Part shown: positions 1-64,000 of the stretch, piece after piece
Numbering within the stretch: the first letter of the stretch is position 1
Layout of the letters: every line of letters begins with the position of its first letter
Assembly: GCA_945910005.1 (NCBI GenBank)
Contig: OX246745.1
Span: 43,470,751-43,534,750, forward strand
Direction of reading: 5' to 3'
Source: Isoperla grammatica
Lineage: Eukaryota; Arthropoda; Insecta; Plecoptera; Perlodidae
DNA length: 64,000 nt
Translations under genes and position numbers: made by a program
The notes under the pieces: generated by a model
Seen by the model: only the letters and a program-made list of their open reading frames with translations
What the model was told of the DNA's origin: nothing
The model's database searches: none

Positions 1-206
1 GCAAAGAATCAAACCAGTGACCTTCCAAACTAGTGGTGCATGCTAGCGTAACACTATTTCTATCAGAAAAACTAATACTAGTTTTGTTTCCCTTATCAAG
101 TTGCATAGACTAATTTAAGTCTATTGAGTGCACCCACAAAGCGTACCTCACAAACCTCAACCCAAAGTTCGCAAGGAAAGGTTGGTGTATAATGTATGTG
201 TTCTAT

Positions 207-433
207 CTAGCAACACTGAAAGACAACAATGGAACAAATGAATTGAACTGATGGACAAACCATCAGCTGTCAAAATCTTTTAATGATAGACAACGACTAA
301 GTGAAAGTTTTGTATGTGTATTTGTTTGTTTTTTCTTTTCTTTTCCAAAATCAGAAGAAATTATTTTTTTCAGCTTGTTGTTTGTCCATCGATTCAATTC
401 ATTTGTTTCATTGTTGTCTTTTGGTGTTGCTAG
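207..433. mobile_element. Foldback MITE-like hairpin
   Basis: Arms 207-269 and 371-433 are inverted copies matching at about 56 of 63 positions (both begin CTAGCAACA and include GACAACAATG, AAATGAATTGAA and GATGGACAAAC), separated by about 100 bp. The structure resembles a short non-autonomous DNA transposon. I cannot see a clear target duplication, so the family is open. Confidence 0.55.
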
Positions 434-764
434 TGCCCTATAAAATATGAAGTAAAAAAAATTTAAAACCCGTATCCGTTGTGAATCGGATCGAGGTATA
501 TTTGGCTTGTCGGGCCGGGCGGACACACGAAGAACTGTGTTATGTTGCAATCTACCATATTGTTGGTTTGGTACGCACACACATTGCTTTGTTTATAACG
601 TGTGGGGGGGGTATAATAAGGTAGACTGCCAATACACATCACAAATAATGTACAAACATCAACACGAACTAAATTCAAAGTTTCTCAAATCCCCCGTAGT
701 TTGCATTACGTTGCACAGGAATTGATAATAGGCACCTATTATGTGGGGTGCTATTACGATAAAA

Positions 765-1030
765 TATGTAATACCGATCGAGATCCGGCTAATGGTTAGC
801 AAACAAGTCGCTAATTCGGGAGATCGCAGGTTCGATACCCGCTTTACCGGCTATCTTGACTGAAGTTAAGCCCCAAGGTTTTCACAATCATATAAGGCGA
901 ATGCTGAAATTGAGTCATACCACGGTCATACGAATAGCTCTCGGGCAATCTTCCACAACTAACCAAATACCACAATAAATGTCACCTGGAGAGGGCCAAG
1001 CTGTGCAGGTCCTACCAACAATTACGATTA
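765..1030 (+). mobile_element. tRNA-derived SINE, copy 1
   Basis: Has a pol III A-box-like region (CTAATGGTTAGC) and a B box GGTTCGATACCC about 40 nt later, followed by a body that shares ordered blocks with the sequence at 9285-9505 (TTGACTGAAG, AATGCTGA, CTCGGGCA, CCAAATACC, GTCACCTG). Two diverged copies with a tRNA-type head indicate a SINE family. No clear A-tail remains. Confidence 0.55.
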
Positions 1031-3079
1031 TAATTACTGATACGCCTGTTATAAGAGCCTTATCACAGATAACAAATTAAAACTAACTAAATTTGTATCT
1101 GTGGCCTCATGCATAATCATATCCCAACTGTAAATGGTTTGTGAAGTTCTGTGTTATTTCGTGTGTGGTTTAAGGGGGCAGTGCAATCTGCCATCTTCAC
1201 ATATCACAATAAATAATGCACCTACAAATCTAAAACGACAATAAGACAGATTCTATAACGACGCATCCGCGGCTCAGACACACCCAACGATCGTAATAGT
1301 CATAAGCTTCGTAGCTGACTATCTTTATGGCATTATGTCAATGAGCGTATAATTATTTGATTGTATATGAGGAATGACATCTTACATAAGCGTTGAGGCA
1401 ATTCAAATATATATTGTCATGTAGCAAGATCACGCGCCGACCCACCCTTGTCCCTACCACCCTGGTACGGGACTCGAACCCACGTTCTGGTCAGCTGTCT
1501 CAAGGTTTTACTGGGGACGTAACACTCTCTCGACATACGTGAACTCGCGTGTGCGGGATCTTTGGCAAGACTGAGGAGAACAGGGAATCTAGGTTATGTT
1601 GAATCACAAGACCCTTGGTTCGAATCTTGAGGAACCATATTTATTATTACTTACATTTATCCTATACGTGGCTTTAGCGTGGCGAACCTGACTATGGTCA
1701 TAATCAGCCTGATGGGCACATTCCACCTGATCTAACGAGAGCCAGTGCTCCATACCTCATTACAGCATTTCCAGCTGGCAACCGTCCACCCGTTCATCTT
1801 CCAATCGCCTGTCGTGTCCGCGTCTTCGTCCTCAGATCCTTCCGTCCTCTGCCACGTCCATATCGTACTCTTCCGCTCGTCTCTCACGAACCCTTAATCT
1901 TCGCCTAGGCCGCTAGGACATGCTTCCCCCGTTCCACCACATCTTCCCTCGCGGGGTCAGTCCTCCACGGCCTCCTTGCCTCACGAACCTACCGGACAAC
2001 CATCTTGCCCGGCTCCTTCGGTAAGACTCCACGTCCGTCGCGTGGCGCAAAACTAGCCTCGCTTCCGCCTTTGCTGACATAGCAGTCACGATTGAAATAA
2101 TGACGAAAACGCTGACAGTCACGCTGTGGCAATCAATAGACTATGTTGCACACATGTAGGTTGACACACTTAGAGCTTACATAAACCACGGATTCCAATA
2201 AATAGTAAAAGATGGACAAGTTCATCCTTTTACATCACAATATTATTGTATTTGTGTAATTCAAATATTACGTGGCCTCGTTACCGTAGGTCCAAGCTAA
2301 TGAATTTAAATTTCTTATGGCCTTACTACGTAATGTATAAATATATTAAAAATCACTAGCATGTGTTTATAAACACGTTTTTCATATTACATCCAACTAT
2401 TAGGCCATTAGATTGCAATGAGAGGGAATAGACATTATTATCAATATTTTGATACCTGTTTCACGTTACCTGTCGGGACCACAGAAAAAACTGCTATGAA
2501 AATATGGCTACTGCATTTGTAATTGGTATTCAGCATAGGCACACTCATCATAAGTCATACAGAATCAAAATGTCTTCGGCCGGAGTTAACGCCTGTAGAC
2601 TCATAATGTGTTTAATTAGACTAACACTTACTCATTTACTTTTGGTTAGTCTGTTGGAAGGTCAACCCAGCTGTGGACAAAATGTGTAATGTAAGACCCG
2701 GTTTTTATCAGTCAGTGATAAGGCTAACTAGGGCTATTGAGAATGCTATCATACTGTTAGTAACCAAATATCAAAAGCATCCTAATTACTCTTATCAAAG
2801 TGATAGAATTCATATTCCAGCGACTTTAAATTCGTATGTAGACTACATTGTATTTGGTACAGACAGATCATTGTTCTCTAAACGTTGCATAATTTAAAAT
2901 CTTTGTAAGCTTGACAAATGACTAAATAATAGCCAACCAGAAAAAACATGCATAACTATTTTAATTCCTATTTATCAAACATTTGGGCTTATGAATTCAA
3001 TAAATTAAAACTAAGTTGTGGTTTTTTTAAATTGTTATCATGTACAAAATTAGTTTGAACTAAAAAATACCATTTTTAA

Positions 3080-3802
3080 GGGGGGACAACACTGAAAATC
3101 CTAACTTCTGCTCTATGGCAACAATTAAACTGAAACTTGTTGAACACACCAAACACTTACCTAACCTAAAGCTATTAAATTTTTTTTTTTTTTTGTTTAA
3201 TATTTACATTTCTATTGTTATTGACATTGTTGTTGTTATTACAACAATGCACACCGGGAAAACGATTACATGAGAACCAATTGAGATAATCAACTTTTGT
3301 AAAGTGTTATTTGAAGCTATGCAGACAAGCAATGAAATGATGCATCACCACTTTGAACCTGTGTTTTTTATGGAGGCTATACATTTTTTACTTTTAACAT
3401 TTTTATAACAAAATAAAAATAAAAATGTTTTAGTGAACAAAAAATACTTTTTACATAGATACAAACTTGGCCATGCATCATTTTATCTTAATGGCATTGG
3501 AGAACATACACACAAAATATTATAAGATTTAGGTGACCAGTTTAGAAGATATGAATTTCTCCATACTGTATTGTGTAGGAAAAATACTTCCTGCAAAATC
3601 GCAACAAAACCTGTCTTTGCTCGCATTTTAGGGCAAACACGCAGCGCATACATCCACAAGAATATAGATATGAGTATTTTATATGAAATATATAATTAAC
3701 TTTGTGTTTTGAATCGATTGTTAATAGTTTAAACAATTAAATAAAAAAAATTGTAGATTGAATTTTTTTTTTAAATAATGAGATTTTCAGTGTTGTCCCG
3801 CC
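3080..3802. mobile_element. TTAA-flanked MITE (piggyBac-like)
   Basis: Terminal inverted repeats of about 21 bp: left begins GGGGGGACAACACTGAAAAT, the right end is its complement with one mismatch (GGCGGGACAACACTG). TTAA flanks both ends (3076-3079 and 3803-3806), the piggyBac target. The AT-rich interior has no transposase, so it is non-autonomous. Confidence 0.7.
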
Positions 3803-4599
3803 TTAATATACGTTTACAGGTTGTAAATACATTTTGCATTGACAATGTTGGTAATAGCCCCGGTTACACTGAACACTGATTTAAAAACTTATTGAAAAAC
3901 CGGCCCTAGTTGTAATCGACCTTTTAATGTAAATACTAGAATTAGTTACGCAAACGTTCAGAAGCCACGTAAGTTTAAAGTGGTTTATAGTGCTGATTTG
4001 GGTTGCTTTGTTATTGTCACCGTGACATCCAAGCAAAAGTTACGTAATATAGCAGTAAAGGTACTACGATTGTAACACAATGGTATTATTTTAATTGTTT
4101 GTGCAAAAGATGCACATTTCTCACTATGACTAATAATGATTATTACTACATGTTGTGACCCGCACGTCTCTTCTAGGTTTATCTTATTTCGTAAAGTTTT
4201 GTTTCTAGTAATGGACACGTGATATTATTATTATAAATATTCGACGGGCAATGATTGTGATAAATTCTATGTGATTTAGAACGGACAAACATCCTATAGC
4301 AACGAAGAACTCAATAAATTCAAAGTTGTTCTGAATCAGCCTTGTTGATTCTGGCATCTGTCCGCAGGTGTTCGCACTGTCCAATCACTGATTCATATGT
4401 TTCATATTTGAAATATAGATCTTTGATTGGCTAATATCGCTCACTCGTCGATGGTGTTCGGAGCCTACAGGGTTGGTTTAGTCGCTTTAAATGAAAGTCC
4501 CCCACTGAAAATCAGTCCTGTTACTGAGATGGGTAGACTCTATACGAAATTATTTATTTTATTTATTTAGAACAGCATTGCTTGTTAAAGGGAGAAAGA

Positions 4600-5393
4600 C
4601 AGTTGCGTAGCTTCCCCCGGGTAACAGAACCTGGTGGGCCCCTAACATATAGGCCTACTCGTAAACGTAATTTTGTATCGTGTCCGGGATTAGGTTCATG
4701 ATATCATTTCTATTTTGACGCTATTCGACTAGAAATTGCGTCGGCTAATACAACAATTGGCCATTGTTGTCAATAATTGTCACTGATTGTTGCTTTAGTC
4801 TGCTAGCTAGTCGAGTAGATTTATACCTGAAGAGCAACAATAATGAAAACTGGGATCTGGGACGAAATTGTCAATTATGTACAAAATTAGTGTTTTAAAA
4901 TTCAACTAAAATGGCATGAATTCGCCATTGATTTAGAACTTCCAATTTCTAGCTTACCCGATAGCAAACGAATTGATTAGGTGATCGTAATACATACTTT
5001 TCTTCAGAGCGATTTTCGATCGAAAGTGTTCTATTCCAATGCATTAACAAAATTTTGAAAATAAGCGTTCTGAACTTGCAACAGTAACTGGTAGTGTTAG
5101 GAAATTACCATCAATGCCGTTCACAGAACAAACATCAGGAAAGTGGAATATGCAGTATTTTGTAACTATACTTTTATAGAAGCAAGATTTACAATGTCAC
5201 TTACAATGTCAATTGAACACGACCGAAATGAGATGATCCGCACCGGCAATTATTAATTTAATAGTTGTTGGTATGAATTTCGTATTTTATTGAAGCTTAT
5301 AAACAATGAAAGTTTCCAATTCAAGCCAGTCTAGAAACCAGGGCCCCTCCAGACCACGGGCCCCCGGGCTATTCCTATACGCGGACGCCACTG
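4600..5393. mobile_element. Non-autonomous hAT element
   Basis: Ends begin CAGTTGCGTAGC (left) and CAGTGGCGTCCGC (complement of right), a short imperfect hAT-type TIR. A perfect 8-bp target duplication GAGAAAGA lies at 4592-4599 and 5394-5401. Subterminal GC-rich blocks with GGGCCC and CCCGGG at both ends, AT-rich middle, no transposase. Confidence 0.75.
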
Positions 5394-5699
5394 GAGAAAG
5401 ACAGTTATGAATATTTTTGAAGTTACATCAAGTTACAAACCGCATGGTAACGGTGGAGGCGAGTATTTCCGAGCAGTTGCTTTATCATTGAGTTTATTAG
5501 TGTACACGATTTTTTTTTTTTTAATTACTACACTTATAAACTCAATGCTATTATGCTGGTGCATCTGTGTTGACGTGATAAGAACGAAGGTGCGTAGATG
5601 CGCTATCTAGTTTATTGCTGTCTGTTGGATAAACATAATATTAAGTATAGTATAAGTACAGTAGTATTATGAATTTATGACAAGACCGCTCACGCGGCC

Positions 5700-6535
5700 T
5701 TGAGCCGCTGCCGTCACTGTTGGGGCAGGTCACTTTTTGGAAAACTCGACTTTTTTGAAAATTGTCACTTTTTTTTTTTTTTTTGGGTTTCACTTTTTTC
5801 GGTTGGAAAAAAGAAAAAAAAAATTGAAAAAAAAAGATTCGTGTTGAAAAATTTTCGAGTTTTTCTATGAACATGTCATGTAAAACTGTCGTGGATACTT
5901 ATGTAAAGAAAGAAACTTGAAAGTTGTTCGATTCTGAAAAAAGAAAAAAAAAAAATCATGTTGAAAAATTTTGTAAGTGTTCGGAAAAATTTCCAAGTAC
6001 CCCACTTTTTGGAAAACTTGAAAAAAGTTGCAAAAATTAAAAATTAAAATTTTGGTAAAAAATTATTTTCATGTTGAAATTTTTAAAGCGTGAGAAAAAT
6101 TTGAGAGTTTTTCCATGTACATTTCATGTCAAACTGTCGTTAATACTTGAGTAATGAAAGAAACTTGAAAGTTGTGTGATTCTGAAAAAAGAAAAAAAAA
6201 AATTTGTTAAAAATTTCTAAGGTTGGAATTCATAGTCGGCCCCTACACCTAGGGGCACCCATTGTTGCTATGGATTTGTTTTGTTTATGGGAAATAACAT
6301 GCAAACAATTGTTACCTTGGTAACAATGGGCGCCCCTAGGTGTAGGGGCCGACTATGAATTCCAACCTAAGTGTTTGAAAAATTTTCAAGTACCCAATTT
6401 TTCGGAAAACTTGAAAAAACTTGAAAAAATTAAAAAATTAAAATTTTGGTAAAAAATTATTTTCATGTTGAAATATTTTAAAGTGTTAGAATAATTTTCG
6501 AGTTCTACAATGTACATTTCCGCACGTTCAAAGCT
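5700..6535. repeat. Diverged A/T-rich tandem repeats
   Basis: Related blocks recur with decay: TTTTGGAAAACTTGAAAAAA, then TTTTGGTAAAAAATTATTTTC, then a stretch with ATGTACATTTCATGTCAAAC and AAGAAAGAAACTTGAAAGTT followed by an A-run. Clear counterparts are 5840-5965, 6000-6205 and 6385-6525. The array is interrupted by the MITE at 6221-6367. Confidence 0.6.
6221..6367. mobile_element. 147-bp MITE with TAA target duplication (PIF/Harbinger-like)
   Basis: Arms of about 50 bp (left begins GGTTGGAATTCATAGTCGGC; the right end is its complement) around a 45-bp centre. Flanked by TAA at 6218-6220 and 6368-6370. GG termini and a 3-bp TWA duplication are typical of PIF/Harbinger MITEs. The arms are nearly identical, so the insertion is younger than the decayed repeats around it. 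Confidence 0.65.
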
Positions 6536-8880
6536 TCCCGGTACGTCCCGGTAAGTGTGTCGTCAATAAAATGCACATGTTTAAAAAGGTATTGAAACGC
6601 ACTTTTCGATGATACCAAAATGGGCTGTTCGATTTCATAACGGGACATACCAGGGCCGTTCAAAGCTGAAATTTAAGTAATCAAAATTACACATCTAACC
6701 AATGACGCTAAAAAATAACAAAACCGGTACGTTACAGGTACGTCCGGGTACCTTAAATATGTCAACCACACCTTCGGATACACCGAAACGGAAAATCAAA
6801 AATTACAAAAAATTCTAACATGGTTTTTTTAGACATTAAAAAATTCTCATAGACAAATTCCGACAAAAACACGGGCGGATGAAATCCGTTAAAGCATCAT
6901 AACTCGGACATCCGTAGATTCTAATTTTTAAAAGTAACGTTTTCAAATAGCCAGATGTCCAATTATTAATACTAAACACAACAATGTATTAGATGGCATT
7001 TTAAACACACTTTTAATATACAAAAACAAACATTTTGTTTGCGTGTTTTTAGATCGCTGTGAAAAGTGCTTTGCGCGAACGTCTGTCATTCGGTAAGAGG
7101 GGGACTTTTTGAAAATGTTTTTTCATGCCCCTGTACGGGCAAGCTTTGAGCATCGGCCTAAAGAAACAAAACCCATTTTGAAAGTACCAACTTGCCGCAA
7201 AAAAATCACGACCGAAGGCGTGTCGTAAAAATGGAAAAGTGCCCATAACTAAGCATCCGGGACGAAATTAAAAAATTTGGTCGGTGTTCCTGAGCGTTAC
7301 CGCAGGTCCTTTAAAATGAAAAAGTCAATTCTATTAGAAAACCAAAAATGTGGGAGAAAAGCGCAACCAACCGATGTTATCGGCAGACGGTACCAAATGT
7401 ACACGATCCGTGTGCCGAAAGTTCCGGTACAAATCCAAAAAATTTCCAATAAGTAGTTACCCAGATGGTAAGCGCCGGTAACAAAACAAACCCGAATGTT
7501 ATATCTCGTTTGGTTCGACGGGCAGAGCCGTTTGAATGTGACACATTAAAACGGTACCAAATCCGTCAAATCGAGACGTCGAACATTGTTCGTGTTTGGG
7601 TGCCCGTAACTTTTTAACGGGACACTTTTAACGAAAAACTTTCATGACAAAAAGATGCTCCATTCAATTGACTTTCGATCCAAAGCATCGACCAAATTGT
7701 CAAAAAACATTTGAATTTTTTACAATTTTTCCCGCAATACGACCGCGCCAAATACGCACACTTTGCGACATTAAACACGTCGGGAGGACGTGAAGGGGTG
7801 GGGGTAGAAAGTCGAAAAAAATACCCACGTCTAGCCAAAGGCCAGGCGGTGAAAACTGTAGCGACAGATGTGGGAAAATGTTGCCGTGCGTGGGCGTGCC
7901 GAGGGTGCGGGGCGTCACGGAGAAGCGGCGCGAGCTCGAGAGCGGGGACTACCACCTTATGGAATATAGATAAGCTTTGGTTTGCACAAACACTGTTAAA
8001 ATTCTGTGAAGTTGAAAAACCACGCAACTTTACAATAGCTTAAATGGGTTGGGTTTATTTGCCCTTATGATTGTACGGTTACATTGGTATAGGTATTTAT
8101 TTAATGAAAATCTTGCTACACAAAGGCCTTATTTAATGCCTATATTCTAGTTTAATTTTAATTTTTGCAAAAGAAGCGCAATCTCACCATAAGTAGGCCT
8201 ACTCATGATTGCCTACTCATTATTGTAACCCGTATTTGTCTTAGTTCATCTTACTTCGAATAGTATTATTTATATTTATTTCTCGTGGTGGGCACTTGAT
8301 GCTGGAAGCTATCCGCTATTATAACTATTCTGTGAGCAATATTATTGAGAAATTGAATGTAATATAGATGCAGGAAGATCGACTAGCATAATCATTGCTT
8401 GATAAAGTGAGGGCTATCTCCGTGAATATTTTTAGTTCCATACAGTTACAAAACGCCGAGTGACGGCCGACGGGGAAGCAGCAGTGGTCGCTGTTGTAAG
8501 CGAGACTCAACCATCACACCACCACCGCATGAGATCAACTGGTGAGGTCACGTGACGCGCGACGGATCTCGCCCGTAAAAGCTACAGGTAGAGCCGATCA
8601 GAGCCGAACTTGAGCGACCGTTTCGCTAGTCTCCGCTCACCAGCCATCTACAATATTCGTTTTCTTCGCCGTAACTTCCAACGCGGAGTTGGCCTCGTCT
8701 CAGCGAGCCCTCTTAAGTGGTTTAAATAAATTATGAATTTATTTGTTTGTTTATAGTGAGGTAACAGCAATAAATTTGTCAGAAAATATTGGGTGGGCAT
8801 TTGAAAATGAAGAAAGAAACATTGATAATGTTTTGTGTTTAGTCCCCACTGATGTTTATGTGCGTTTGCTTCTCTTTTAG

Positions 8881-8986
8881 TCCCACACCCCCCACGGAAT
8901 GTATCCATCGAGAAGGTAACGAGCAACTCTGTGCTCGTTAAGTGGCAGCCTCCGGTAGACTCGATCTTCTCCGAGTTCTCAATCAG
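8881..8986 (+). CDS. Ptp10D: Ptp10D exon 1 of window: first half of an FN3 domain
   Basis: Preceded by a pyrimidine-rich acceptor (TTCTCTTTTAG) and followed by the donor GTAAGC. It reads [20 protein letters not shown] then FSEFSIR, the A-B-C strand half of a fibronectin III domain with the core tryptophan in VKW. It starts with two bases of a split codon and ends with two bases (AG) completed by the first A of the next exon. Confidence 0.9.
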
Positions 8987-11900
8987 GTAAGCCTGCAAGT
9001 ATACATGTGCAATAAACTGATACTCAGTCTGTGTTATTCCATCTAATAGTTAGCCATACAAGAAATACAGTCATAACATTAATGTTCAAATCTTAGTTTT
9101 GGCTCCGTAACACCAACGAGTAATGTCGCTGTAAGTGTAGGAAGTACATTTAGTAGAGATCCGAGTAAATGGTTTTATTTGTGGGACAAATTCGTTTTTA
9201 AAAATTAAAAATTAGGTTTTAAGTGTTTCTAAAAAGTGGAAAATTTGGAGTTATTATGGTTTTATTTTTAAGCGAGTCAAAAGTTAAAGGTCGCCGGTTC
9301 GATTCCGGCCACCGGCAATTCTGACTGAAGGTTTTTCCGAGGTATTCCTCAGTCGTTACGACAAATGCTGAGGTAGAGTCCTAATTACAGTCCTCGGGCA
9401 TTCCTTCCTAACTATCCAAATACCCTAACATACCTAGTTAGTCACCTGATGAGGGGTACATCAGCTAAAGCTAGTGTGCACCCTATAACAGGGATTCCTA
9501 CAAAAAATAAATTGATATTATACTAACATTTGGGCCTAACCAGCCTGCTATAATTGTTTTCATATTTTCATAGTTAAGGTTAACTTGAAGCCTAAATGAA
9601 GCCCTAGACATAACACCCTATGGTAGGCCTACTTCACTGGGAAGAACAACTTGTATTGGATTTTTGCTGCATTTTTTAAATGAAATGGTTGAACTGCCAG
9701 CGACGTTGGACAAACAAATTCTTCTGAAGTCGGCGCCAACCACGCAGAGAGCGACTAAGAGCGGTGATTAAACCGTTTTTTGACAATTGCAGTGTATTTA
9801 AATGGTGATATTGCCATATGTAGTTATTTTGTGTTTCAATATAGATTTTGGTGTTATTGCTCAGTTAATGGCAAAGTAGATGTTATTTCGTGATTCAATA
9901 TATGTATTTTCGGGTCCACGGTCAAACAATTCGTCCACATTTTGTATCAAAAACACAACATTTTACATTTCGTTTTAAAAAATAAAACCATTTACTCGGG
10001 TCTCTAACTATTAGTCTTAAAACACAAGATGCTTATTTAAAAAGTATTAAAATCAATATTTTAAATTATGTGAAGCTACAAATTTTGCCATTTCCTCTCT
10101 CCTACACTAATATTTTCCAACATTCACCAGCATGATTCTTCTGTCTTCAGCGTATGTTCATGGAATAGAAACACTTCTTTTAGTCTTGCAACAGCTTAGA
10201 TGACTTTCAACTTCCCTCATATACAGGTTACTCTTGTTTACACACCTAGTTTTGCTCCGAGAATCAGTTTCACCCTTAGCGACTGCATGCTAAGAGTTAC
10301 GTATTGAAGTAGAGGACTCTGACATCAAGGTTTATCCCGACAGATACCGCACCGAAGAGAGTCCGACATGGGCCAACTTGCCGGCCGTCAAGGGGCATGA
10401 AGCAGAGGTTGCGGACATGACTCCCGGAGAGAGATACCTGATTCAAGTCAACACCGTCAGCTACGGGGTAGAGAGTAGCCACCCTCAGCAACTCAACCAC
10501 ACTGTCCGTGAGTAGCTTGTTATGTGTAGGAAGCATAACATGTTAACATTACAGGCTAAGAGGAGAGAGATACCTGATTCAAGTCAACACCGTCAGCTAC
10601 GGGGTAGAGAGTAGCCACCCTCAGCAACTCAACCACACTGTCCGTGAGTAGCTTGTTATGTGTAGGAAGCATAACATGTTAACATTACAGGCTAAGAGGG
10701 GAGAGATACCTGATTCAAGTCAACACCGTCAGCTACGGGGTAGAGAGTAGCCACCCTCAGCAACTCAACCACACTGTCCGTGAGTAGCTTGTTATGTGTA
10801 GGAAGCATAACATGTTAACATTACAGGCTAAGAGGGGAGAGATACCTGATTCAAGTCAACACCGTCAGCTACGGGGTAGAGAGTAGCCACCCTCAGCAAC
10901 TCAACCACACTGTCCGTGAGTAGCTTGTTATGTGTAGGAAGCATAACATGTTAACATTACGGGCTAAGAGGAGAGAGATACCTGATTCAAGTCAACACCG
11001 TCAGCTACGGGGTAGAGAGTAGCCACCCTCAGCAACTCAACCACACTGTCCGTGAGTAGCTTGTTATGTGTAGGAAGCATAACATGTTAACATTACAGGC
11101 TAAGAGGGGAGAGATACCTGATTCAAGTCAACACCGTCAGCTACGGGGTAGAGAGTAGCCACCCTCAGCAACTCAACCACACTGTCCGTGAGTAGCTTGT
11201 TATGTGTAGGAAGCATAACATGTTAACATTACGGGCTAAGACAATCTCATGAACCTCACCGTATTAGAAAACTAAGAAATCTTTATGCAGACTGGGATAA
11301 AAAGGCTTGGGATTCTGGGTTTGGGGGGGGCGTGGCGCAGCTGGGCCTGGGGCAAAGCCCCAGCCGCCAGAGGCAAATACGCCAAAGGGGTAAAAAAAAT
11401 TTTGGGGTTGCATTGAATTTTTGGCCTAAAATAAAATATGATTTTAGGTAAGGCTGGGCATCGATGTAAATCGACAACATCGACATCGACGACAAATAAT
11501 CGATGTCAAATCGCGATGTCGGAATATTTTCGACATCGACATCGAAACGAAAATAATCGACATCGTTTTTTTTTAAATTGATAATTAATCAATTATTAAT
11601 AAAAAAAAACGCATTTCACTAACCGGTTAATCGAACCAGTTTTTAATCAGTTAATAACGGCAACAAAACTCAGTTTTCGTCTGCAACGGGAGATAACTGA
11701 CCTAGGCCTAGGCTAGGCCTTCTAGGCCTACGTGACGGCCATGCGGGCCGGTCAGCTTATTTTTGTCGTCATAAACACAAATTGTGGATATTGATTTCAA
11801 TTTATTTTAACGCAATATCCGTTTGTAGAGGCTTATTCAAGTCGTTTTTCATTAATCCGTTCTTGATTACTTGCTGCGTAGTGAACTGTCAACAGGCGGC

Positions 11901-14900
11901 CGCTTGCATTCCACTCGCCTGCGTCTATCGCGATCTCGCTTCCACTCACGCGTCCTGCGACTAGCGCTTTCTCTCTCTCTCACGGCGGTCGATAGCAGCT
12001 GACACGGCGAACTACTTCGTCGCGTCTCGCTCAGACCATTGTTCTCTCGCTCTTTCTCGTTCGGCCGCATCTTTTCTCACTTGCCGAGTGCCAGCCTGAA
12101 CCAAGGGATGGCTCGCGCTTTAGTTTGGGGGGGGGGGGCTTGAGAGTGTGCGGTATCCTTTGATACGGGTCAGTTTGGACTAAAAGCGGCCGTGGACGAA
12201 TAACTATGCCGCCCCGGCATAGATTAAAGTTCCTATTTCTCGCGTGAATTGATAATTGATTAGTTATTTAATTAATTGACGAAAAAATCGATTACGGTAT
12301 AACAAAAAAAATCGATGTCGAAAATCGTCACCGACATCGATTATTAATCGGTTAATCGATGTCGACGCCCAGCCTTAATTTTAGGGCGCGATTAACGGAG
12401 GCCACCCTACCAGTAGCAAAATAATTTCCATTATATTCAATTAATTACAATGAATATTTACAATAAATATTAAAATTAATTCAATTATAATTTCAAATAA
12501 TACTTATAAAGTGGGGTTAAGATTTTTTTTTGCAATATACAGAGAAGTATTTATATCATAGGAACTTTCTGGTGGCAGCCCGGGGGCCCGGACTCGGGCT
12601 CGGATTTGCCCAGGGGCCCGGGATGCGATCGCATCCCAGCATCCCTAGCCAGTCCGCGCCCATGGTCTAAGGATATCCTAGGTCTGGCACTCCCGCGCGC
12701 CCGATCTCGTCCGGCCCGCGCATAACGTCACGTGGATACAAGATCGCTGGCCGGCTGCCGCTTCGCGCGTGTTAAAATGCTACTCTCCTCCACTGATTAA
12801 ATATCTATCGTCAAAATTAAAGTCGTATTTGAATGTGTTTGTTATATGATTACTAACAATGCATTATATAAGTGGATAGAAATATTAGCTCAGTAGAAAC
12901 TACTATAATATTAGGCGTACAGTGGTAACATGAAGACATGACCGATAAACACATCTTTGCGTGATTATGTGTCATGTGAAAGTGATAAAACCGTTACAGC
13001 AACATTAAACACACAATACGCATTTTGTAGGTAAATATATAGTTACACCAAACACATTTTAGCTGGAATTATTTCGCTTTAGCATTGTCATTTTATTCGT
13101 ACCCAGAGTTACGCCTAATTCTACGTCAGTTATGATTCGTACCATTTTATAATATTGCGTATTATTATATAACGCTTACACGGGCCAAGATTCCGGTACG
13201 GTACTGGACTAAAGCCCCAGCCACAATTTTTGGCATCGTGTTCGTAATCGTTTTCGTGATTGCAATCGTACAATTTCCCATTACAATCAATTACGACGTT
13301 ACGATTTAGTTGTGAACAGTGCCATAAGAACCACGTAAGTTAACTTTTTTACCATTTCCGACTTGGGATCCCGATCTCGATACCGAAAATTGTGTTTAAG
13401 AGGCGTGGTTAGGCCCATGTAAACGTAGCACATAATAAGTGGTTAGGAGGCGTGGTTAGGCCCATGTAAACGTAGCACGTAATAAGTGGTTAGGAGGCAT
13501 GGTTAGGCCCATGTATACGTAGCACATAATAAGTGGTTAGGAGGCATGGTTAGGCCCATGTAAACGTAGCACGTAATAAGGGGTTAGGAGGCATGGTTAG
13601 GCCCATGTAAACGTAGCACATAATAAGTGGTTAGGAGGCATGGTTAGGCCCATGTAAACGTAGCACATAATAAGTGGTTAGGAGGCATGGTTAGGCCCAT
13701 GTAAACGTAGCACATAATAAGTGGTTAGGAGGCGTGGTTAGGCCCATGTAAACGTAGCACGTAATAAGTGGTTAGGAGGCATGGTTAGGCCCATGTAAAC
13801 GTAGCACGTAATAAGTGGTTAGGAGGCATGGTTAGGCCCATGTAAACGTAGCACGTAATAAGTGGTTAGGAGGCATGGTTAGGCCCATGTAAACGTAGCA
13901 CGTAATAAGTGGTTAGGAGGCATGGTTAGGCCCATGTAAACGTAGCACGTAATAAGGGGTTAGGAGGCATGGTTAGGCCCATGTAAACGTAGCACATAAT
14001 AAGTGGTTAGGAGGCATGGTTAGGCCCATGTAAACGTAGCACATAATAAGTGGTTAGGAGGCATGGTTAGGCCCATGTAAACGTAGCACGTAATAAGTGG
14101 TTAGGAGGCATGGTTAGGCCCATGTAAACGTAGCACGTAATAAGTGGTTAGGAGGCATGGTTAGGCCCATGTAAACGTAGCACATAATAAGTGGTTAGGA
14201 GGCATGGTTAGGCCCATGTAAACGTAGCACATAATAAGGTCTACACTGTACAGTATAACGTCACATCACATAGTCAGTACATTTCATTTGTAAACTGTTC
14301 AATCAAATACGAATTATAATGTGATTGCGTGCTGGCTTTAAATACGAGCGTAAATGCAAATTCAAATACGGTGGTTTTTCCTTCTAGATATTACGTGTAA
14401 ATAATATTAGGTGTTTGGAGGTGATGTTCATCAAGACCTGATAACGCGAATCAATTGGAAGTTTTAAATTACATTGAATATGCCAATAAATTAAAAATAA
14501 CAATAACATCATTGAAACTTAATTGAACCAGATGAGATGACGGCATTGCTTTGACTATAGGCCTATAGCTGTAGCTTACTGTTCTGCAATACAAAATAAT
14601 AACGTTAATATATTTAGAGAATGCTTTATGTGGGTGCCTTTATGCCTTTATGGAGATGTTCGTATATGGCAGTCAGTAACAATATTATTCTGTTATATTT
14701 GACTTACCATGGTGAAGACTCGACTTCTCTATGTTATAGTTTTTTTTTCTACTTTGGGTATTGAGCCTTGTACCTCCGTGGCAATTTGCGAAGCCGACAT
14801 TAGTTTTGAGACGCATCCTGGTTTGACTTTTCGGGATTTGTTTGGTGAATAACCCAACAATTAACTTGTATTTTAAATCCCAATGAAAATCAGAGAGTTC

Positions 14901-17900
14901 AAAATGTTCAGAACAATCAACAAATTCTACAATTCTTTCAATTGTATTTGTCAGACCCTTTACAAAATCGAACCCAAACTAAGCACAATCCTTTATAATT
15001 AGGGAATCTAAAAAAATAAATTGTATTTATCCGTCGGCAGTCGGCACTCTGTAAATCGCTTTGTTTGGTAGGGCTTCTGTTGTTACATCCACTCACCACA
15101 CCATCATCATTATTAGTATTTTTAACTGTAGAGTACATTACTACATAATAATGTATTTAAAAAATATATAAAAAGCTTTTACGAACGAAGCATACGAATA
15201 AACAGTTGCTTAACGCTGTACAAACGTGGAGAACCAACTGTGTAGGTCAAAATATGCAAATAGTATCACATCACGTCACACTTATTAATATCTATAAAAA
15301 AAAAAGTTCATGTTATAATATCGGAACTTTTAATTGACAAAGTACGTCTAAAATAACACTTTTATAAAAGTTAATTACTTTTTTATATTCTTCCGGAACT
15401 AAGCACTTTGGGTAGAAAATTCTACTTTTTAAACACTCAAATCAAACACACTGAAAACTGTTTTCAATATCTTTGTAGTATCTACACTCAACGAGACGTT
15501 TGGACACGACTCCTTGCACATTGGAAGCAGACGACACACTACTGAGAGGTCCAGATACGGCCAGTGAGAAAAGTTTATAAACACTTGTGGAAGTAAGCAA
15601 TCGTAATAAAGTTATGATGACTTGGCGAGAATAATGCTATCGTAAAAAGGTTTCGAACTAACAAGGATCGAGCGAACATAACCGAGAGTAGTTTTGTGTG
15701 CGTGTTTATTTACGGAATTGAGTATCGGTATCAAGAAAATGCAATGTAATAGTTCTGTTGTGGCAATATTACTGATATCTGAAGAAGATTATAAGTTGTC
15801 ACCAACACGGCAACCATAAACAAAGTGCGAGGATTTGAAATATGAGTATTTAGTCAAGAACAGAGACAGTATTCATTGATTAGTGATTACCCCTGTCAGT
15901 AACTCAGAGCGGAGCCCTGAATGCGAGCACTTGACTCGTGCGCTGGGCGATTCTTGTATCCACGTGACGTCACGAGCGGGCCGGCTGCCGCTAGCATCTG
16001 CGCAATGTCATACCTAGCCCACACAGTAATATCACTGTATCATGGTCCGCGCCTGTCTTCATGAGACCTAACGAGTGATCATGAGACAAGTTGTTACGTG
16101 ACAATGTTATGCACCAGTATGTTGGGTCTTTTAGTCACCTTGTATGGGAGGCAGAGCTATCTGGGGCCTATTCTACCCTGGACCCAGATGGGGCGATGGG
16201 AATAGAAGTGAAACAATCATTAATGTTGGCCTATGCTTAAATGCACGATATAATTATGAGTCCTCTAAACTTCGGGCTCATTAAGATTGTCAACTCTGTT
16301 TATTGAGAACAGGGCCAAATATTATAATTTAAAAAATTAGCTCCAAATATTTGCCTTACGAATTAGCCTAATAGAGGAATCATAATTCAATCATTGGTTC
16401 CATATTATTTTCTATTAATCATCTGAAATTTATATTATAACCTACCGAGCACAGCAGGTTAGATCGTCTCATCGTTATCGTAATTTAAGTGGAAATAGTT
16501 GCAATGTATTATTACTGTCAGCTGAAGAGTATCCTTGTTTTCCAGGTCCAAACCCCGTGACAAACATCGCCCCCCTCGTGGACTCGAACAACGTGACCTT
16601 GGAGTGGCCTCGTCCGGAAGGTCGGATCGAGCGCTACTTTGTGAGTTGGCAGTCGGAAGATATTGCCGAGCGACCCGGGGCCAAGAACGTGACCGAGGCA
16701 AACATGTCCGGCTCGGAAGGACAGACGGTCAGAGTTCTGATCCAAGACCTCGTCCCGGGGATAAAGTATCACCTCGGTATTTACACACAGTCCTACAACC
16801 TGGAGTCCGACGTTACGCACCTGCCCACTAGAACAAGTACGTGGGACATTATGTAACATATGTACCGGAATAATATCGGCAACACTCGTACAAAGTCGAG
16901 CCACTTGGTCAGCGCTAATCTTAAGCCAGTCGACAAGGCTGTTCCTGGCATGGCTGACACGTGATGCACATCTAGTGGTAGTAACTCATGGAAAAATGTA
17001 AATTATTTTGTTTTTGTCACAAGATGTGGGAGAAACTAATAAGATGTCGTATCATAGGTACCCTAAAGATATTTTCACATTGTTCTTGATTGAGGAAATG
17101 TGCCCCAAACTCGAGTAGGTAATCTATTATTATCTATAATACGTATCTACTGTATGGATCCCAAGAAGTCAGTTCCTTGTGAGTGAGTAGCTGTGTCAGA
17201 CATGAACTTTGACACTATACAAGTGCAGGGCTTCAATTTTAAATTATTTATCACTCGCCCAATGGGCAAGTGAGGTTTCTAATTTACAAGTCTGAACAGC
17301 AAAACACTAGTCGTACCATTTCCTTATCTTGTGTTAATGTGTTAGATTGCCTAACGGCTAGGGGAGAAGGACAGGAGGGCCTGACGTGGCCTTGATCACC
17401 CCAGGAAGGTGGGCTTCGTCGGGTGATCAAGGCCACGTCAGGCCGAAACTGTCTCGACGTTTTGTGTAAACATCTTTGTGTTTCTATCGACTCCAAAGGC
17501 CGCAACTACTACAAGGTGTACAGTGTGATATCGCTGTGTTTGTGTGCGCAGTGCCGCTGATTCAGTCCGAGGTGGTTGTGGTCAACAACCCAGTGTGATA
17601 TCGCTGTGTTTGTGTGCGCAGTGCCGCTGATTCAGTCCGAGGTGGTTGTGGTCAACAACCCAGTGTGATATCGCTGTGTTTGTGTGCGCAGTGCCGCTGA
17701 TTCAGTCCGAGGTGGTTGTGGTCAACAACCCAGTGTGATATCGCTGTGTTTGTGTGCGCAGTGCCGCTGATTCAGTCCGAGGTGGTTGTGGTCAACAACC
17801 CCCAGATGACCGACACCATCGCACTACGATACACCCCCACGCCGCAGGGCTCCTCTAGGTTTGACCTGTACCGCTTCAGTCTGTCTGACTCGTCTGTGGT

Positions 17901-20900
17901 GGTGTTGGAGAAGGCAGCCAATGATACGGACCAGAAGGTGACCTTCACCGGTCTGACACCGGGCCGGCTGTACAATATCACCGTCTGGACGGTATCGGAC
18001 GGTGTTCTCAGCCAGCCGCTGCAGAGGCAGGATCGACTGTGTAAGTTGTATTAACCCTTTTGCTGCGGAGAGCCCCTTCGGTCCAAGTAGGAAAATAACC
18101 ATTGGATGTGAAATTCGAGTTTAGTTTACGAGTCTAGAAGGCTAACGGGCGATGTTCGACTCAAGTCGCCGTGTTTCTAAAAGTTCATTTTTACCCCTAG
18201 ATCGCAGCAGCATGCATGTATGTATGTATATAGCACTATGCATGTATTTTTGGTATGTTTTACCTATTCTTTTTGACTTTGAAAAATCACACAATGAAAA
18301 TAATGTTTGAAACATTAAAAATTAAATTCTGTGTTGTGGGGAACAAAAATGTTTTAGGTCAAACAAAATTATTTTATTTTTGGGATGTTTTTTTAGTTAT
18401 TTTCCAGACATAGAGGAGTTTTTAATGACATAGCAAAAGGGTTAAGAAAATCAACAAATTTGTTGGATGCTTAACTATGCAACTAAAATGTTTTTCCTCA
18501 GACCCCGAGCCCATCACCGGAATGAACGCGACCCTGATAACCGACACGGAGATAGTTCTGGGGTGGGATTCACCTCGCGGAGACCACGATGACTTTGAAG
18601 TGCAGCACCTCAACTCTGAGGGCAACCTCATCCAGAACCTGACTCGCTATAACACACTGACTCTGTCAGACTTGAAGCCTCATCGCAACTACACGTTCAC
18701 GGTGGTGGTTCGCTCCGGGACTGAGTCCTCGGTACTGAGGAGGTCGCTACCGGTCTCCGCCATCTTTACCACCAGGGAGTCCAAACCTGGCAAGGTGAGA
18801 CATGCATATATCAACTCTGCAATCAACAGCCCTTTCAGAAAATACATATTTAATTTTTACCATTTTTTTTTTTTTACTTTGGTAAACTTGATTTTGAAAA
18901 TTTGTATAATTAATTGAATCATACAGATTTTCAACACCTTTTCGACTGCACCCATAAAATGTATATACAGTAATCCCCCTTTAATTCAAATTTCAAGGGA
19001 CCCTAAAAACTCCAATTTGATTTACAAAATTTTGAATTAAAAGAACATTAACATTAAGCACCATACCTAAATCTTCTGCTGGGACTCCATCAATAGTTTG
19101 AATTATACATAATTTTGAATTAACCGAGTTTGAATTAACGAGGGACTACTGTAATTAGTAGGTCTATATAACGGATTTTTTTTTTTTACTTTTTTTTTTT
19201 TTCAATTTCCAGGTAGATGCTCTTTCATTATCAAGCTTCCACTGTAATATCAGTTCTTTAGATGTTGCATTTACATTTCATCACTACTTTTAAAATGAAA
19301 TTGAAGGAATACTGTGCTTTCCAAAATGTCAATATCGTATGGCAACATCACATGTTCTGTCAGGTGGAGAAGTTCCATCCCGTGGATATCCAGCCTTCCG
19401 ACATCTCTCTGACATGTTAGTCTGTATGGGTGTATTGTGTCAGGTGGAGAAGTTCCATCCCGTGGATATCCAGCGTTCCGACATCTCACTGACATGTTAG
19501 TCTGTATGGGTGTATTGTGTCAGGCGGAGAAGTTCCATCCCGTGGATATCCAGCGTTCCGACATCTCACTGACATGTTAGTCTGTATGGGTGTATTGTGT
19601 CAGGTGGAGAAGTTCCATCCCGTGGATATCCAGCGTTCCGACATCTCACTGACATGTTAGTCTGTATGGGTGTATTGTGTCAGGTGGAGAAGTTCCATCC
19701 CGTGGATATCTAGCCTTCCGACATCTCTCTGACATGTTAGTCTGTATGGGTGTATTGTGTCAGGTGGAGAAGTTCCATCCCGTGGATATCCAGCGTTCCG
19801 ACATCTCACTGACATGTTAGTCTGTATGGGTGTATTGTGTCAGGTGGAGAAGTTCCATCCCGTGGATATCTAGCCTTCCGACATCTCACTGACATGTTAG
19901 TCTGTATGGGTGTATTGTGTCAGGTGGAGAAGTTCCATCCCGTGGATATCCAGCCTTCCGACATCTCACTGACATGTTAGTCTGTATGGGTGTATTGTGT
20001 CAGGTGGAGAAGTTCCATCCCGTGGATATCCAGCCTTCCGACATCTCTCTGACATGTTAGTCTGTATGGGTGTATTGTGTCAGGTGGAGAAGTTCCATCC
20101 CGTGGATATCTAGCCTTCCGACATCTCACTGACATGTTAGTCTGTATGGGTGTATTGTGTCAGGTGGAGAAGTTCCATCCCGTGGATATCTAGCCTTCCG
20201 ACATCTCACTGACATGTTAGTCTGTATGGGTGTATTGTGTCAGGTGGAGAAGTTCCATCCCGTGGATATCCAGCCTTCCGACATCTCACTGACATGTTAG
20301 TCTGTATGGGTGTATTGTGTCAGGTGGAGAAGTTCCATCCCGTGGATATCCAGCGTTCCGACATCTCACTGACATGTTAGTCTGTATGGGTGTATTGTGT
20401 CAGGTGGAGAAGTTCCATCCCGTGGATATCTAGCCTTCCGACATCTCACTGACATGTTAGTCTGTATGGGTGTATTGTGTCAGGTGGAGAAGTTCCATCC
20501 CGTGGATATCTAGCCTTCCGACATCTCACTGACATGTTAGTCTGTATGGGTGTATTGTGTCAGGTGGAGAAGTTCCATCCCGTGGATATCTAGCCTTCCG
20601 ACATCTCACTGACATGTTAGTCTGTATGGGTGTATTGTGTCAGGTGGAGAAGTTCCATCCCGTGGATATCCAGCCTTCCGACATCTCACTGACATGTTAG
20701 TCTGTATGGGTGTATTGTGTCAGGTGGAGAAGTTCCATCCCGTGGATATCCAGCCTTCCGACATATCTTTCGAGTGGGCACTGCCGATGAACGAGGCCAA
20801 TGGAATCATTACCAAGTTCCGTATCTCGTATGGTCTGGAAGGATCCACATACACTCAAGAGCGAGAGTTTGACTCCTGGGAGCTGCACGGGATACTGAAG

Positions 20901-21782
20901 AATCTTATTCCCGGCAAGACGTACATCTTCAACATTCAAGCTCAGACGCGTATCGGATACGGCCCGGAGGCTGTGTGGAAGCAGAAGATGCCAATATTAG
21001 GTAAGACCTTTTGATACAATATATTATGTTTTCATTGTTAGTAGCTGTATTTTGTAGATGTAGATTTATTAACCTCTAAGTCTACAGTATACACGATATA
21101 CATTGAATATTCATGTTGTCAGTTGTATAACGTATACAATATTTGCATCTGATTCTAGAGCATACACAATTACAATTTAATTTAATATACATAAGCAATA
21201 TTTACAGCATTATTAGGTATCTTATTTTAGAGGACATACACAATAACAAATAAATTCAAATTAAATAAAGTAAAAAGTCAATAGAAGGAACGCCATTACT
21301 ACGAAATCTTCATCAGCAAAAATTTGCTGTGGTCTATGTTTGTTTGTAATGTTATGTTATGTTTGATAAGTTTGTAATGTTAAATAATAGTCATTACAAC
21401 AAAAAGTCATGTTAACGAAATAATCATTTTAATCAACTCATTTTTTTGACCCTATAAACTATACTTCAACTATAAACTTTGCTAATATGTCGAGAATTTA
21501 TGACTTGAAAGCCAGTACTGGGTGGTTAAAGGGGTTCTCACGCGCTAGATTTATTTTTTACCATATGGTCTACTGCACTACACCAATCAATAATGAACCA
21601 TTAAACATCATTCATGAGTTTAAACCTGTGAATTGTTATTAATTAATGAAATTTCTTAACTGCCGCGGCGACTGTTGCACGAGCGTGGTGTTAGCCGGCT
21701 TTTGCTGCAGCTGTACTCCGCTCGATACAGCATAGCAGACCGCGTTCATTGCGCATGCGTTGACTATTTCCCCTCCCAATAC

Positions 21783-21818
<36 letters not shown>

Positions 21819-24800
21819 GGTGTACGGGTGAAGCTTTACCCCTCCTCCGAGTATCGTGTGACTCTACGTGCCGATGGGCACAGCAACGCTCAAAACGAAA
21901 TGCAACACCCGATTACACATCTTTATTTTGTACCTGAACGGAAGCTCCGATTACAAAACCAAAATATACGAAATACGCAGAAAAGAAAGACGCAGCGAAA
22001 AGTATTACATCATTTTTTTTTGGAGCAGAATCCTCCAAGGTCCCAAGGCATACAGGTTGTCCCAATGCTATTTCTTATGGGAGATTTTCGCCGATGGGAC
22101 CTAGCTTGAAAATTACTAACTTTGATATTTTTTCCCAGGTTATGGTGAACCCGATTTTTTTTTTCTTTTAGTCACTTATTTCATAGCTAATTAGCTCCAG
22201 TTAAACATATATTTTGGTTTAGCGGGTGAGAACCCCTTTAAAGTTATTTCGTCACCAGCTTGTAATGAGTCCAATTGACTTCACGGGCTCCCGCACCTGT
22301 TGGAGATGCGATGGTATGAAATGCAGAACAGCCTCACTGAATACCAGCTGGAAAGTATTTATAATGTAGGCGAGACTTTCTACCAACTATTACCTGAATC
22401 AAAATGACCATTAAGGGAGACCGGTGCAAAGACAGAAAGAAATTGAAACCGCCAAAGCAACGGGAACGAATAAGCTTAAGCCATTAATAATGGGAAGAGC
22501 CCAAAATCCGCGATGTTTAACCAGTTCCGTGGTCATGACGAGATATTACGTCACGCCCGTAATATCCCCGTAGCGCCTTGGACGTAATATCTCGTCATGA
22601 GTATTTTGAAATCGCTTCCACAGTGGCCGTGACGAGTCTCGCTTTAAAATTTTCCCTCATTCTCTGCAAGGAAGTTAGTTCAATCTTTTCCCGCTAGATA
22701 GAACTACTTGTATTGAAATTCTGTCAGCAACACGTGTTTCTAGAGAAGGAGGAAACCATGCTCTGATTTGCTAGCGACAGTGGTTAGCAATGGCGTCCGC
22801 TTCGAGAGCAAAGACACGTGTTAGAGCTAAGAGGATATTGAAGATATTATTGGTGATGATAGTGGTAGTGAACTTAGTGATCTTGAAAGTGAAAGTGAAT
22901 ATGAAAGTGCTACAGATGTGGAAGTAACTGACAGTGACATTGCGTCTAATGTGTCGGTTTCGGACAACTCAAGTGACGATGATGTAGGTGGAGCTCAACA
23001 AGGAAGGTGGTCCCAAGTGGGGGCGTTGCGACCACGTTTCCCTTTTATTGGTTTGCCTGGTGTCAATGTTACAATTGATGACCCCAGTGACCCAATTGAA
23101 TATTTTGAGTTGTTTGACTCTTGCGATGCGAAAACCACCCAACCCGACCGCGTGCGAGCTGGGTGAGGAATTAAGTCGCCACTACGCGCACGGCAAGCGC
23201 GAGGGAAAGTCGCCACTGAACTGGTTAAAAAAAAAAAAACGCCTGGCATCCGATTATAAAGCGAATACAAAGACGTGGTTGACTTCAAAAGTTTTTAAAG
23301 ATTGATTACTACAAAAAGGCAAGGGTTCTTCTAAAGAAAATAAATCTGTGCGGGCACGGTTTTTTCAATATTTTTTGTACTATGGATAATTGTTCGGCAC
23401 ATAGTGATGTGGTCTGAAGAATGTGAAGGTGGTATTTTTATCACGTAACTACTACATCAATCTTGCAACCCTTGGACCAGGGTATCATAAGATCCGTGAA
23501 GGGCAAGAACAGACATCGGATGGAGAGAATCCTAGTGAACATACGCATGAAGGACAAACCCACTCAAAAAGACCTGCACGAAGCCATAGAAATGTCGTGA
23601 CGAACTGTTGGTGTAATGCTGGCTTGGTGTACCCCCCAGTGGAGGGGGAAGACACCCAGCCAAGTCAACCAAGTGGAAGAGAATTGTTTATGTCGAGGTT
23701 CCGTGACATGGTAGACCCAACATGCCTGACGTGACAGGCTTGCGACCTGCAGAGGCAAAGCACGCTCGCTCGCGGAAGCTGCTTTTACAACCTGGGGGTC
23801 GTGGATCTAATTTTTACCAAAATAAGATGATTGATCATTTTAACGAAATAATAGGGTATCCCCTGGTGTTTGTTGTAATGACTTTTGACTGTATAATATA
23901 AATAATCAATATTTTCAATATTGACAACATTTCTAAAGCATCCTAGAATGTGTTGAAGTCATGTATGGTACATTGACTGGTAAAGTATGATAAGTTTCTA
24001 TGTGGTAGCAACAAGGAATTGAACCGAGTACTTTCTTCCAGCACCTCCTAGGCCGTCCAGCCAAGTAGTTCCCACGGAAGTGTGTCGTAGCTCCACAACG
24101 ATCCAGATTCGGTTCCGCAAGAACTACTTCTCCGAGCAGAACGGAGCCGTGACTGGCTACACGATCGTCGTGGCAGAAGACGATAGCAAGAACGCTTCCG
24201 GTCTAGAGATGCCCAGCTGGAGAGACGTGCAGGCCTACAGCGTGTGGCCACCATATCAGGTAGGCAATAGATGCTCTGAGGGGTGACGCATGTTAGTGTA
24301 CGCTACACGATAGCAAGAACGCTTCCGGTCTAGAGATGCCCAGCTGGAGAGACGTGCAGGCCAACAGCGTGTGGCCACCATATCAGGTAGGCAATAGATG
24401 CTCTGAGGGGTGACGCATGTTAGTGTACGCTACACGATAGCAAGAACGCTTCCGGTCTAGAGATGCCCAGCTGGAGAGACGTGCAGGCCTACAGCGTGTG
24501 GCCACCATATCAGGTAGGCAATAGATGCTCTGAGGGGTGACGCATGTTAGTGTACGCTACACGATAGCAAGAACGCTTCCGGTCTAGAGATGCCCAGCTG
24601 GAGAGACGTGCAGGCGTACAGCGTGTGGCCACCATATCAGGTAGGCAATAGATGCTCTGAGGGGTGACGCATGTTAGTGTACGCTACACGATAGCAAGAA
24701 CGCTTCCGGTCTAGAGATGCCCAGCTGGAGAGACGTGCAGGCGTACAGCGTGTGGCCACCATATCAGGTAGGCAATAGATGCTCTGAGGGGTGACGCATG

Positions 24801-27800
24801 TTAGTGTACGCTACACGATAGCAAGAACGCTTCCGGTCTAGAGATGCCCAGCTGGAGAGACGTGCAGGCGTACAGCGTGTGGCCACCATATCAGGTAGGC
24901 AATAGATGCTCTGAGGGGTGACGCATGTTAGTGTACGCTACACGATAGCAAGAACGCTTCCGGTCTAGAGATGCCCAGCTGGAGAGACGTGCAGGCCTAC
25001 AGCGTGTGGCCACCATATCAGGTAGGCAATAGATGCTCTGAGGGGTGACGCATGTTAGTGTACGCTACACGATAGCAAGAACGCTTCCGGTCTAGAGATG
25101 CCCAGCTGGAGAGACGTGCAGGCCAACAGCGTGTGGCCACCATATCAGGTAGGCAATAGATGCTCTGAGGGGTGACGCATGTTAGTGTACGCTACACGAT
25201 AGCAAGAACGCTTCCGGTCTAGAGATGCCCAGCTGGAGAGACGTGCAGGCGTACAGCGTGTGGCCACCATATCAGGTAGGCAATAGATGCTCTGAGGGGT
25301 GACGCATGTTAGTGTACGCTACACGATAGCAAGAACGCTTCCAGTCTAGAGATGCCCAGCTGGAGAGACGTGCAGGCCTACAGCGTGTGGCCACCATATC
25401 AGGTAGGCAATAGATGCTCTGAGGGGTGACGCATGTTAGTGTACGCTACACGATAGCAAGAACGCTTCCGGTCTAGAGATGCCCAGCTGGAGAGACGTGC
25501 AGGCCTACAGCGTGTGGCCACCATATCAGGTAGGCAATAGATGCTCTGAGGGGTGACGCATGTTAGTGTACGCTACACGATAGCAAGAACGCTTCCAGTC
25601 TAGAGATGCCCAGCTGGAGAGACGTGCAGGCCTACAGCGTGTGGCCACCATATCAGGTAGGCAATAGATGCTCTGAGGGGTGACGCATGTTAGTGTACGC
25701 TACACGATAGCAAGAACGCTTCCGGTCTAGAGATGCCCAGCTGGAGAGACGTGCAGGCGTACAGCGTGTGGCCACCATATCAGGTAGGCAATAGATGCTC
25801 TGAGGGGTGACGCATGTTAGTGTACGCTACACGATAGCAAGAACGCTTCCGGTCTAGAGATGCCCAGCTGGAGAGACGTGCAGGCGTACAGCGTGTGGCC
25901 ACCATATCAGGTAGGCAATAGATGCTCTGAGGGGTGACGCATGTTAGTGTACGCTACACGATAGCAAGAACGCTTCCGGTCTAGAGATGCCCAGCTGGAG
26001 AGACCTGCAGGCCTACAGCGTGTGGCCACCATATCAGGTAGGCAATAGATGCTCTGAGGGGTGACGCATGTTAGTGTACGCTACACGATAGCAAGAACGC
26101 TTCCAGTCCAGAGATGCCCAGCTGGAGAGACGTGCAGGCCAACAGCGTGTGGCCACCATATCAGGTAGGCAATAGATGCTCTGAGGGGTGACGCATGTTA
26201 GTGTACGCTACACGATAGCAAGAACGCTTCCAGTCTAGAGATGCCCAGCTGGAGAGACGTGCAGGCCTACAGCGTGTGGCCACCATATCAGGTAGGCAAT
26301 AGATGCTCTGAGGGGTGACGCATGTTAGTGTACGCTACACGATAGCAAGAACGCTTCCGGTCTAGAGATGCCCAGCTGGAGAGACGTGCAGGCCTACAGC
26401 GTGTGGCCACCATATCAGGTAGGCAATAGATGCTCTGAGGGGTGACGCATGTTAGTGTACGCTACACGATAGCAAGAACGCTTCCGGTCTAGAGATGCCC
26501 AGCTGGAGAGACGTGCAGGCGTACAGCGTGTGGCCACCATATCAGGTAGGCAATAGATGCTCTGAGGGGTGACGCATGTTAGTGTACGCTACACGATAGC
26601 AAGAACGCTTCCGGTCTAGAGATGCCCAGCTGGAGAGACGTGCAGGCGTACAGCGTGTGGCCACCATATCAGGTAGGCAATAGATGCTCTGAGGGGTGAC
26701 GCATGTTAGTGTACGCTACACGATAGCAAGAACGCTTCCGGTCTAGAGATGCCCAGCTGGAGAGACGTGCAGGCGTACAGCGTGTGGCCACCATATCAGG
26801 TAGGCAATAGATGCTCTGAGGGGTGACGCATGTTAGTGTACGCTACACGATAGCAAGAACGCTTCCGGTCTAGAGATGCCCAGCTGGAGAGACGTGCAGG
26901 CGTACAGCGTGTGGCCACCATATCAGGTAGGCAATAGATGCTCTGAGGGGTGACGCATGTTAGTGTACGCTACACGATAGCAAGAACGCTTCCGGTCTAG
27001 AGATGCCCAGCTGGAGAGACGTGCAGGCGTACAGCGTGTGGCCACCATATCAGGTAGGCAATAGATGCTCTGAGGGGTGACGCATGTTAGTGTACGCTAC
27101 ACGATAGCAAGAACGCTTCCGGTCTAGAGATGCCCAGCTGGAGAGACGTGCAGGCCTACAGCGTGTGGCCACCATATCAGGTAGGCAATAGATGCTCTGA
27201 GGGGTGACGCATGTTAGTGTACGCTACACGATAGCAAGAACGCTTCCGGTCTAGAGATGCCCAGCTGGAGAGACGTGCAGGCCTACAGCGTGTGGCCACC
27301 ATATCAGGTAGGCAATAGATGCTCTGAGGGGTGACGCATGTTAGTGTACGCTACACGATAGCAAGAACGCTTCCGGTCTAGAGATGCCCAGCTGGAGAGA
27401 CGTGCAGGCGTACAGCGTGTGGCCACCATATCAGGTAGGCAATAGATGCTCTGAGGGGTGACGCATGTTAGTGTACGCTACACGATAGCAAGAACGCTTC
27501 CGGTCTAGAGATGCCCAGCTGGAGAGACGTGCAGGCCTACAGCGTGTGGCCACCATATCAGGTAGGCAATAGATGCTCTGAGGGGTGACGCATGTTAGTG
27601 TACGCTACACGATAGCAAGAACGCTTCCGGTCTAGAGATGCCCAGCTGGAGAGACGTGCAGGCGTACAGCGTGTGGCCACCATATCAGGTAGGCAATAGA
27701 TGCTCTGAGGGGTGACGCATGTTAGTGTACGCTACACGATAGCAAGAACGCTTCCGGTCTAGAGATGCCCAGCTGGAGAGACGTGCAGGCCTACAGCGTG

Positions 27801-30800
27801 TGGCCACCATATCAGGTAGGCAATAGATGCTCTGAGGGGTGACGCATGTTAGTGTACGCTACACGATAGCAAGAACGCTTCCAGTCTAGAGATGCCCAGC
27901 TGGAGAGACGTGCAGGCCTACAGCGTGTGGCCACCATATCAGGTAGGCAATAGATGCTCTGAGGGGTGACGCATGTTAGTGTACGCTACACGATAGCAAG
28001 AACGCTTCCGGTCTAGAGATGCCCAGCTGGAGAGACGTGCAGGCCTACAGCGTGTGGCCACCATATCAGGTAGGCAATAGATGCTCTGAGGGGTGACGCA
28101 TGTTAGTGTACGCTACACGATAGCAAGAACGCTTCCAGTCTAGAGATGCCCAGCTGGAGAGACGTGCAGGCCTACAGCGTGTGGCCACCATATCAGGTAG
28201 GCAATAGATGCTCTGAGGGGTGACGCATGTTAGTGTACGCTACACGATAGCAAGAACGCTTCCAGTCTAGAGATGCCCAGCTGGAGAGACGTGCAGGCCT
28301 ACAGCGTGTGGCCACCATATCAGGTAGGCAATAGATGCTCTGAGGGGTGACGCATGTTAGTGTACGCTACACGATAGCAAGAACGCTTCCAGTCTAGAGA
28401 TGCCCAGCTGGAGAGACGTGCAGGCGTACAGCGTGTGGCCACCATATCAGGTAGGCAATAGATGCTCTGAGGGGTGACGCATGTTAGTGTACGCTACACG
28501 ATAGCAAGAACGCTTCCAGTCTAGAGATGCCCAGCTGGAGAGACGTGCAGGCGTACAGCGTGTGGCCACCATATCAGGTAGGCAATAGATGCTCTGAGGG
28601 GTGACGCATGTTAGTGTACGCTACACGATAGCAAGAACGCTTCCGGTCTAGAGATGCCCAGCTGGAGAGACGTGCAGGCCTACAGCGTGTGGCCACCATA
28701 TCAGGTAGGCAATAGATGCTCTGAGGGGTGACGCATGTTAGTGTACGCTACACGATAGCAAGAACGCTTCCGGTCTAGAGATGCCCAGCTGGAGAGACGT
28801 GCAGGCCTACAGCGTGTGGCCACCATATCAGGTAGGCAATAGATGCTCTGAGGGGTGACGCATGTTAGTGTACGCTACACGATAGCAAGAACGCTTCCGG
28901 TCTAGAGATGCCCAGCTGGAGAGACCTGCAGGCCTACAGCGTGTGGCCACCATATCAGGTAGGCAATAGATGCTAATGAAACAAACACCATAAACACCAT
29001 AATGGCAAAATTAAAAAATGTAACTTTAGTCCCCGGCCTTCCTCGCAATAATCCTAGGTCTCCTCCTGATCATGGCTTCACAAAGTCTATGTTTTGACAG
29101 AGGGTTGAACACAAACACAATGTTTAGTTAATTATTAATTCTGCTAATGACTAGTCTGGTGATGTCTCGAGTGTTGTAGATATAGTGACTGTGATAATGT
29201 ATTAATCTTGTTATCTTCAGGTGATGGAGCCATATTATCCGTTCCGTAACTCCAGCGTTGAAGACTTCACCATTGGGGGAGAGACGTGCGAAGGTCGTCT
29301 GGTGGGCTATTGTAACGGCCCTCTCAAGTCTGGCTCCACGTACCGAGTGAAAGTACGAGCCTTCACAGCTGCAGACAAGTTCACAGACACCTACTATTCC
29401 TTCCCTATACAAACAGGTAAAACAATACTTTGTCTAATACCTAAAGATGGGAGTTAACCTTTCAAACGACATTCCTCATAACGACAATTTCACGCTTATT
29501 ACGTCAATCCCCATAAGAGCAATGTTCATTTGAATTCATTACGACGTTTCTCATTAGCACATTTTCACGCTATGGACTGTTCTCTCCGTCCCGCCGTGCG
29601 TTTCTCGAGCACCATCGTTGGTGGAGAAGTGACAGCCGAGGATCAAGTAGACAGCCAGTTTGGGAAGCATGTGTTCTGTACTGCGGTCTTGTTCGATTCT
29701 ATTTCCGTTATGACACCCGCTTTTTTCTTGGCCCCCCCCCCCAAAAATGTCGTAACAAAATTGGATCTATAACAAAAAATCAAAACATGTACCGATTTTA
29801 AGGAAATGCATTTTTGTACTCATATAAAATGTTTTTTACAAAATTTAGTTGAATTTTTTTACCAGTTTTATGGCTGGACTGTCTCTATTGTTTCTAACTG
29901 TGTGCATGGATGTTGCAGACACAGACAACACTGCCGTAGTGGTGGGTGTGACTGTCCCGCTGGCCATATTGCTCGTGCTCTTGGTAGTGGTGTTTGTCTT
30001 GAGGAAACGGAGGTCGGCGTGGAGGACAACGGAGGCCAGAGCTAACGACACCCTCTCTCTGCCAGACAGCGTCATTGAAACCAGGTAACTCACTATTCTC
30101 TTCATTAGATCAATTTTTTCAATCAATCAATTTCCAATCTCGCAATATCGACCGAGACTTTAACATTCTTTGTGAATTTCAAGCGATTCTCGAGATCAAG
30201 TATAACGACATCTTGCTAAAAATTCTTCCAAATTGGTTACTGAGGCTCACAAAAAATGGAAATTGCTTGTACCTTGGAATTAACTTTACATTACTGCCAA
30301 CTCTTAAAGAACTACACCTTTGACTTACAAATAACAAGCAGATCCAAAGCCCGTAATCACATATTCGAGAGTGTTAGTTGAGCAAGCATCTTACGGACAT
30401 CACTGCTTGAGCTTCGGGAGCTGCTCTACTTAATGAAAGCTTAACTTAGCGACTGCTCTAATCACTTAAAGACACTTAGCAACAACTTAGGACACTGAGT
30501 GGATAGAACACTTAGGTCCAAATGCATAGTCGCTTCCTCACGTGCTCCTTAACTCAGCCTTAACTCGGCCTTACCTCAGCCGCGACTAACGAATGGAATT
30601 CATGAACCTTCCTCACGCTCGACTCAGCTGAGGAAAAGCTAGTGTCATTGTTAGACTTGGCAACATTGTATAGCCTATGGCCACCTTGATTCAAAATTGT
30701 TTCCATTTTACAAGGCAGTGACCTGTTGTTTATTCAAATAATACGGCGGCAACTATAAAGACACTTGTCAACCACTTCGCGACCTTGAAATAAGGCATTA

Positions 30801-32075
30801 TTTATTAATTATATACTTATTTACTTATTTATCTATTAATTTATTTTGTATCTATATAATTATGTATTTATTTATTTGTTATTTATTTATTTACTAGCGA
30901 GTACCCGGCATGCGTTGCAATGCCACTGAATGGAATGCACTAAGATGTAAATCAGTGTGCATTGTTCGTCTGGCTTGAGCATTGTGAACTCGGACACTTT
31001 CGAGTCTTGCTTCCCGTTGTTCGTCTGTTTCACACGATCTGGCTTGAGCATTGTGAACTCGGACGGTTTCGAGTCTTGCTTCCCGTTGTTCGTCTGTTTC
31101 ACACGATCTGGCTTGAGCATTGTGAACTCGGACGGTTTCGAGTCTTGCTTCCCGTTGCTCGTCTGTTTCTGATGCTCGTGATGCTCTTTTCTTTCTTGCT
31201 TGAGGTGTAGATCGACCGATATTGTTTCGTTTGGGTGGCATAATTGAATTAACAGCGAATTAAGTTTATTACATTAAACGCAAAAAAATGGTCAGTCACG
31301 TGAACTCCTTCTCATTGGATAAACTATGGATTCGAATGTGACCAACCCAGGTACCAAACGTAACTAAGTAAACATCTATAGTTCACAACGAACACACGCA
31401 AACTGTGTCACAACGATTTGACACCGACTCTACCGGTGTTTATGTGCCTGTGTGGCTAGTAGGTATAGTACACGATAAGTCATCCTTCCCCGTAAAATAA
31501 TACAAATACATGTACCAACTTTCATGGTGATATGTCCAACGGTGTCGAAGTCAATTCATTGGTGAGCCCTCTTTGCAAGCACCGATCACCACGTGGGGAA
31601 GTTACAGCAAAATGGATAGCATAGAAACCTTCCCCGTGAAAAAATACATATAAGTGCAAAGTTTCATGGTGATATGTCCAACGGTGTCGAAGTCAATTCA
31701 TTGGTGAGCCCTCTTTGCAGGCACCGATCACCACGTGGGGAAGTTACAGCAAAATGGATAGCATAGAAACCTTCCCCGTGAAAAAATACATATAAGTGCA
31801 AAGTTTCATGGTGATATGTACCAGCGGTGTCGAAGTCAATTCATCGGTGAGCCCTCTTTGCAGGCACCGATCACCACGTGCAAAACCAAAATGGATAGCA
31901 TAGAAACCTTCCCCGTGAAAAAATACATATATGTGCCAAGTTTCATGGAGATCGGATGAATGGTTTAGTAATGTATAAAGGACATAGGCCCTACATACAT
32001 ACATCTTTCTTTTATGTATATAGATTTATTTTATTAGGCCTATTTATTTGTTCATTTATTCATTTATTTATGTAT

Positions 32076-32106
<31 letters not shown>

Positions 32107-32111
32107 TTAAT

Positions 32112-32150
<39 letters not shown>

Positions 32151-32163
32151 TTTGTTTGTTTGT

Positions 32164-32226
<63 letters not shown>

Positions 32227-35200
32227 TTCATTTATTTATTTATTAGTAGCAGCATTAAAATATATTTAAATAATTTAAGTATATGAATATTGGACAATCT
32301 AGAATAATGTTTAATAAATAATAAATACAAATTATTAACACTGATTAGTGATTAGCAATGAAATTAAAATAATTACTCTCAATTGATGAACGAAGACTGA
32401 AGGAAAATTGACAGCCTATCAAGGGTAACCATATAGGTAGCCTTATATAATTCTTCACAAATTTTTTTTTTTTTTTTTAGCAATTACAAGTTGTACCAGG
32501 ACGCGGAACATCTTACGACATGTGTCTCTTTGACAGCAGAAAGGGATCTAATGGAGGGGCAAAAGATAGCAAGGAGGAAATATGTGGCAAACCTTTATTG
32601 GGCAACTAGGCAGAGAATGGCATAAGTTCCAACTCTGGGTGTTCGAAAGAAGAAGAAAGAAGAAGAAGAGTTTAGTCGAAGCATGAATCGTGGTTGGAAT
32701 TTTTAAACCTAATGCAATTATTGGTTCACTTCCAGCCCTTTACAGGTACTGCGGTGTGCAAACTGCACACACCTTTATTATGGGTCTTGGAACTAGGCCA
32801 TCAGTGTTGATAGGGATTTGTAGAATTTTAACTCTAAAAACTTTTCAACTTATTCAAAATATATAACTACTACTTCTAGACCAAATTGACTTGTAATACC
32901 TACCACACCATGGATAACTTGATCTCTAAACATTTATTTTGGTAGACCCTTATTTACAAATTACATACATCTGTAAGACATTCATACTCTTACTTAGTCT
33001 ACAAAGATCACATTACAAACCTGTGGTCTGTAACAGTAGGTATAATATTTTTACAATGATTGCAAGTATAATTTTAGGATTTACTTTTTTTAGTAGACCA
33101 CCGTTGGTTAACTCCCCCCCCCCCCCCCCAATGCTTTAGGTGATTGGCATAGGGCAGGGTTGCCACCAAGTAATTTTTTAAATCCTCTGAAGATATCAAA
33201 AAAATCCTCCAAAATACATTTATTCTGCTGTTACTTAGCATATTATAAAGTGTGAAAGAATAAAAAAAAATTTAGGTTATGTTTATTTTTAGGTTATGCA
33301 TTATGCCAGATGATCTTTAAGAATTTACCTCTCCATTATAATTTATATATAAATAAATAAATAATAAATCAATTTGTATATATATACAAGAAACCAGGCA
33401 AATAACAGCATAGACTCATATAAAAAGTAAGTCGTCACGTCACAGGCTCACGCTCACGCAAAGCTCACGGTTCTGCTTGTCATCAACGAGGCACGGGCAA
33501 CGCGCTCTATCGTACACTAAAAGAACACACACGTTCTGCAAAGTTGACGATAGAGGACGCTACTTACTACTAGACCAATCACAACGCTTTAGGTACCCCA
33601 TTGGCTATCTCCCACACAAGCTCCACCCTCTGCTTGCTAGTATAGCAAGACAACTTACAAAAACACAGTTGAAGTCTCGATATTTCACACGTGTTTTGAG
33701 ACATCATGTCTATGCTGCGGGTTCAAGTGTAGATTGTCCAACTTTACTTTTTACGTTATTAAATCGTTCTTTATGGCGGAATTTTCAAATTATAGTAAAT
33801 TTCATGGTTTTTACAATAATGGTAGGAAATCCGCCAATTTGGCGGTTAATCCTCATGTCCGCAAGGCACCCTAAAAATCCGCAAAAGAGGATAAACTCCG
33901 CAAAAACGGCAACCCTGGCATAGGGCTATTAAAATACATCTACATACACATACATTACATAGCATGATGACATAACAGCCAAATGTGGGCATTAAATAAA
34001 AAGAAGACATTACTTCGGAATTTGCTTTTATATTTTTACACAAACCACTTTTTCATTGCAGAAGTCATAATTATTTTCTCAATTAACTAGTAGTGTGTGT
34101 TCATTTATGACTTTCACACGTTGTTGGGAGCTGAAATAAATTTGTTATTAGGGCAACCAAAGTTATTCTACTGGTATATTCTTTGAACTGAGTTGAAAAT
34201 GCTTTCAGATAGTAGGAATTGTAAAAATTAGATAGACAAGTTTTAAATTATTTATGATTTAAAATTTTATTGGGTCAGAATTTTATACAATATCAGGTAC
34301 ATGTACATGTACAAGCAACATTAAAATAGGCATGTGGAAATAAACATATTGTAGGCCTATTACAGTGGGTTTAGCTCTAGGTAGTATAGGAATTTACATC
34401 TGCAAGTTGTGAGGTTTTGGCTTACCATTGTGCTGGATGTCAAATTGTTCACAGTACACTAGTCAATAGTAGGCCTAAACTTGCTGTTACTTGCACAACA
34501 AATTCATTGTACTAATAATGTAGGTAGCAATGTTGTTGTGGGTGCTGAATATTATGTTTATGCCTAGGCCTAAATTCTCCCCACTTGAGGCATAAAATTG
34601 AATGTTGTTTTAGGTCTAGACCAACCTACATATTTTATACTGTGGAATGATGAATACAAATTAGGGATCAAAGCTGAATTCAAGAACTGTCCTGCAATCC
34701 TCTAGGCTTATAGGGAATGCAAGTGCGCCAAAAAGTAACTACTTCCGGTTCAAACTCATATTTTAGGTCCATAAGATTAGCATGGGCGCTGAAGTTTGAA
34801 CGTGTATGCCATCTTTCCTATTCAAACAGTTAGTTTCAAAATTATGCCGTTGTGAACACTGATTGTTCATAATATACTCTAAATTTTTGTGAATTTAAAA
34901 GTGTGACACTTTTTTAATCATTTGGTGTTATCGAAACTTCTGCAAACCGAGGCGGCGTTGCCACATAGTGCACATCACAGCCTTGTCCGTGACAAGATCA
35001 AGTAGCAGTAAAAGGCTGCGGACCGGGATTTATTCAACATGGCGGACCCGTGGTTCTTCAGATTTAAAATAATTAATTGAAACATTTAGTACACGTGTGT
35101 TCCAAATTAAAGGCTAAATCTATATATAGATACTTAGCAAAAACGTATTACAATCATTTCCCGTTTGAAATACTTTTAATTTCCCGCGAAGTTATAGGTT

Positions 35201-38200
35201 AGGTTAGCCCCGCCTACCGCAGGCTTCTTGAAAATGTCAACAGCAGACAGCTGACACTTCGAGGTCTCACGTTTGGTTGCAGTTTGGATCGAGTAAGTAA
35301 TTGAGGGGCAACGAAGAGTGTTCCGATAATAATCTTCCAAACTACTCTAAAAATAAGCTTTTACGAAATTATTACTTTCCATTCACAAAGTATGTGCCAA
35401 ACTCGAGGTTGGTTAGGTTAGCCCTAGGACCCTAGTCATCTGCTCATAGGCCTAGGCCTAGGCCTACCATGGCCTACCTGCCCGTGGTTCGATTTGTCTT
35501 TGGTATCACATTCCGTCAGGAAGACAAGTGTGTTTATGCGCTATATTGGCATCTGTCGAAAATTAGCTGGGAAGTGTCAATTGAAGAGGTTTTGAGAAGC
35601 CATGGACACATTGCTCTGCAGGCGGAGCCCTAGGGCCTACCCTTTCGTACTCTAAAGGCATAGGGAACACATATTACTCTTAGTAATGTTTTCAGTGTCA
35701 TTGTGTCTTGATATCGGTAATAGGTGATCATAAATAATATTACAAGCTAAATCAGTCGAACACGAGCGTCAGATAAAACGCCGCTTCATTTCCCCCACGT
35801 GAAATTAACTTCTGTCAAACATCTGTCAAACACGAAACGGCAATAAAAACAACTGACCATCAACTGACGAAGAACACGTCAAGTATCCTAGCAACACACA
35901 GAATGTCAGTGCGAAGTAAACATTGCGAACGCCACCTATATGTGCTGTGAAGGCTGTGCGATACGCTTGGCAACATTGTACAGCCATCGCCTGCCCGTCT
36001 TCGTACAACGTTGTCTAACTTCGTGGTAGCGCGAGCTTCACCATAGCTCGGTTGGCTCAATTTGCGTAGATGTTGCAAGCAGCATTGTGTAGACATTCGG
36101 ATAACTTGCTACAGTTTAAATTGTATCAAATACTGGATCTTACAAAAATTATCATAAAGAAACAAATAATTCACGGTTAATCCGATACCCTTATTATTGG
36201 GTAATATAACATAGGGAATAAATGGGAGCATATTCTAGGCCAACATTTCTATTTTACATGTTATTTTCCTATCCCGTGAAAACAAGCTTGAACCGGAAGT
36301 AGTTACTTTTTGGCGCACTTGCATTCCCTATAGGCCCTACATAACAACCTTGGCAGTTTTCTGTACCTAGCCTACTCTATTCACATAAGCCTAAAGTTGG
36401 ATAAGTGATCCGTTGCATCATTATTTTACTAGTCAAAGCACGTATGTCTAGGCTAGGCCTAAAGTTCTCTGAGGAATGTGGCAATCAACATGAGTTGAGT
36501 GCAAACTAGGCCTACTGGCCACTGGCCAGGCCAGGCCACGCTGGGATAGGCTCTAAACCTAGGCCTAGGAGGCATAACTTCAGTCTTCAATCTTGTGCCC
36601 AGGCCTAGGACCACACTCACTAACGATGTCTATTTGAAATAGGATAGGTAGACCTACCTAGTCGATGATGTCTAGGCTTGGGCTAGGCCTAGGACCGTAT
36701 ATTTTACATAGCCCACACAGCAACCTTTGGCGAGGCCTGAGGGCCGTAGGATAGGGCTAGGCCTAGATGTAGGTTATATCCAGTTAGTAGACAAATATAT
36801 TTACAACGCACCTGAAATCTTCTGCTTACGTAAAATATTAAATTCATTTAAAAACTGGTTCAATTCGGAATCTCGATTGTCCTAGGCCTATGAGCGAAGT
36901 CCGGGCCGCCTTCGCCACAGTTTCATCGCAAAACGGTAAAATATATTGAATGCACCATAACGAAATCTTCCAGTAGGTTCTCATATCTCTTAAATAGCTT
37001 CTCGTTCCCTCTGGTACGGCCTTTTCGTAAAGATCTACTGCTAATCTCTGTAAAAAGTACGCCATCTCAACACATTTGCCGTGAGCGCCGCCATTGAAAT
37101 TGAAACAAGCACAGCTGTGAGATGTTATGATTTTGGAGCGCTGTGATTGGCTAAGTTTTTGCTGAGGTGGGGCGGAGGAAGACTCAAGCCCTCCTCAGCG
37201 TGATGACGATGTGAGGTCGAGGTAAGGAAGAGCTGAGGAGGTGTTTGCTTCCTTGCATGGGGCTCTCACGACTCAGGTCTTCCTTTTCTCAGATCTGAGG
37301 AAAGGAAGAGCTAAAGAAGGTATATGCATTTGGACCTTAGAAACAAGCAAAAGACACTGAATAGACACTAAGCTAAAAGACACTTAGCAACAACTTAGGA
37401 CACTGAGTGGAAAGAACACTTAGCGACAAGCAAAAGACACTGAATAGACACTAAGCTAAAAGACACTTAGCAACAACTTAGGACACTGAGTGGAAAGAAC
37501 ACTTAGCGACAAGCAAAAGACACTGAATAGACACTAAGCTAAAAGACACTTAGCAACAACTTAGGACACTGAGTGGAAAGAACACTTAGCGACAAGCAAA
37601 AGACACTGAATAGACACTAAGCTAAAAGACACTTAGCAACAACTTAGGACACTGAGTGGAAAGAACACTTAGCGACAAGCAAAAGACACTGAATAGACAC
37701 TAAGCTAAAAGACACCTAGCAACAACTTAGGACACTGAGTGGAAAGAACACTTAGCGACAAGGAAAAGACACTGAATAGACACTAAGCTAAAACACACTT
37801 AGCAACAACTTAGGACACTGAGTGGAAAGAACACTTAGCGACAAGCAAAAGACACTGAATAGACACTAAGCTAAAAGACACTTAGCAACAACTTAGGACA
37901 CTGAGTGGAAAGAACACTTAGCGACAAGCAAAAGACACTGAATAGACACTAAGCTAAAAGACACTTAGCAACAACTTAGGACACTGAGTGGAAAGAACAC
38001 TTAGCGACAAGCAAAAGACACTGAATAGACACTAAGCTAAAAGACACTTAGCAACAACTTAGGACACTGAGTGGAAAGAACACTTAGCGACAAGCAAAAG
38101 ACACTGAATAGACACTACGCTAAAAGACACTTAGCAACAACTTAGGACACTGAGTGGAAAGAACACTTAGCGACAAGCAAAAGACACTGAATAGACACTA

Positions 38201-41200
38201 AGCTAAAAGACACTTAGCAACAACTTAGGACACTGAGTGGAAAGAACACTTAGCGACAAGGAAAATACACTGAATAGACACTAAGCTAAAAGACACTTAG
38301 CAACAACTTAGGACACTGAGTGGAAAGAACACTTACCGACAAGCAAAAGACACTGAATAGACACTAAGCTAAAAGACACTTAGCAACAACTTAGGACACT
38401 GAGTGGAAAGAACACTTAGCGACAAGCAAAAGACACTGAGTAGACACTAAGCTAAAAGACACTTAGCAACAACTTAGGACACTGAGTGGAAAGAACACTT
38501 AGCGACAAGCAAAAGACACTGAATAGACACTAAGCTAAAAGACACTTAGCAACAACTTAGGACACTGAGTGGAAAGAACACTTAGCGACAAGCAAAAGAC
38601 ACTGAATAGACACTAAGCTAAAAGACACTTAGCAACAACTTAGGACACTGAGAGGAAAGAACACTTAGCGACAAGCAAAAGACACTGAATAGACACTACG
38701 CTAAAAGACACTTAGCAACAACTTAGGACACTGAGTGGAAAGAACACTTAGCGACAAGCAAAAGACACTGAATAGACACTAAGCTAAAAGACACCTAGCA
38801 ACAACTTAGGACACTGAGTGGAAAGAACACTTAGCGACAAGCAAAAGACACTGAATAGACACTAAGCTAAAAGACACTTAGCAACAACTTAGGACACTGA
38901 GTGGAAAGAACACTTAGCGACAAGAAAAATACACTGAATAGACACTAAGCTAAAAGACACTTAGCAACAACTTAGGACACTGAGTGGAAAGAACACTTAC
39001 CGACAAGCAAAATACACTGAATAGACACTAAGCTAAAAGACACTTAGCAACAACTTAGGACACTGAGTGGAAAGAACACTTAGCGACAAGGAAAAGACAC
39101 TGAATAGACACTAAGCTAAAAGACACTTAGCAACAACTTAGGACACTGAGTGGAAAGAACACTTAGCGACAAGCAAAATACACTGAATAGACACTAAGCT
39201 AAAAGACACTTAGCAACAACTTAGGACACTGAGTGGAAAGAACACTTAGCGACAAGGAAAAGACACTGAATAGACACTAAGCTAAAAGACACTTAGCAAC
39301 AACTTAGGACACTGAGTGGAAAGAACACTTAGCGACAAGCAAAAGACACTGAATAGACACTAAGCTAAAAGACACTTAGCAACAACTTAGGACACTGAGT
39401 GGAAAGAACACTTAGCGACAAGCAAAAGACACTGAATAGACACTAAGCTAAAAGACACCTAGCAACAACTTAGGACACTGAGTGGAAAGAACACTTAGCG
39501 ACAAGGAAAAGACACTGAATAGACACTAGGCTAAAAGACACTTAGCAACAACTTAGGACACTGAGTGGAAAGAACACTTAGCGACAAGCAAAAGACACTG
39601 AATAGACACTACGCTAAAAGACACTTAGCAACAACTTAGGACACTGAGTGGAAAGAACACTTAGCGACAAGCAAAAGACACTTAGTAGACACTAAGCTAA
39701 AAGACACTTAGCAACAACTTAGGACACTGAGTGGAAAGAACACTTAGCGACAAGCAAAAGACACTGAATAGACACTAAGCTAAAAGACACTTAGCAACAA
39801 CTTAGGACACTGAGTGGAAAGAACACTTAGCGACAAGGAAAAGACACTGAATAGACACTAAGCTAAAAGACACTTAGCAACAACTTAGGACACTGAGTGG
39901 AAAGAACACTTAGCGACAAGCAAAAGACACTGAATAGACACTAAGCTAAAAGACACTTAGCAACAACTTAGGACACTGAGTGGAAAGAACACTTAGCGAC
40001 AAGCAAAATACACTGAATAGATACTACGCTAAAAGACACTTAGCAACAACTTAGGACACTGAGTGGAAAGAACACTTAGCGACAAGCAAAAGACAATGAA
40101 TAGACACTAGGCTAAAAGACACTTAGCAACAACTTAGGACACTGAGTGGAAAGAACACTTAGCGACAAGCAAAAGACACTGAATAGACACTACGCTAAAA
40201 GACACTTAGCAACAACTTAGGACACTGAGTGGAAAGAACACTTAGCGACAAGCAAAAGACACTGAATAGACACTAAGCTAAAAGACACTTAGCAACAACT
40301 TAGGACACTGAGTGGAAAGAACACTTAGCGACAAGCAAAAGACACTGAATAGACACTAAGCTAAAAGACACTTAGCAACAACTTAGGACACTGAGTTGAA
40401 AGAACACTTAGCGACAAGCAAAAGACACTGAATAGACACTAAGCTTAAAGACTCTTGGCAACAACTTAGGACACTGAGTGGAAAGAACACTTAGCGACAA
40501 GCAAAAGACACTGAATAGACACTAAGCTAAAAGACACTTAGCAACAACTTAGGACACTGAGTGGAAAGAACACTTAGCGACAAGCAAAAGACACTGAATA
40601 GACACTAAGCTAAAAGACACTTAGCAACAACTTAGGACACTGAGTGGAAAGAACACTTAGCGACAAGGAAAAGACACTGAATAGACACTAAGCTAAAAGA
40701 CACTTAGCAACAACTTAGGACACTGAGTGGAAAGAACACTTAGCGACAAGCAAAAGACACTGAATAGACACTAAGCTAAAAGACACTTAGCAACAACTTA
40801 GGACACTGAGTGGAAAGAACACTTAGCGACAAGCAAAAGACACTGAATAGACACTAAGCTAAAAGACACTTAGCAACAACTTAGGACACTGAGTGGAAAG
40901 AACACTTAGCGACAAGCAAAAGACACTGAATAGACACTAAGCTAAAAGACACTTAGCAACAACTTAGGACACTGAGTGGAAAGAACACTTTCGCAAAAGA
41001 CACTGAATAGACACTAAGCTAAGAGGCATCTAGCAACAACTTCCCTAAAGGGAAAAACAATAAGTGACAACTATAAGGAGTGAAAAGGACACTTAACGAC
41101 AACTTAGGTCACTTGAGTGAAAAGGACACCTAGCGACAAGAAAAATACACTGAATGACAGCCGAACTGCGGAAATGCTCTACATTAAAAGCCACATTCCA

Positions 41201-44200
41201 CAATAACCCATAGAAAGAAACAGTAGAGAATGACTACCCGCTGGATATTGCATCCGTTAGAATCATTGTAATGATTTACATCTTACCTATCATGTTTTCC
41301 CCACAGCCGTCCCATTCGCCTGGAGATGTTTGCGGAACACTATCGGCTGATGTCTGCAGACTCCGACTTCCGTTTCTCGGAAGAGTTTGAGGAGTTGAAA
41401 CACGTGGGGCGTGACCAGGCTTGTACGGCAGCTGACCTGCCATGCAACCGGCCTAAGAACAGGTTCACCAACATATTACCGTACGACCACTCTCGGTTCA
41501 AACTGCAGCCGGTGGATGACGAGGAAGGCTCCGACTACATAAATGCCAACTATGTTCCGGTAAAGGACGGTGAAAACTAAAATACATATTTTTATATTTG
41601 TTGTTGATCTTAGAAACTGATTTTCACTGATGAATATATACACTTGTTATGTGCCTTATTACTATGATGCCTCCAACATAATTTTTTAAGTATGTAGATC
41701 AATAGATTTACAGTACGTCAATTACAGAGCTAAACCCCGAGCCCGAACTGGAAATTGAACCCGTTCCCATCTCAATTAGAAGCAAGCATGTAGCATATTA
41801 CCAATAGGCCCAATCATCCACCTTTGTTTGTTTGTTTCTTTCTTTCTTTCAGTTTTATATAAAATGTTGTGTAATAGTTACTGCGATGTAAACATTGACT
41901 TTTGTTTAGGTAGATCATGTGAATGCATTTATTTGTATTAACATTAGAAACCCGTAACAATTAGCAGCTGTGGTCAGGCTTCTAAATGAAAGAGAAGCAG
42001 ATAGTATACAGTTATTTTTCAAAACAACTATTCTTAGGGTCAGGTTTTCAATACCATTTTAATACCTTCGTTAACATTAAATGACTCTTTAGGTGATATT
42101 CATGTTTTTCAATTGTCCTTATGGCTTAAAGAGACTTTTAAAACATTCTTAAGGTCCTTTATGCACAGTGGCCAAATGGACATCCTTGAAAGCAGTAAAG
42201 TCTCCTTTAAGGTAGACCTATAGAATTGGCAACATGCCCACATTTTTCAGTGTGTGACTGTGGCTGGATAAAACGTGTTAACACGTATGTCAACATGTGT
42301 TGTAGGGTCACAGCTCGCCGCGAGAGTTCCTCGTAACTCAGGGCCCACTTCACTCTACGCGGGACGACTTCTGGCGAATGTGCTGGGAGAGCAACTCTCG
42401 TGCGATCGTCATGCTGACGAGATGTATCGAGAAAGGTCGAGAGAAGTGCGAGCACTACTGGCCATATGATACTCACCCCGTTTACTACGGTGACATCTCC
42501 GTAACCATCCTTAACGACAGTCACTATCCAGACTGGAGTATTACTGAATTCATGATGTGCCGGGTAAGTCATGTACTACTGTATAGGATTGTATTTATTA
42601 GCATCCATCTATCTATGCAATACATTGATATCGAATTTGTCAAAAACTTACAATGATAAGTACATATTATCATGTCAATACAATGAAATTACTAGCTTAA
42701 ATTAGGCATCGGTAATACTAATATGTCACAGTTGTAAATTAATAGTACTCAAGTCCCACACTCAATCAGTACTTACATACTCAATCATTACAGTATGCTT
42801 ATGTGGCCTTGCTAGCGGTACAAAAATGTTAAGTATTCATTCAGGCTGTAGAATTGGTGGGTCAGCAAAACTGTTTTAATGAGAACTTGGAAGAATTAGG
42901 CCTTTGAATTGATTGTAAATGTGTAGACAAATTGTTGTAAATTGTTGTCAGTAAGTAGTATGGCCCTGCTAAGAGTGTCGGGTTGTGGCCAACACATGGA
43001 TGTCAATGTGTAGGCAGATTGTTGTCAGTGAGTAGTATGGCCCTGCTGAAGAGTGTGAGGTTGTGTAACAACATAACCATGCATTGTGATTACAGGGGAA
43101 GGAATCAAGAGTGATGAGGCACTTCCACTTCACTACTTGGCCGGACTTTGGCGTTCCCAGTCCCCCTCAAACGCTGGTACGCTTTGTTCGAGCGTTCAGA
43201 GAACGAGTGGGAGTTGACCAGAGGCCGATCGTGGTCCATTGCAGGTGAATTGCAAATCACTTTGTTTTAGTTTACTATTTCCATGATTAACATGAGAGAT
43301 TTGATTGAGAGCAAAGTGCTGCATCCATGAATTTCAGACGAGTTTGCTTTTTATTTACAAGTTTTAAAGAATGTATGCTAAAAGTTCTTTGTCAAATTTC
43401 AAGGAGTTGGTATTTGAATTTGAATCAAATTCTGGGTGATTGATTGCTCGCAATTTGAATATTTGCCCTGGCCTAGTTATTACGTAGTATTTAGGTTTAC
43501 CAGGGGAGGGTAAGGCAATGCGGATAGCGGTGCCGTCGAACTTTTCCGACGATGTTGACGTCGGTTGCCAAACGAACCCGTACTTTAAAGTGGTAACGTA
43601 AATAATGGCCGTGTATTAAGATAGTGTGACGTGTTCTCAGTGCGGGCGTCGGTCGGTCCGGCACATTCATCGCGCTGGACAGGCTGTTCCAACAAATAGC
43701 CATCGTTGACCACGTCGACATCTTCGGGATAGTCTGGGCCATGCGCAGAGAGCGCGTTTGCATGGTCCAGACGGAGCAGCAGTACATCTGCATCCACCAG
43801 TGTCTTCTGGCAGTATTGGAAGGCAACGAAGTGGTGGGCCCACCCAGGGAGATTCACGACAATCAAGGCTTCGAGGGTAAGTCTCTTCCTCTTCCGGTGG
43901 CGATCTAACATCTAATATCGTTGTACACAAAAGAAAATGCTTTTTACTCAACACTAATTCAAAAAAGATGCTTTGCTGAGGTAAAATTGTCTATCCAGGG
44001 GCATCTGCTGAAACCCTACTCAATGAAAGTGTTTGACAAGTATTATATTCGGTATATAAGTATTATGTTTATTACTTAATTTATAGATAAAATGTATTCC
44101 ATGACAATGCGCATACGGGAGCACTTGTACGCCGTTCTGTACGTGGCATCCATCTTGTAACGTGACCTCACTACTGTTGACACAACACTACAACAGGCTG

Positions 44201-47200
44201 TCAGATGTAGAGCCTCATTGTTATTGACTGAGGAGCAACTAAGACATAAGGGAGTTATAACGGCAGCACTTGTACGCCGTTCTGTACGTGGCATCCATCT
44301 TGTAACGTGACCTCACTACTGTTGACACAACACTACAACAAGCTGTCAGATGTAGAGCCTCATTGTTATTGACTGAGGAGCAACTAAGACATAAGGGAGT
44401 TATAACGGCAGCACTTGTACGCCGTTCTGTACGTGGCATCCATCTTGTAACGTGACCTCACTACTGTTGACACAACACTACAACAGGCTGTCAGATGTAG
44501 AGCCTCATTGTTATTGACTGAGGAGCAACTAAGACATAAGGGAGTTATAACGGCAGCACTTGTACGCCGTTCTGTACGTGGCATCCATCTTGTAACGTGA
44601 CCTCACTACTGTTGACACAACACTACAACAAGCTGTCAGATGTAGAGCCTCATTGTTATTGACTGAGGAGCAACTAAGACATAAGGGAGTTATAACGGCA
44701 GCACTTGTACGCCGTTCTGTACGTGGCATCCATCTTGTAACGTGACCTCACTACTGTTGACACAACACTACAACAGGCTGTCAGATGTAGAGTCTCATTG
44801 TTATTGACTGAGAAGCAACTAAGACATAAGGGAGTTATAACGGCAGCACTTGTACGCCGTTCTGTACGTGGCATCCATCTTGTAACGTGACCTCACTACT
44901 GTTGACACAACACTACAACAGGCTGTCAGATGTAGAGTCTCATTGTTATTGACTGAGAAGCAACTAAGACATAAGGGAGTTATAACGGCAGCACTTGTAC
45001 GCCGTTCTGTACGTGGCATCCATCTTGTAACGTGACCTCACTACTGTTGACACAACACTACAACAGGCTGTCAGATGTAGAGCCTCATTGTTATTGACTG
45101 AGGAGCAACTAAGACATAAGGGAGTTATAACGGCAGCACTTGTACGCCGTTCTGTACGTGGCATCCATCTTGTAACGTGACCTCACTACTGTTGACACAA
45201 CACTACAACAGGCTGTCAGATGTAGAGTCTCATTGTTATTGACTGAGAAGCAACTAAGACATAAGGGAGTTATAACGGCAGCACTTGTACGCCGTTCTGT
45301 ACGTGGCATCCATCTTGTAACGTGACCTCACTACTGTTGACACAACACTACAACAGGCTGTCAGATGTAGAGCCTCATTGTTATTGACTGAGGAGCAACT
45401 AAGACATAAGGGAGTTATAACGGCAGCACTTGTACGCCGTTCTGTACGTGGCATCCATCTTGTAACGTGACCTCACTACTGTTGACACAACACTACAACA
45501 AGCTGTCAGATGTAGAGCCTCATTGTTATTGACTGAGGAGCAACTAAGACATAAGGGAGTTATAACGGCAGCACTTGTACGCCGTTCTGTACGTGGCATC
45601 CATCTTGTAACGTGACCTCACTACTGTTGACACAACACTACAACAGGCTGTCAGATGTAGAGTCTCATTGTTATTGACTGAGAAGCAACTAAGACATAAG
45701 GGAGTTATAACGGCAGCACTTGTACGCCGTTCTGTACGTGGCATCCATCTTGTAACGTGACCTCACTACTGTTGACACAACACTACAACAGGCTGTCAGA
45801 TGTAGAGTCTCATTGTTATTGACTGAGGAGCAACTAAGACATAAGGGAGTTATAACGGCAGCACTTGTACGCCGTTCTGTACGTGGCATCCATCTTGTAA
45901 CGTGACCTCACTACTGTTGACACAACACTACAACAAGCTGTCAGATGTAGAGTCTCATTGTTATTGACTGAGGAGCAACTAAGACATAAGGGAGTTATAA
46001 CGGCAGCACTTGTACGCCGTTCTGTACGTGGCATCCATCTTGTAACGTGACCTCACTACTGTTGACACAACACTACAACAGGCTGTCAGATGTAGAGCCT
46101 CATTGTTATTGACTGAGGAGCAACTAAGACGGGCGAGTAACCAACGGGTATTCATAACCTCACACTTTATGGTTCACTTTATACTTGACAAGTAATTGAG
46201 ATAAATAATTCCATTTCCATGTGTACGAACTCTTAGATATTATTCATTTGTGGACCCACATAATGTGGGAGTCTAAGTAGCAGAATATTCATGTTGTTAT
46301 CTGTATGTTTTATGCAGCAACAATCACAGCATTGATGGGTGATCTTGCCATTCATTCAGTGCGGCTCTCTTATCTGTGTTTTCAATTAGTCGTTGTGTTA
46401 GTTTTATTTCCCACTATCTTTCAAAAACAACATTATGTATGTGGAAACTGTGGCAGAAAATCAAGGGCTCTACTACCCATATTTTATCAAATGAAATGGT
46501 GAAATACATATACTGTACAGAAAATAAGGAGGAAAGCCCTTTGTAATAAGTCAAGCCAAAGGGACATAAAGAAGGTATCAATAAACCAGTCTAGATTAGT
46601 AATTCATCACATATAAGTTTAATTCATAACATTTGTCTTGAGGATAACAGAAAAGTGTTTCACTCGTTTTAATGAAAATGTGGTGAAGGATATTAACTCA
46701 AACGTAGTATTAAAAGAATTGACTGGTCAGGTGAATGAAACAACAATAACAACAGCATTTTTCAAAAACCAACTAAATGATGAGCTGGCAGTTTTCAGTC
46801 TCCAGCGATCCTCCCCAAACCACGGACAAGTTTTCCTTTGTCTGGCCATATGGCAAAGCAAAGAAACTTGCAAATACGTATTACCACCACATTCTTGTAT
46901 GCTTAGAAACATCCTCTAACACCATTTGTATTTGGACCTGATTGTTGTTTGCTTAGAAATGGTACCAATAAATATCAACGATATAATATTTTGAGACGAG
47001 ACCGATGACGTTGCCGTAAGTGAGGTATACATTCTCATACATGCGAGGTCGCTGTTTATTGTTTGCGACAGGCAAGAACATCTCGACCCTTGAGCCTACA
47101 ACTGATTCTGGTGAGAAGAAGAGGTGACTAGAGGCTTGCCAGGCTTTCCTATCTCGATGTCAGTGGTGGTTTTCGGGGGTTGGTACACACACACTTGTAT

Positions 47201-50200
47201 AGCTTTATCCAATATGCACTGCTGCAAATAACGCTTCTGCTTCTGCTTTGTCACATGGTCTCAAACAGAGAATGTGCATGGGTGTGAGTGGGAGTGTGTA
47301 TTGCATGATAATCGTAGCCATTATGACAGCCAAATGTTATAAGTGTGTCATTTCAAATGGCCTAATGTCCAATTAGTTCTCATAACAGCTTTCCGTTGTT
47401 TTGAAGGGCTCACTTGAAAACATATGGATGGTAAAACTGATTGGATTCTGTCAAGTAAAAGCCTTCAATTACAGTTTACCCTACATATTATAATTATCAA
47501 CGAGGCATTTTACCCTACAAATATTAATGTTGGACATTTAAATGACAAGGAAATTGTGTGTTCAATTTGGGTTGACTGCTTTTCTATTACATGCTAGAAT
47601 TAGGGATGCACATCGATAAAATTAAAATTATCGATAATCTAAAAGGTGACTGCATTATTGATCGATAATGTCGGCAGAACAGACGCAATTCTTGACGGAG
47701 AGTTGATCCTGAGTGGCGAGTGCAAACTGCACGGCTGCTAGCCCCGAGGCTGAGGCGCGCTATCTCACTCGCTTTTACGCTCATACCCATTTGCGCTCTC
47801 ACTCACGTAAATCCCAGCCGTGAGCCGACGACAAGAGTCTCGGCAGTTTGTTGATTGCTGATACAACAAACATTCGATGAAATGGGATACCACGAGCAGG
47901 CAATTAAACAGTACGGCCATTTGGCGTTTAATATTCACTAATTATTAATTAATAGCACCAAGCACCAAACCAAAACGGAACACAAACAACTTTTTACTTG
48001 TCTACGCGATCATTTTTTCTGCTACTTACCACGATGAATGAATTGAAAGGACTAAAAGGAAAACACAGCGGGTGGCTTGCCGTGGCTACAAAACATAGCG
48101 CTGTCTCAGTCCCGAGAGCTCTCTCACTGCTTGACTCGCTGGCCAGCAACCCCGGCTGTCGGCGACAACAAGTCTATGCAGGATCGAGGCGGCTGAGGTT
48201 CCGTCGAGCCGTGCCAGCGCATGGATAAATGAAAAATATCGATAATATTTCTATTATCGATTATCGGTGCTGTATTGATTATCGAATAAATAATTCAATA
48301 ATATTTTCTTTATCGATTATCGAAATTATATTGATTATCGAATATCGATCGATAATATTGATTATCGTGTGCATCCCTAGCTAGAATATAATATAACGTT
48401 TGGATTGTTTGTGTTTATCGCCCTCACAATGTAGGCCTATGCACTCATTTATGATCTCATAAATGCATATTACACATTTACCTACGTATCCATTCCATAG
48501 ATTAATATAAATTTAGTTTTACAATTAATTGTCCTCTATTGTGACTTCAGTTAGGATTGCCGGGCTAAGAAGTACATGGTTAACTTGCTAAGGCTAGGCC
48601 TAGAGGCCAGCCGACTTTATTGCCTGGCAGACGCCGTCCAACTGACGGAAGTCCGCCCCCCGATCCTATACCGGATACAGCCTACGTCACAAGGACATGG
48701 TACACACAGGCGGGCACGTAGGCCCGGGTAGACGATACACAACACTACATGGTTAACTTGCTAAGGCTAGGCCTAGAGGCCAGCCGACCTTATTGCCTGG
48801 CAGACGCCGTCCAACTGACGGAAGTCCGCCCCCCGATCCTATACCGGATACAGCCTACGTCACAAGGACATGGTACACACAGGCGGGCACGTAGGCCCGG
48901 GTAGACGATACACAACACTACATGGTTAACTTGCTAAGGCTAGGCCTAGAGGCCAGCCGACCTTATTGCCTGGCAGACGCCGTCCAACTGACGGAAGTCC
49001 GCCCCCCGATCCTATACCGGATACAGCCTACGTCACAAGGACATGGTACACACAGGCGGGCACGTAGGCCCGGGTAGACGATACACAACACTACATGGTT
49101 AACTTGCTAAGGCTAGGCCTAGAGGCCAGCCGACCTTATTGCCTGGCAGACGCCGTCCAACTGACGGAAGTCCGCCCCCCGATCCTATACCGGATACAGC
49201 CTACGTCACAAGGACATGGTACACACAGGCGGGCACGTAGGCCCAGGTAGACGATACACAACACTACATGGTTAACTTGCTAAGGCTAGGCCTAGAGGCC
49301 AGCCGACCTTATTGCCTGGCAGACGCCGTCCAACTGACGGAAGTCCGCCCCCCGATCCTATACCGGATACAGCCTACGTCACAAGGACATGGTACACACA
49401 GGCGGGCACGTAGGCCCGGGTAGACGATACACAACACTACATGGTTAACTTGCTAAGGCTAGGCCTAGAGGCCAGCCGACCTTATTGCCTGGCAGACGCC
49501 GTCCAACTGACGGAAGTCCGCCCCCCGATCCTATACCGGATACAGCCTACGTCACAAGGACATGGTACACACAGGCGGGCACGTAGGCCCGGGTAGACGA
49601 TACACAACACTACATGGTTAACTTGCTAAGGCTAGGCCTAGAGGCCAGCCGACCTTATTGCCTGGCAGACGCCGTCCAACTGACGGAAGTCCGCCCCCCG
49701 ATCCTATACCGGATACAGCCTACGTCACAAGGACATGGTACACACAGGCGGGCACGTAGGCCCGGGTAGACGATACACAACACTACATGGTTAACTTGCT
49801 AAGGCTAGGCCTAGAGGCCAGCCGACCTTATTGCCTGGCAGACGCCGTCCAACTGACGGAAGTCCGCCCCCCGATCCTATACCGGATACAGCCTACGTCA
49901 CAAGGACATGGTACACACAGGCGGGCACGTAGGCCCGGGTAGACGATACACAACATCCTCGAATGTGTGTTTTAATTATTAAATAAAATGTAATTTTGAA
50001 CCAATAGTTAGTACATTAGTTGGTGAATCTACAGTATATGTTTCTAATTACTAGGATGTTATTCTGTGACTAGAATTACAAGTTTAATGTATCAGTTCTT
50101 GAACTTGCAATTAAACGAGGAAACCGCCGTGCGTTACCAGAGGAGCGATTTTGTTTTCAATAAATCAAAAAAAATCATTTGCATTACATATTACACCTTA

Positions 50201-51937
50201 AAAAAGATACCTTTATAATAAACATGATTTTTTTAAAAAGATGGCTGTTCAAGTTACAACCTTAGAATGTGTTTGTATTATTTCTCGATATGTTGCTAAC
50301 AATTGCACGAAATATTATTTAAATCCGTCACGAAGTTTTCTTTAAATAAATTAAAACGTTCAAGTTGATTTTTCAATGGATTTCCGCATAATTTCATTCA
50401 ACCGTGGTCTACTCAATAGGCTCTAATTCATAAACTATTAAACGTATCTGTGTATAGAAAGTTGCATAATGTAGATACAGGCTAGACCTAAAACTGATAT
50501 TGTTAAATCATATATTAACCGCACTTAGACCATAATAAAAGCTATTTAAATCGTTGACAAAGTGTGTTGTTCACTTTTGCATGTTTGCCGTGAAAGTCAT
50601 AAAACATAACACGTCATTGTAGCCATTCTATGATGGCTATAAAAATTCCAAATACATAGTGAGAAAAGTCTGAGTGCGCGCGCTATTTTGTGCGCAAATG
50701 CGAATCATCTCCGTGGAACACTGTAAACACGATGAAAATTATTGTCGTAGATAAACAATATCTTTTTAAAACATGACGGTTAAAGTTACAATTTTGAAAC
50801 TACTGTCACGTGTTGGTATTGTAGACGTTGACCTACATATAAAAAAGTCATTTAAGTCCGTGTGTAAGTTTTAATTTAATTAAATAAATAAAACAAAATG
50901 TTTTCAGTTATTAATTTTTTGTAGGTTGGCATCTTACGTCATTGTAGCCATGAATGCATTAACTACAGGACATCCGCCAATCCATTCGTATTTTTCGTAT
51001 GTTGATTTATTAAAAGTTCTATTAGAAGTTCTATTTTTAATTTGGCATACCTGAGTTACACACAAGTCAGGCCTTGGTCGGCCTAATGTCTGTGCTACCA
51101 GTCTCTCTTCATAATTCAAATGTTTATGACGTGCCTCACCTCTTTCATTTTGTTTGACTATTACTACAAAGTCGACACATCACACAGTGACACAACACAA
51201 CACGCACACGCACTACACTATAGAACAAAGACAACCACCTGTCTACACACAACTGACAACACCACGCCCACACGTACTTACATAAACGGCGCCTCGCTCC
51301 GTACTGGGGCTCACGACAAACCATGCTCATTCGTCATGTAAAATCTGCCGTCTCAACTCACTTATCATCGGAAAAACGTAACTGCGCATGCGCGGTATGA
51401 GTGTTATCGGCATGGGCTCACCGAGTCACCAGGCAACTAAATGCAAGACGCGATAAACCCAAATACGCGGCGGCCAGCGATAACGGTAGCTAAAACGTAA
51501 CCGTAACGAACTCCGTCGGAGACTTCGGGTACTGCCGTCTGCCTGGATAAGTCAGCGCACCGCGCCTTTATTTGAATGTGCACATTACAATTACAGACTT
51601 TTCGATTTTATGTATACATACCACAAATCCACAACTCTTAATTTAATGTGAGTGATTGTTGACAAGAGGGGAGGGAGGGCACATGCCCGTGTGCCCTTAT
51701 GGGCGAGCCGCCACTGCCTCCTTCCTTGCTTATCACACAGAGCTTCTGTCTTGTTACGCTGCCTTCTACACAACTGTTGTTATGGCTACCGTGCTCACAG
51801 TGTATCGTACATATGAACCCACCTCTATGTCCCTCTGAGCAAGTTTACAACGTAACGTGTGAACAACATCCACGCATATAATACATACGTGTGTTGGTGT
51901 TTCAGATGACGAGGGGATTGCAGAGTCTGGCATGTAA
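8881..51937 (+). CDS. Ptp10D: Receptor-type tyrosine phosphatase, Ptp10D/Ptp4E family (14 exons, 5' incomplete)
   Basis: A single-pass receptor protein tyrosine phosphatase that removes phosphate from phosphotyrosine at the inner face of the plasma membrane. In Drosophila this family acts in axon guidance and tracheal tube shape. Joined exons: 8881-8986, 10344-10507, 16546-16836, 17762-18040, 18502-18794, 20724-21000, 24042-24259, 29221-29416, 29919-30084, 41307-41559, 42306-42563, 43096-43244, 43641-43876, 51906-51937. All have AG/GT borders and the phases agree throughout, giving 971 residues and a TAA stop. Order: six fibronectin III units, transmembrane helix, basic stop-transfer, one PTP domain with WPD loop and [10 protein letters not shown] loop, and C-terminal [10 protein letters not shown] as in insect Ptp10D. 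The first visible exon begins in phase 2 behind an acceptor, so signal peptide and N-terminal FN3 units lie upstream of the window. Symbol is by family resemblance; a Ptp4E name would fit equally if the lineage has one copy. Confidence 0.95.
9154..10006. mobile_element. hAT-like element in intron 1
   Basis: Ends are TAGAGATCCGAGTAAATGG (left) and the complement TAGAGACCCGAGTAAATGG (right). The outer motif and the next ~10 bp (AAATGGTTTTATTTTT in complement) match the right end of the element at 52578-53114, so both are one family. The flanking 8-mers ACATTTAG and ACTATTAG agree at only six positions. It encloses the SINE fragment at 9285-9505. Confidence 0.6.
9285..9505 (+). mobile_element. 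tRNA-derived SINE, copy 2 (5' truncated)
   Basis: B box GGTTCGATTCC is followed by the same ordered blocks as the copy at 765-1030 (CTGACTGAAGG, AATGCTGAGG, CTCGGGCATTCC, CCAAATACC, GTCACCTGATGAGGGG). The A-box part is missing or eroded. Nested inside the hAT-like element. Confidence 0.5.
10344..10507 (+). CDS. Ptp10D: Ptp10D exon 2: second half of the same FN3 domain
   Basis: Acceptor TTTATCCCGACAG then A, which completes the split Arg codon and gives the join [12 protein letters not shown]. Ends ...QQLNHTV plus one base before donor GTGAGT. The [16 protein letters not shown] stretch is the F-G strand part of the FN3 fold. An alternative acceptor a few bases upstream would break the phase with exon 1, so this start is preferred. 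The last 82 bases are the first copy of the 136-bp tandem repeat that continues into the intron. Confidence 0.88.
10426..11240. repeat. 136-bp minisatellite over the exon 2 donor (6.0 copies)
   Basis: Six near-identical units. Each unit holds the last 82 nt of exon 2, the donor GTGAGT and 46-54 nt of intron (TAGCTTGTTATGTGTAGG...). The first unit is the real exon end; the other five are intronic copies with intact donors. Differences are single bases (ACAGGC/ACGGGC, GAGG/GGGG). Confidence 0.97.
11449..12377. mobile_element. Non-autonomous hAT element with ATCGAT-rich ends
   Basis: TIR TAAGGCTGGGC at both ends and a perfect 8-bp target duplication ATTTTAGG (11441-11448 and 12378-12385). Both subterminal zones are packed with CATCGA/TCGATG words (about 11460-11570 and 12285-12365); the interior is a GC-richer block. 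No transposase. Confidence 0.8.
12560..16100. other. Intron 2 distal part with inverted GC-rich blocks and the 47-bp array
   Basis: Two GC-rich patches face each other: 12713-12746 and 15948-15982 share the inverted core ACGTCACGTGGATACAAGA. Between them lie AT-rich sequence and the 47-bp minisatellite. This may be the remains of a 3.2-kb TIR element, but no terminal motif or target duplication was found. No gene seen in 14240-15940. Confidence 0.35.
13399..14238. repeat. 47-bp minisatellite (about 18 copies)
   Basis: Unit GTGGTTAGGAGGCATGGTTA... followed by GGCCCATGTAAACGTAGCAC and RTAATAA. Entirely intronic. Nearly all differences between copies are G/A at two CpG positions (GGCGTGG/GGCATGG and CACGTAA/CACATAA), plus rare GGGG/GTGG and one TATACG. 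Confidence 0.97.
16546..16836 (+). CDS. Ptp10D: Ptp10D exon 3: complete FN3 domain
   Basis: Acceptor TTGTTTTCCAG; phase 1 at both ends, the classic layout of a shuffled FN3 module. Reads [14 protein letters not shown]..., core TLEW, ...[14 protein letters not shown], ending LPTRT plus one base before donor GTACGT. Contains N-glycosylation sequons (NVT, NMS). Strong coding signal across the full 291 nt. Confidence 0.93.
16837..17761. other. Intron 3
   Basis: Contains a perfect hairpin at 17378-17444 and the 70-bp acceptor array; the rest (16837-17370) shows nothing recognisable. Confidence 0.8.
17378..17444. repeat. Perfect 24-bp inverted repeat
   Basis: Arms 17378-17401 and 17421-17444 (left begins GGCCTGACGTGGCCTTGATC; the right is its exact complement) with a 19-nt loop. 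It would form a very stable stem in RNA or single-stranded DNA. It lies 77 bp before the 70-bp array and 318 bp before exon 4. Confidence 0.85.
17521..17800. repeat. 70-bp minisatellite over the exon 4 acceptor (4.0 copies)
   Basis: Each unit is CAGTGTGATATCGCTGTGTT, then TGTGTGCGCAG (the acceptor) and the first 39-40 nt of exon 4. The four copies look identical; only the last continues into the exon. Confidence 0.97.
17762..18040 (+). CDS. Ptp10D: Ptp10D exon 4: FN3 domain
   Basis: Acceptor TTTGTGTGCGCAG in the last of four 70-bp tandem copies; donor GTAAGT. Phase 1 at both ends. Reads [14 protein letters not shown]...[19 protein letters not shown]. The usual strand-B tryptophan is replaced by tyrosine (ALRY). 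Sequons NDT and NIT. Using any of the three upstream repeat acceptors would add 70, 140 or 210 nt and hit a TGA in the next copy, so only this last copy is coding. Confidence 0.92.
18041..18501. other. Intron 4, no feature seen
   Basis: A 461-bp AT-rich intron with GCATGTATGTATGTATATAG near 18210. No repeat element or RNA gene recognised. Confidence 0.7.
18502..18794 (+). CDS. Ptp10D: Ptp10D exon 5: FN3 domain
   Basis: Acceptor TGTTTTTCCTCAG, donor AAG/GTGAGA, entering in phase 1 and leaving in phase 0. Reads [20 protein letters not shown] then W, and [19 protein letters not shown], ending ESKPGK. Sequons NAT, NLT and NYT. Confidence 0.93.
18968..19151. mobile_element. pogo/Tigger-like MITE
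   Basis: A 184-bp element with inverted ends CAGTAATCCCCCTTTAATTC (left) and CAGTAGTCCCTCGTTAATTC (complement of right), flanked by TA on both sides (18966-18967, 19152-19153). CAGT termini with a TA duplication are typical of pogo/Tigger non-autonomous elements. Confidence 0.72.
19361..20763. repeat. 80-bp minisatellite over the exon 6 acceptor (about 17.5 copies)
   Basis: Unit: CAG (end of the acceptor), GTGGAGAAGTTCCATCCCGT, GGATATCCAGCCTTCCGACAT, then CTCACTGACATGTTAGTCTG and TATGGGTGTATTGTGT. Phase is exact every 80 bp from 19361 to 20721. Variants: TAG/CAG in GATATCYAG, GCCTTCC/GCGTTCC, TCTCT/TCACT. The last copy diverges after GACAT and becomes exon 6. Confidence 0.97.
20724..21000 (+). 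CDS. Ptp10D: Ptp10D exon 6: FN3 domain
   Basis: Begins in the eighteenth copy of an 80-bp repeat (acceptor GTATTGTGTCAG then GTGGAG). Reads [18 protein letters not shown], ...[27 protein letters not shown] plus one base before donor GTAAGA. Phase 0 entry, phase 1 exit. The seventeen upstream copies carry the same first 13-14 codons but then run into an in-frame TAG, so only this copy yields a full exon. Confidence 0.94.
21530..22237. mobile_element. TTAA-flanked MITE (piggyBac-like) with CT microsatellite
   Basis: Inverted ends AGGGGTTCTCACGCGCTA (left) and AGGGGTTCTCACCCGCTA (complement of right), flanked by TTAA (21526-21529 and 22238-22241). The interior includes (CT)n at about 21789-21815 and an NRF1-like palindrome TGCGCATGCG at 21750. 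No transposase is recognisable. Confidence 0.72.
22517..23735 (+). pseudogene. piggyBac-like transposase remnant
   Basis: From the ATG at 22790 the reading [15 protein letters not shown] shifts frame after one codon block to [20 protein letters not shown], an acidic N-terminal region typical of piggyBac-derived (PGBD4-like) transposases, and continues [14 protein letters not shown]...[12 protein letters not shown], the entry of the DDE_Tnp_1_7 domain. It then loses similarity and stops near 23165; a later segment (23420-23732) has a Cys-containing [11 protein letters not shown] stretch reminiscent of the family's C-terminal zinc region. The catalytic core is missing. TTAA at 22517 followed by CCAGTTCCGTGG may be the left terminus, with an inverted subterminal pair around 22535 and 22590. 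Inactive relic. Confidence 0.6.
23736..24041. other. Intron 6 tail
   Basis: AT-rich sequence between the transposase relic and the exon 7 acceptor. Nothing recognised. Confidence 0.6.
24042..24259 (+). CDS. Ptp10D: Ptp10D exon 7: first half of membrane-proximal FN3 domain
   Basis: Acceptor CTTTCTTCCAG, donor CAG/GTAGGC, leaving in phase 0. Reads [40 protein letters not shown], ...[14 protein letters not shown]. This half-domain with the long insert is characteristic of the juxtamembrane FN3 of Ptp10D. The last 78 nt are the first copy of the 127-bp array that fills most of the following intron. Confidence 0.94.
24182..28974. repeat. 127-bp minisatellite over the exon 7 donor (37.7 copies)
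   Basis: Unit: last 78 nt of exon 7 (GATAGCAAGAACGCTTCCGG to CCACCATATCAG), donor GTAGGC, then 43 nt of intron (TGAGGGGTGACGCATG...). Copies fall every 127 bp without indels from 24182 to 28881; the last is cut at 28974. Differences are few: CCGGTC/CCAGTC, GGCCTAC/GGCGTAC/GGCCAAC, GACGTG/GACCTG in two copies. The first copy is the true exon end. Confidence 0.98.
28975..29220. other. Intron 7 tail
   Basis: Unique AT-rich sequence between the array and the exon 8 acceptor. Nothing recognised. Confidence 0.6.
29221..29416 (+). CDS. Ptp10D: Ptp10D exon 8: second half of membrane-proximal FN3 domain
   Basis: Acceptor TTGTTATCTTCAG, donor GTAAAA. Reads [58 protein letters not shown]. The GYCNGPL / [10 protein letters not shown] / KFTDT block is a strong family marker of Ptp10D-type receptors. 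Phase 0 entry, phase 1 exit. Confidence 0.96.
29417..29918. other. Intron 8, no feature seen
   Basis: A 502-bp intron with a poly-C run near 29733. No element or RNA gene recognised. Confidence 0.7.
29919..30084 (+). CDS. Ptp10D: Ptp10D exon 9: transmembrane segment and stop-transfer
   Basis: Acceptor GGATGTTGCAG, donor CAG/GTAACT. Codons from about 29933 to 30001 encode an uninterrupted hydrophobic helix ([14 protein letters not shown]... to ...FVL) followed at once by basic RKRRSAWR, so the C-terminal side is cytoplasmic. The exon ends in the juxtamembrane tail (LPDSVIETR) in phase 2. The next exon is 11.2 kb away. Confidence 0.94.
30467..30514. repeat. Isolated left fragment of the 83-bp satellite
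   Basis: Matches the 83-bp unit from TAAAAGACACTTAGCAAC to GAACACTTA with one or two differences, and stops exactly at the left end of the PIF/Harbinger-like insertion. The unit resumes at 37337 on the other side. Confidence 0.85.
30795..30893. repeat. (TTTA)n microsatellite, left of Helitron
   Basis: Imperfect TTTA/TTTATC repeats ending directly at the CTAG terminus of the Helitron. Confidence 0.8.
30894..31241 (-). pseudogene. N-terminal remnant of Helitron-encoded protein
   Basis: Begins [20 protein letters not shown] and carries three tandem 23-residue repeats of the form [21 protein letters not shown] (69-bp DNA units). This basic, Glu/Arg-rich repeated leader is typical of the N-terminus of arthropod Helitron replicase-helicase proteins. 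No Rep or helicase motifs follow; the frame runs into the element's 3' hairpin, so it is a truncated remnant. Confidence 0.6.
30894..32024 (-). mobile_element. Non-autonomous Helitron (internally deleted)
   Basis: On the minus strand it starts A|TCTATATACATAAAAG and ends in a short hairpin (GGCAT/ATGCC stem) followed 13 nt later by CTAG|T: the Helitron 5'-TC, 3'-hairpin-CTRR termini inserted between A and T with no target duplication. The leader has about 3.3 tandem copies of a ~140-bp unit (31484-31960). It keeps the beginning of a Helitron protein frame and then jumps to the 3' end, so the helicase is deleted. Confidence 0.78.
32025..32246. repeat. (TTTA)n microsatellite, right of Helitron
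   Basis: Long run of TTTA with few TTTG/TTCA interruptions, abutting the TC end of the Helitron; same motif as on the other side, so the Helitron likely landed in a TTTA tract. Confidence 0.9.
32247..33146. other. Interior of the PIF/Harbinger-like insertion
   Basis: AT-rich sequence with a T-run at 32462 and a poly-C run at 33114-33129. No coding similarity recognised. Confidence 0.5.
33155..33917. mobile_element. Non-autonomous hAT element nested in the Harbinger-like insertion
   Basis: TIR CAGGGTTGCC at both ends and a perfect 8-bp duplication GCATAGGG (33147-33154, 33918-33925). Inner ends share AAATCCGC/ATCCTC-type words. No transposase. Confidence 0.82.
33926..34712. other. Interior of the PIF/Harbinger-like insertion, second part
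   Basis: AT-rich sequence with scattered AGGCCTA words and a GTACATGTACATGTAC palindrome near 34296. Nothing coding recognised. Confidence 0.45.
34713..36328. mobile_element. 1616-bp TIR element with 41-bp perfect arms
   Basis: Arms 34713-34753 and 36288-36328 are exact complements (GGGAATGCAAGTGCGCCAAA at the outer edge, TACTTCCGGTTCAA at the inner). TATA flanks both sides, so a TA or TATA target is possible. A 54-codon open frame starts at 35469 ([20 protein letters not shown]...), not recognised. Superfamily unassigned. Confidence 0.7.
36844..37065 (-). other. 73-codon open frame near the right end of the Harbinger-like insertion
   Basis: Begins [20 protein letters not shown] and ends RIEPVFK. 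Its position just inside the terminal repeat and reading inward fits a first exon of a transposon protein, but I see no diagnostic motif. Could also be chance. Confidence 0.25.
37337..41155. repeat. 83-bp satellite (about 44 copies plus degenerate tail)
   Basis: Unit ACAAGCAAAAGACACTGAAT, AGACACTAAGCTAAAAGACA, CTTAGCAACAACTTAGGACA, CTGAGTGGAAAGAACACTTA, GCG. Regular from 37343 to 40990, then a decayed tail to about 41155. Each unit holds shorter internal words (ACACTTAG, ACACTGA). Intronic. Confidence 0.97.
41307..41559 (+). CDS. Ptp10D: Ptp10D exon 10: start of PTP catalytic domain
   Basis: Acceptor TTTTCCCCACAG, donor CCG/GTAAAG. Contains [20 protein letters not shown], the [17 protein letters not shown] substrate-recognition loop (usual KNRY motif), and DYINANYVP. 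These match the N-terminal third of receptor PTP domains, and the FAEHYR lead-in is specific to the Ptp10D group. Confidence 0.97.
42306..42563 (+). CDS. Ptp10D: Ptp10D exon 11: PTP domain, middle
   Basis: Acceptor CAACATGTGTTGTAG, donor CGG/GTAAGT; 86 whole codons. Begins [20 protein letters not shown], then [45 protein letters not shown]. These are the standard central PTP motifs QGP, DFW and KCxxYWP. Confidence 0.97.
43096..43244 (+). CDS. Ptp10D: Ptp10D exon 12: WPD loop and catalytic cysteine
   Basis: Acceptor GATTACAG, donor CAG/GTGAAT. Encodes [19 protein letters not shown] with the general-acid Asp codon at 43144-43146, and ends RPIVVHC plus two bases. The nucleophilic Cys codon is 43240-43242; the following Ser codon is split by the intron. 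Confidence 0.97.
43641..43876 (+). CDS. Ptp10D: Ptp10D exon 13: phosphate-binding loop and Q-loop
   Basis: Acceptor GTGTTCTCAG; its first base completes the Ser codon, giving [10 protein letters not shown] across the splice with the essential Arg codon at 43654-43656. Continues [47 protein letters not shown] and HDNQGFE, which includes the Q-loop QTEQQY. All catalytic residues of an active PTP are present. Donor GTAAGT leaves one base of a split codon. Confidence 0.97.
44116..46130. repeat. 145-bp minisatellite in intron 13 (13.9 copies)
   Basis: Unit CGGCAGCACTTGTACGCCGT, TCTGTACGTGGCATCCATCT, ... to GACATAAGGGAGTTATAA. Exact 145-bp spacing from 44116 to 46001. Two haplotypes of unit alternate (GCCTC...GAGGAG and GTCTC...GAGAAG). 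Open frames of 66 codons on the minus strand recur because the unit lacks stops over most of that frame; they are not genes. Confidence 0.97.
46131..47592. other. Intron 13, middle part
   Basis: AT-rich with no recognised element. Includes an attractive but rejected terminal exon candidate at 47072. Confidence 0.5.
47601..48379. mobile_element. Non-autonomous hAT element with ATCGAT-rich ends, intron 13
   Basis: Inverted ends TAGGGATGCACATCGATAA and TAGGGATGCACACGATAA (complement of right), and a perfect 8-bp duplication GCTAGAAT (47593-47600, 48380-48387). TATCGATAA words crowd both subterminal zones around a GC-richer core (47690-48220). No transposase. Confidence 0.82.
48572..49955. repeat. 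173-bp GC-rich minisatellite in intron 13 (8 copies)
   Basis: Units begin CATGGTTAACTTGCTAAGGC at 48575, 48748, 48921 and so on to 49786. The unit includes CTAGGCCTAGAGGCC, CCGCCCCCCGATCC and GGCCCGGGTAGACG. Copies are almost identical (GACTTTATT/GACCTTATT, CCAGG/CCGGG), so the array expanded recently. Confidence 0.97.
49956..51905. other. Intron 13, distal part
   Basis: AT-rich to about 51100, then GC-richer to the last exon. A perfect TGCGCATGCGC palindrome (NRF1-type site) is at 51383-51393. No gene or element recognised. Confidence 0.5.
51906..51937 (+). CDS. Ptp10D: Ptp10D exon 14: 32-nt terminal coding exon
   Basis: Acceptor GTGTTGGTGTTTCAG followed by two bases that complete an Asp codon, then codons reading [10 protein letters not shown] and TAA. 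This decapeptide is the conserved C-terminus of insect Ptp10D, and the phase fits exon 13, so this tiny exon 8 kb away is preferred over two nearer candidates that end in unrelated residues. Confidence 0.93.
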
Positions 51938-52300
51938 TGGCAAACAAGAGAAGACTTAACTCTAGTATTTGAATACAGTATTTGTATTTTATGACATGAC
52001 ATGACATGATTATCAGTGCTTATAGACTGTACCTGTACTGTACACGTACTACACTATTTAAGGTGGCTTTACTAGATAAGCAGTGAAATGTATTATTTGA
52101 AAACATTCATCTAAATGACTTTGGTTTGTGGCTAACCAAGGGGTGACAATATTAGTGATAACTGGTCCAACCTCCAACGTACTTTTATCAATGTAATGAA
52201 TATCAGGACTGCAGCTGATCTGTATTTTATATGTTAGACCTCCTAACAAGTATTCTTAGCCTGTAAAAATGCTCAAATAAAACTGCTATTTTATATGTTT
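51938..52300 (+). other. Ptp10D: Ptp10D 3' untranslated region (approximate end)
   Basis: Follows the TAA stop. A canonical AATAAA lies at 52276-52281, about 340 nt downstream, so a transcript end near 52300 is likely. No competing AATAAA was noticed between the stop and this site. The end point is inferred. Confidence 0.6.
52276..52281 (+). promoter_or_regulatory. Polyadenylation signal AATAAA
   Basis: Canonical hexamer in the predicted 3' UTR of the phosphatase gene, followed within 30 nt by T-rich sequence (TATTTTATATGTTTT). Confidence 0.55.
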
Positions 52301-52577
52301 TAACTTCCCGTTTTAGGACGAAACTTTTAAACCGCCATGTTCCATTAGGAGTCGCCTATATTGCCACTTGTTTGTGATATATAGTCTATTTTTGGTATCG
52401 GCCCATCACAATGATCCAGAAATCACCTGAAGCTATTTTCATTCTAGTGCCAGTGTTGGGGACATGTAACCTGTACATGCTTTAGTCCAAGTGTTCCATC
52501 CATGTCGAGTTATTTCTCTTGCATGTAGTAGACACGCAAATATGCTTTAACAAGTGTCAAAAGAAACAACTTATAAC

Positions 52578-53114
52578 TAGAGATCCTTGTATTTCGCAAT
52601 GCGCGATAGCGCGAAATCACTTGAAACGGGCAGCAATTGAAATATGTTGGCATGACAGTCTGTTGTGAGTCCAAAAATAGTCTTTTTGAATCGCGAAATA
52701 AAACGAAATCCCGTGTATACGCGAAATAGCATAAGTTTACTGTTATAAAACGAAAAAGACTGAAGCTGTTGAATTAACGCGAAATCGCCGAATTTCTGTC
52801 AAAAACCCCACATTTTTTATTAAAACAATAGATAAGTAATCAATAAATAACATACTCGGGTACTAAAAATTGCATTTCATTCCGTAAGTAGAATCCTTAC
52901 TGACTGTATTACCTTCCATTTCCTTTTTTACTATCATGGTAGACCTACGCGACAATGAAGGCATGCCACATCCGTTAAAATACAAGATACAAATTAGATT
53001 TTGTAAATTAAAATTGAAACACCGCCAAAAAGCTGAAATTACTGCTCAACAGCGAAATTTGGATTTAATAAAACGAAATATGCTAAAAAATAAAACCATT
53101 TACAAGGATCTCTA
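52578..53114. mobile_element. Non-autonomous hAT element downstream of the gene
   Basis: TIR TAGAGATCCTTGTA at both ends and a perfect 8-bp duplication CTTATAAC (52570-52577, 53115-53122). The interior has repeated CGCGAAAT words near the left end. Its right end matches the family of 9154-10006. Confidence 0.82.
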
Positions 53115-53323
53115 CTTATAACATGTAATATGTGTATCACTTCCTTCTAATTAGCAGCACATGATTCAAACAAGAAATTAGAATAGTAGCTATGTTCTAA
53201 AGATTTAAAAGAGAGTTCAAGTATTAAACTGTTATTCCGGGAGTGACTTGGCATGTGCAGCAGCTAAATAGCCTTGAAGTTGGGGTGTGCGAGTACTCGA
53301 AATTTCAAATTGAATATCTAAAG

Positions 53324-53964
53324 CAGTGGTTCCCAACCTTATTTCACTCAAGGCAGCCCAAGCCTACGTTCAGTAGACATGCAGCACCCCCCCCCCCCCC
53401 CCCCAGCCTTCCACTAACGCCCACGCTAAAAAAAAAAACAATAATTATTAATTTTAAAAAATAGCATTGTAACATATCAACATTTTGCAAATTTAATTCA
53501 ATGATTTAATTACTGTAGCACCACTTACTAATACCATTTAATTTTTTAACACCGCGAGGAATGAGAACAAAGGTCTCGTTTGACTGTAACAAAATTTAAA
53601 AATTTGTGTCCTCAGTTGAGAACGTGGAGGCTGAAAGCGTTAACTTAATGTTTGTTGATGACTCACACAGATAAGACGTTGATAGCTGCCATAGAAATTT
53701 GATCCAGTTTTTTGAAGTGTTGAATAATTCTGAACTGTTATTCGGGGTTGAGGGGGGTCGAGGGTGAAAGTGTTAATCTGCATTATAAAATGTTGCATCC
53801 TTGATGTAGTATGTTTCAATGAAAATTCAATCGTGGTCAGGCTATTAACATACGTTTTCATTTGTACTGTTAAAATATTAATACATAATTATGAACTCTT
53901 TGTATTTTCAAATATTCAGAAATAAGATTTTTTCAATTCTAACGATAATTTTGCGGCACCCCTA
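53324..53964 (+). mobile_element. Charlie-type hAT fragment
   Basis: Begins CAGTGGTTCCCAACCTTATT followed by CTCAAGGCAGCCC, the well-known hAT-Charlie terminus. The opposite subterminal TTTTGCGGCACCCCTAGTAG appears near 53950, but the expected terminal complement is missing, so the right end is eroded or deleted. Contains a poly-C run near 53390. Confidence 0.55.
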
Positions 53965-54302
53965 GTAGCCTAATGTTCCTAAATATATTACTACAACATA
54001 AGTTTTGACTAAGCCAGATGTTTCTGCAACAGTTACGTCAAGAAAGAGTCAACTATTGTAATGCTTTTAGTTAGTTCCCAAACATTGGCTGGCGCTCTAC
54101 TAACACCCTCTGAGCTTCTCTGAACTCTTTGCTCACTTTCCCACATTAGTTTCAAGGTGGACTGGGCTCGTATTCTCTTACAGTGCAGTGTTTACCCATT
54201 TATTCCTACTATGACAAGTCCAGCCCACCTTTTAGTGTTTTTCCATAATCTAAAATGAACTTTATTGTGTCTTTCCGTTACTTGTTAATCAACTCGCATG
54301 TA

Positions 54303-54417
54303 CAGTAGAATCTCTGAATCATTTTTTTTTATCACTTCACTTCTTTGCAAGTTTTCTCTATTGGAAATGCTTGAATACCTTCTTCCCAGAAATAACTACT
54401 CTTTGGAGATTTCACTG
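54303..54417. mobile_element. Short pogo-like MITE
   Basis: Inverted ends CAGTAGAATCTC and CAGTGAAATCTC (complement of right) flanked by TA on both sides. 115 bp. Short arms with mismatches, so the call is tentative. Confidence 0.42.
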
Positions 54418-55047
54418 TATTTGTGGGAGGAAATGTTACCAATATAGTCAAAACATAGATTTATCATGATATTGTGTACATAAGATAGTATTATTGAAAT
54501 ATTTTAGCAAACACATGGCAGAAAAATGTATTTACTCCCAGTATAAAGCATATTCACAGGAATGTTTCTTATTACCAATGTACTTAAAACATAATGACTA
54601 GGATACATGTTAGTATTGTATTTCCAAGGTAAGGACAAGCCTTACGAGACAAGTGCCCAACGTATTTCCATTTTCTATGCGAGGTTTCCTGTTAAATATT
54701 TCTCATTGGATTTCGATGGTTATTTATGTTACACACTGTACTAAGTTGTTTGTAAAAGTATACCGAACAAGTTTCAATACTCTGGCAGAACTTGAGAATA
54801 ATGTGTTAAATAAATGCTTTACACCTCCAGCAATGGGTTGTGTTTTTGTAATCCAATTTTTTCATTCCACCATCCCATGCATACTTTATTAATTACAAGT
54901 TGAACATACAATTAAAATTTAAAAGTATAATCTCTAAGCCTTCAGAGCATAGTTTTACTAACTTGGGCTGGGTGAACCACATCAGGGGGCCAAACTCATT
55001 ATGTTTTACTGTATTTTGCACGAGTGGTCGAGGTTTCTTCAGTTCTT

Positions 55048-57160
55048 GTGTCTTGGACTCTTGTAAGCTAAGCCAGTCTGAGGGAGTAACAAGCCCATAC
55101 AAGGTGGGTTCATGGGTGTCTTGGACTCTTGTAAGCTAAGCCAGTCTGAGGGAGTAACAAGCCCATACAAGGTGGGTTCATGGGTGTCTTGGACTCTTGT
55201 AAGCTAAGCCAGTCTGAGGGAGTAACAAGCCCATACAAGGTGGGTTCATGGGTGTCTTGACTCTTGTAAGCTAAGCCAGTCTGAGAGAGTTACAAGCCCA
55301 TACAAGGTGGGTTCATGGGTGTCTTGACTCTTGTAAGCTAAGCCAGTCTGAGAGAGTTACAAGCCCATACAAGGTGGGTTCATGGGTGTCTTGGACTCTT
55401 GTAAGCTAAGCCAGTCTGAGAGAGTTACAAGCCCATACAAGGTGGGTTCATGGGTGTCTTGACTCTTGTAAGCTAAGCCAGTCTGAGAGAGTTACAAGCC
55501 CATACAAGGTGAGTTCATGGGTGTCTTGGACTCTTGTAAGCTAAGCCAGTCTGAGGGAGTAACAAGCCCATACAAGGTGGGTTCATGGGTGTCTTGGACT
55601 CTTGTAAGCTAAGCCAGTCTGAGGGAGTAACAAGCCCATACAAGGTGGGTTCATGGGTGTCTTGGACTCTTGTAAGCTAAGCCAGTCTGAGGGAGTAACA
55701 AGCCCATACAAGGTGGGTTCATGGGTGTCTTGACTCTTGTAAGCTAAGCCAGTCTGAGAGAGTTACAAGCCCATACAAGGTGGGTTCATGGGTGTCTTGG
55801 ACTCTTGTAAGCTAAGCCAGTCTGAGAGAGTTACAAGCCCATACCAGGTGGGTTCATGGGTGTCTTGACTCTTGTAAGCTAAGCCAGTCTGAGGGAGTAA
55901 CAAGCCCATACAAGGTGGGTTCATGGGTGTCTTGGACTCTTGTAAGCTAAGCCAGTCTGAGAGAGTTACAAGCCCATACAAGGTGGGTTCATGGGTGTCT
56001 TGACTCTTGTAAGCTAAGCCAGTCTGAGAGAGTAACAAGCCCATACAAGGTGGGTTCATGGGTGTCTTGGACTCTTGTAAGCTAAGCCAGTCTGAGAGAG
56101 TTACAAGCGCATACAAGGTGGGTTCATGGGTGTCTTGGACTCTTGTAAGCTAAGCCAGTCTGAGAGAGTTACAAGCCCATACAAGGTGGGTTCATGGGTG
56201 TCTTGACTCTTGTAAGCTAAGCCAGTCTGAGAGAGTTACAAGCCCATACAAGGTGGGTTCATGGGTGTCTTGGACTCTTGTAAGCTAAGCCAGTCTGAGA
56301 GAGTTACAAGCGCATACAAGGTGGGTTCATGGGTGTCTTGGACTCTTGTAAGCTAAGCCAGTCTGAGGGAGTTACAAGCCCATACAAGGTGGGTTCATGG
56401 GTGTCTTGGACTCTTGTAAGCTAAGCTAGTCTGAGAGAGTTACAAGCGCATACAAGGTGGGTTCATGGGTGTCTTGGACTCTTGAAAGCTAAGCCAGTCT
56501 GAGAGAGTTACAAGCGCATACAAGGTGGGTTCATGGGTGTCTTGGACTCTTGTAAGCTAAGCCAGAGAGAGTTACAAGCCCATACAAGGTGGGTTCATGG
56601 GTGTCTTGGACTCTTGTAAGCTAAGCCAGTCTGAGAGAGTTACAAGCGCATACAAGGTGGGTTCATGGGTGTCTTGGACTCTTGTAAGCTAAGCCAGTCT
56701 GAGAGAGTTACAAGCCCATACAAGGTGGGTTCATGGGTGTCTTGGACTCTTGTAAGCTAAGCCAGTCTGAGAGAGTTACAAGCCCATACAAGGTGGGTTC
56801 ATGGGTGTCTTGGACTCTTGTAAGCTAAGCCAGTCTGAGAGAGTTACAAGCCCATACAAGGTGGGTTCATGGGTGTCTTGGACTCTTGTAAGCTAAGCCA
56901 GTCTGAGAGAGTTACAAGCGCATACAAGGTGGGTTCATGGGTGTCTTGGACTCTTGTAAGCTAAGCCAGTCTGAGAGAGTTACAAGCCCATACAAGGTGG
57001 GTTCATGGGTGTCTTGGACTGATGTAAGCTAAGCCAGTCTGAGAGAGTTACAAGCCCATACAAGGTGGGTGCATGGGTGTCTTGGACTCTTGTAAGCTTA
57101 GCCAGTCTGAGAGAGTTACAAGCGCATACAAGGTGGGTTTATGGGTTTCTTGGAAGGTGG
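55048..57160. repeat. 68-bp minisatellite (about 31 copies)
   Basis: Unit TTGGACTCTTGTAAGCTAAG, CCAGTCTGAGAGAGTTACAA, GCCCATACAAGGTGGGTTCA, TGGGTGTC. Some units lose one G (TTGACTC, 67 bp). Alternate forms GGGAGTAAC/AGAGTTAC and GCCCAT/GCGCAT. Open frames across it are repeat artefacts. Confidence 0.97.
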
Positions 57161-57566
57161 GTTTGTCCTCTTACTCTTACTCTTACTTTTTTCATTAAAT
57201 TTATAGCTTACATTAAAACTATATCATCAATGGCTCCCACTGGAAATCAGTTCCTATGACTAGCGGAAAGACAATACATTTAAACAGATTTATATATTTG
57301 TTTTAATTTGGGTATGTTTGGTATTATTATATATTATCTTCAAGTTTAGACTAGTTTATTTCAGTCTCATTTTGACTCTACTAGAGAAATAGCCAGGTGC
57401 GTTCATACCTGTGCCTTCCCTTAAATGATTTTATATCAAGAATACATATTTTTTATTAGGTAGATATATTCTGTTATTTCTGGCTTTAAACATAAAGTTC
57501 ACAAACTTCAACGTTTCTATATATATATATATTTTTTTTTGAGATTGCATTCTATAAAAGCTGTTC
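57161..57566. other. Unique spacer before the LTR element
   Basis: AT-rich with (CTTACT)n and a short (AT)n run; nothing else recognised. Confidence 0.5.
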
Positions 57567-57571
57567 AATAT

Positions 57572-57727
57572 TGTAGCATCGCAGACCAGAAGTGTGGGGC
57601 TCACCGAACATGTAATGTATTATTTGCTGTGACGTTGGTAAGAACTAAGAATAAAGGCAGTTGATCTCCAGCAGTGGGCGTTGTCGGTCGTGCCTGGTTC
57701 CTCCCTCCTGTCACCCAGATTGTAATA
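57572..57727 (+). repeat. 5' LTR
   Basis: 156 bp, TGTAGCATCGCAGACC... to ...CAGATTGTAATA; includes AATAAA at 57650-57655. Same as the 3' LTR in every base I compared. Confidence 0.93.
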
Positions 57728-57728
57728 T

Positions 57729-57739
57729 TGGCGACGAGG
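57729..57739 (+). other. Primer-binding site
   Basis: TGGCGACGAGG, one base after the LTR. It is the exact complement of the 3' end CCTCGTCGCCA expected of a tRNA-Ser(GCT), whose 5' end in animals is GACGAGG. Confidence 0.8.
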
Positions 57740-57849
57740 TGAACGTGAATATACATCATTAATGTAGTATATATTATGTATAAATATATTTAATAATATA
57801 CATCAGGAATACGACTGTGTAACCATTTCGGTATTGAAATCCTGCCGTG

Positions 57850-60800
57850 ATGGCCGAAAGTGGGCCGGGAAAGTTCGTCGTCACGGGGGATGAGGGCACG
57901 GTGGCCCAAAGATGGACGCGGTGGTTCCGCGCCTTCGAAATCTTCCTATCGGCCAAGGACGTGACAGCTATCCCAAGGAAGAAAGCTTTGCTACTGCATG
58001 CAGCAGGCGAGGAGGTCCAAGATATATGGTTCACGCTGCCTGAAGCGTCGATGGGCACCGGGGTTGGAGAAAATGCTGTCAATGAATACAAGGTATGCTG
58101 CGAAGCACTACTCAAGTATTTTGTACCTAAATGCAGCTATACCTTCGAAAGATTTAAGTTTCGTCAGACTAGGCCAAAGGAAGGGGAAAGTTCGTTGCAA
58201 TTTCTCACAAGGCTGAAGGCTGGCATAGTAAATTGCAACTATGAAAACCCCGAGCGGGAGATCGTGGACATGCTCATTGAGCATACTCAGTTCAGTGAGC
58301 TACGACGGGAACTTCTAAAGGTAGGAGATTCGCTCACATACGACAAGGCGAAGGACCTAGCCAGGTCGTTGGAGAATTCCGAAAGCCAGGCGCGCGCCAT
58401 GGAGTTGAAAGATAAGAATGCAGGCCTAGGCCTAGAGCCTGAGCATACCATAGCTAGGATTAGTCATTCGAAAAAGGGGGCCTGTTTTAGATGCGGATCT
58501 AAAGAGCACTATAGTAAGTCTAAGTCCTGTCCTGCTAGAGACAAAAAGTGCCTTAAATGCGGGAAGATGGGTCACTTTGCAATCAGATGCCAAAGTGAGT
58601 TCGACTCGAGTTCCAGTAACCCCAGCGTCGGGAAGCCGAAGTCCGGGAAAAATTCCCAGCACTGGCGGAAAGGGAAACATCACGTTAGACAGATAGAGGC
58701 TGCTGATGACAGTGACACTGATACAACTGATTCCGAGTCATCTAGGGTGAGTACTCCTGACAAATATGCCTTTAGCATTGGGCACGACGGCCGTAGCGGC
58801 GATGATGTTACTGTAGACGTGGGAGGTGTGAGTATCATTTTTATGATAGATAGTGGAGCGTCTATAAATGTCATTGATCGAGCAACATGGGAATATTGTA
58901 AAGATCGCAACATCAAGGGCAAGACGATCCGTGAGTCGCGAACGATTCATCCATACGGGGGTAGCAAACCCATCCGTACCCTAGGCCGAATCGAGACAAA
59001 GGCCGAGATAGATGGTGTTTCTACGCAGGCTGTCTTTCATGTAGCGGACTGTGAGGGCATACCACTGCTCGGTAAAGAGTCTGCTAGGGCATTGAAAGTA
59101 CTAATGTTAGGGTATCCACTCCATCAGCTGTCATCGGTAACTACCGATCTACGGAAAACGGAAAAGGGATGTAAGATCCTGAAAGCTAAAATTCGGAAAG
59201 ATTTTCCTAACGTATTTACAGGAATGGGAAAACTCAAGGATTTTAGACTTAAGTTACACATCAGGCCGGATGTTAAACCGGTGGTACAGAGTGCTAGGAG
59301 AATCCCACTTCACCTACAGAAAGAGTTAGAGGTTAAGTTGAAGGAAATGGAACATAAAGGCATAGTCGAAAAAGTGAACCAACCAAGCAAATGGGTTTCG
59401 CCGTTGCTGTTGAGTAACAAGCAATCAGGGGGTTGGAGACCTTGCGTGGATGCCAGGGCCCCGAACCAGGCTATCGTGAGGGAAATCCACCCTATCCCAA
59501 CGATCGAAGAACTAGCCAGCCGACTAGAGGGGGCGTCCGTATTTTCGGTTCTCGATATGAATGAAGCGTTCTTCCAGATCGAACTAGACGATGAGTCGAA
59601 GGATATTACTACCTTTGCCACCCATAAGGGTCTTTATAGATATACCCGCATGTTTTTTGGGATGAATTGCGCTCCAGAAAACTTCCAGAAGATCATAGAG
59701 CAGTTAATTGCCCACTGCGATGGTGTAGCGAACTATCTTGACGATTTCTTTGTATGGGGGAAAGATAGAAAAGAACATGACGAACGGCTCACTAGACTTC
59801 TTCGTATTCTGAGAGATAAGAATATTACATTGAATTGGCAGAAGTGTGTAGTAGGTGCATCCGAAGTCAAATTTCGTGGTCATCTATTTTCGGCAACCGG
59901 GGTAAAGCCTCTAACTAGTAGGGTTAAGGCTGTCCTAGATTTCAGACCGCCAGCGAACAAAGAGGAAGTCGCCAGTCTGTTGGGTCTCATTGGCTATAGT
60001 AGTCGCTTCATTCCGAACTACTCGCAGATAACATACCCATTGCGTTCTCTGTTGAAAAACAACCAATCTACATTCTCCTGGGGAGACGAACAACAAGAAG
60101 CGTTTGAGAAGCTGATTGCCTTGCTTTCAAAACCACCTGTATTGGCTTACTTCCGACCCAGTGCACCTACGTTTGTTATCACTGACGCTAGTCCATACGC
60201 GTTAGGTGCTGTACTCGCACAACTGCAAGACGGAAAATATCGCGTGATTGAGTATGCCAGTAGGGCATTGACTGATGTTGAAATGCGTTATAGCCAAACC
60301 GAGAGAGAGGCCCTTGGACTCGTTTGGGGATGCGAGCGCTTTAAATTTTATCTTACTGGAGGACCGCCGTTCACTTTGGTTACTGACCATAAGCCGCTCC
60401 AGTACATCTTTTCTAATCGATCCAAACCATGCGCAAGACTCGAACGATGGGTAATGCGGATGCAATGCTTCGACTACGTAGTAGAATACCAGCCAGGAAA
60501 GTCTAACATAGCAGACTCACTATCACGTTTGGTCAAGGCCGAAACACCAAAAGCCACGGGTTGCGAGGACCTCTACGTGAAATGGATAACGGCGCAGGCA
60601 GTTCCGCGCGCAATGGCATTGGAAGACATTCAGAGAGAGTCAGCGACTGACCCGGATATTACAAGTCTACGAAAAGCCATTTTGAGTGAATTTTGGCCTA
60701 CCGAGCTAAAAACCTACGAGATTATCAAGCAAGAACTTTGTGTCTTTGACAACATTATTCTTCGAGGTACTCGGATATTGATACCGGCCAGTTTACGTCA

Positions 60801-61938
60801 ACAAACACTCCAACTAGCACATGAAGGCCACAACGGGATGACAAGGACCAAACAGCGCCTGCGAGGTAAAGTTTGGTGGCCAGGGATGGATAAAGACGTG
60901 GAAAAGCTGTGCCGCTCCTGCCAGGGGTGCCAACTTGTAAGTTCTCTTGAACCACCTGAACCACTAACTTCTACGCAGTTACCGGACGGGCCGTGGAAAG
61001 ATGTCGCATTGGATCACCTGGGTCCGCTGCCAGATGGTACGTACATCCTAGTAATCATCGACTATTACAGTAGATTTTTTGAGGCCATTCTTACCAAGTC
61101 TACGAAGTCCCAGAAGACCATCGAAATACTCTCCGGAGTATTTGCCCGCTTTGGACTTCCTGAGAGTCTCCGGGTGGATCGTGCTCAGGGTTTCATGTCC
61201 GATGAATTCCGCACGTATTGCATCAATAACGGCATACGGCTTGTAGAGACGACCCCCCGACACCCCCAAGCTAACGGAGAGGTCGAGAGACAAAATAGGA
61301 CGTTGATGAAACAGCTCAAGATTGCCCATGCTCAAGGCACGAGCATTACGCAAGCACTAAATAGCTTCCTACTATCGTACCGCTCGACCCCTCACGCAAC
61401 TACTGGCGTTAGTCCAGCATTCCTCATGTTTAATCGGGAAATTCGAGATAAACTACCATCATTGTGCTCCCGGAGACCCGATGACCAGCATGTTCGCGAC
61501 AAGGACGCTGAAAATAAAGCAAAGGCAAAACTCTACGCTGACCTGCGCAGACATGCCTGCGAGAACAACTTGGCCGTCGGAGATACCGTACTTGTGCGAC
61601 AACCTCAGAACAACAAACTTACTACTGAATTTTCCAGCACACCTTACCAGATCGTGGGGAGAAACGGTAATGCTGTCACCGTGAAGGGACCGTCGGGCCA
61701 GCTATATACGAGAAATACAACAGCTGTTCGAAAATTCGAGCAGCCCGACCCCGGAAGGCTACCATCAGTACCAGAGGTCGAGCCTGTGCCTACACCGCCC
61801 GCCGGCAGAAGTCCAACCCGTTTGTCGACAGATGCCCAGGCACCGATGGCACCGCCGGTCGCAGATTCTCCAGCTGTGCTGCAAAGGCCGTCCCGAACCC
61901 TTCGGAAGCCAATAAGATTCCGAGATAATGCAGATTAG
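57850..61938 (+). CDS. Gag-Pol polyprotein of the Ty3-type retrotransposon
   Basis: A single 1362-residue frame from ATG 57850 (a GTG codon sits just before it) with no stop or shift. Gag N-terminus, then two CCHC zinc knuckles from about residue 212 (CFRCGSKEHYSKSKSC, CLKCGKMGHFAIRC); aspartic protease DSGA at about 334; reverse transcriptase with YLDD at about 629; RNase H starting TDASPYALG with Asp near 779; integrase with the HHCC zinc finger from His 991 and a DD35E core at about Asp1055, Asp1110 and Glu1146; then a chromatin-facing tail with a GPY/F-like stretch. Gag and pol are fused without a frameshift. The element makes its own reverse transcription and integration enzymes. Integrase reads VDRAQGF where most relatives have DNG; the acidic residue is kept. 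Likely still competent or very recently so. Confidence 0.95.
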   Translation: MAESGPGKFVVTGDEGTVAQRWTRWFRAFEIFLSAKDVTAIPRKKALLLHAAGEEVQDIWFTLPEASMGTGVGENAVNEYKVCCEALLKYFVPKCSYTFERFKFRQTRPKEGESSLQFLTRLKAGIVNCNYENPEREIVDMLIEHTQFSELRRELLKVGDSLTYDKAKDLARSLENSESQARAMELKDKNAGLGLEPEHTIARISHSKKGACFRCGSKEHYSKSKSCPARDKKCLKCGKMGHFAIRCQSEFDSSSSNPSVGKPKSGKNSQHWRKGKHHVRQIEAADDSDTDTTDSESSRVSTPDKYAFSIGHDGRSGDDVTVDVGGVSIIFMIDSGASINVIDRATWEYCKDRNIKGKTIRESRTIHPYGGSKPIRTLGRIETKAEIDGVSTQAVFHVADCEGIPLLGKESARALKVLMLGYPLHQLSSVTTDLRKTEKGCKILKAKIRKDFPNVFTGMGKLKDFRLKLHIRPDVKPVVQSARRIPLHLQKELEVKLKEMEHKGIVEKVNQPSKWVSPLLLSNKQSGGWRPCVDARAPNQAIVREIHPIPTIEELASRLEGASVFSVLDMNEAFFQIELDDESKDITTFATHKGLYRYTRMFFGMNCAPENFQKIIEQLIAHCDGVANYLDDFFVWGKDRKEHDERLTRLLRILRDKNITLNWQKCVVGASEVKFRGHLFSATGVKPLTSRVKAVLDFRPPANKEEVASLLGLIGYSSRFIPNYSQITYPLRSLLKNNQSTFSWGDEQQEAFEKLIALLSKPPVLAYFRPSAPTFVITDASPYALGAVLAQLQDGKYRVIEYASRALTDVEMRYSQTEREALGLVWGCERFKFYLTGGPPFTLVTDHKPLQYIFSNRSKPCARLERWVMRMQCFDYVVEYQPGKSNIADSLSRLVKAETPKATGCEDLYVKWITAQAVPRAMALEDIQRESATDPDITSLRKAILSEFWPTELKTYEIIKQELCVFDNIILRGTRILIPASLRQQTLQLAHEGHNGMTRTKQRLRGKVWWPGMDKDVEKLCRSCQGCQLVSSLEPPEPLTSTQLPDGPWKDVALDHLGPLPDGTYILVIIDYYSRFFEAILTKSTKSQKTIEILSGVFARFGLPESLRVDRAQGFMSDEFRTYCINNGIRLVETTPRHPQANGEVERQNRTLMKQLKIAHAQGTSITQALNSFLLSYRSTPHATTGVSPAFLMFNREIRDKLPSLCSRRPDDQHVRDKDAENKAKAKLYADLRRHACENNLAVGDTVLVRQPQNNKLTTEFSSTPYQIVGRNGNAVTVKGPSGQLYTRNTTAVRKFEQPDPGRLPSVPEVEPVPTPPAGRSPTRLSTDAQAPMAPPVADSPAVLQRPSRTLRKPIRFRDNAD

Positions 61939-62004
61939 ATTTTGAGATTAATAAGACATTTTTTCATTTTTGCTCCCTTCTCTTTATTTTGAAATGTTAA
62001 CATT

Positions 62005-62038
62005 GGGAGAGGGTAGCCCATAATTTAACGGTGGGGCA
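62005..62038 (+). other. Polypurine tract region
   Basis: GGGAGAGGG at 62005-62013 and GGTGGGGCA at 62030-62038, just before the 3' LTR. Either may prime plus-strand synthesis; the second is nearer the LTR edge. Confidence 0.5.
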
Positions 62039-62039
62039 T

Positions 62040-62195
62040 TGTAGCATCGCAGACCAGAAGTGTGGGGCTCACCGAACATGTAATGTATTATTTGCTGTGA
62101 CGTTGGTAAGAACTAAGAATAAAGGCAGTTGATCTCCAGCAGTGGGCGTTGTCGGTCGTGCCTGGTTCCTCCCTCCTGTCACCCAGATTGTAATA
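62040..62195 (+). repeat. 3' LTR
   Basis: 156 bp, matches the 5' LTR throughout; followed by the AATAT duplication. Confidence 0.93.
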
Positions 62196-62200
62196 AATAT

Positions 62201-62425
62201 CATCAATAAGTGTAACAATTATGTGAAATGCTATTCTGGTTGCTGAAGAGGGGTCGGTGGTGGTAGGGGGAGGTGGTATTGTCATGGATTATTCAGTGAA
62301 GTGACGCATGTGACAACTACCAACCTAAGTCTAGTTATGTCTCGTTCTCATGTTTCAGGTATTGTCGTGATATATCGCCTGTTTGTTGTCGGGCGTGGTG
62401 AGGTCGGGGCCTATCATGTTTGTGA
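62201..62425. other. Spacer between LTR element and 74-bp array
   Basis: Includes the G-rich stretch GGTCGGTGGTGGTAGGGGGA and an acceptor-like TCATGTTTCAG, with no supported exon behind it. Confidence 0.4.
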
Positions 62426-63863
62426 CTGAGAGCATGTTGAGCCAGCTTGGTGATAGGGTGTCCGGCAATTGGTTATTGGAAGAATGAAGAGGTTAGGGTG
62501 TCCGGCAATTGGTTATTGGAAGAATGAAGAGGTTTGTGACTGAGAGCATGTTGAGCCAGCTTGGTGATAGGGTGTCCGGCAATTGGTTATTGGAAGAATG
62601 AAGAGGTTTGTGACTGAGAGCATGTTGAGCCAGCTTGGTGATAGGGTGTCCGGCAATTGGTTATTTGAAGAATAAAGAGGTTAGGGTGTCCGGCAATTGG
62701 TTATTGGAAGAATGAAGAGGTTTGTGACTGAGAGCATGTTGAGCCAGCTTGGTGATAGGGTGTCCGGCAATTGGTTATTGGAAGAATGAAGAGGTTTGTG
62801 ACTGAGAGCATGTTGAGCCAGCTTGGTGATAGGGTGTCCGGCAATTGGTTATTGGAAGAATGAAGAGGTTTGTGACTGAGAGCATGTTGAGCCAGCTTGG
62901 TGATAGGGTGTCCGGCAATTGGTTATTGGAAGAATGAAGAGGTTTGTGACTGAGAGCATGTTGAGCCAGCTTGGTGATAGGGTGTCCGGCAATTGGTTAT
63001 TGGAAGAATGAAGAGGTTTGTGACCGAGAGCATGTTGAGCCAGCTTGGTGATAGGGTGTCCAGCAATTGGTTATTGGAAGAATGAAGAGGTTTGTGACTG
63101 AGAGCATGTTGAGCCAGCTTGGTGATAGGGTGTCCGGCAATTGGTTATTGGAAGAATGAAGAGGTTTGTGACTGAGAGCATGTTGAGCCAGCTTGGTGAT
63201 AGGGTGTCCGGCAATTGGTTATTGGAAGAATGAAGAGGTTTGTGACTGAGAGCATGTTGAGCCAGCTTGGTGATAGGGTGTCCGGCAATTGGTTATTGGA
63301 AGAATGAAGAGGTTTGTGACTGAGAGCATGTTGAGCCAGCTTGGTGATAGGGTGTCCGGCAATTGGTTATTGGAAGAATGAAGAGGTTAGGGTGTCCGGC
63401 AATTGGTTATTGGAAGAATGAAGAGGTTTGTGACTGAGAGCATGTTGAGCCAGCTTGGTGATAGGGTGTCCAGCAATTGGTTATTGGAAGAATGAAGAGG
63501 TTTGTGACTGAGAGCATGTTGAGCCAGCTTGGTGATAGGGTGTCCAGCAATTGGTTATTGGAAGAATGAAGAGGTTTGTGACTGAGAGCATGTTGAGCCA
63601 GCTTGGTGATAGGGTGTCCAGCAATTGGTTATTGGAAGAATGAAGAGGTTTGTGACTGAGAGCATGTTGAGCCAGCTTGGTGATAGGGTGTCTGGCAATT
63701 GGTTATTTGAAGAATGAAGAGGTTAGGGTGTCCGGCAATTGGTTATTGGAAGAATGAAGAGGTTTGTGACTGAGAGCATGTTGAGCCAGCTTGGTGATAG
63801 GGTGTCCGGCAATTGGTTATTGGAAGAATGAAGAGGTTTGTGACTGAGTGTGTTTGTGACTGA
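62417..63863. repeat. 74-bp minisatellite with a 38-bp short form
   Basis: Full unit GTTTGTGACTGAGAGCATGT, TGAGCCAGCTTGGTGATAGG, GTGTCCGGCAATTGGTTATT, GGAAGAATGAAGAG. A short unit that skips from GAAGAGGTT to AGGGTGTCC (lacking the first part) is interspersed at about 62490, 62680, 63387 and 63722. The array resumes at 63977 and runs off the window. Confidence 0.95.
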
Positions 63864-63976
63864 GTATGCTCCGCCTCAAGAACAGATCTTATTGGAGCAT
63901 ACAAATTTCATGATGTAACATCCTTGTATCCACCAATGGGAAAAATAAATAAAAACAAACAAACAAACAAACAAAC
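63864..63976 (+). mobile_element. Short retroposon with (AAAC)n tail inside the 74-bp array
   Basis: Unique sequence TATGCTCCGCCTCAAG...CACCAATGGG followed by AAAAATAAATAAAAACAAAC and more AAAC, then the array resumes with AATGAAGAGGTTTGTGACTG, which also precedes the insert. An A-rich tail and flanking direct repeats suggest a LINE/SINE 3' fragment; the direct repeat cannot be told from array units. Confidence 0.4.
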
Positions 63977-64000
63977 AATGAAGAGGTTTGTGACTGAGAG

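Follow-up and report, generated by a model that had tools for sequence, protein, structure and literature searches.

The Ptp10D gene and its tandem arrays

The window is the whole 64,000-nucleotide stretch of Isoperla grammatica DNA analysed here (contig OX246745.1, forward-strand positions 43,470,751 to 43,534,750), and the sequence surveyed comprised this window and about 227 kb more of the genome. The gene carrying the four arrays at issue was identified by homology as the insect receptor phosphatase Ptp10D. Homology to insect Ptp10D served to locate its exons, and the exon numbering of the earlier note matches the result. In window coordinates and in-window numbering, the relevant exons are:

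10344..10507, + strand: exon 2 (donor GTGAGT; start set from the reading frame)
17762..18040, + strand: exon 4 (homology)
20724..21000, + strand: exon 6 (homology)
24042..24259, + strand: exon 7 (donor GTAGGC; homology)
41307-41559, 42306-42563, 43096-43244 and 43641-43876, + strand: exons 10-13, PTP catalytic domain
51906..51937, + strand: final coding exon and stop (frame and splice signal, not homology)

Arrays were called by TRF. Four of those in the window cross a splice junction:

10426..11241, + strand: 136-bp unit, 6.0 copies, 99%; 82 bp of exon 2 tail and 54 bp of intron; crosses the donor
17521..17801, + strand: 70-bp unit, 4.0 copies, 100%; 30 bp of intron end and 40 bp of exon 4 head; crosses the acceptor
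19353..20767, + strand: 80-bp unit, about 17.6-17.7 copies, 98%; 36 bp of intron/filler and 44 bp of exon 6 head; crosses the acceptor; TRF bounds 19358-20764
24178..28974, + strand: 127-bp unit, 37.8 copies, 99%; 82 bp of exon 7 tail and 45 bp of intron/filler; crosses the donor; TRF bounds 24180-28974

These placements, and the lack of sequence relationship among the four units, had been read correctly in the earlier note. The donor GT is kept in 6/6 copies of the 136-bp array and in 37/37 full copies of the 127-bp array, and the acceptor AG in 4/4 copies of the 70-bp array and 17/17 full copies of the 80-bp array. Fillers of 30 bp (80-bp array) and 29 bp (127-bp array), read by eye, lie at the unit joints. 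The note had also taken the copy in contact with the exon to be the functional one and had seen no frame broken; this holds in Ptp10D, where the frames are intact and the query aligned to Periplaneta and Lycorma around the four array-bearing joins with no gap between them. At the protein level, 100% of the length aligns to relatives. Each Ptp10D array runs into one intron.

Upstream of the window, Ptp10D carries three more junction arrays:

82-bp unit, 10 copies: crosses an acceptor
130-bp unit, 246 copies, 32 kb: crosses a donor
83-bp unit, 8 copies: crosses an acceptor

The seven junction arrays of Ptp10D affect four acceptors and three donors, again with unrelated units. Two arrays sit in introns of 152 and 291 bp once collapsed. 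Eight distinct copies were found among 37, and 61 among 240 in the largest array; within the one assembly, such recurrence of identical copies suggests turnover of the arrays. That the assembler invented or inflated the copies is barely credible. A comparable lancelet array, that of BflGb6, was misassembled in a draft, according to the accessible part of PMC3087553, but the arrays described here have unique flanks and intact coding frames, occur in unrelated genes on several contigs and, in the largest case, hold the 61 distinct copies just mentioned.

Six further arrays in the window are intronic and cross no known junction:

13392..14238, + strand: 47-bp unit, 18 copies
30969..31169, + strand: 69-bp unit, 2.9 copies
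31484..31952, + strand: 142-bp unit, 3.3 copies
37336..41042, + strand: 83-bp unit, 44.7 copies
44115..46130, + strand: 145-bp unit, 13.9 copies
48573..49955, + strand: 173-bp unit, 8 copies

Exons 10-13 (41307..43876) are free of contact with any array called by TRF in the window. The figure of eight large arrays given earlier is correct for arrays of at least 3.5 copies in the in-window gene; with the 69-bp and 142-bp arrays added, 4 of 10 arrays with a period of at least 40 bp lie on a junction.

Arrays at splice junctions exceed random placement

In the placement null, one unit per array was dropped at random, and array tests were limited to periods of at least 40 bp. Ptp10D as read for the whole-gene test extends from -51581 to 51937 (window coordinates), with upstream exon ends accurate to about 5 bp. 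The counts omit a single 27-bp row, two diverged rows (308 bp x 2.4 and 307 bp x 2.2) lying 5' of the earliest coding exon identified, and the arrays 3' of the final one, with units of 68 bp at 55048-57154 and 74 bp at 62418-63848. Within the window, the 4 of 10 arrays on a junction compare with 0.96 expected (P = 0.0105). The out-of-sample upstream part of the gene gave 3 of 4 against 0.38 expected (P = 0.003), the arrays outside 10-29 kb gave 3 of 9 against 0.89 (P = 0.049), and the whole gene as read gave 7 of 14 against 1.28 (P = 7e-5).

A sample of FN3 genes was also scored (18 stretches, 132,480 bases, with the junction number assumed at 100 to 265). Three of its 11 rows were dropped for a period below 40 bp (29 x 33.6, 38 x 3 and 35 x 2), and a 302-bp row in titin was handled as a 60-bp unit. 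Six of the eight arrays cross a junction against 0.7-1.8 expected (P 6.5e-6 to 0.0018). The count becomes 5/8 (P 1.6e-4 to 0.015) on subtraction of the titin array whose exon contact was unread, 5/7 (P 9e-5 to 0.009) without the diverged titin array, and 4/8 (P 0.0025 to 0.079) when both titin arrays are scored as non-crossing.

In a repeat-rich genome, some arrays are bound to land on junctions by chance. Arrays fill 50,025 of 103,519 bases, nearly half of the Ptp10D span, the window alone reaches P = 0.01 prior to look-elsewhere correction, and the 4/8 scoring of the FN3 sample extends to P = 0.079. However, the out-of-sample upstream arrays and the other three FN3 scorings argue against chance, as do two random 10-kb windows from which arrays with a period of at least 25 were absent, and we regard it as very unlikely. 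The proposal that tandem expansion is focused at splice junctions is upheld against the placement null in both Ptp10D and the FN3 sample. Short tandem arrays that copy an exon edge and its splice site occur repeatedly across genes, and arrays lie on exon edges above chance.

Base composition may contribute. The GC content is 0.539 in exons vs 0.397 outside, and the units of arrays away from junctions are likewise GC-rich, lying above intron windows at a mean percentile of 0.68 (P = 0.03, n = 9). With GC-matched placement, the expectation for Ptp10D rose from 1.28 to 2.08, indicating that exon GC richness accounts for part of the excess. Nevertheless, the observed 7 of 14 stays above this expectation (P = 0.0016, Ptp10D only), and composition is therefore not the full explanation. 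An account by composition alone, in which minisatellites arise in any GC-rich DNA and exon edges are merely GC islands in AT-rich introns, is improbable.

Junction arrays in other genes

Ten more junction arrays were read outside Ptp10D, and one further case was detected:

LAR-like gene: two junction arrays
Ig gene at C1:14.12 Mb: one junction array
titin-like gene: two junction arrays (donors); the exon-touching end of the 101-bp one lies beyond the sequence read
Ig gene: array L052, 193 bp x 2, 99%; an entire Ig exon duplicated
myosin: one junction array
kinesins: junction arrays in two genes
voltage-gated channel: one junction array
PTP gene: one array, known only as 17 matches at exact 135-bp spacing

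Beyond Ptp10D and the FN3 sample, five of these cases came from protein-family scans. About 47 similar kinesin matches on C15 were excluded as a repeated element, and overlapping Ion_trans matches at C7:32.367-32.369 Mb were left out of the counts. Also excluded were repeated myosin matches (HMM 378-435), spaced 0.5-1 kb from each other at C1:33.475-33.479 Mb; these we take to be the known Mhc alternative exons. Arrays of this type were found at ten gene loci, one of them only as regularly spaced matches. The 17 arrays read comprise 7 at donors, 9 at acceptors and 1 of a whole exon. Duplication of mutually exclusive exons is marked by divergent copies of an entire exon with both its splice sites, which these arrays do not match; a single site per unit was found in 16 of the 17 arrays, L052 being the exception.

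Ptp10D lies about 2.4 Mb from the end of its contig (C2, 45.93 Mb). Nearness to a contig end is not needed as a cause of array density, since junction arrays also occur at C1:14 Mb, C1:25.8 Mb, C6:15.7 Mb and C15:28.5 Mb. The junction array at C14:46.48 Mb is likewise close to a contig end (46.81 Mb), which fits the contig-end idea.

Unit anatomy and the junction as a possible hot-spot

Units measure 70-160 bp and combine an exon edge with its splice site and some 30-64 bp of intron or filler. The intron parts cluster at 30-64 bp (P = 0.007 and 0.0009 vs uniform placement), a pattern tested post hoc on 11 arrays, of which four were measured by eye. The exon part is about 80-86 bp in five donor arrays: 82 bp at exon 2, 82 bp at exon 7, 84-86 bp in the 130-bp array and, by eye, about 80 bp in LAR and about 82 bp in L018. 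The titin donors, with exon parts of about 51 and about 20 bp, are unlike these, and the idea of a constant 82 bp of exon in donor units was dropped as resting on too few cases.

A common motif or mobile-element seed was also rejected, as k-mer counts (16 junction units, 27 units in total) fell mostly within those of shuffled sequences; CATGTTA-like words, recurrent by eye, showed no excess over shuffles. GGAGAGA occurs in 7/16 junction units, where 40 shuffled sets reached at most 5, and CTCTCC in 8/16 (shuffled maximum of 7).

The splice junction itself could be a duplication hot-spot, through R-loop edges, co-transcriptional nicks or nucleosome edges at exons, such that the site is targeted and does not just survive. 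The persistence of the excess after GC matching, the 30-64 bp intron parts and the recurrent exon length in five donor arrays favour such a mechanism, and the uniformity of the intron parts fits it at least as well as the model preferred below. On the other hand, donors and acceptors are both affected, which marks no single splicing step, GGAGAGA is the only common motif, the clustering of intron parts was spotted only afterwards, and the titin donors depart from the common exon length. We consider targeting of the junction possible but rather unlikely.

Selection of splice-site copies as decoys finds no good support

The earlier note had raised selection for decoy sites; under such selection, or selection for regulated splicing, the copies would titrate factors or time the intron. 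The splice signals are indeed retained, GT in 240/240 (of about 246 in the largest array), 37/37 and 6/6 copies counted, and AG in 17/17, 10/10 and 8/8. In the smaller arrays, fewer columns are variable in the intron part than in the exon part (0/45 vs 6/82, 0/31 vs 7/51, 1/36 vs 4/44, 2/32 vs 11/51 and 1/54 vs 1/82). In the largest array, however, 18/46 intron columns vary against 34/84 exon columns; with the intron part as variable as the exon part, the invariant GT there is unremarkable. Moreover, use of any of the other copies tested would introduce a stop, with 0/5, 0/37, 0/3, 0/16, 0/9, 0/7 and 0/239 staying open, the 0/37 being for exon 7 in its true frame. Decoy selection is thus not borne out, and we hold it to be highly improbable.

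A model for the origin of junction arrays

We favour, at a probability of roughly one half, a model in which staggered-break tandem duplications are biased to GC-rich exon edges, tolerated by splicing and then expanded. A local tandem duplication would form when a staggered or paired-nick break is repaired, with GC-rich, transcribed exon DNA favoured. Tandem duplications from paired-nick breaks are described in mouse cells, with occasional templated inserts in end-joining-deficient cells, in the accessible text of PMC5730883. Duplications that fall fully within coding sequence or damage a splice site would be purged, while those taking the splice site with them into the intron would persist, because the spliceosome would join the closest two sites across the exon; the exon-touching copy would then be used and the remainder become intron. 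Pairing of the nearest sites across the exon is reported for large introns in the portion of PMC9225289 available. Unequal exchange or conversion may have extended the tracts, up to 246 copies, and the arrays themselves would be without function.

That donor and acceptor ends are both affected implicates exon edges and not one splice-site factor, and the GC richness of array units even away from junctions speaks for the GC bias. Against the model, GC matching leaves an excess in Ptp10D (7 observed, 2.08 expected), and intron columns are less often variable than exon columns in the five smaller Ptp10D arrays. In the two introns that are only 152 and 291 bp long when collapsed, exon definition may not have governed splicing at the outset.

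A bolder proposal can be offered tentatively: the exon-intron junction may be a genome-wide mutational hot-spot for minisatellite birth, at donors and acceptors, with a nearly constant reach of about 30-64 bp into the intron, breaks or nicks being set at the exon edge during transcription or splicing and some arrays growing to satellite size, as 32-kb runs of splice-site copies ignored by the spliceosome.

Comparison with known systems

The earlier statement that no precedent had been described does not stand, as lancelet 'mirages' share this anatomy, according to the accessible part of PMC3902484. Anatomically, the Ptp10D-type arrays are mirage-type minisatellites, as in lancelet genes; our literature search found no insect report of them. 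The available excerpts place lancelet mirages across exon-intron boundaries of Adh3 (units of 10-72 bp), the globins BflGb6 and BflGb9 (150-160 bp) and PGBD5 (60 and 108 bp), with troponin C cited. In both animals, as far as those excerpts go, exon part, splice site and adjoining intron are repeated head to tail on the donor or acceptor side. The unit spans an exon-intron boundary in the seven Ptp10D arrays and in ten elsewhere (the exon-touching end of the titin 101-bp array being unread). AG or GT is kept in all copies counted in the seven Ptp10D arrays; in the text available, many lancelet copies keep it, if not every one. RT-PCR suggests that splicing of lancelet mirages is undisturbed (PMC3087553, in part). 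Length instability, both among alleles and in somatic cells, is a further mark of the lancelet type, and in the insect arrays the recurrence of identical copies suggests turnover. The present arrays differ in their insect host, in the occurrence of seven in one gene, and in a copy number of up to 246 across 32 kb, where the lancelet mirages of those excerpts have 2-7. Their excess over a placement null has been measured, unlike that of lancelet mirages in the same excerpts, and they are known here from sequence alone.

Should exon edges seed minisatellites across the genome, the mirage pattern would not be confined to lancelets, and such introns, in which one used donor lies next to up to about 240 near-identical ones in conserved genes, would be a natural experiment in splice-site choice. 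They would also form a dense set for locating tandem-duplication starts relative to transcribed, spliced DNA.

Minisatellite units at exon-intron boundaries also occur as internal tandem repeats in human segmental-duplication genes, where the accessible part of PMC2812944 describes units with a mean of 30 bp that differ among paralogs and are tied to novel introns and alternative transcripts. The insect arrays, in contrast, have units of 70-160 bp, lie in conserved genes and so far show no evidence of added introns.

Intron gain via internal tandem duplication has reportedly been proposed by Rogers (1989) and by Gao and Lynch (2009). As in the insect arrays, a stretch with a splice signal is tandemly duplicated within a gene. 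If our reading is true, these arrays could help to show whether intron gain draws on mirages, as has been asked from a few lancelet genes. In the intron gain model, a proto-splice site in an exon is duplicated to yield a new intron, whereas in the insect arrays an existing junction is copied into an existing intron.

Ptp10D and its junction arrays

On the + strand of the window (bases 43,470,751-43,534,750 of contig C2, in an assembly of 874 Mb and 603 contigs) lies the 3' portion of a gene for a receptor tyrosine phosphatase. Its 14 in-window exons encode 971 residues, which include FN3 domains and a PTP catalytic domain. The product matched insect Ptp10D proteins at no more than 80% identity over 100% of the query length, as well as the Ptp10D crystal chain 3s3e. 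In a FastTree phylogeny of the query and 38 of its 120 listed relatives, shown without support values, the query formed its own branch at the base of the sampled neopteran insects. Three other features were recognized in the window by eye: an LTR retrotransposon-like element (~57566-62200; a gag/pol-like open stretch flanked by two ~165-bp direct repeats), sequence in intron 6 resembling the start and fragments of a piggyBac-type transposase (~22790-23800), and a fold-back element (~6220-6370) whose near-perfect inverted repeat has arms of ~30-40 bp around GGCCCCTACACCTAGGGGC.

The earlier note had described four tandem arrays crossing splice junctions of this gene, and TRF recovered all of them, each in the place reported. 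Within the window the gene holds 6 more arrays with a period of ≥40 bp, and no exon contact is known for any of them. We then examined 70 kb upstream of the window as an out-of-sample test; three further junction arrays were found there, together with a 154 x 4.8 array that crosses no known junction.

Junction arrays of Ptp10D (negative coordinates, upstream of the window)
10344, +: start of exon 2
Exon 2, donor side: 136-bp unit, 82 bp exon and 54 bp intron
Exon 4, acceptor side: 70-bp unit, 30 bp intron and 40 bp exon
Exon 6, acceptor side: 80-bp unit, 36 bp intron/filler and 44 bp exon
Exon 7, donor side: 127-bp unit, 82 bp exon and 45 bp intron/filler
-47455..-46639: 82-bp x 10 array, crosses the acceptor of the exon at ~-46689
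-44932..-13056: 130-bp array, 245.7 copies, 31.9 kb, begins within an exon and repeats the exon tail and donor CAG|GTATGA
-1717..-1052: 83-bp x 8 array, crosses the acceptor of the exon at ~-1105

The number of crossings was compared with a null that reduced every array in the gene to a single copy and then assigned one unit per array to a random position. Seven of 14 arrays cross a junction, against 1.28 expected (P = 7e-5), and restricting placement to windows of similar GC raised the expectation to 2.08 (P = 0.0016), bearing out the claim that tandem expansion is concentrated at the splice junctions of Ptp10D. Upstream arrays alone gave 3/4 (P = 0.003), and arrays outside 10-29 kb gave 3/9 (P = 0.049), both under random placement. 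When collapsed to one unit, intron -47576..-46690 would measure only 152 bp and intron 24260..29220 only 291 bp; their arrays lengthen them ~6-fold and ~17-fold, respectively.

Junction arrays in other genes

Loci for 30 of at least 125 FN3 matches and eight 10-kb stretches were merged into 18 stretches (132,480 bases), in which 8 arrays of period ≥40 bp were found and 6 were classed as junction-crossing.

Junction arrays of the FN3 gene sample
LAR-like gene: 144 x 4, donor
LAR-like gene: 157 x 4.8, acceptor
Ig gene: 120 x 4, donor
Titin-like gene: 101 bp, donor
Titin-like gene: diverged tract, unit roughly 60 bp, donor
L052, 1272-1657 (C2:3147271-3147656): entire Ig exon plus its two splice sites, 193 x 2, 99% identity

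The exons of loci L013, L018, L048, L052 and L035 are backed by Pfam and PDB matches, those of L018 under the Pfam cut-offs. The Ig exon of L052, duplicated once, may be a new exon pair. The 101-bp titin array also occupies the 900 bases covered past its locus, so that its exon-touching end lies further out; every copy has a coding-like tail and a donor, from which the junction is inferred. Because FN3 exons anchor the sample, it is exon-dense; junction numbers of 100 to 265 were assumed to allow for this, giving 0.7 to 1.8 expected crossings. Across these assumed numbers, P was 6.5e-6 to 0.0018 for 6/8 crossing, 1.6e-4 to 0.015 for 5/8 (one titin array uncounted) and 0.0025 to 0.079 for 4/8 (neither titin array counted).

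Six families were also scanned genome-wide for one domain piece at regular spacing next to an exon, a sign that reports exon-adjacent arrays only. Arrays appeared for myosin head (at least 1; at least 85 matches, 65/153 candidates scored), kinesin (at least 2; at least 132 matches, 122/208), Ion_trans (at least 1; at least 101 matches, 150/197) and Y_phosphatase (1; 81 matches, 128/128). None was seen among at least 20 ABC_tran matches (19/532 candidates scored) or 18 E1-E2_ATPase matches (38/38). The same scan showed none among at least 125 FN3 matches (150/291 candidates scored) though arrays adjoin FN3 exons, indicating that it misses arrays. Four of the five family-scan arrays were confirmed in sequence, all at acceptors; the phosphatase array is known only as 17 matches at an exact 135-bp spacing.

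Confirmed family-scan arrays
Myosin: 155 x 2.8, acceptor
Kinesin: 152 x 7, acceptor
Kinesin: 161 x 1.9, acceptor
Voltage-gated channel (Ion_trans): 141 x 4.7, acceptor

Two random 10-kb windows, a sample too small for a density estimate, held no array of period ≥25. On contig C15, at least 33 similar kinesin matches end at HMM 88-94, often as +/- pairs ~2 kb apart, and ~14 more end near HMM 146-149; these matches, scattered along the contig, are a repeated element bearing a kinesin fragment. Close-set overlapping Ion_trans matches on one strand of another contig (C7:32367464-32368534) are possibly another repeated exon piece. The junction-array pattern is real and independently repeated.

Which copy is spliced

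Splicing from any other copy in the true frame would leave no open reading in exon 2 (0/5), exon 7 (0/37), exon 4 (0/3) or exon 6 (0/16), and in all three frames none in the 82-bp (0/9), 83-bp (0/7) or 130-bp (0/239) arrays. As every other copy tested would add a stop, a full-length protein needs the copy touching the exon, in agreement with the earlier assignment of the functional site. Pairing of the sites nearest across an exon, as far as described in PMC9225289, likewise predicts use of this copy.

Splice dinucleotides are intact in every copy counted in the Ptp10D arrays. Selection for decoy sites had been suggested, but no good case for it was seen, because intron columns of the 240-copy array vary as often as exon columns (18/46 vs 34/84). 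Variable intron vs exon columns in the five smaller Ptp10D arrays were 0/45 vs 6/82, 0/31 vs 7/51, 1/36 vs 4/44, 2/32 vs 11/51 and 1/54 vs 1/82; unlike the 240-copy array, those of 127, 82, 80 and 83 bp have fewer variable intron than exon columns.

Origin of the arrays and comparison with lancelet mirages

The preferred but unproven reading is that duplication is biased to exon edges, and that duplications survive when they take the splice site outward with them. The short fillers at array joints fit repair of staggered breaks by end joining (PMC5730883). The main rival, favored by the narrow intron reach, is a cause specific to the junction; in 11 arrays, four of them gauged by eye, this reach is 30-64 bp, an observation made post hoc. 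Donors and acceptors are both affected, and the GC richness of the arrays is present away from junctions as well. GGAGAGA or its complement occurs in 7/16 junction units, with a maximum of 5 in 40 shuffled sets.

The earlier note knew of no described precedent, a claim overtaken by minisatellites of lancelets that span exon-intron boundaries (PMC3087553 and PMC3902484). Among the literature matches listed (titles and abstract openings, with subscription journals largely outside their scope), none concerned an insect case or a genome-wide excess; PMC2812944 treats human boundary repeats. According to PMC3087553, two lancelet globin genes carry repeats of this type, for which it uses the name mirages, going back to Adh3 (Canestro et al. 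2002, as cited there). It finds splicing seemingly undisturbed by them and suggests that new introns could arise from them; PMC3902484 extends the list to lancelet PGBD5, with a citation for troponin C. The pattern in I. grammatica is thus of a known kind, but in a new setting and on a new scale.
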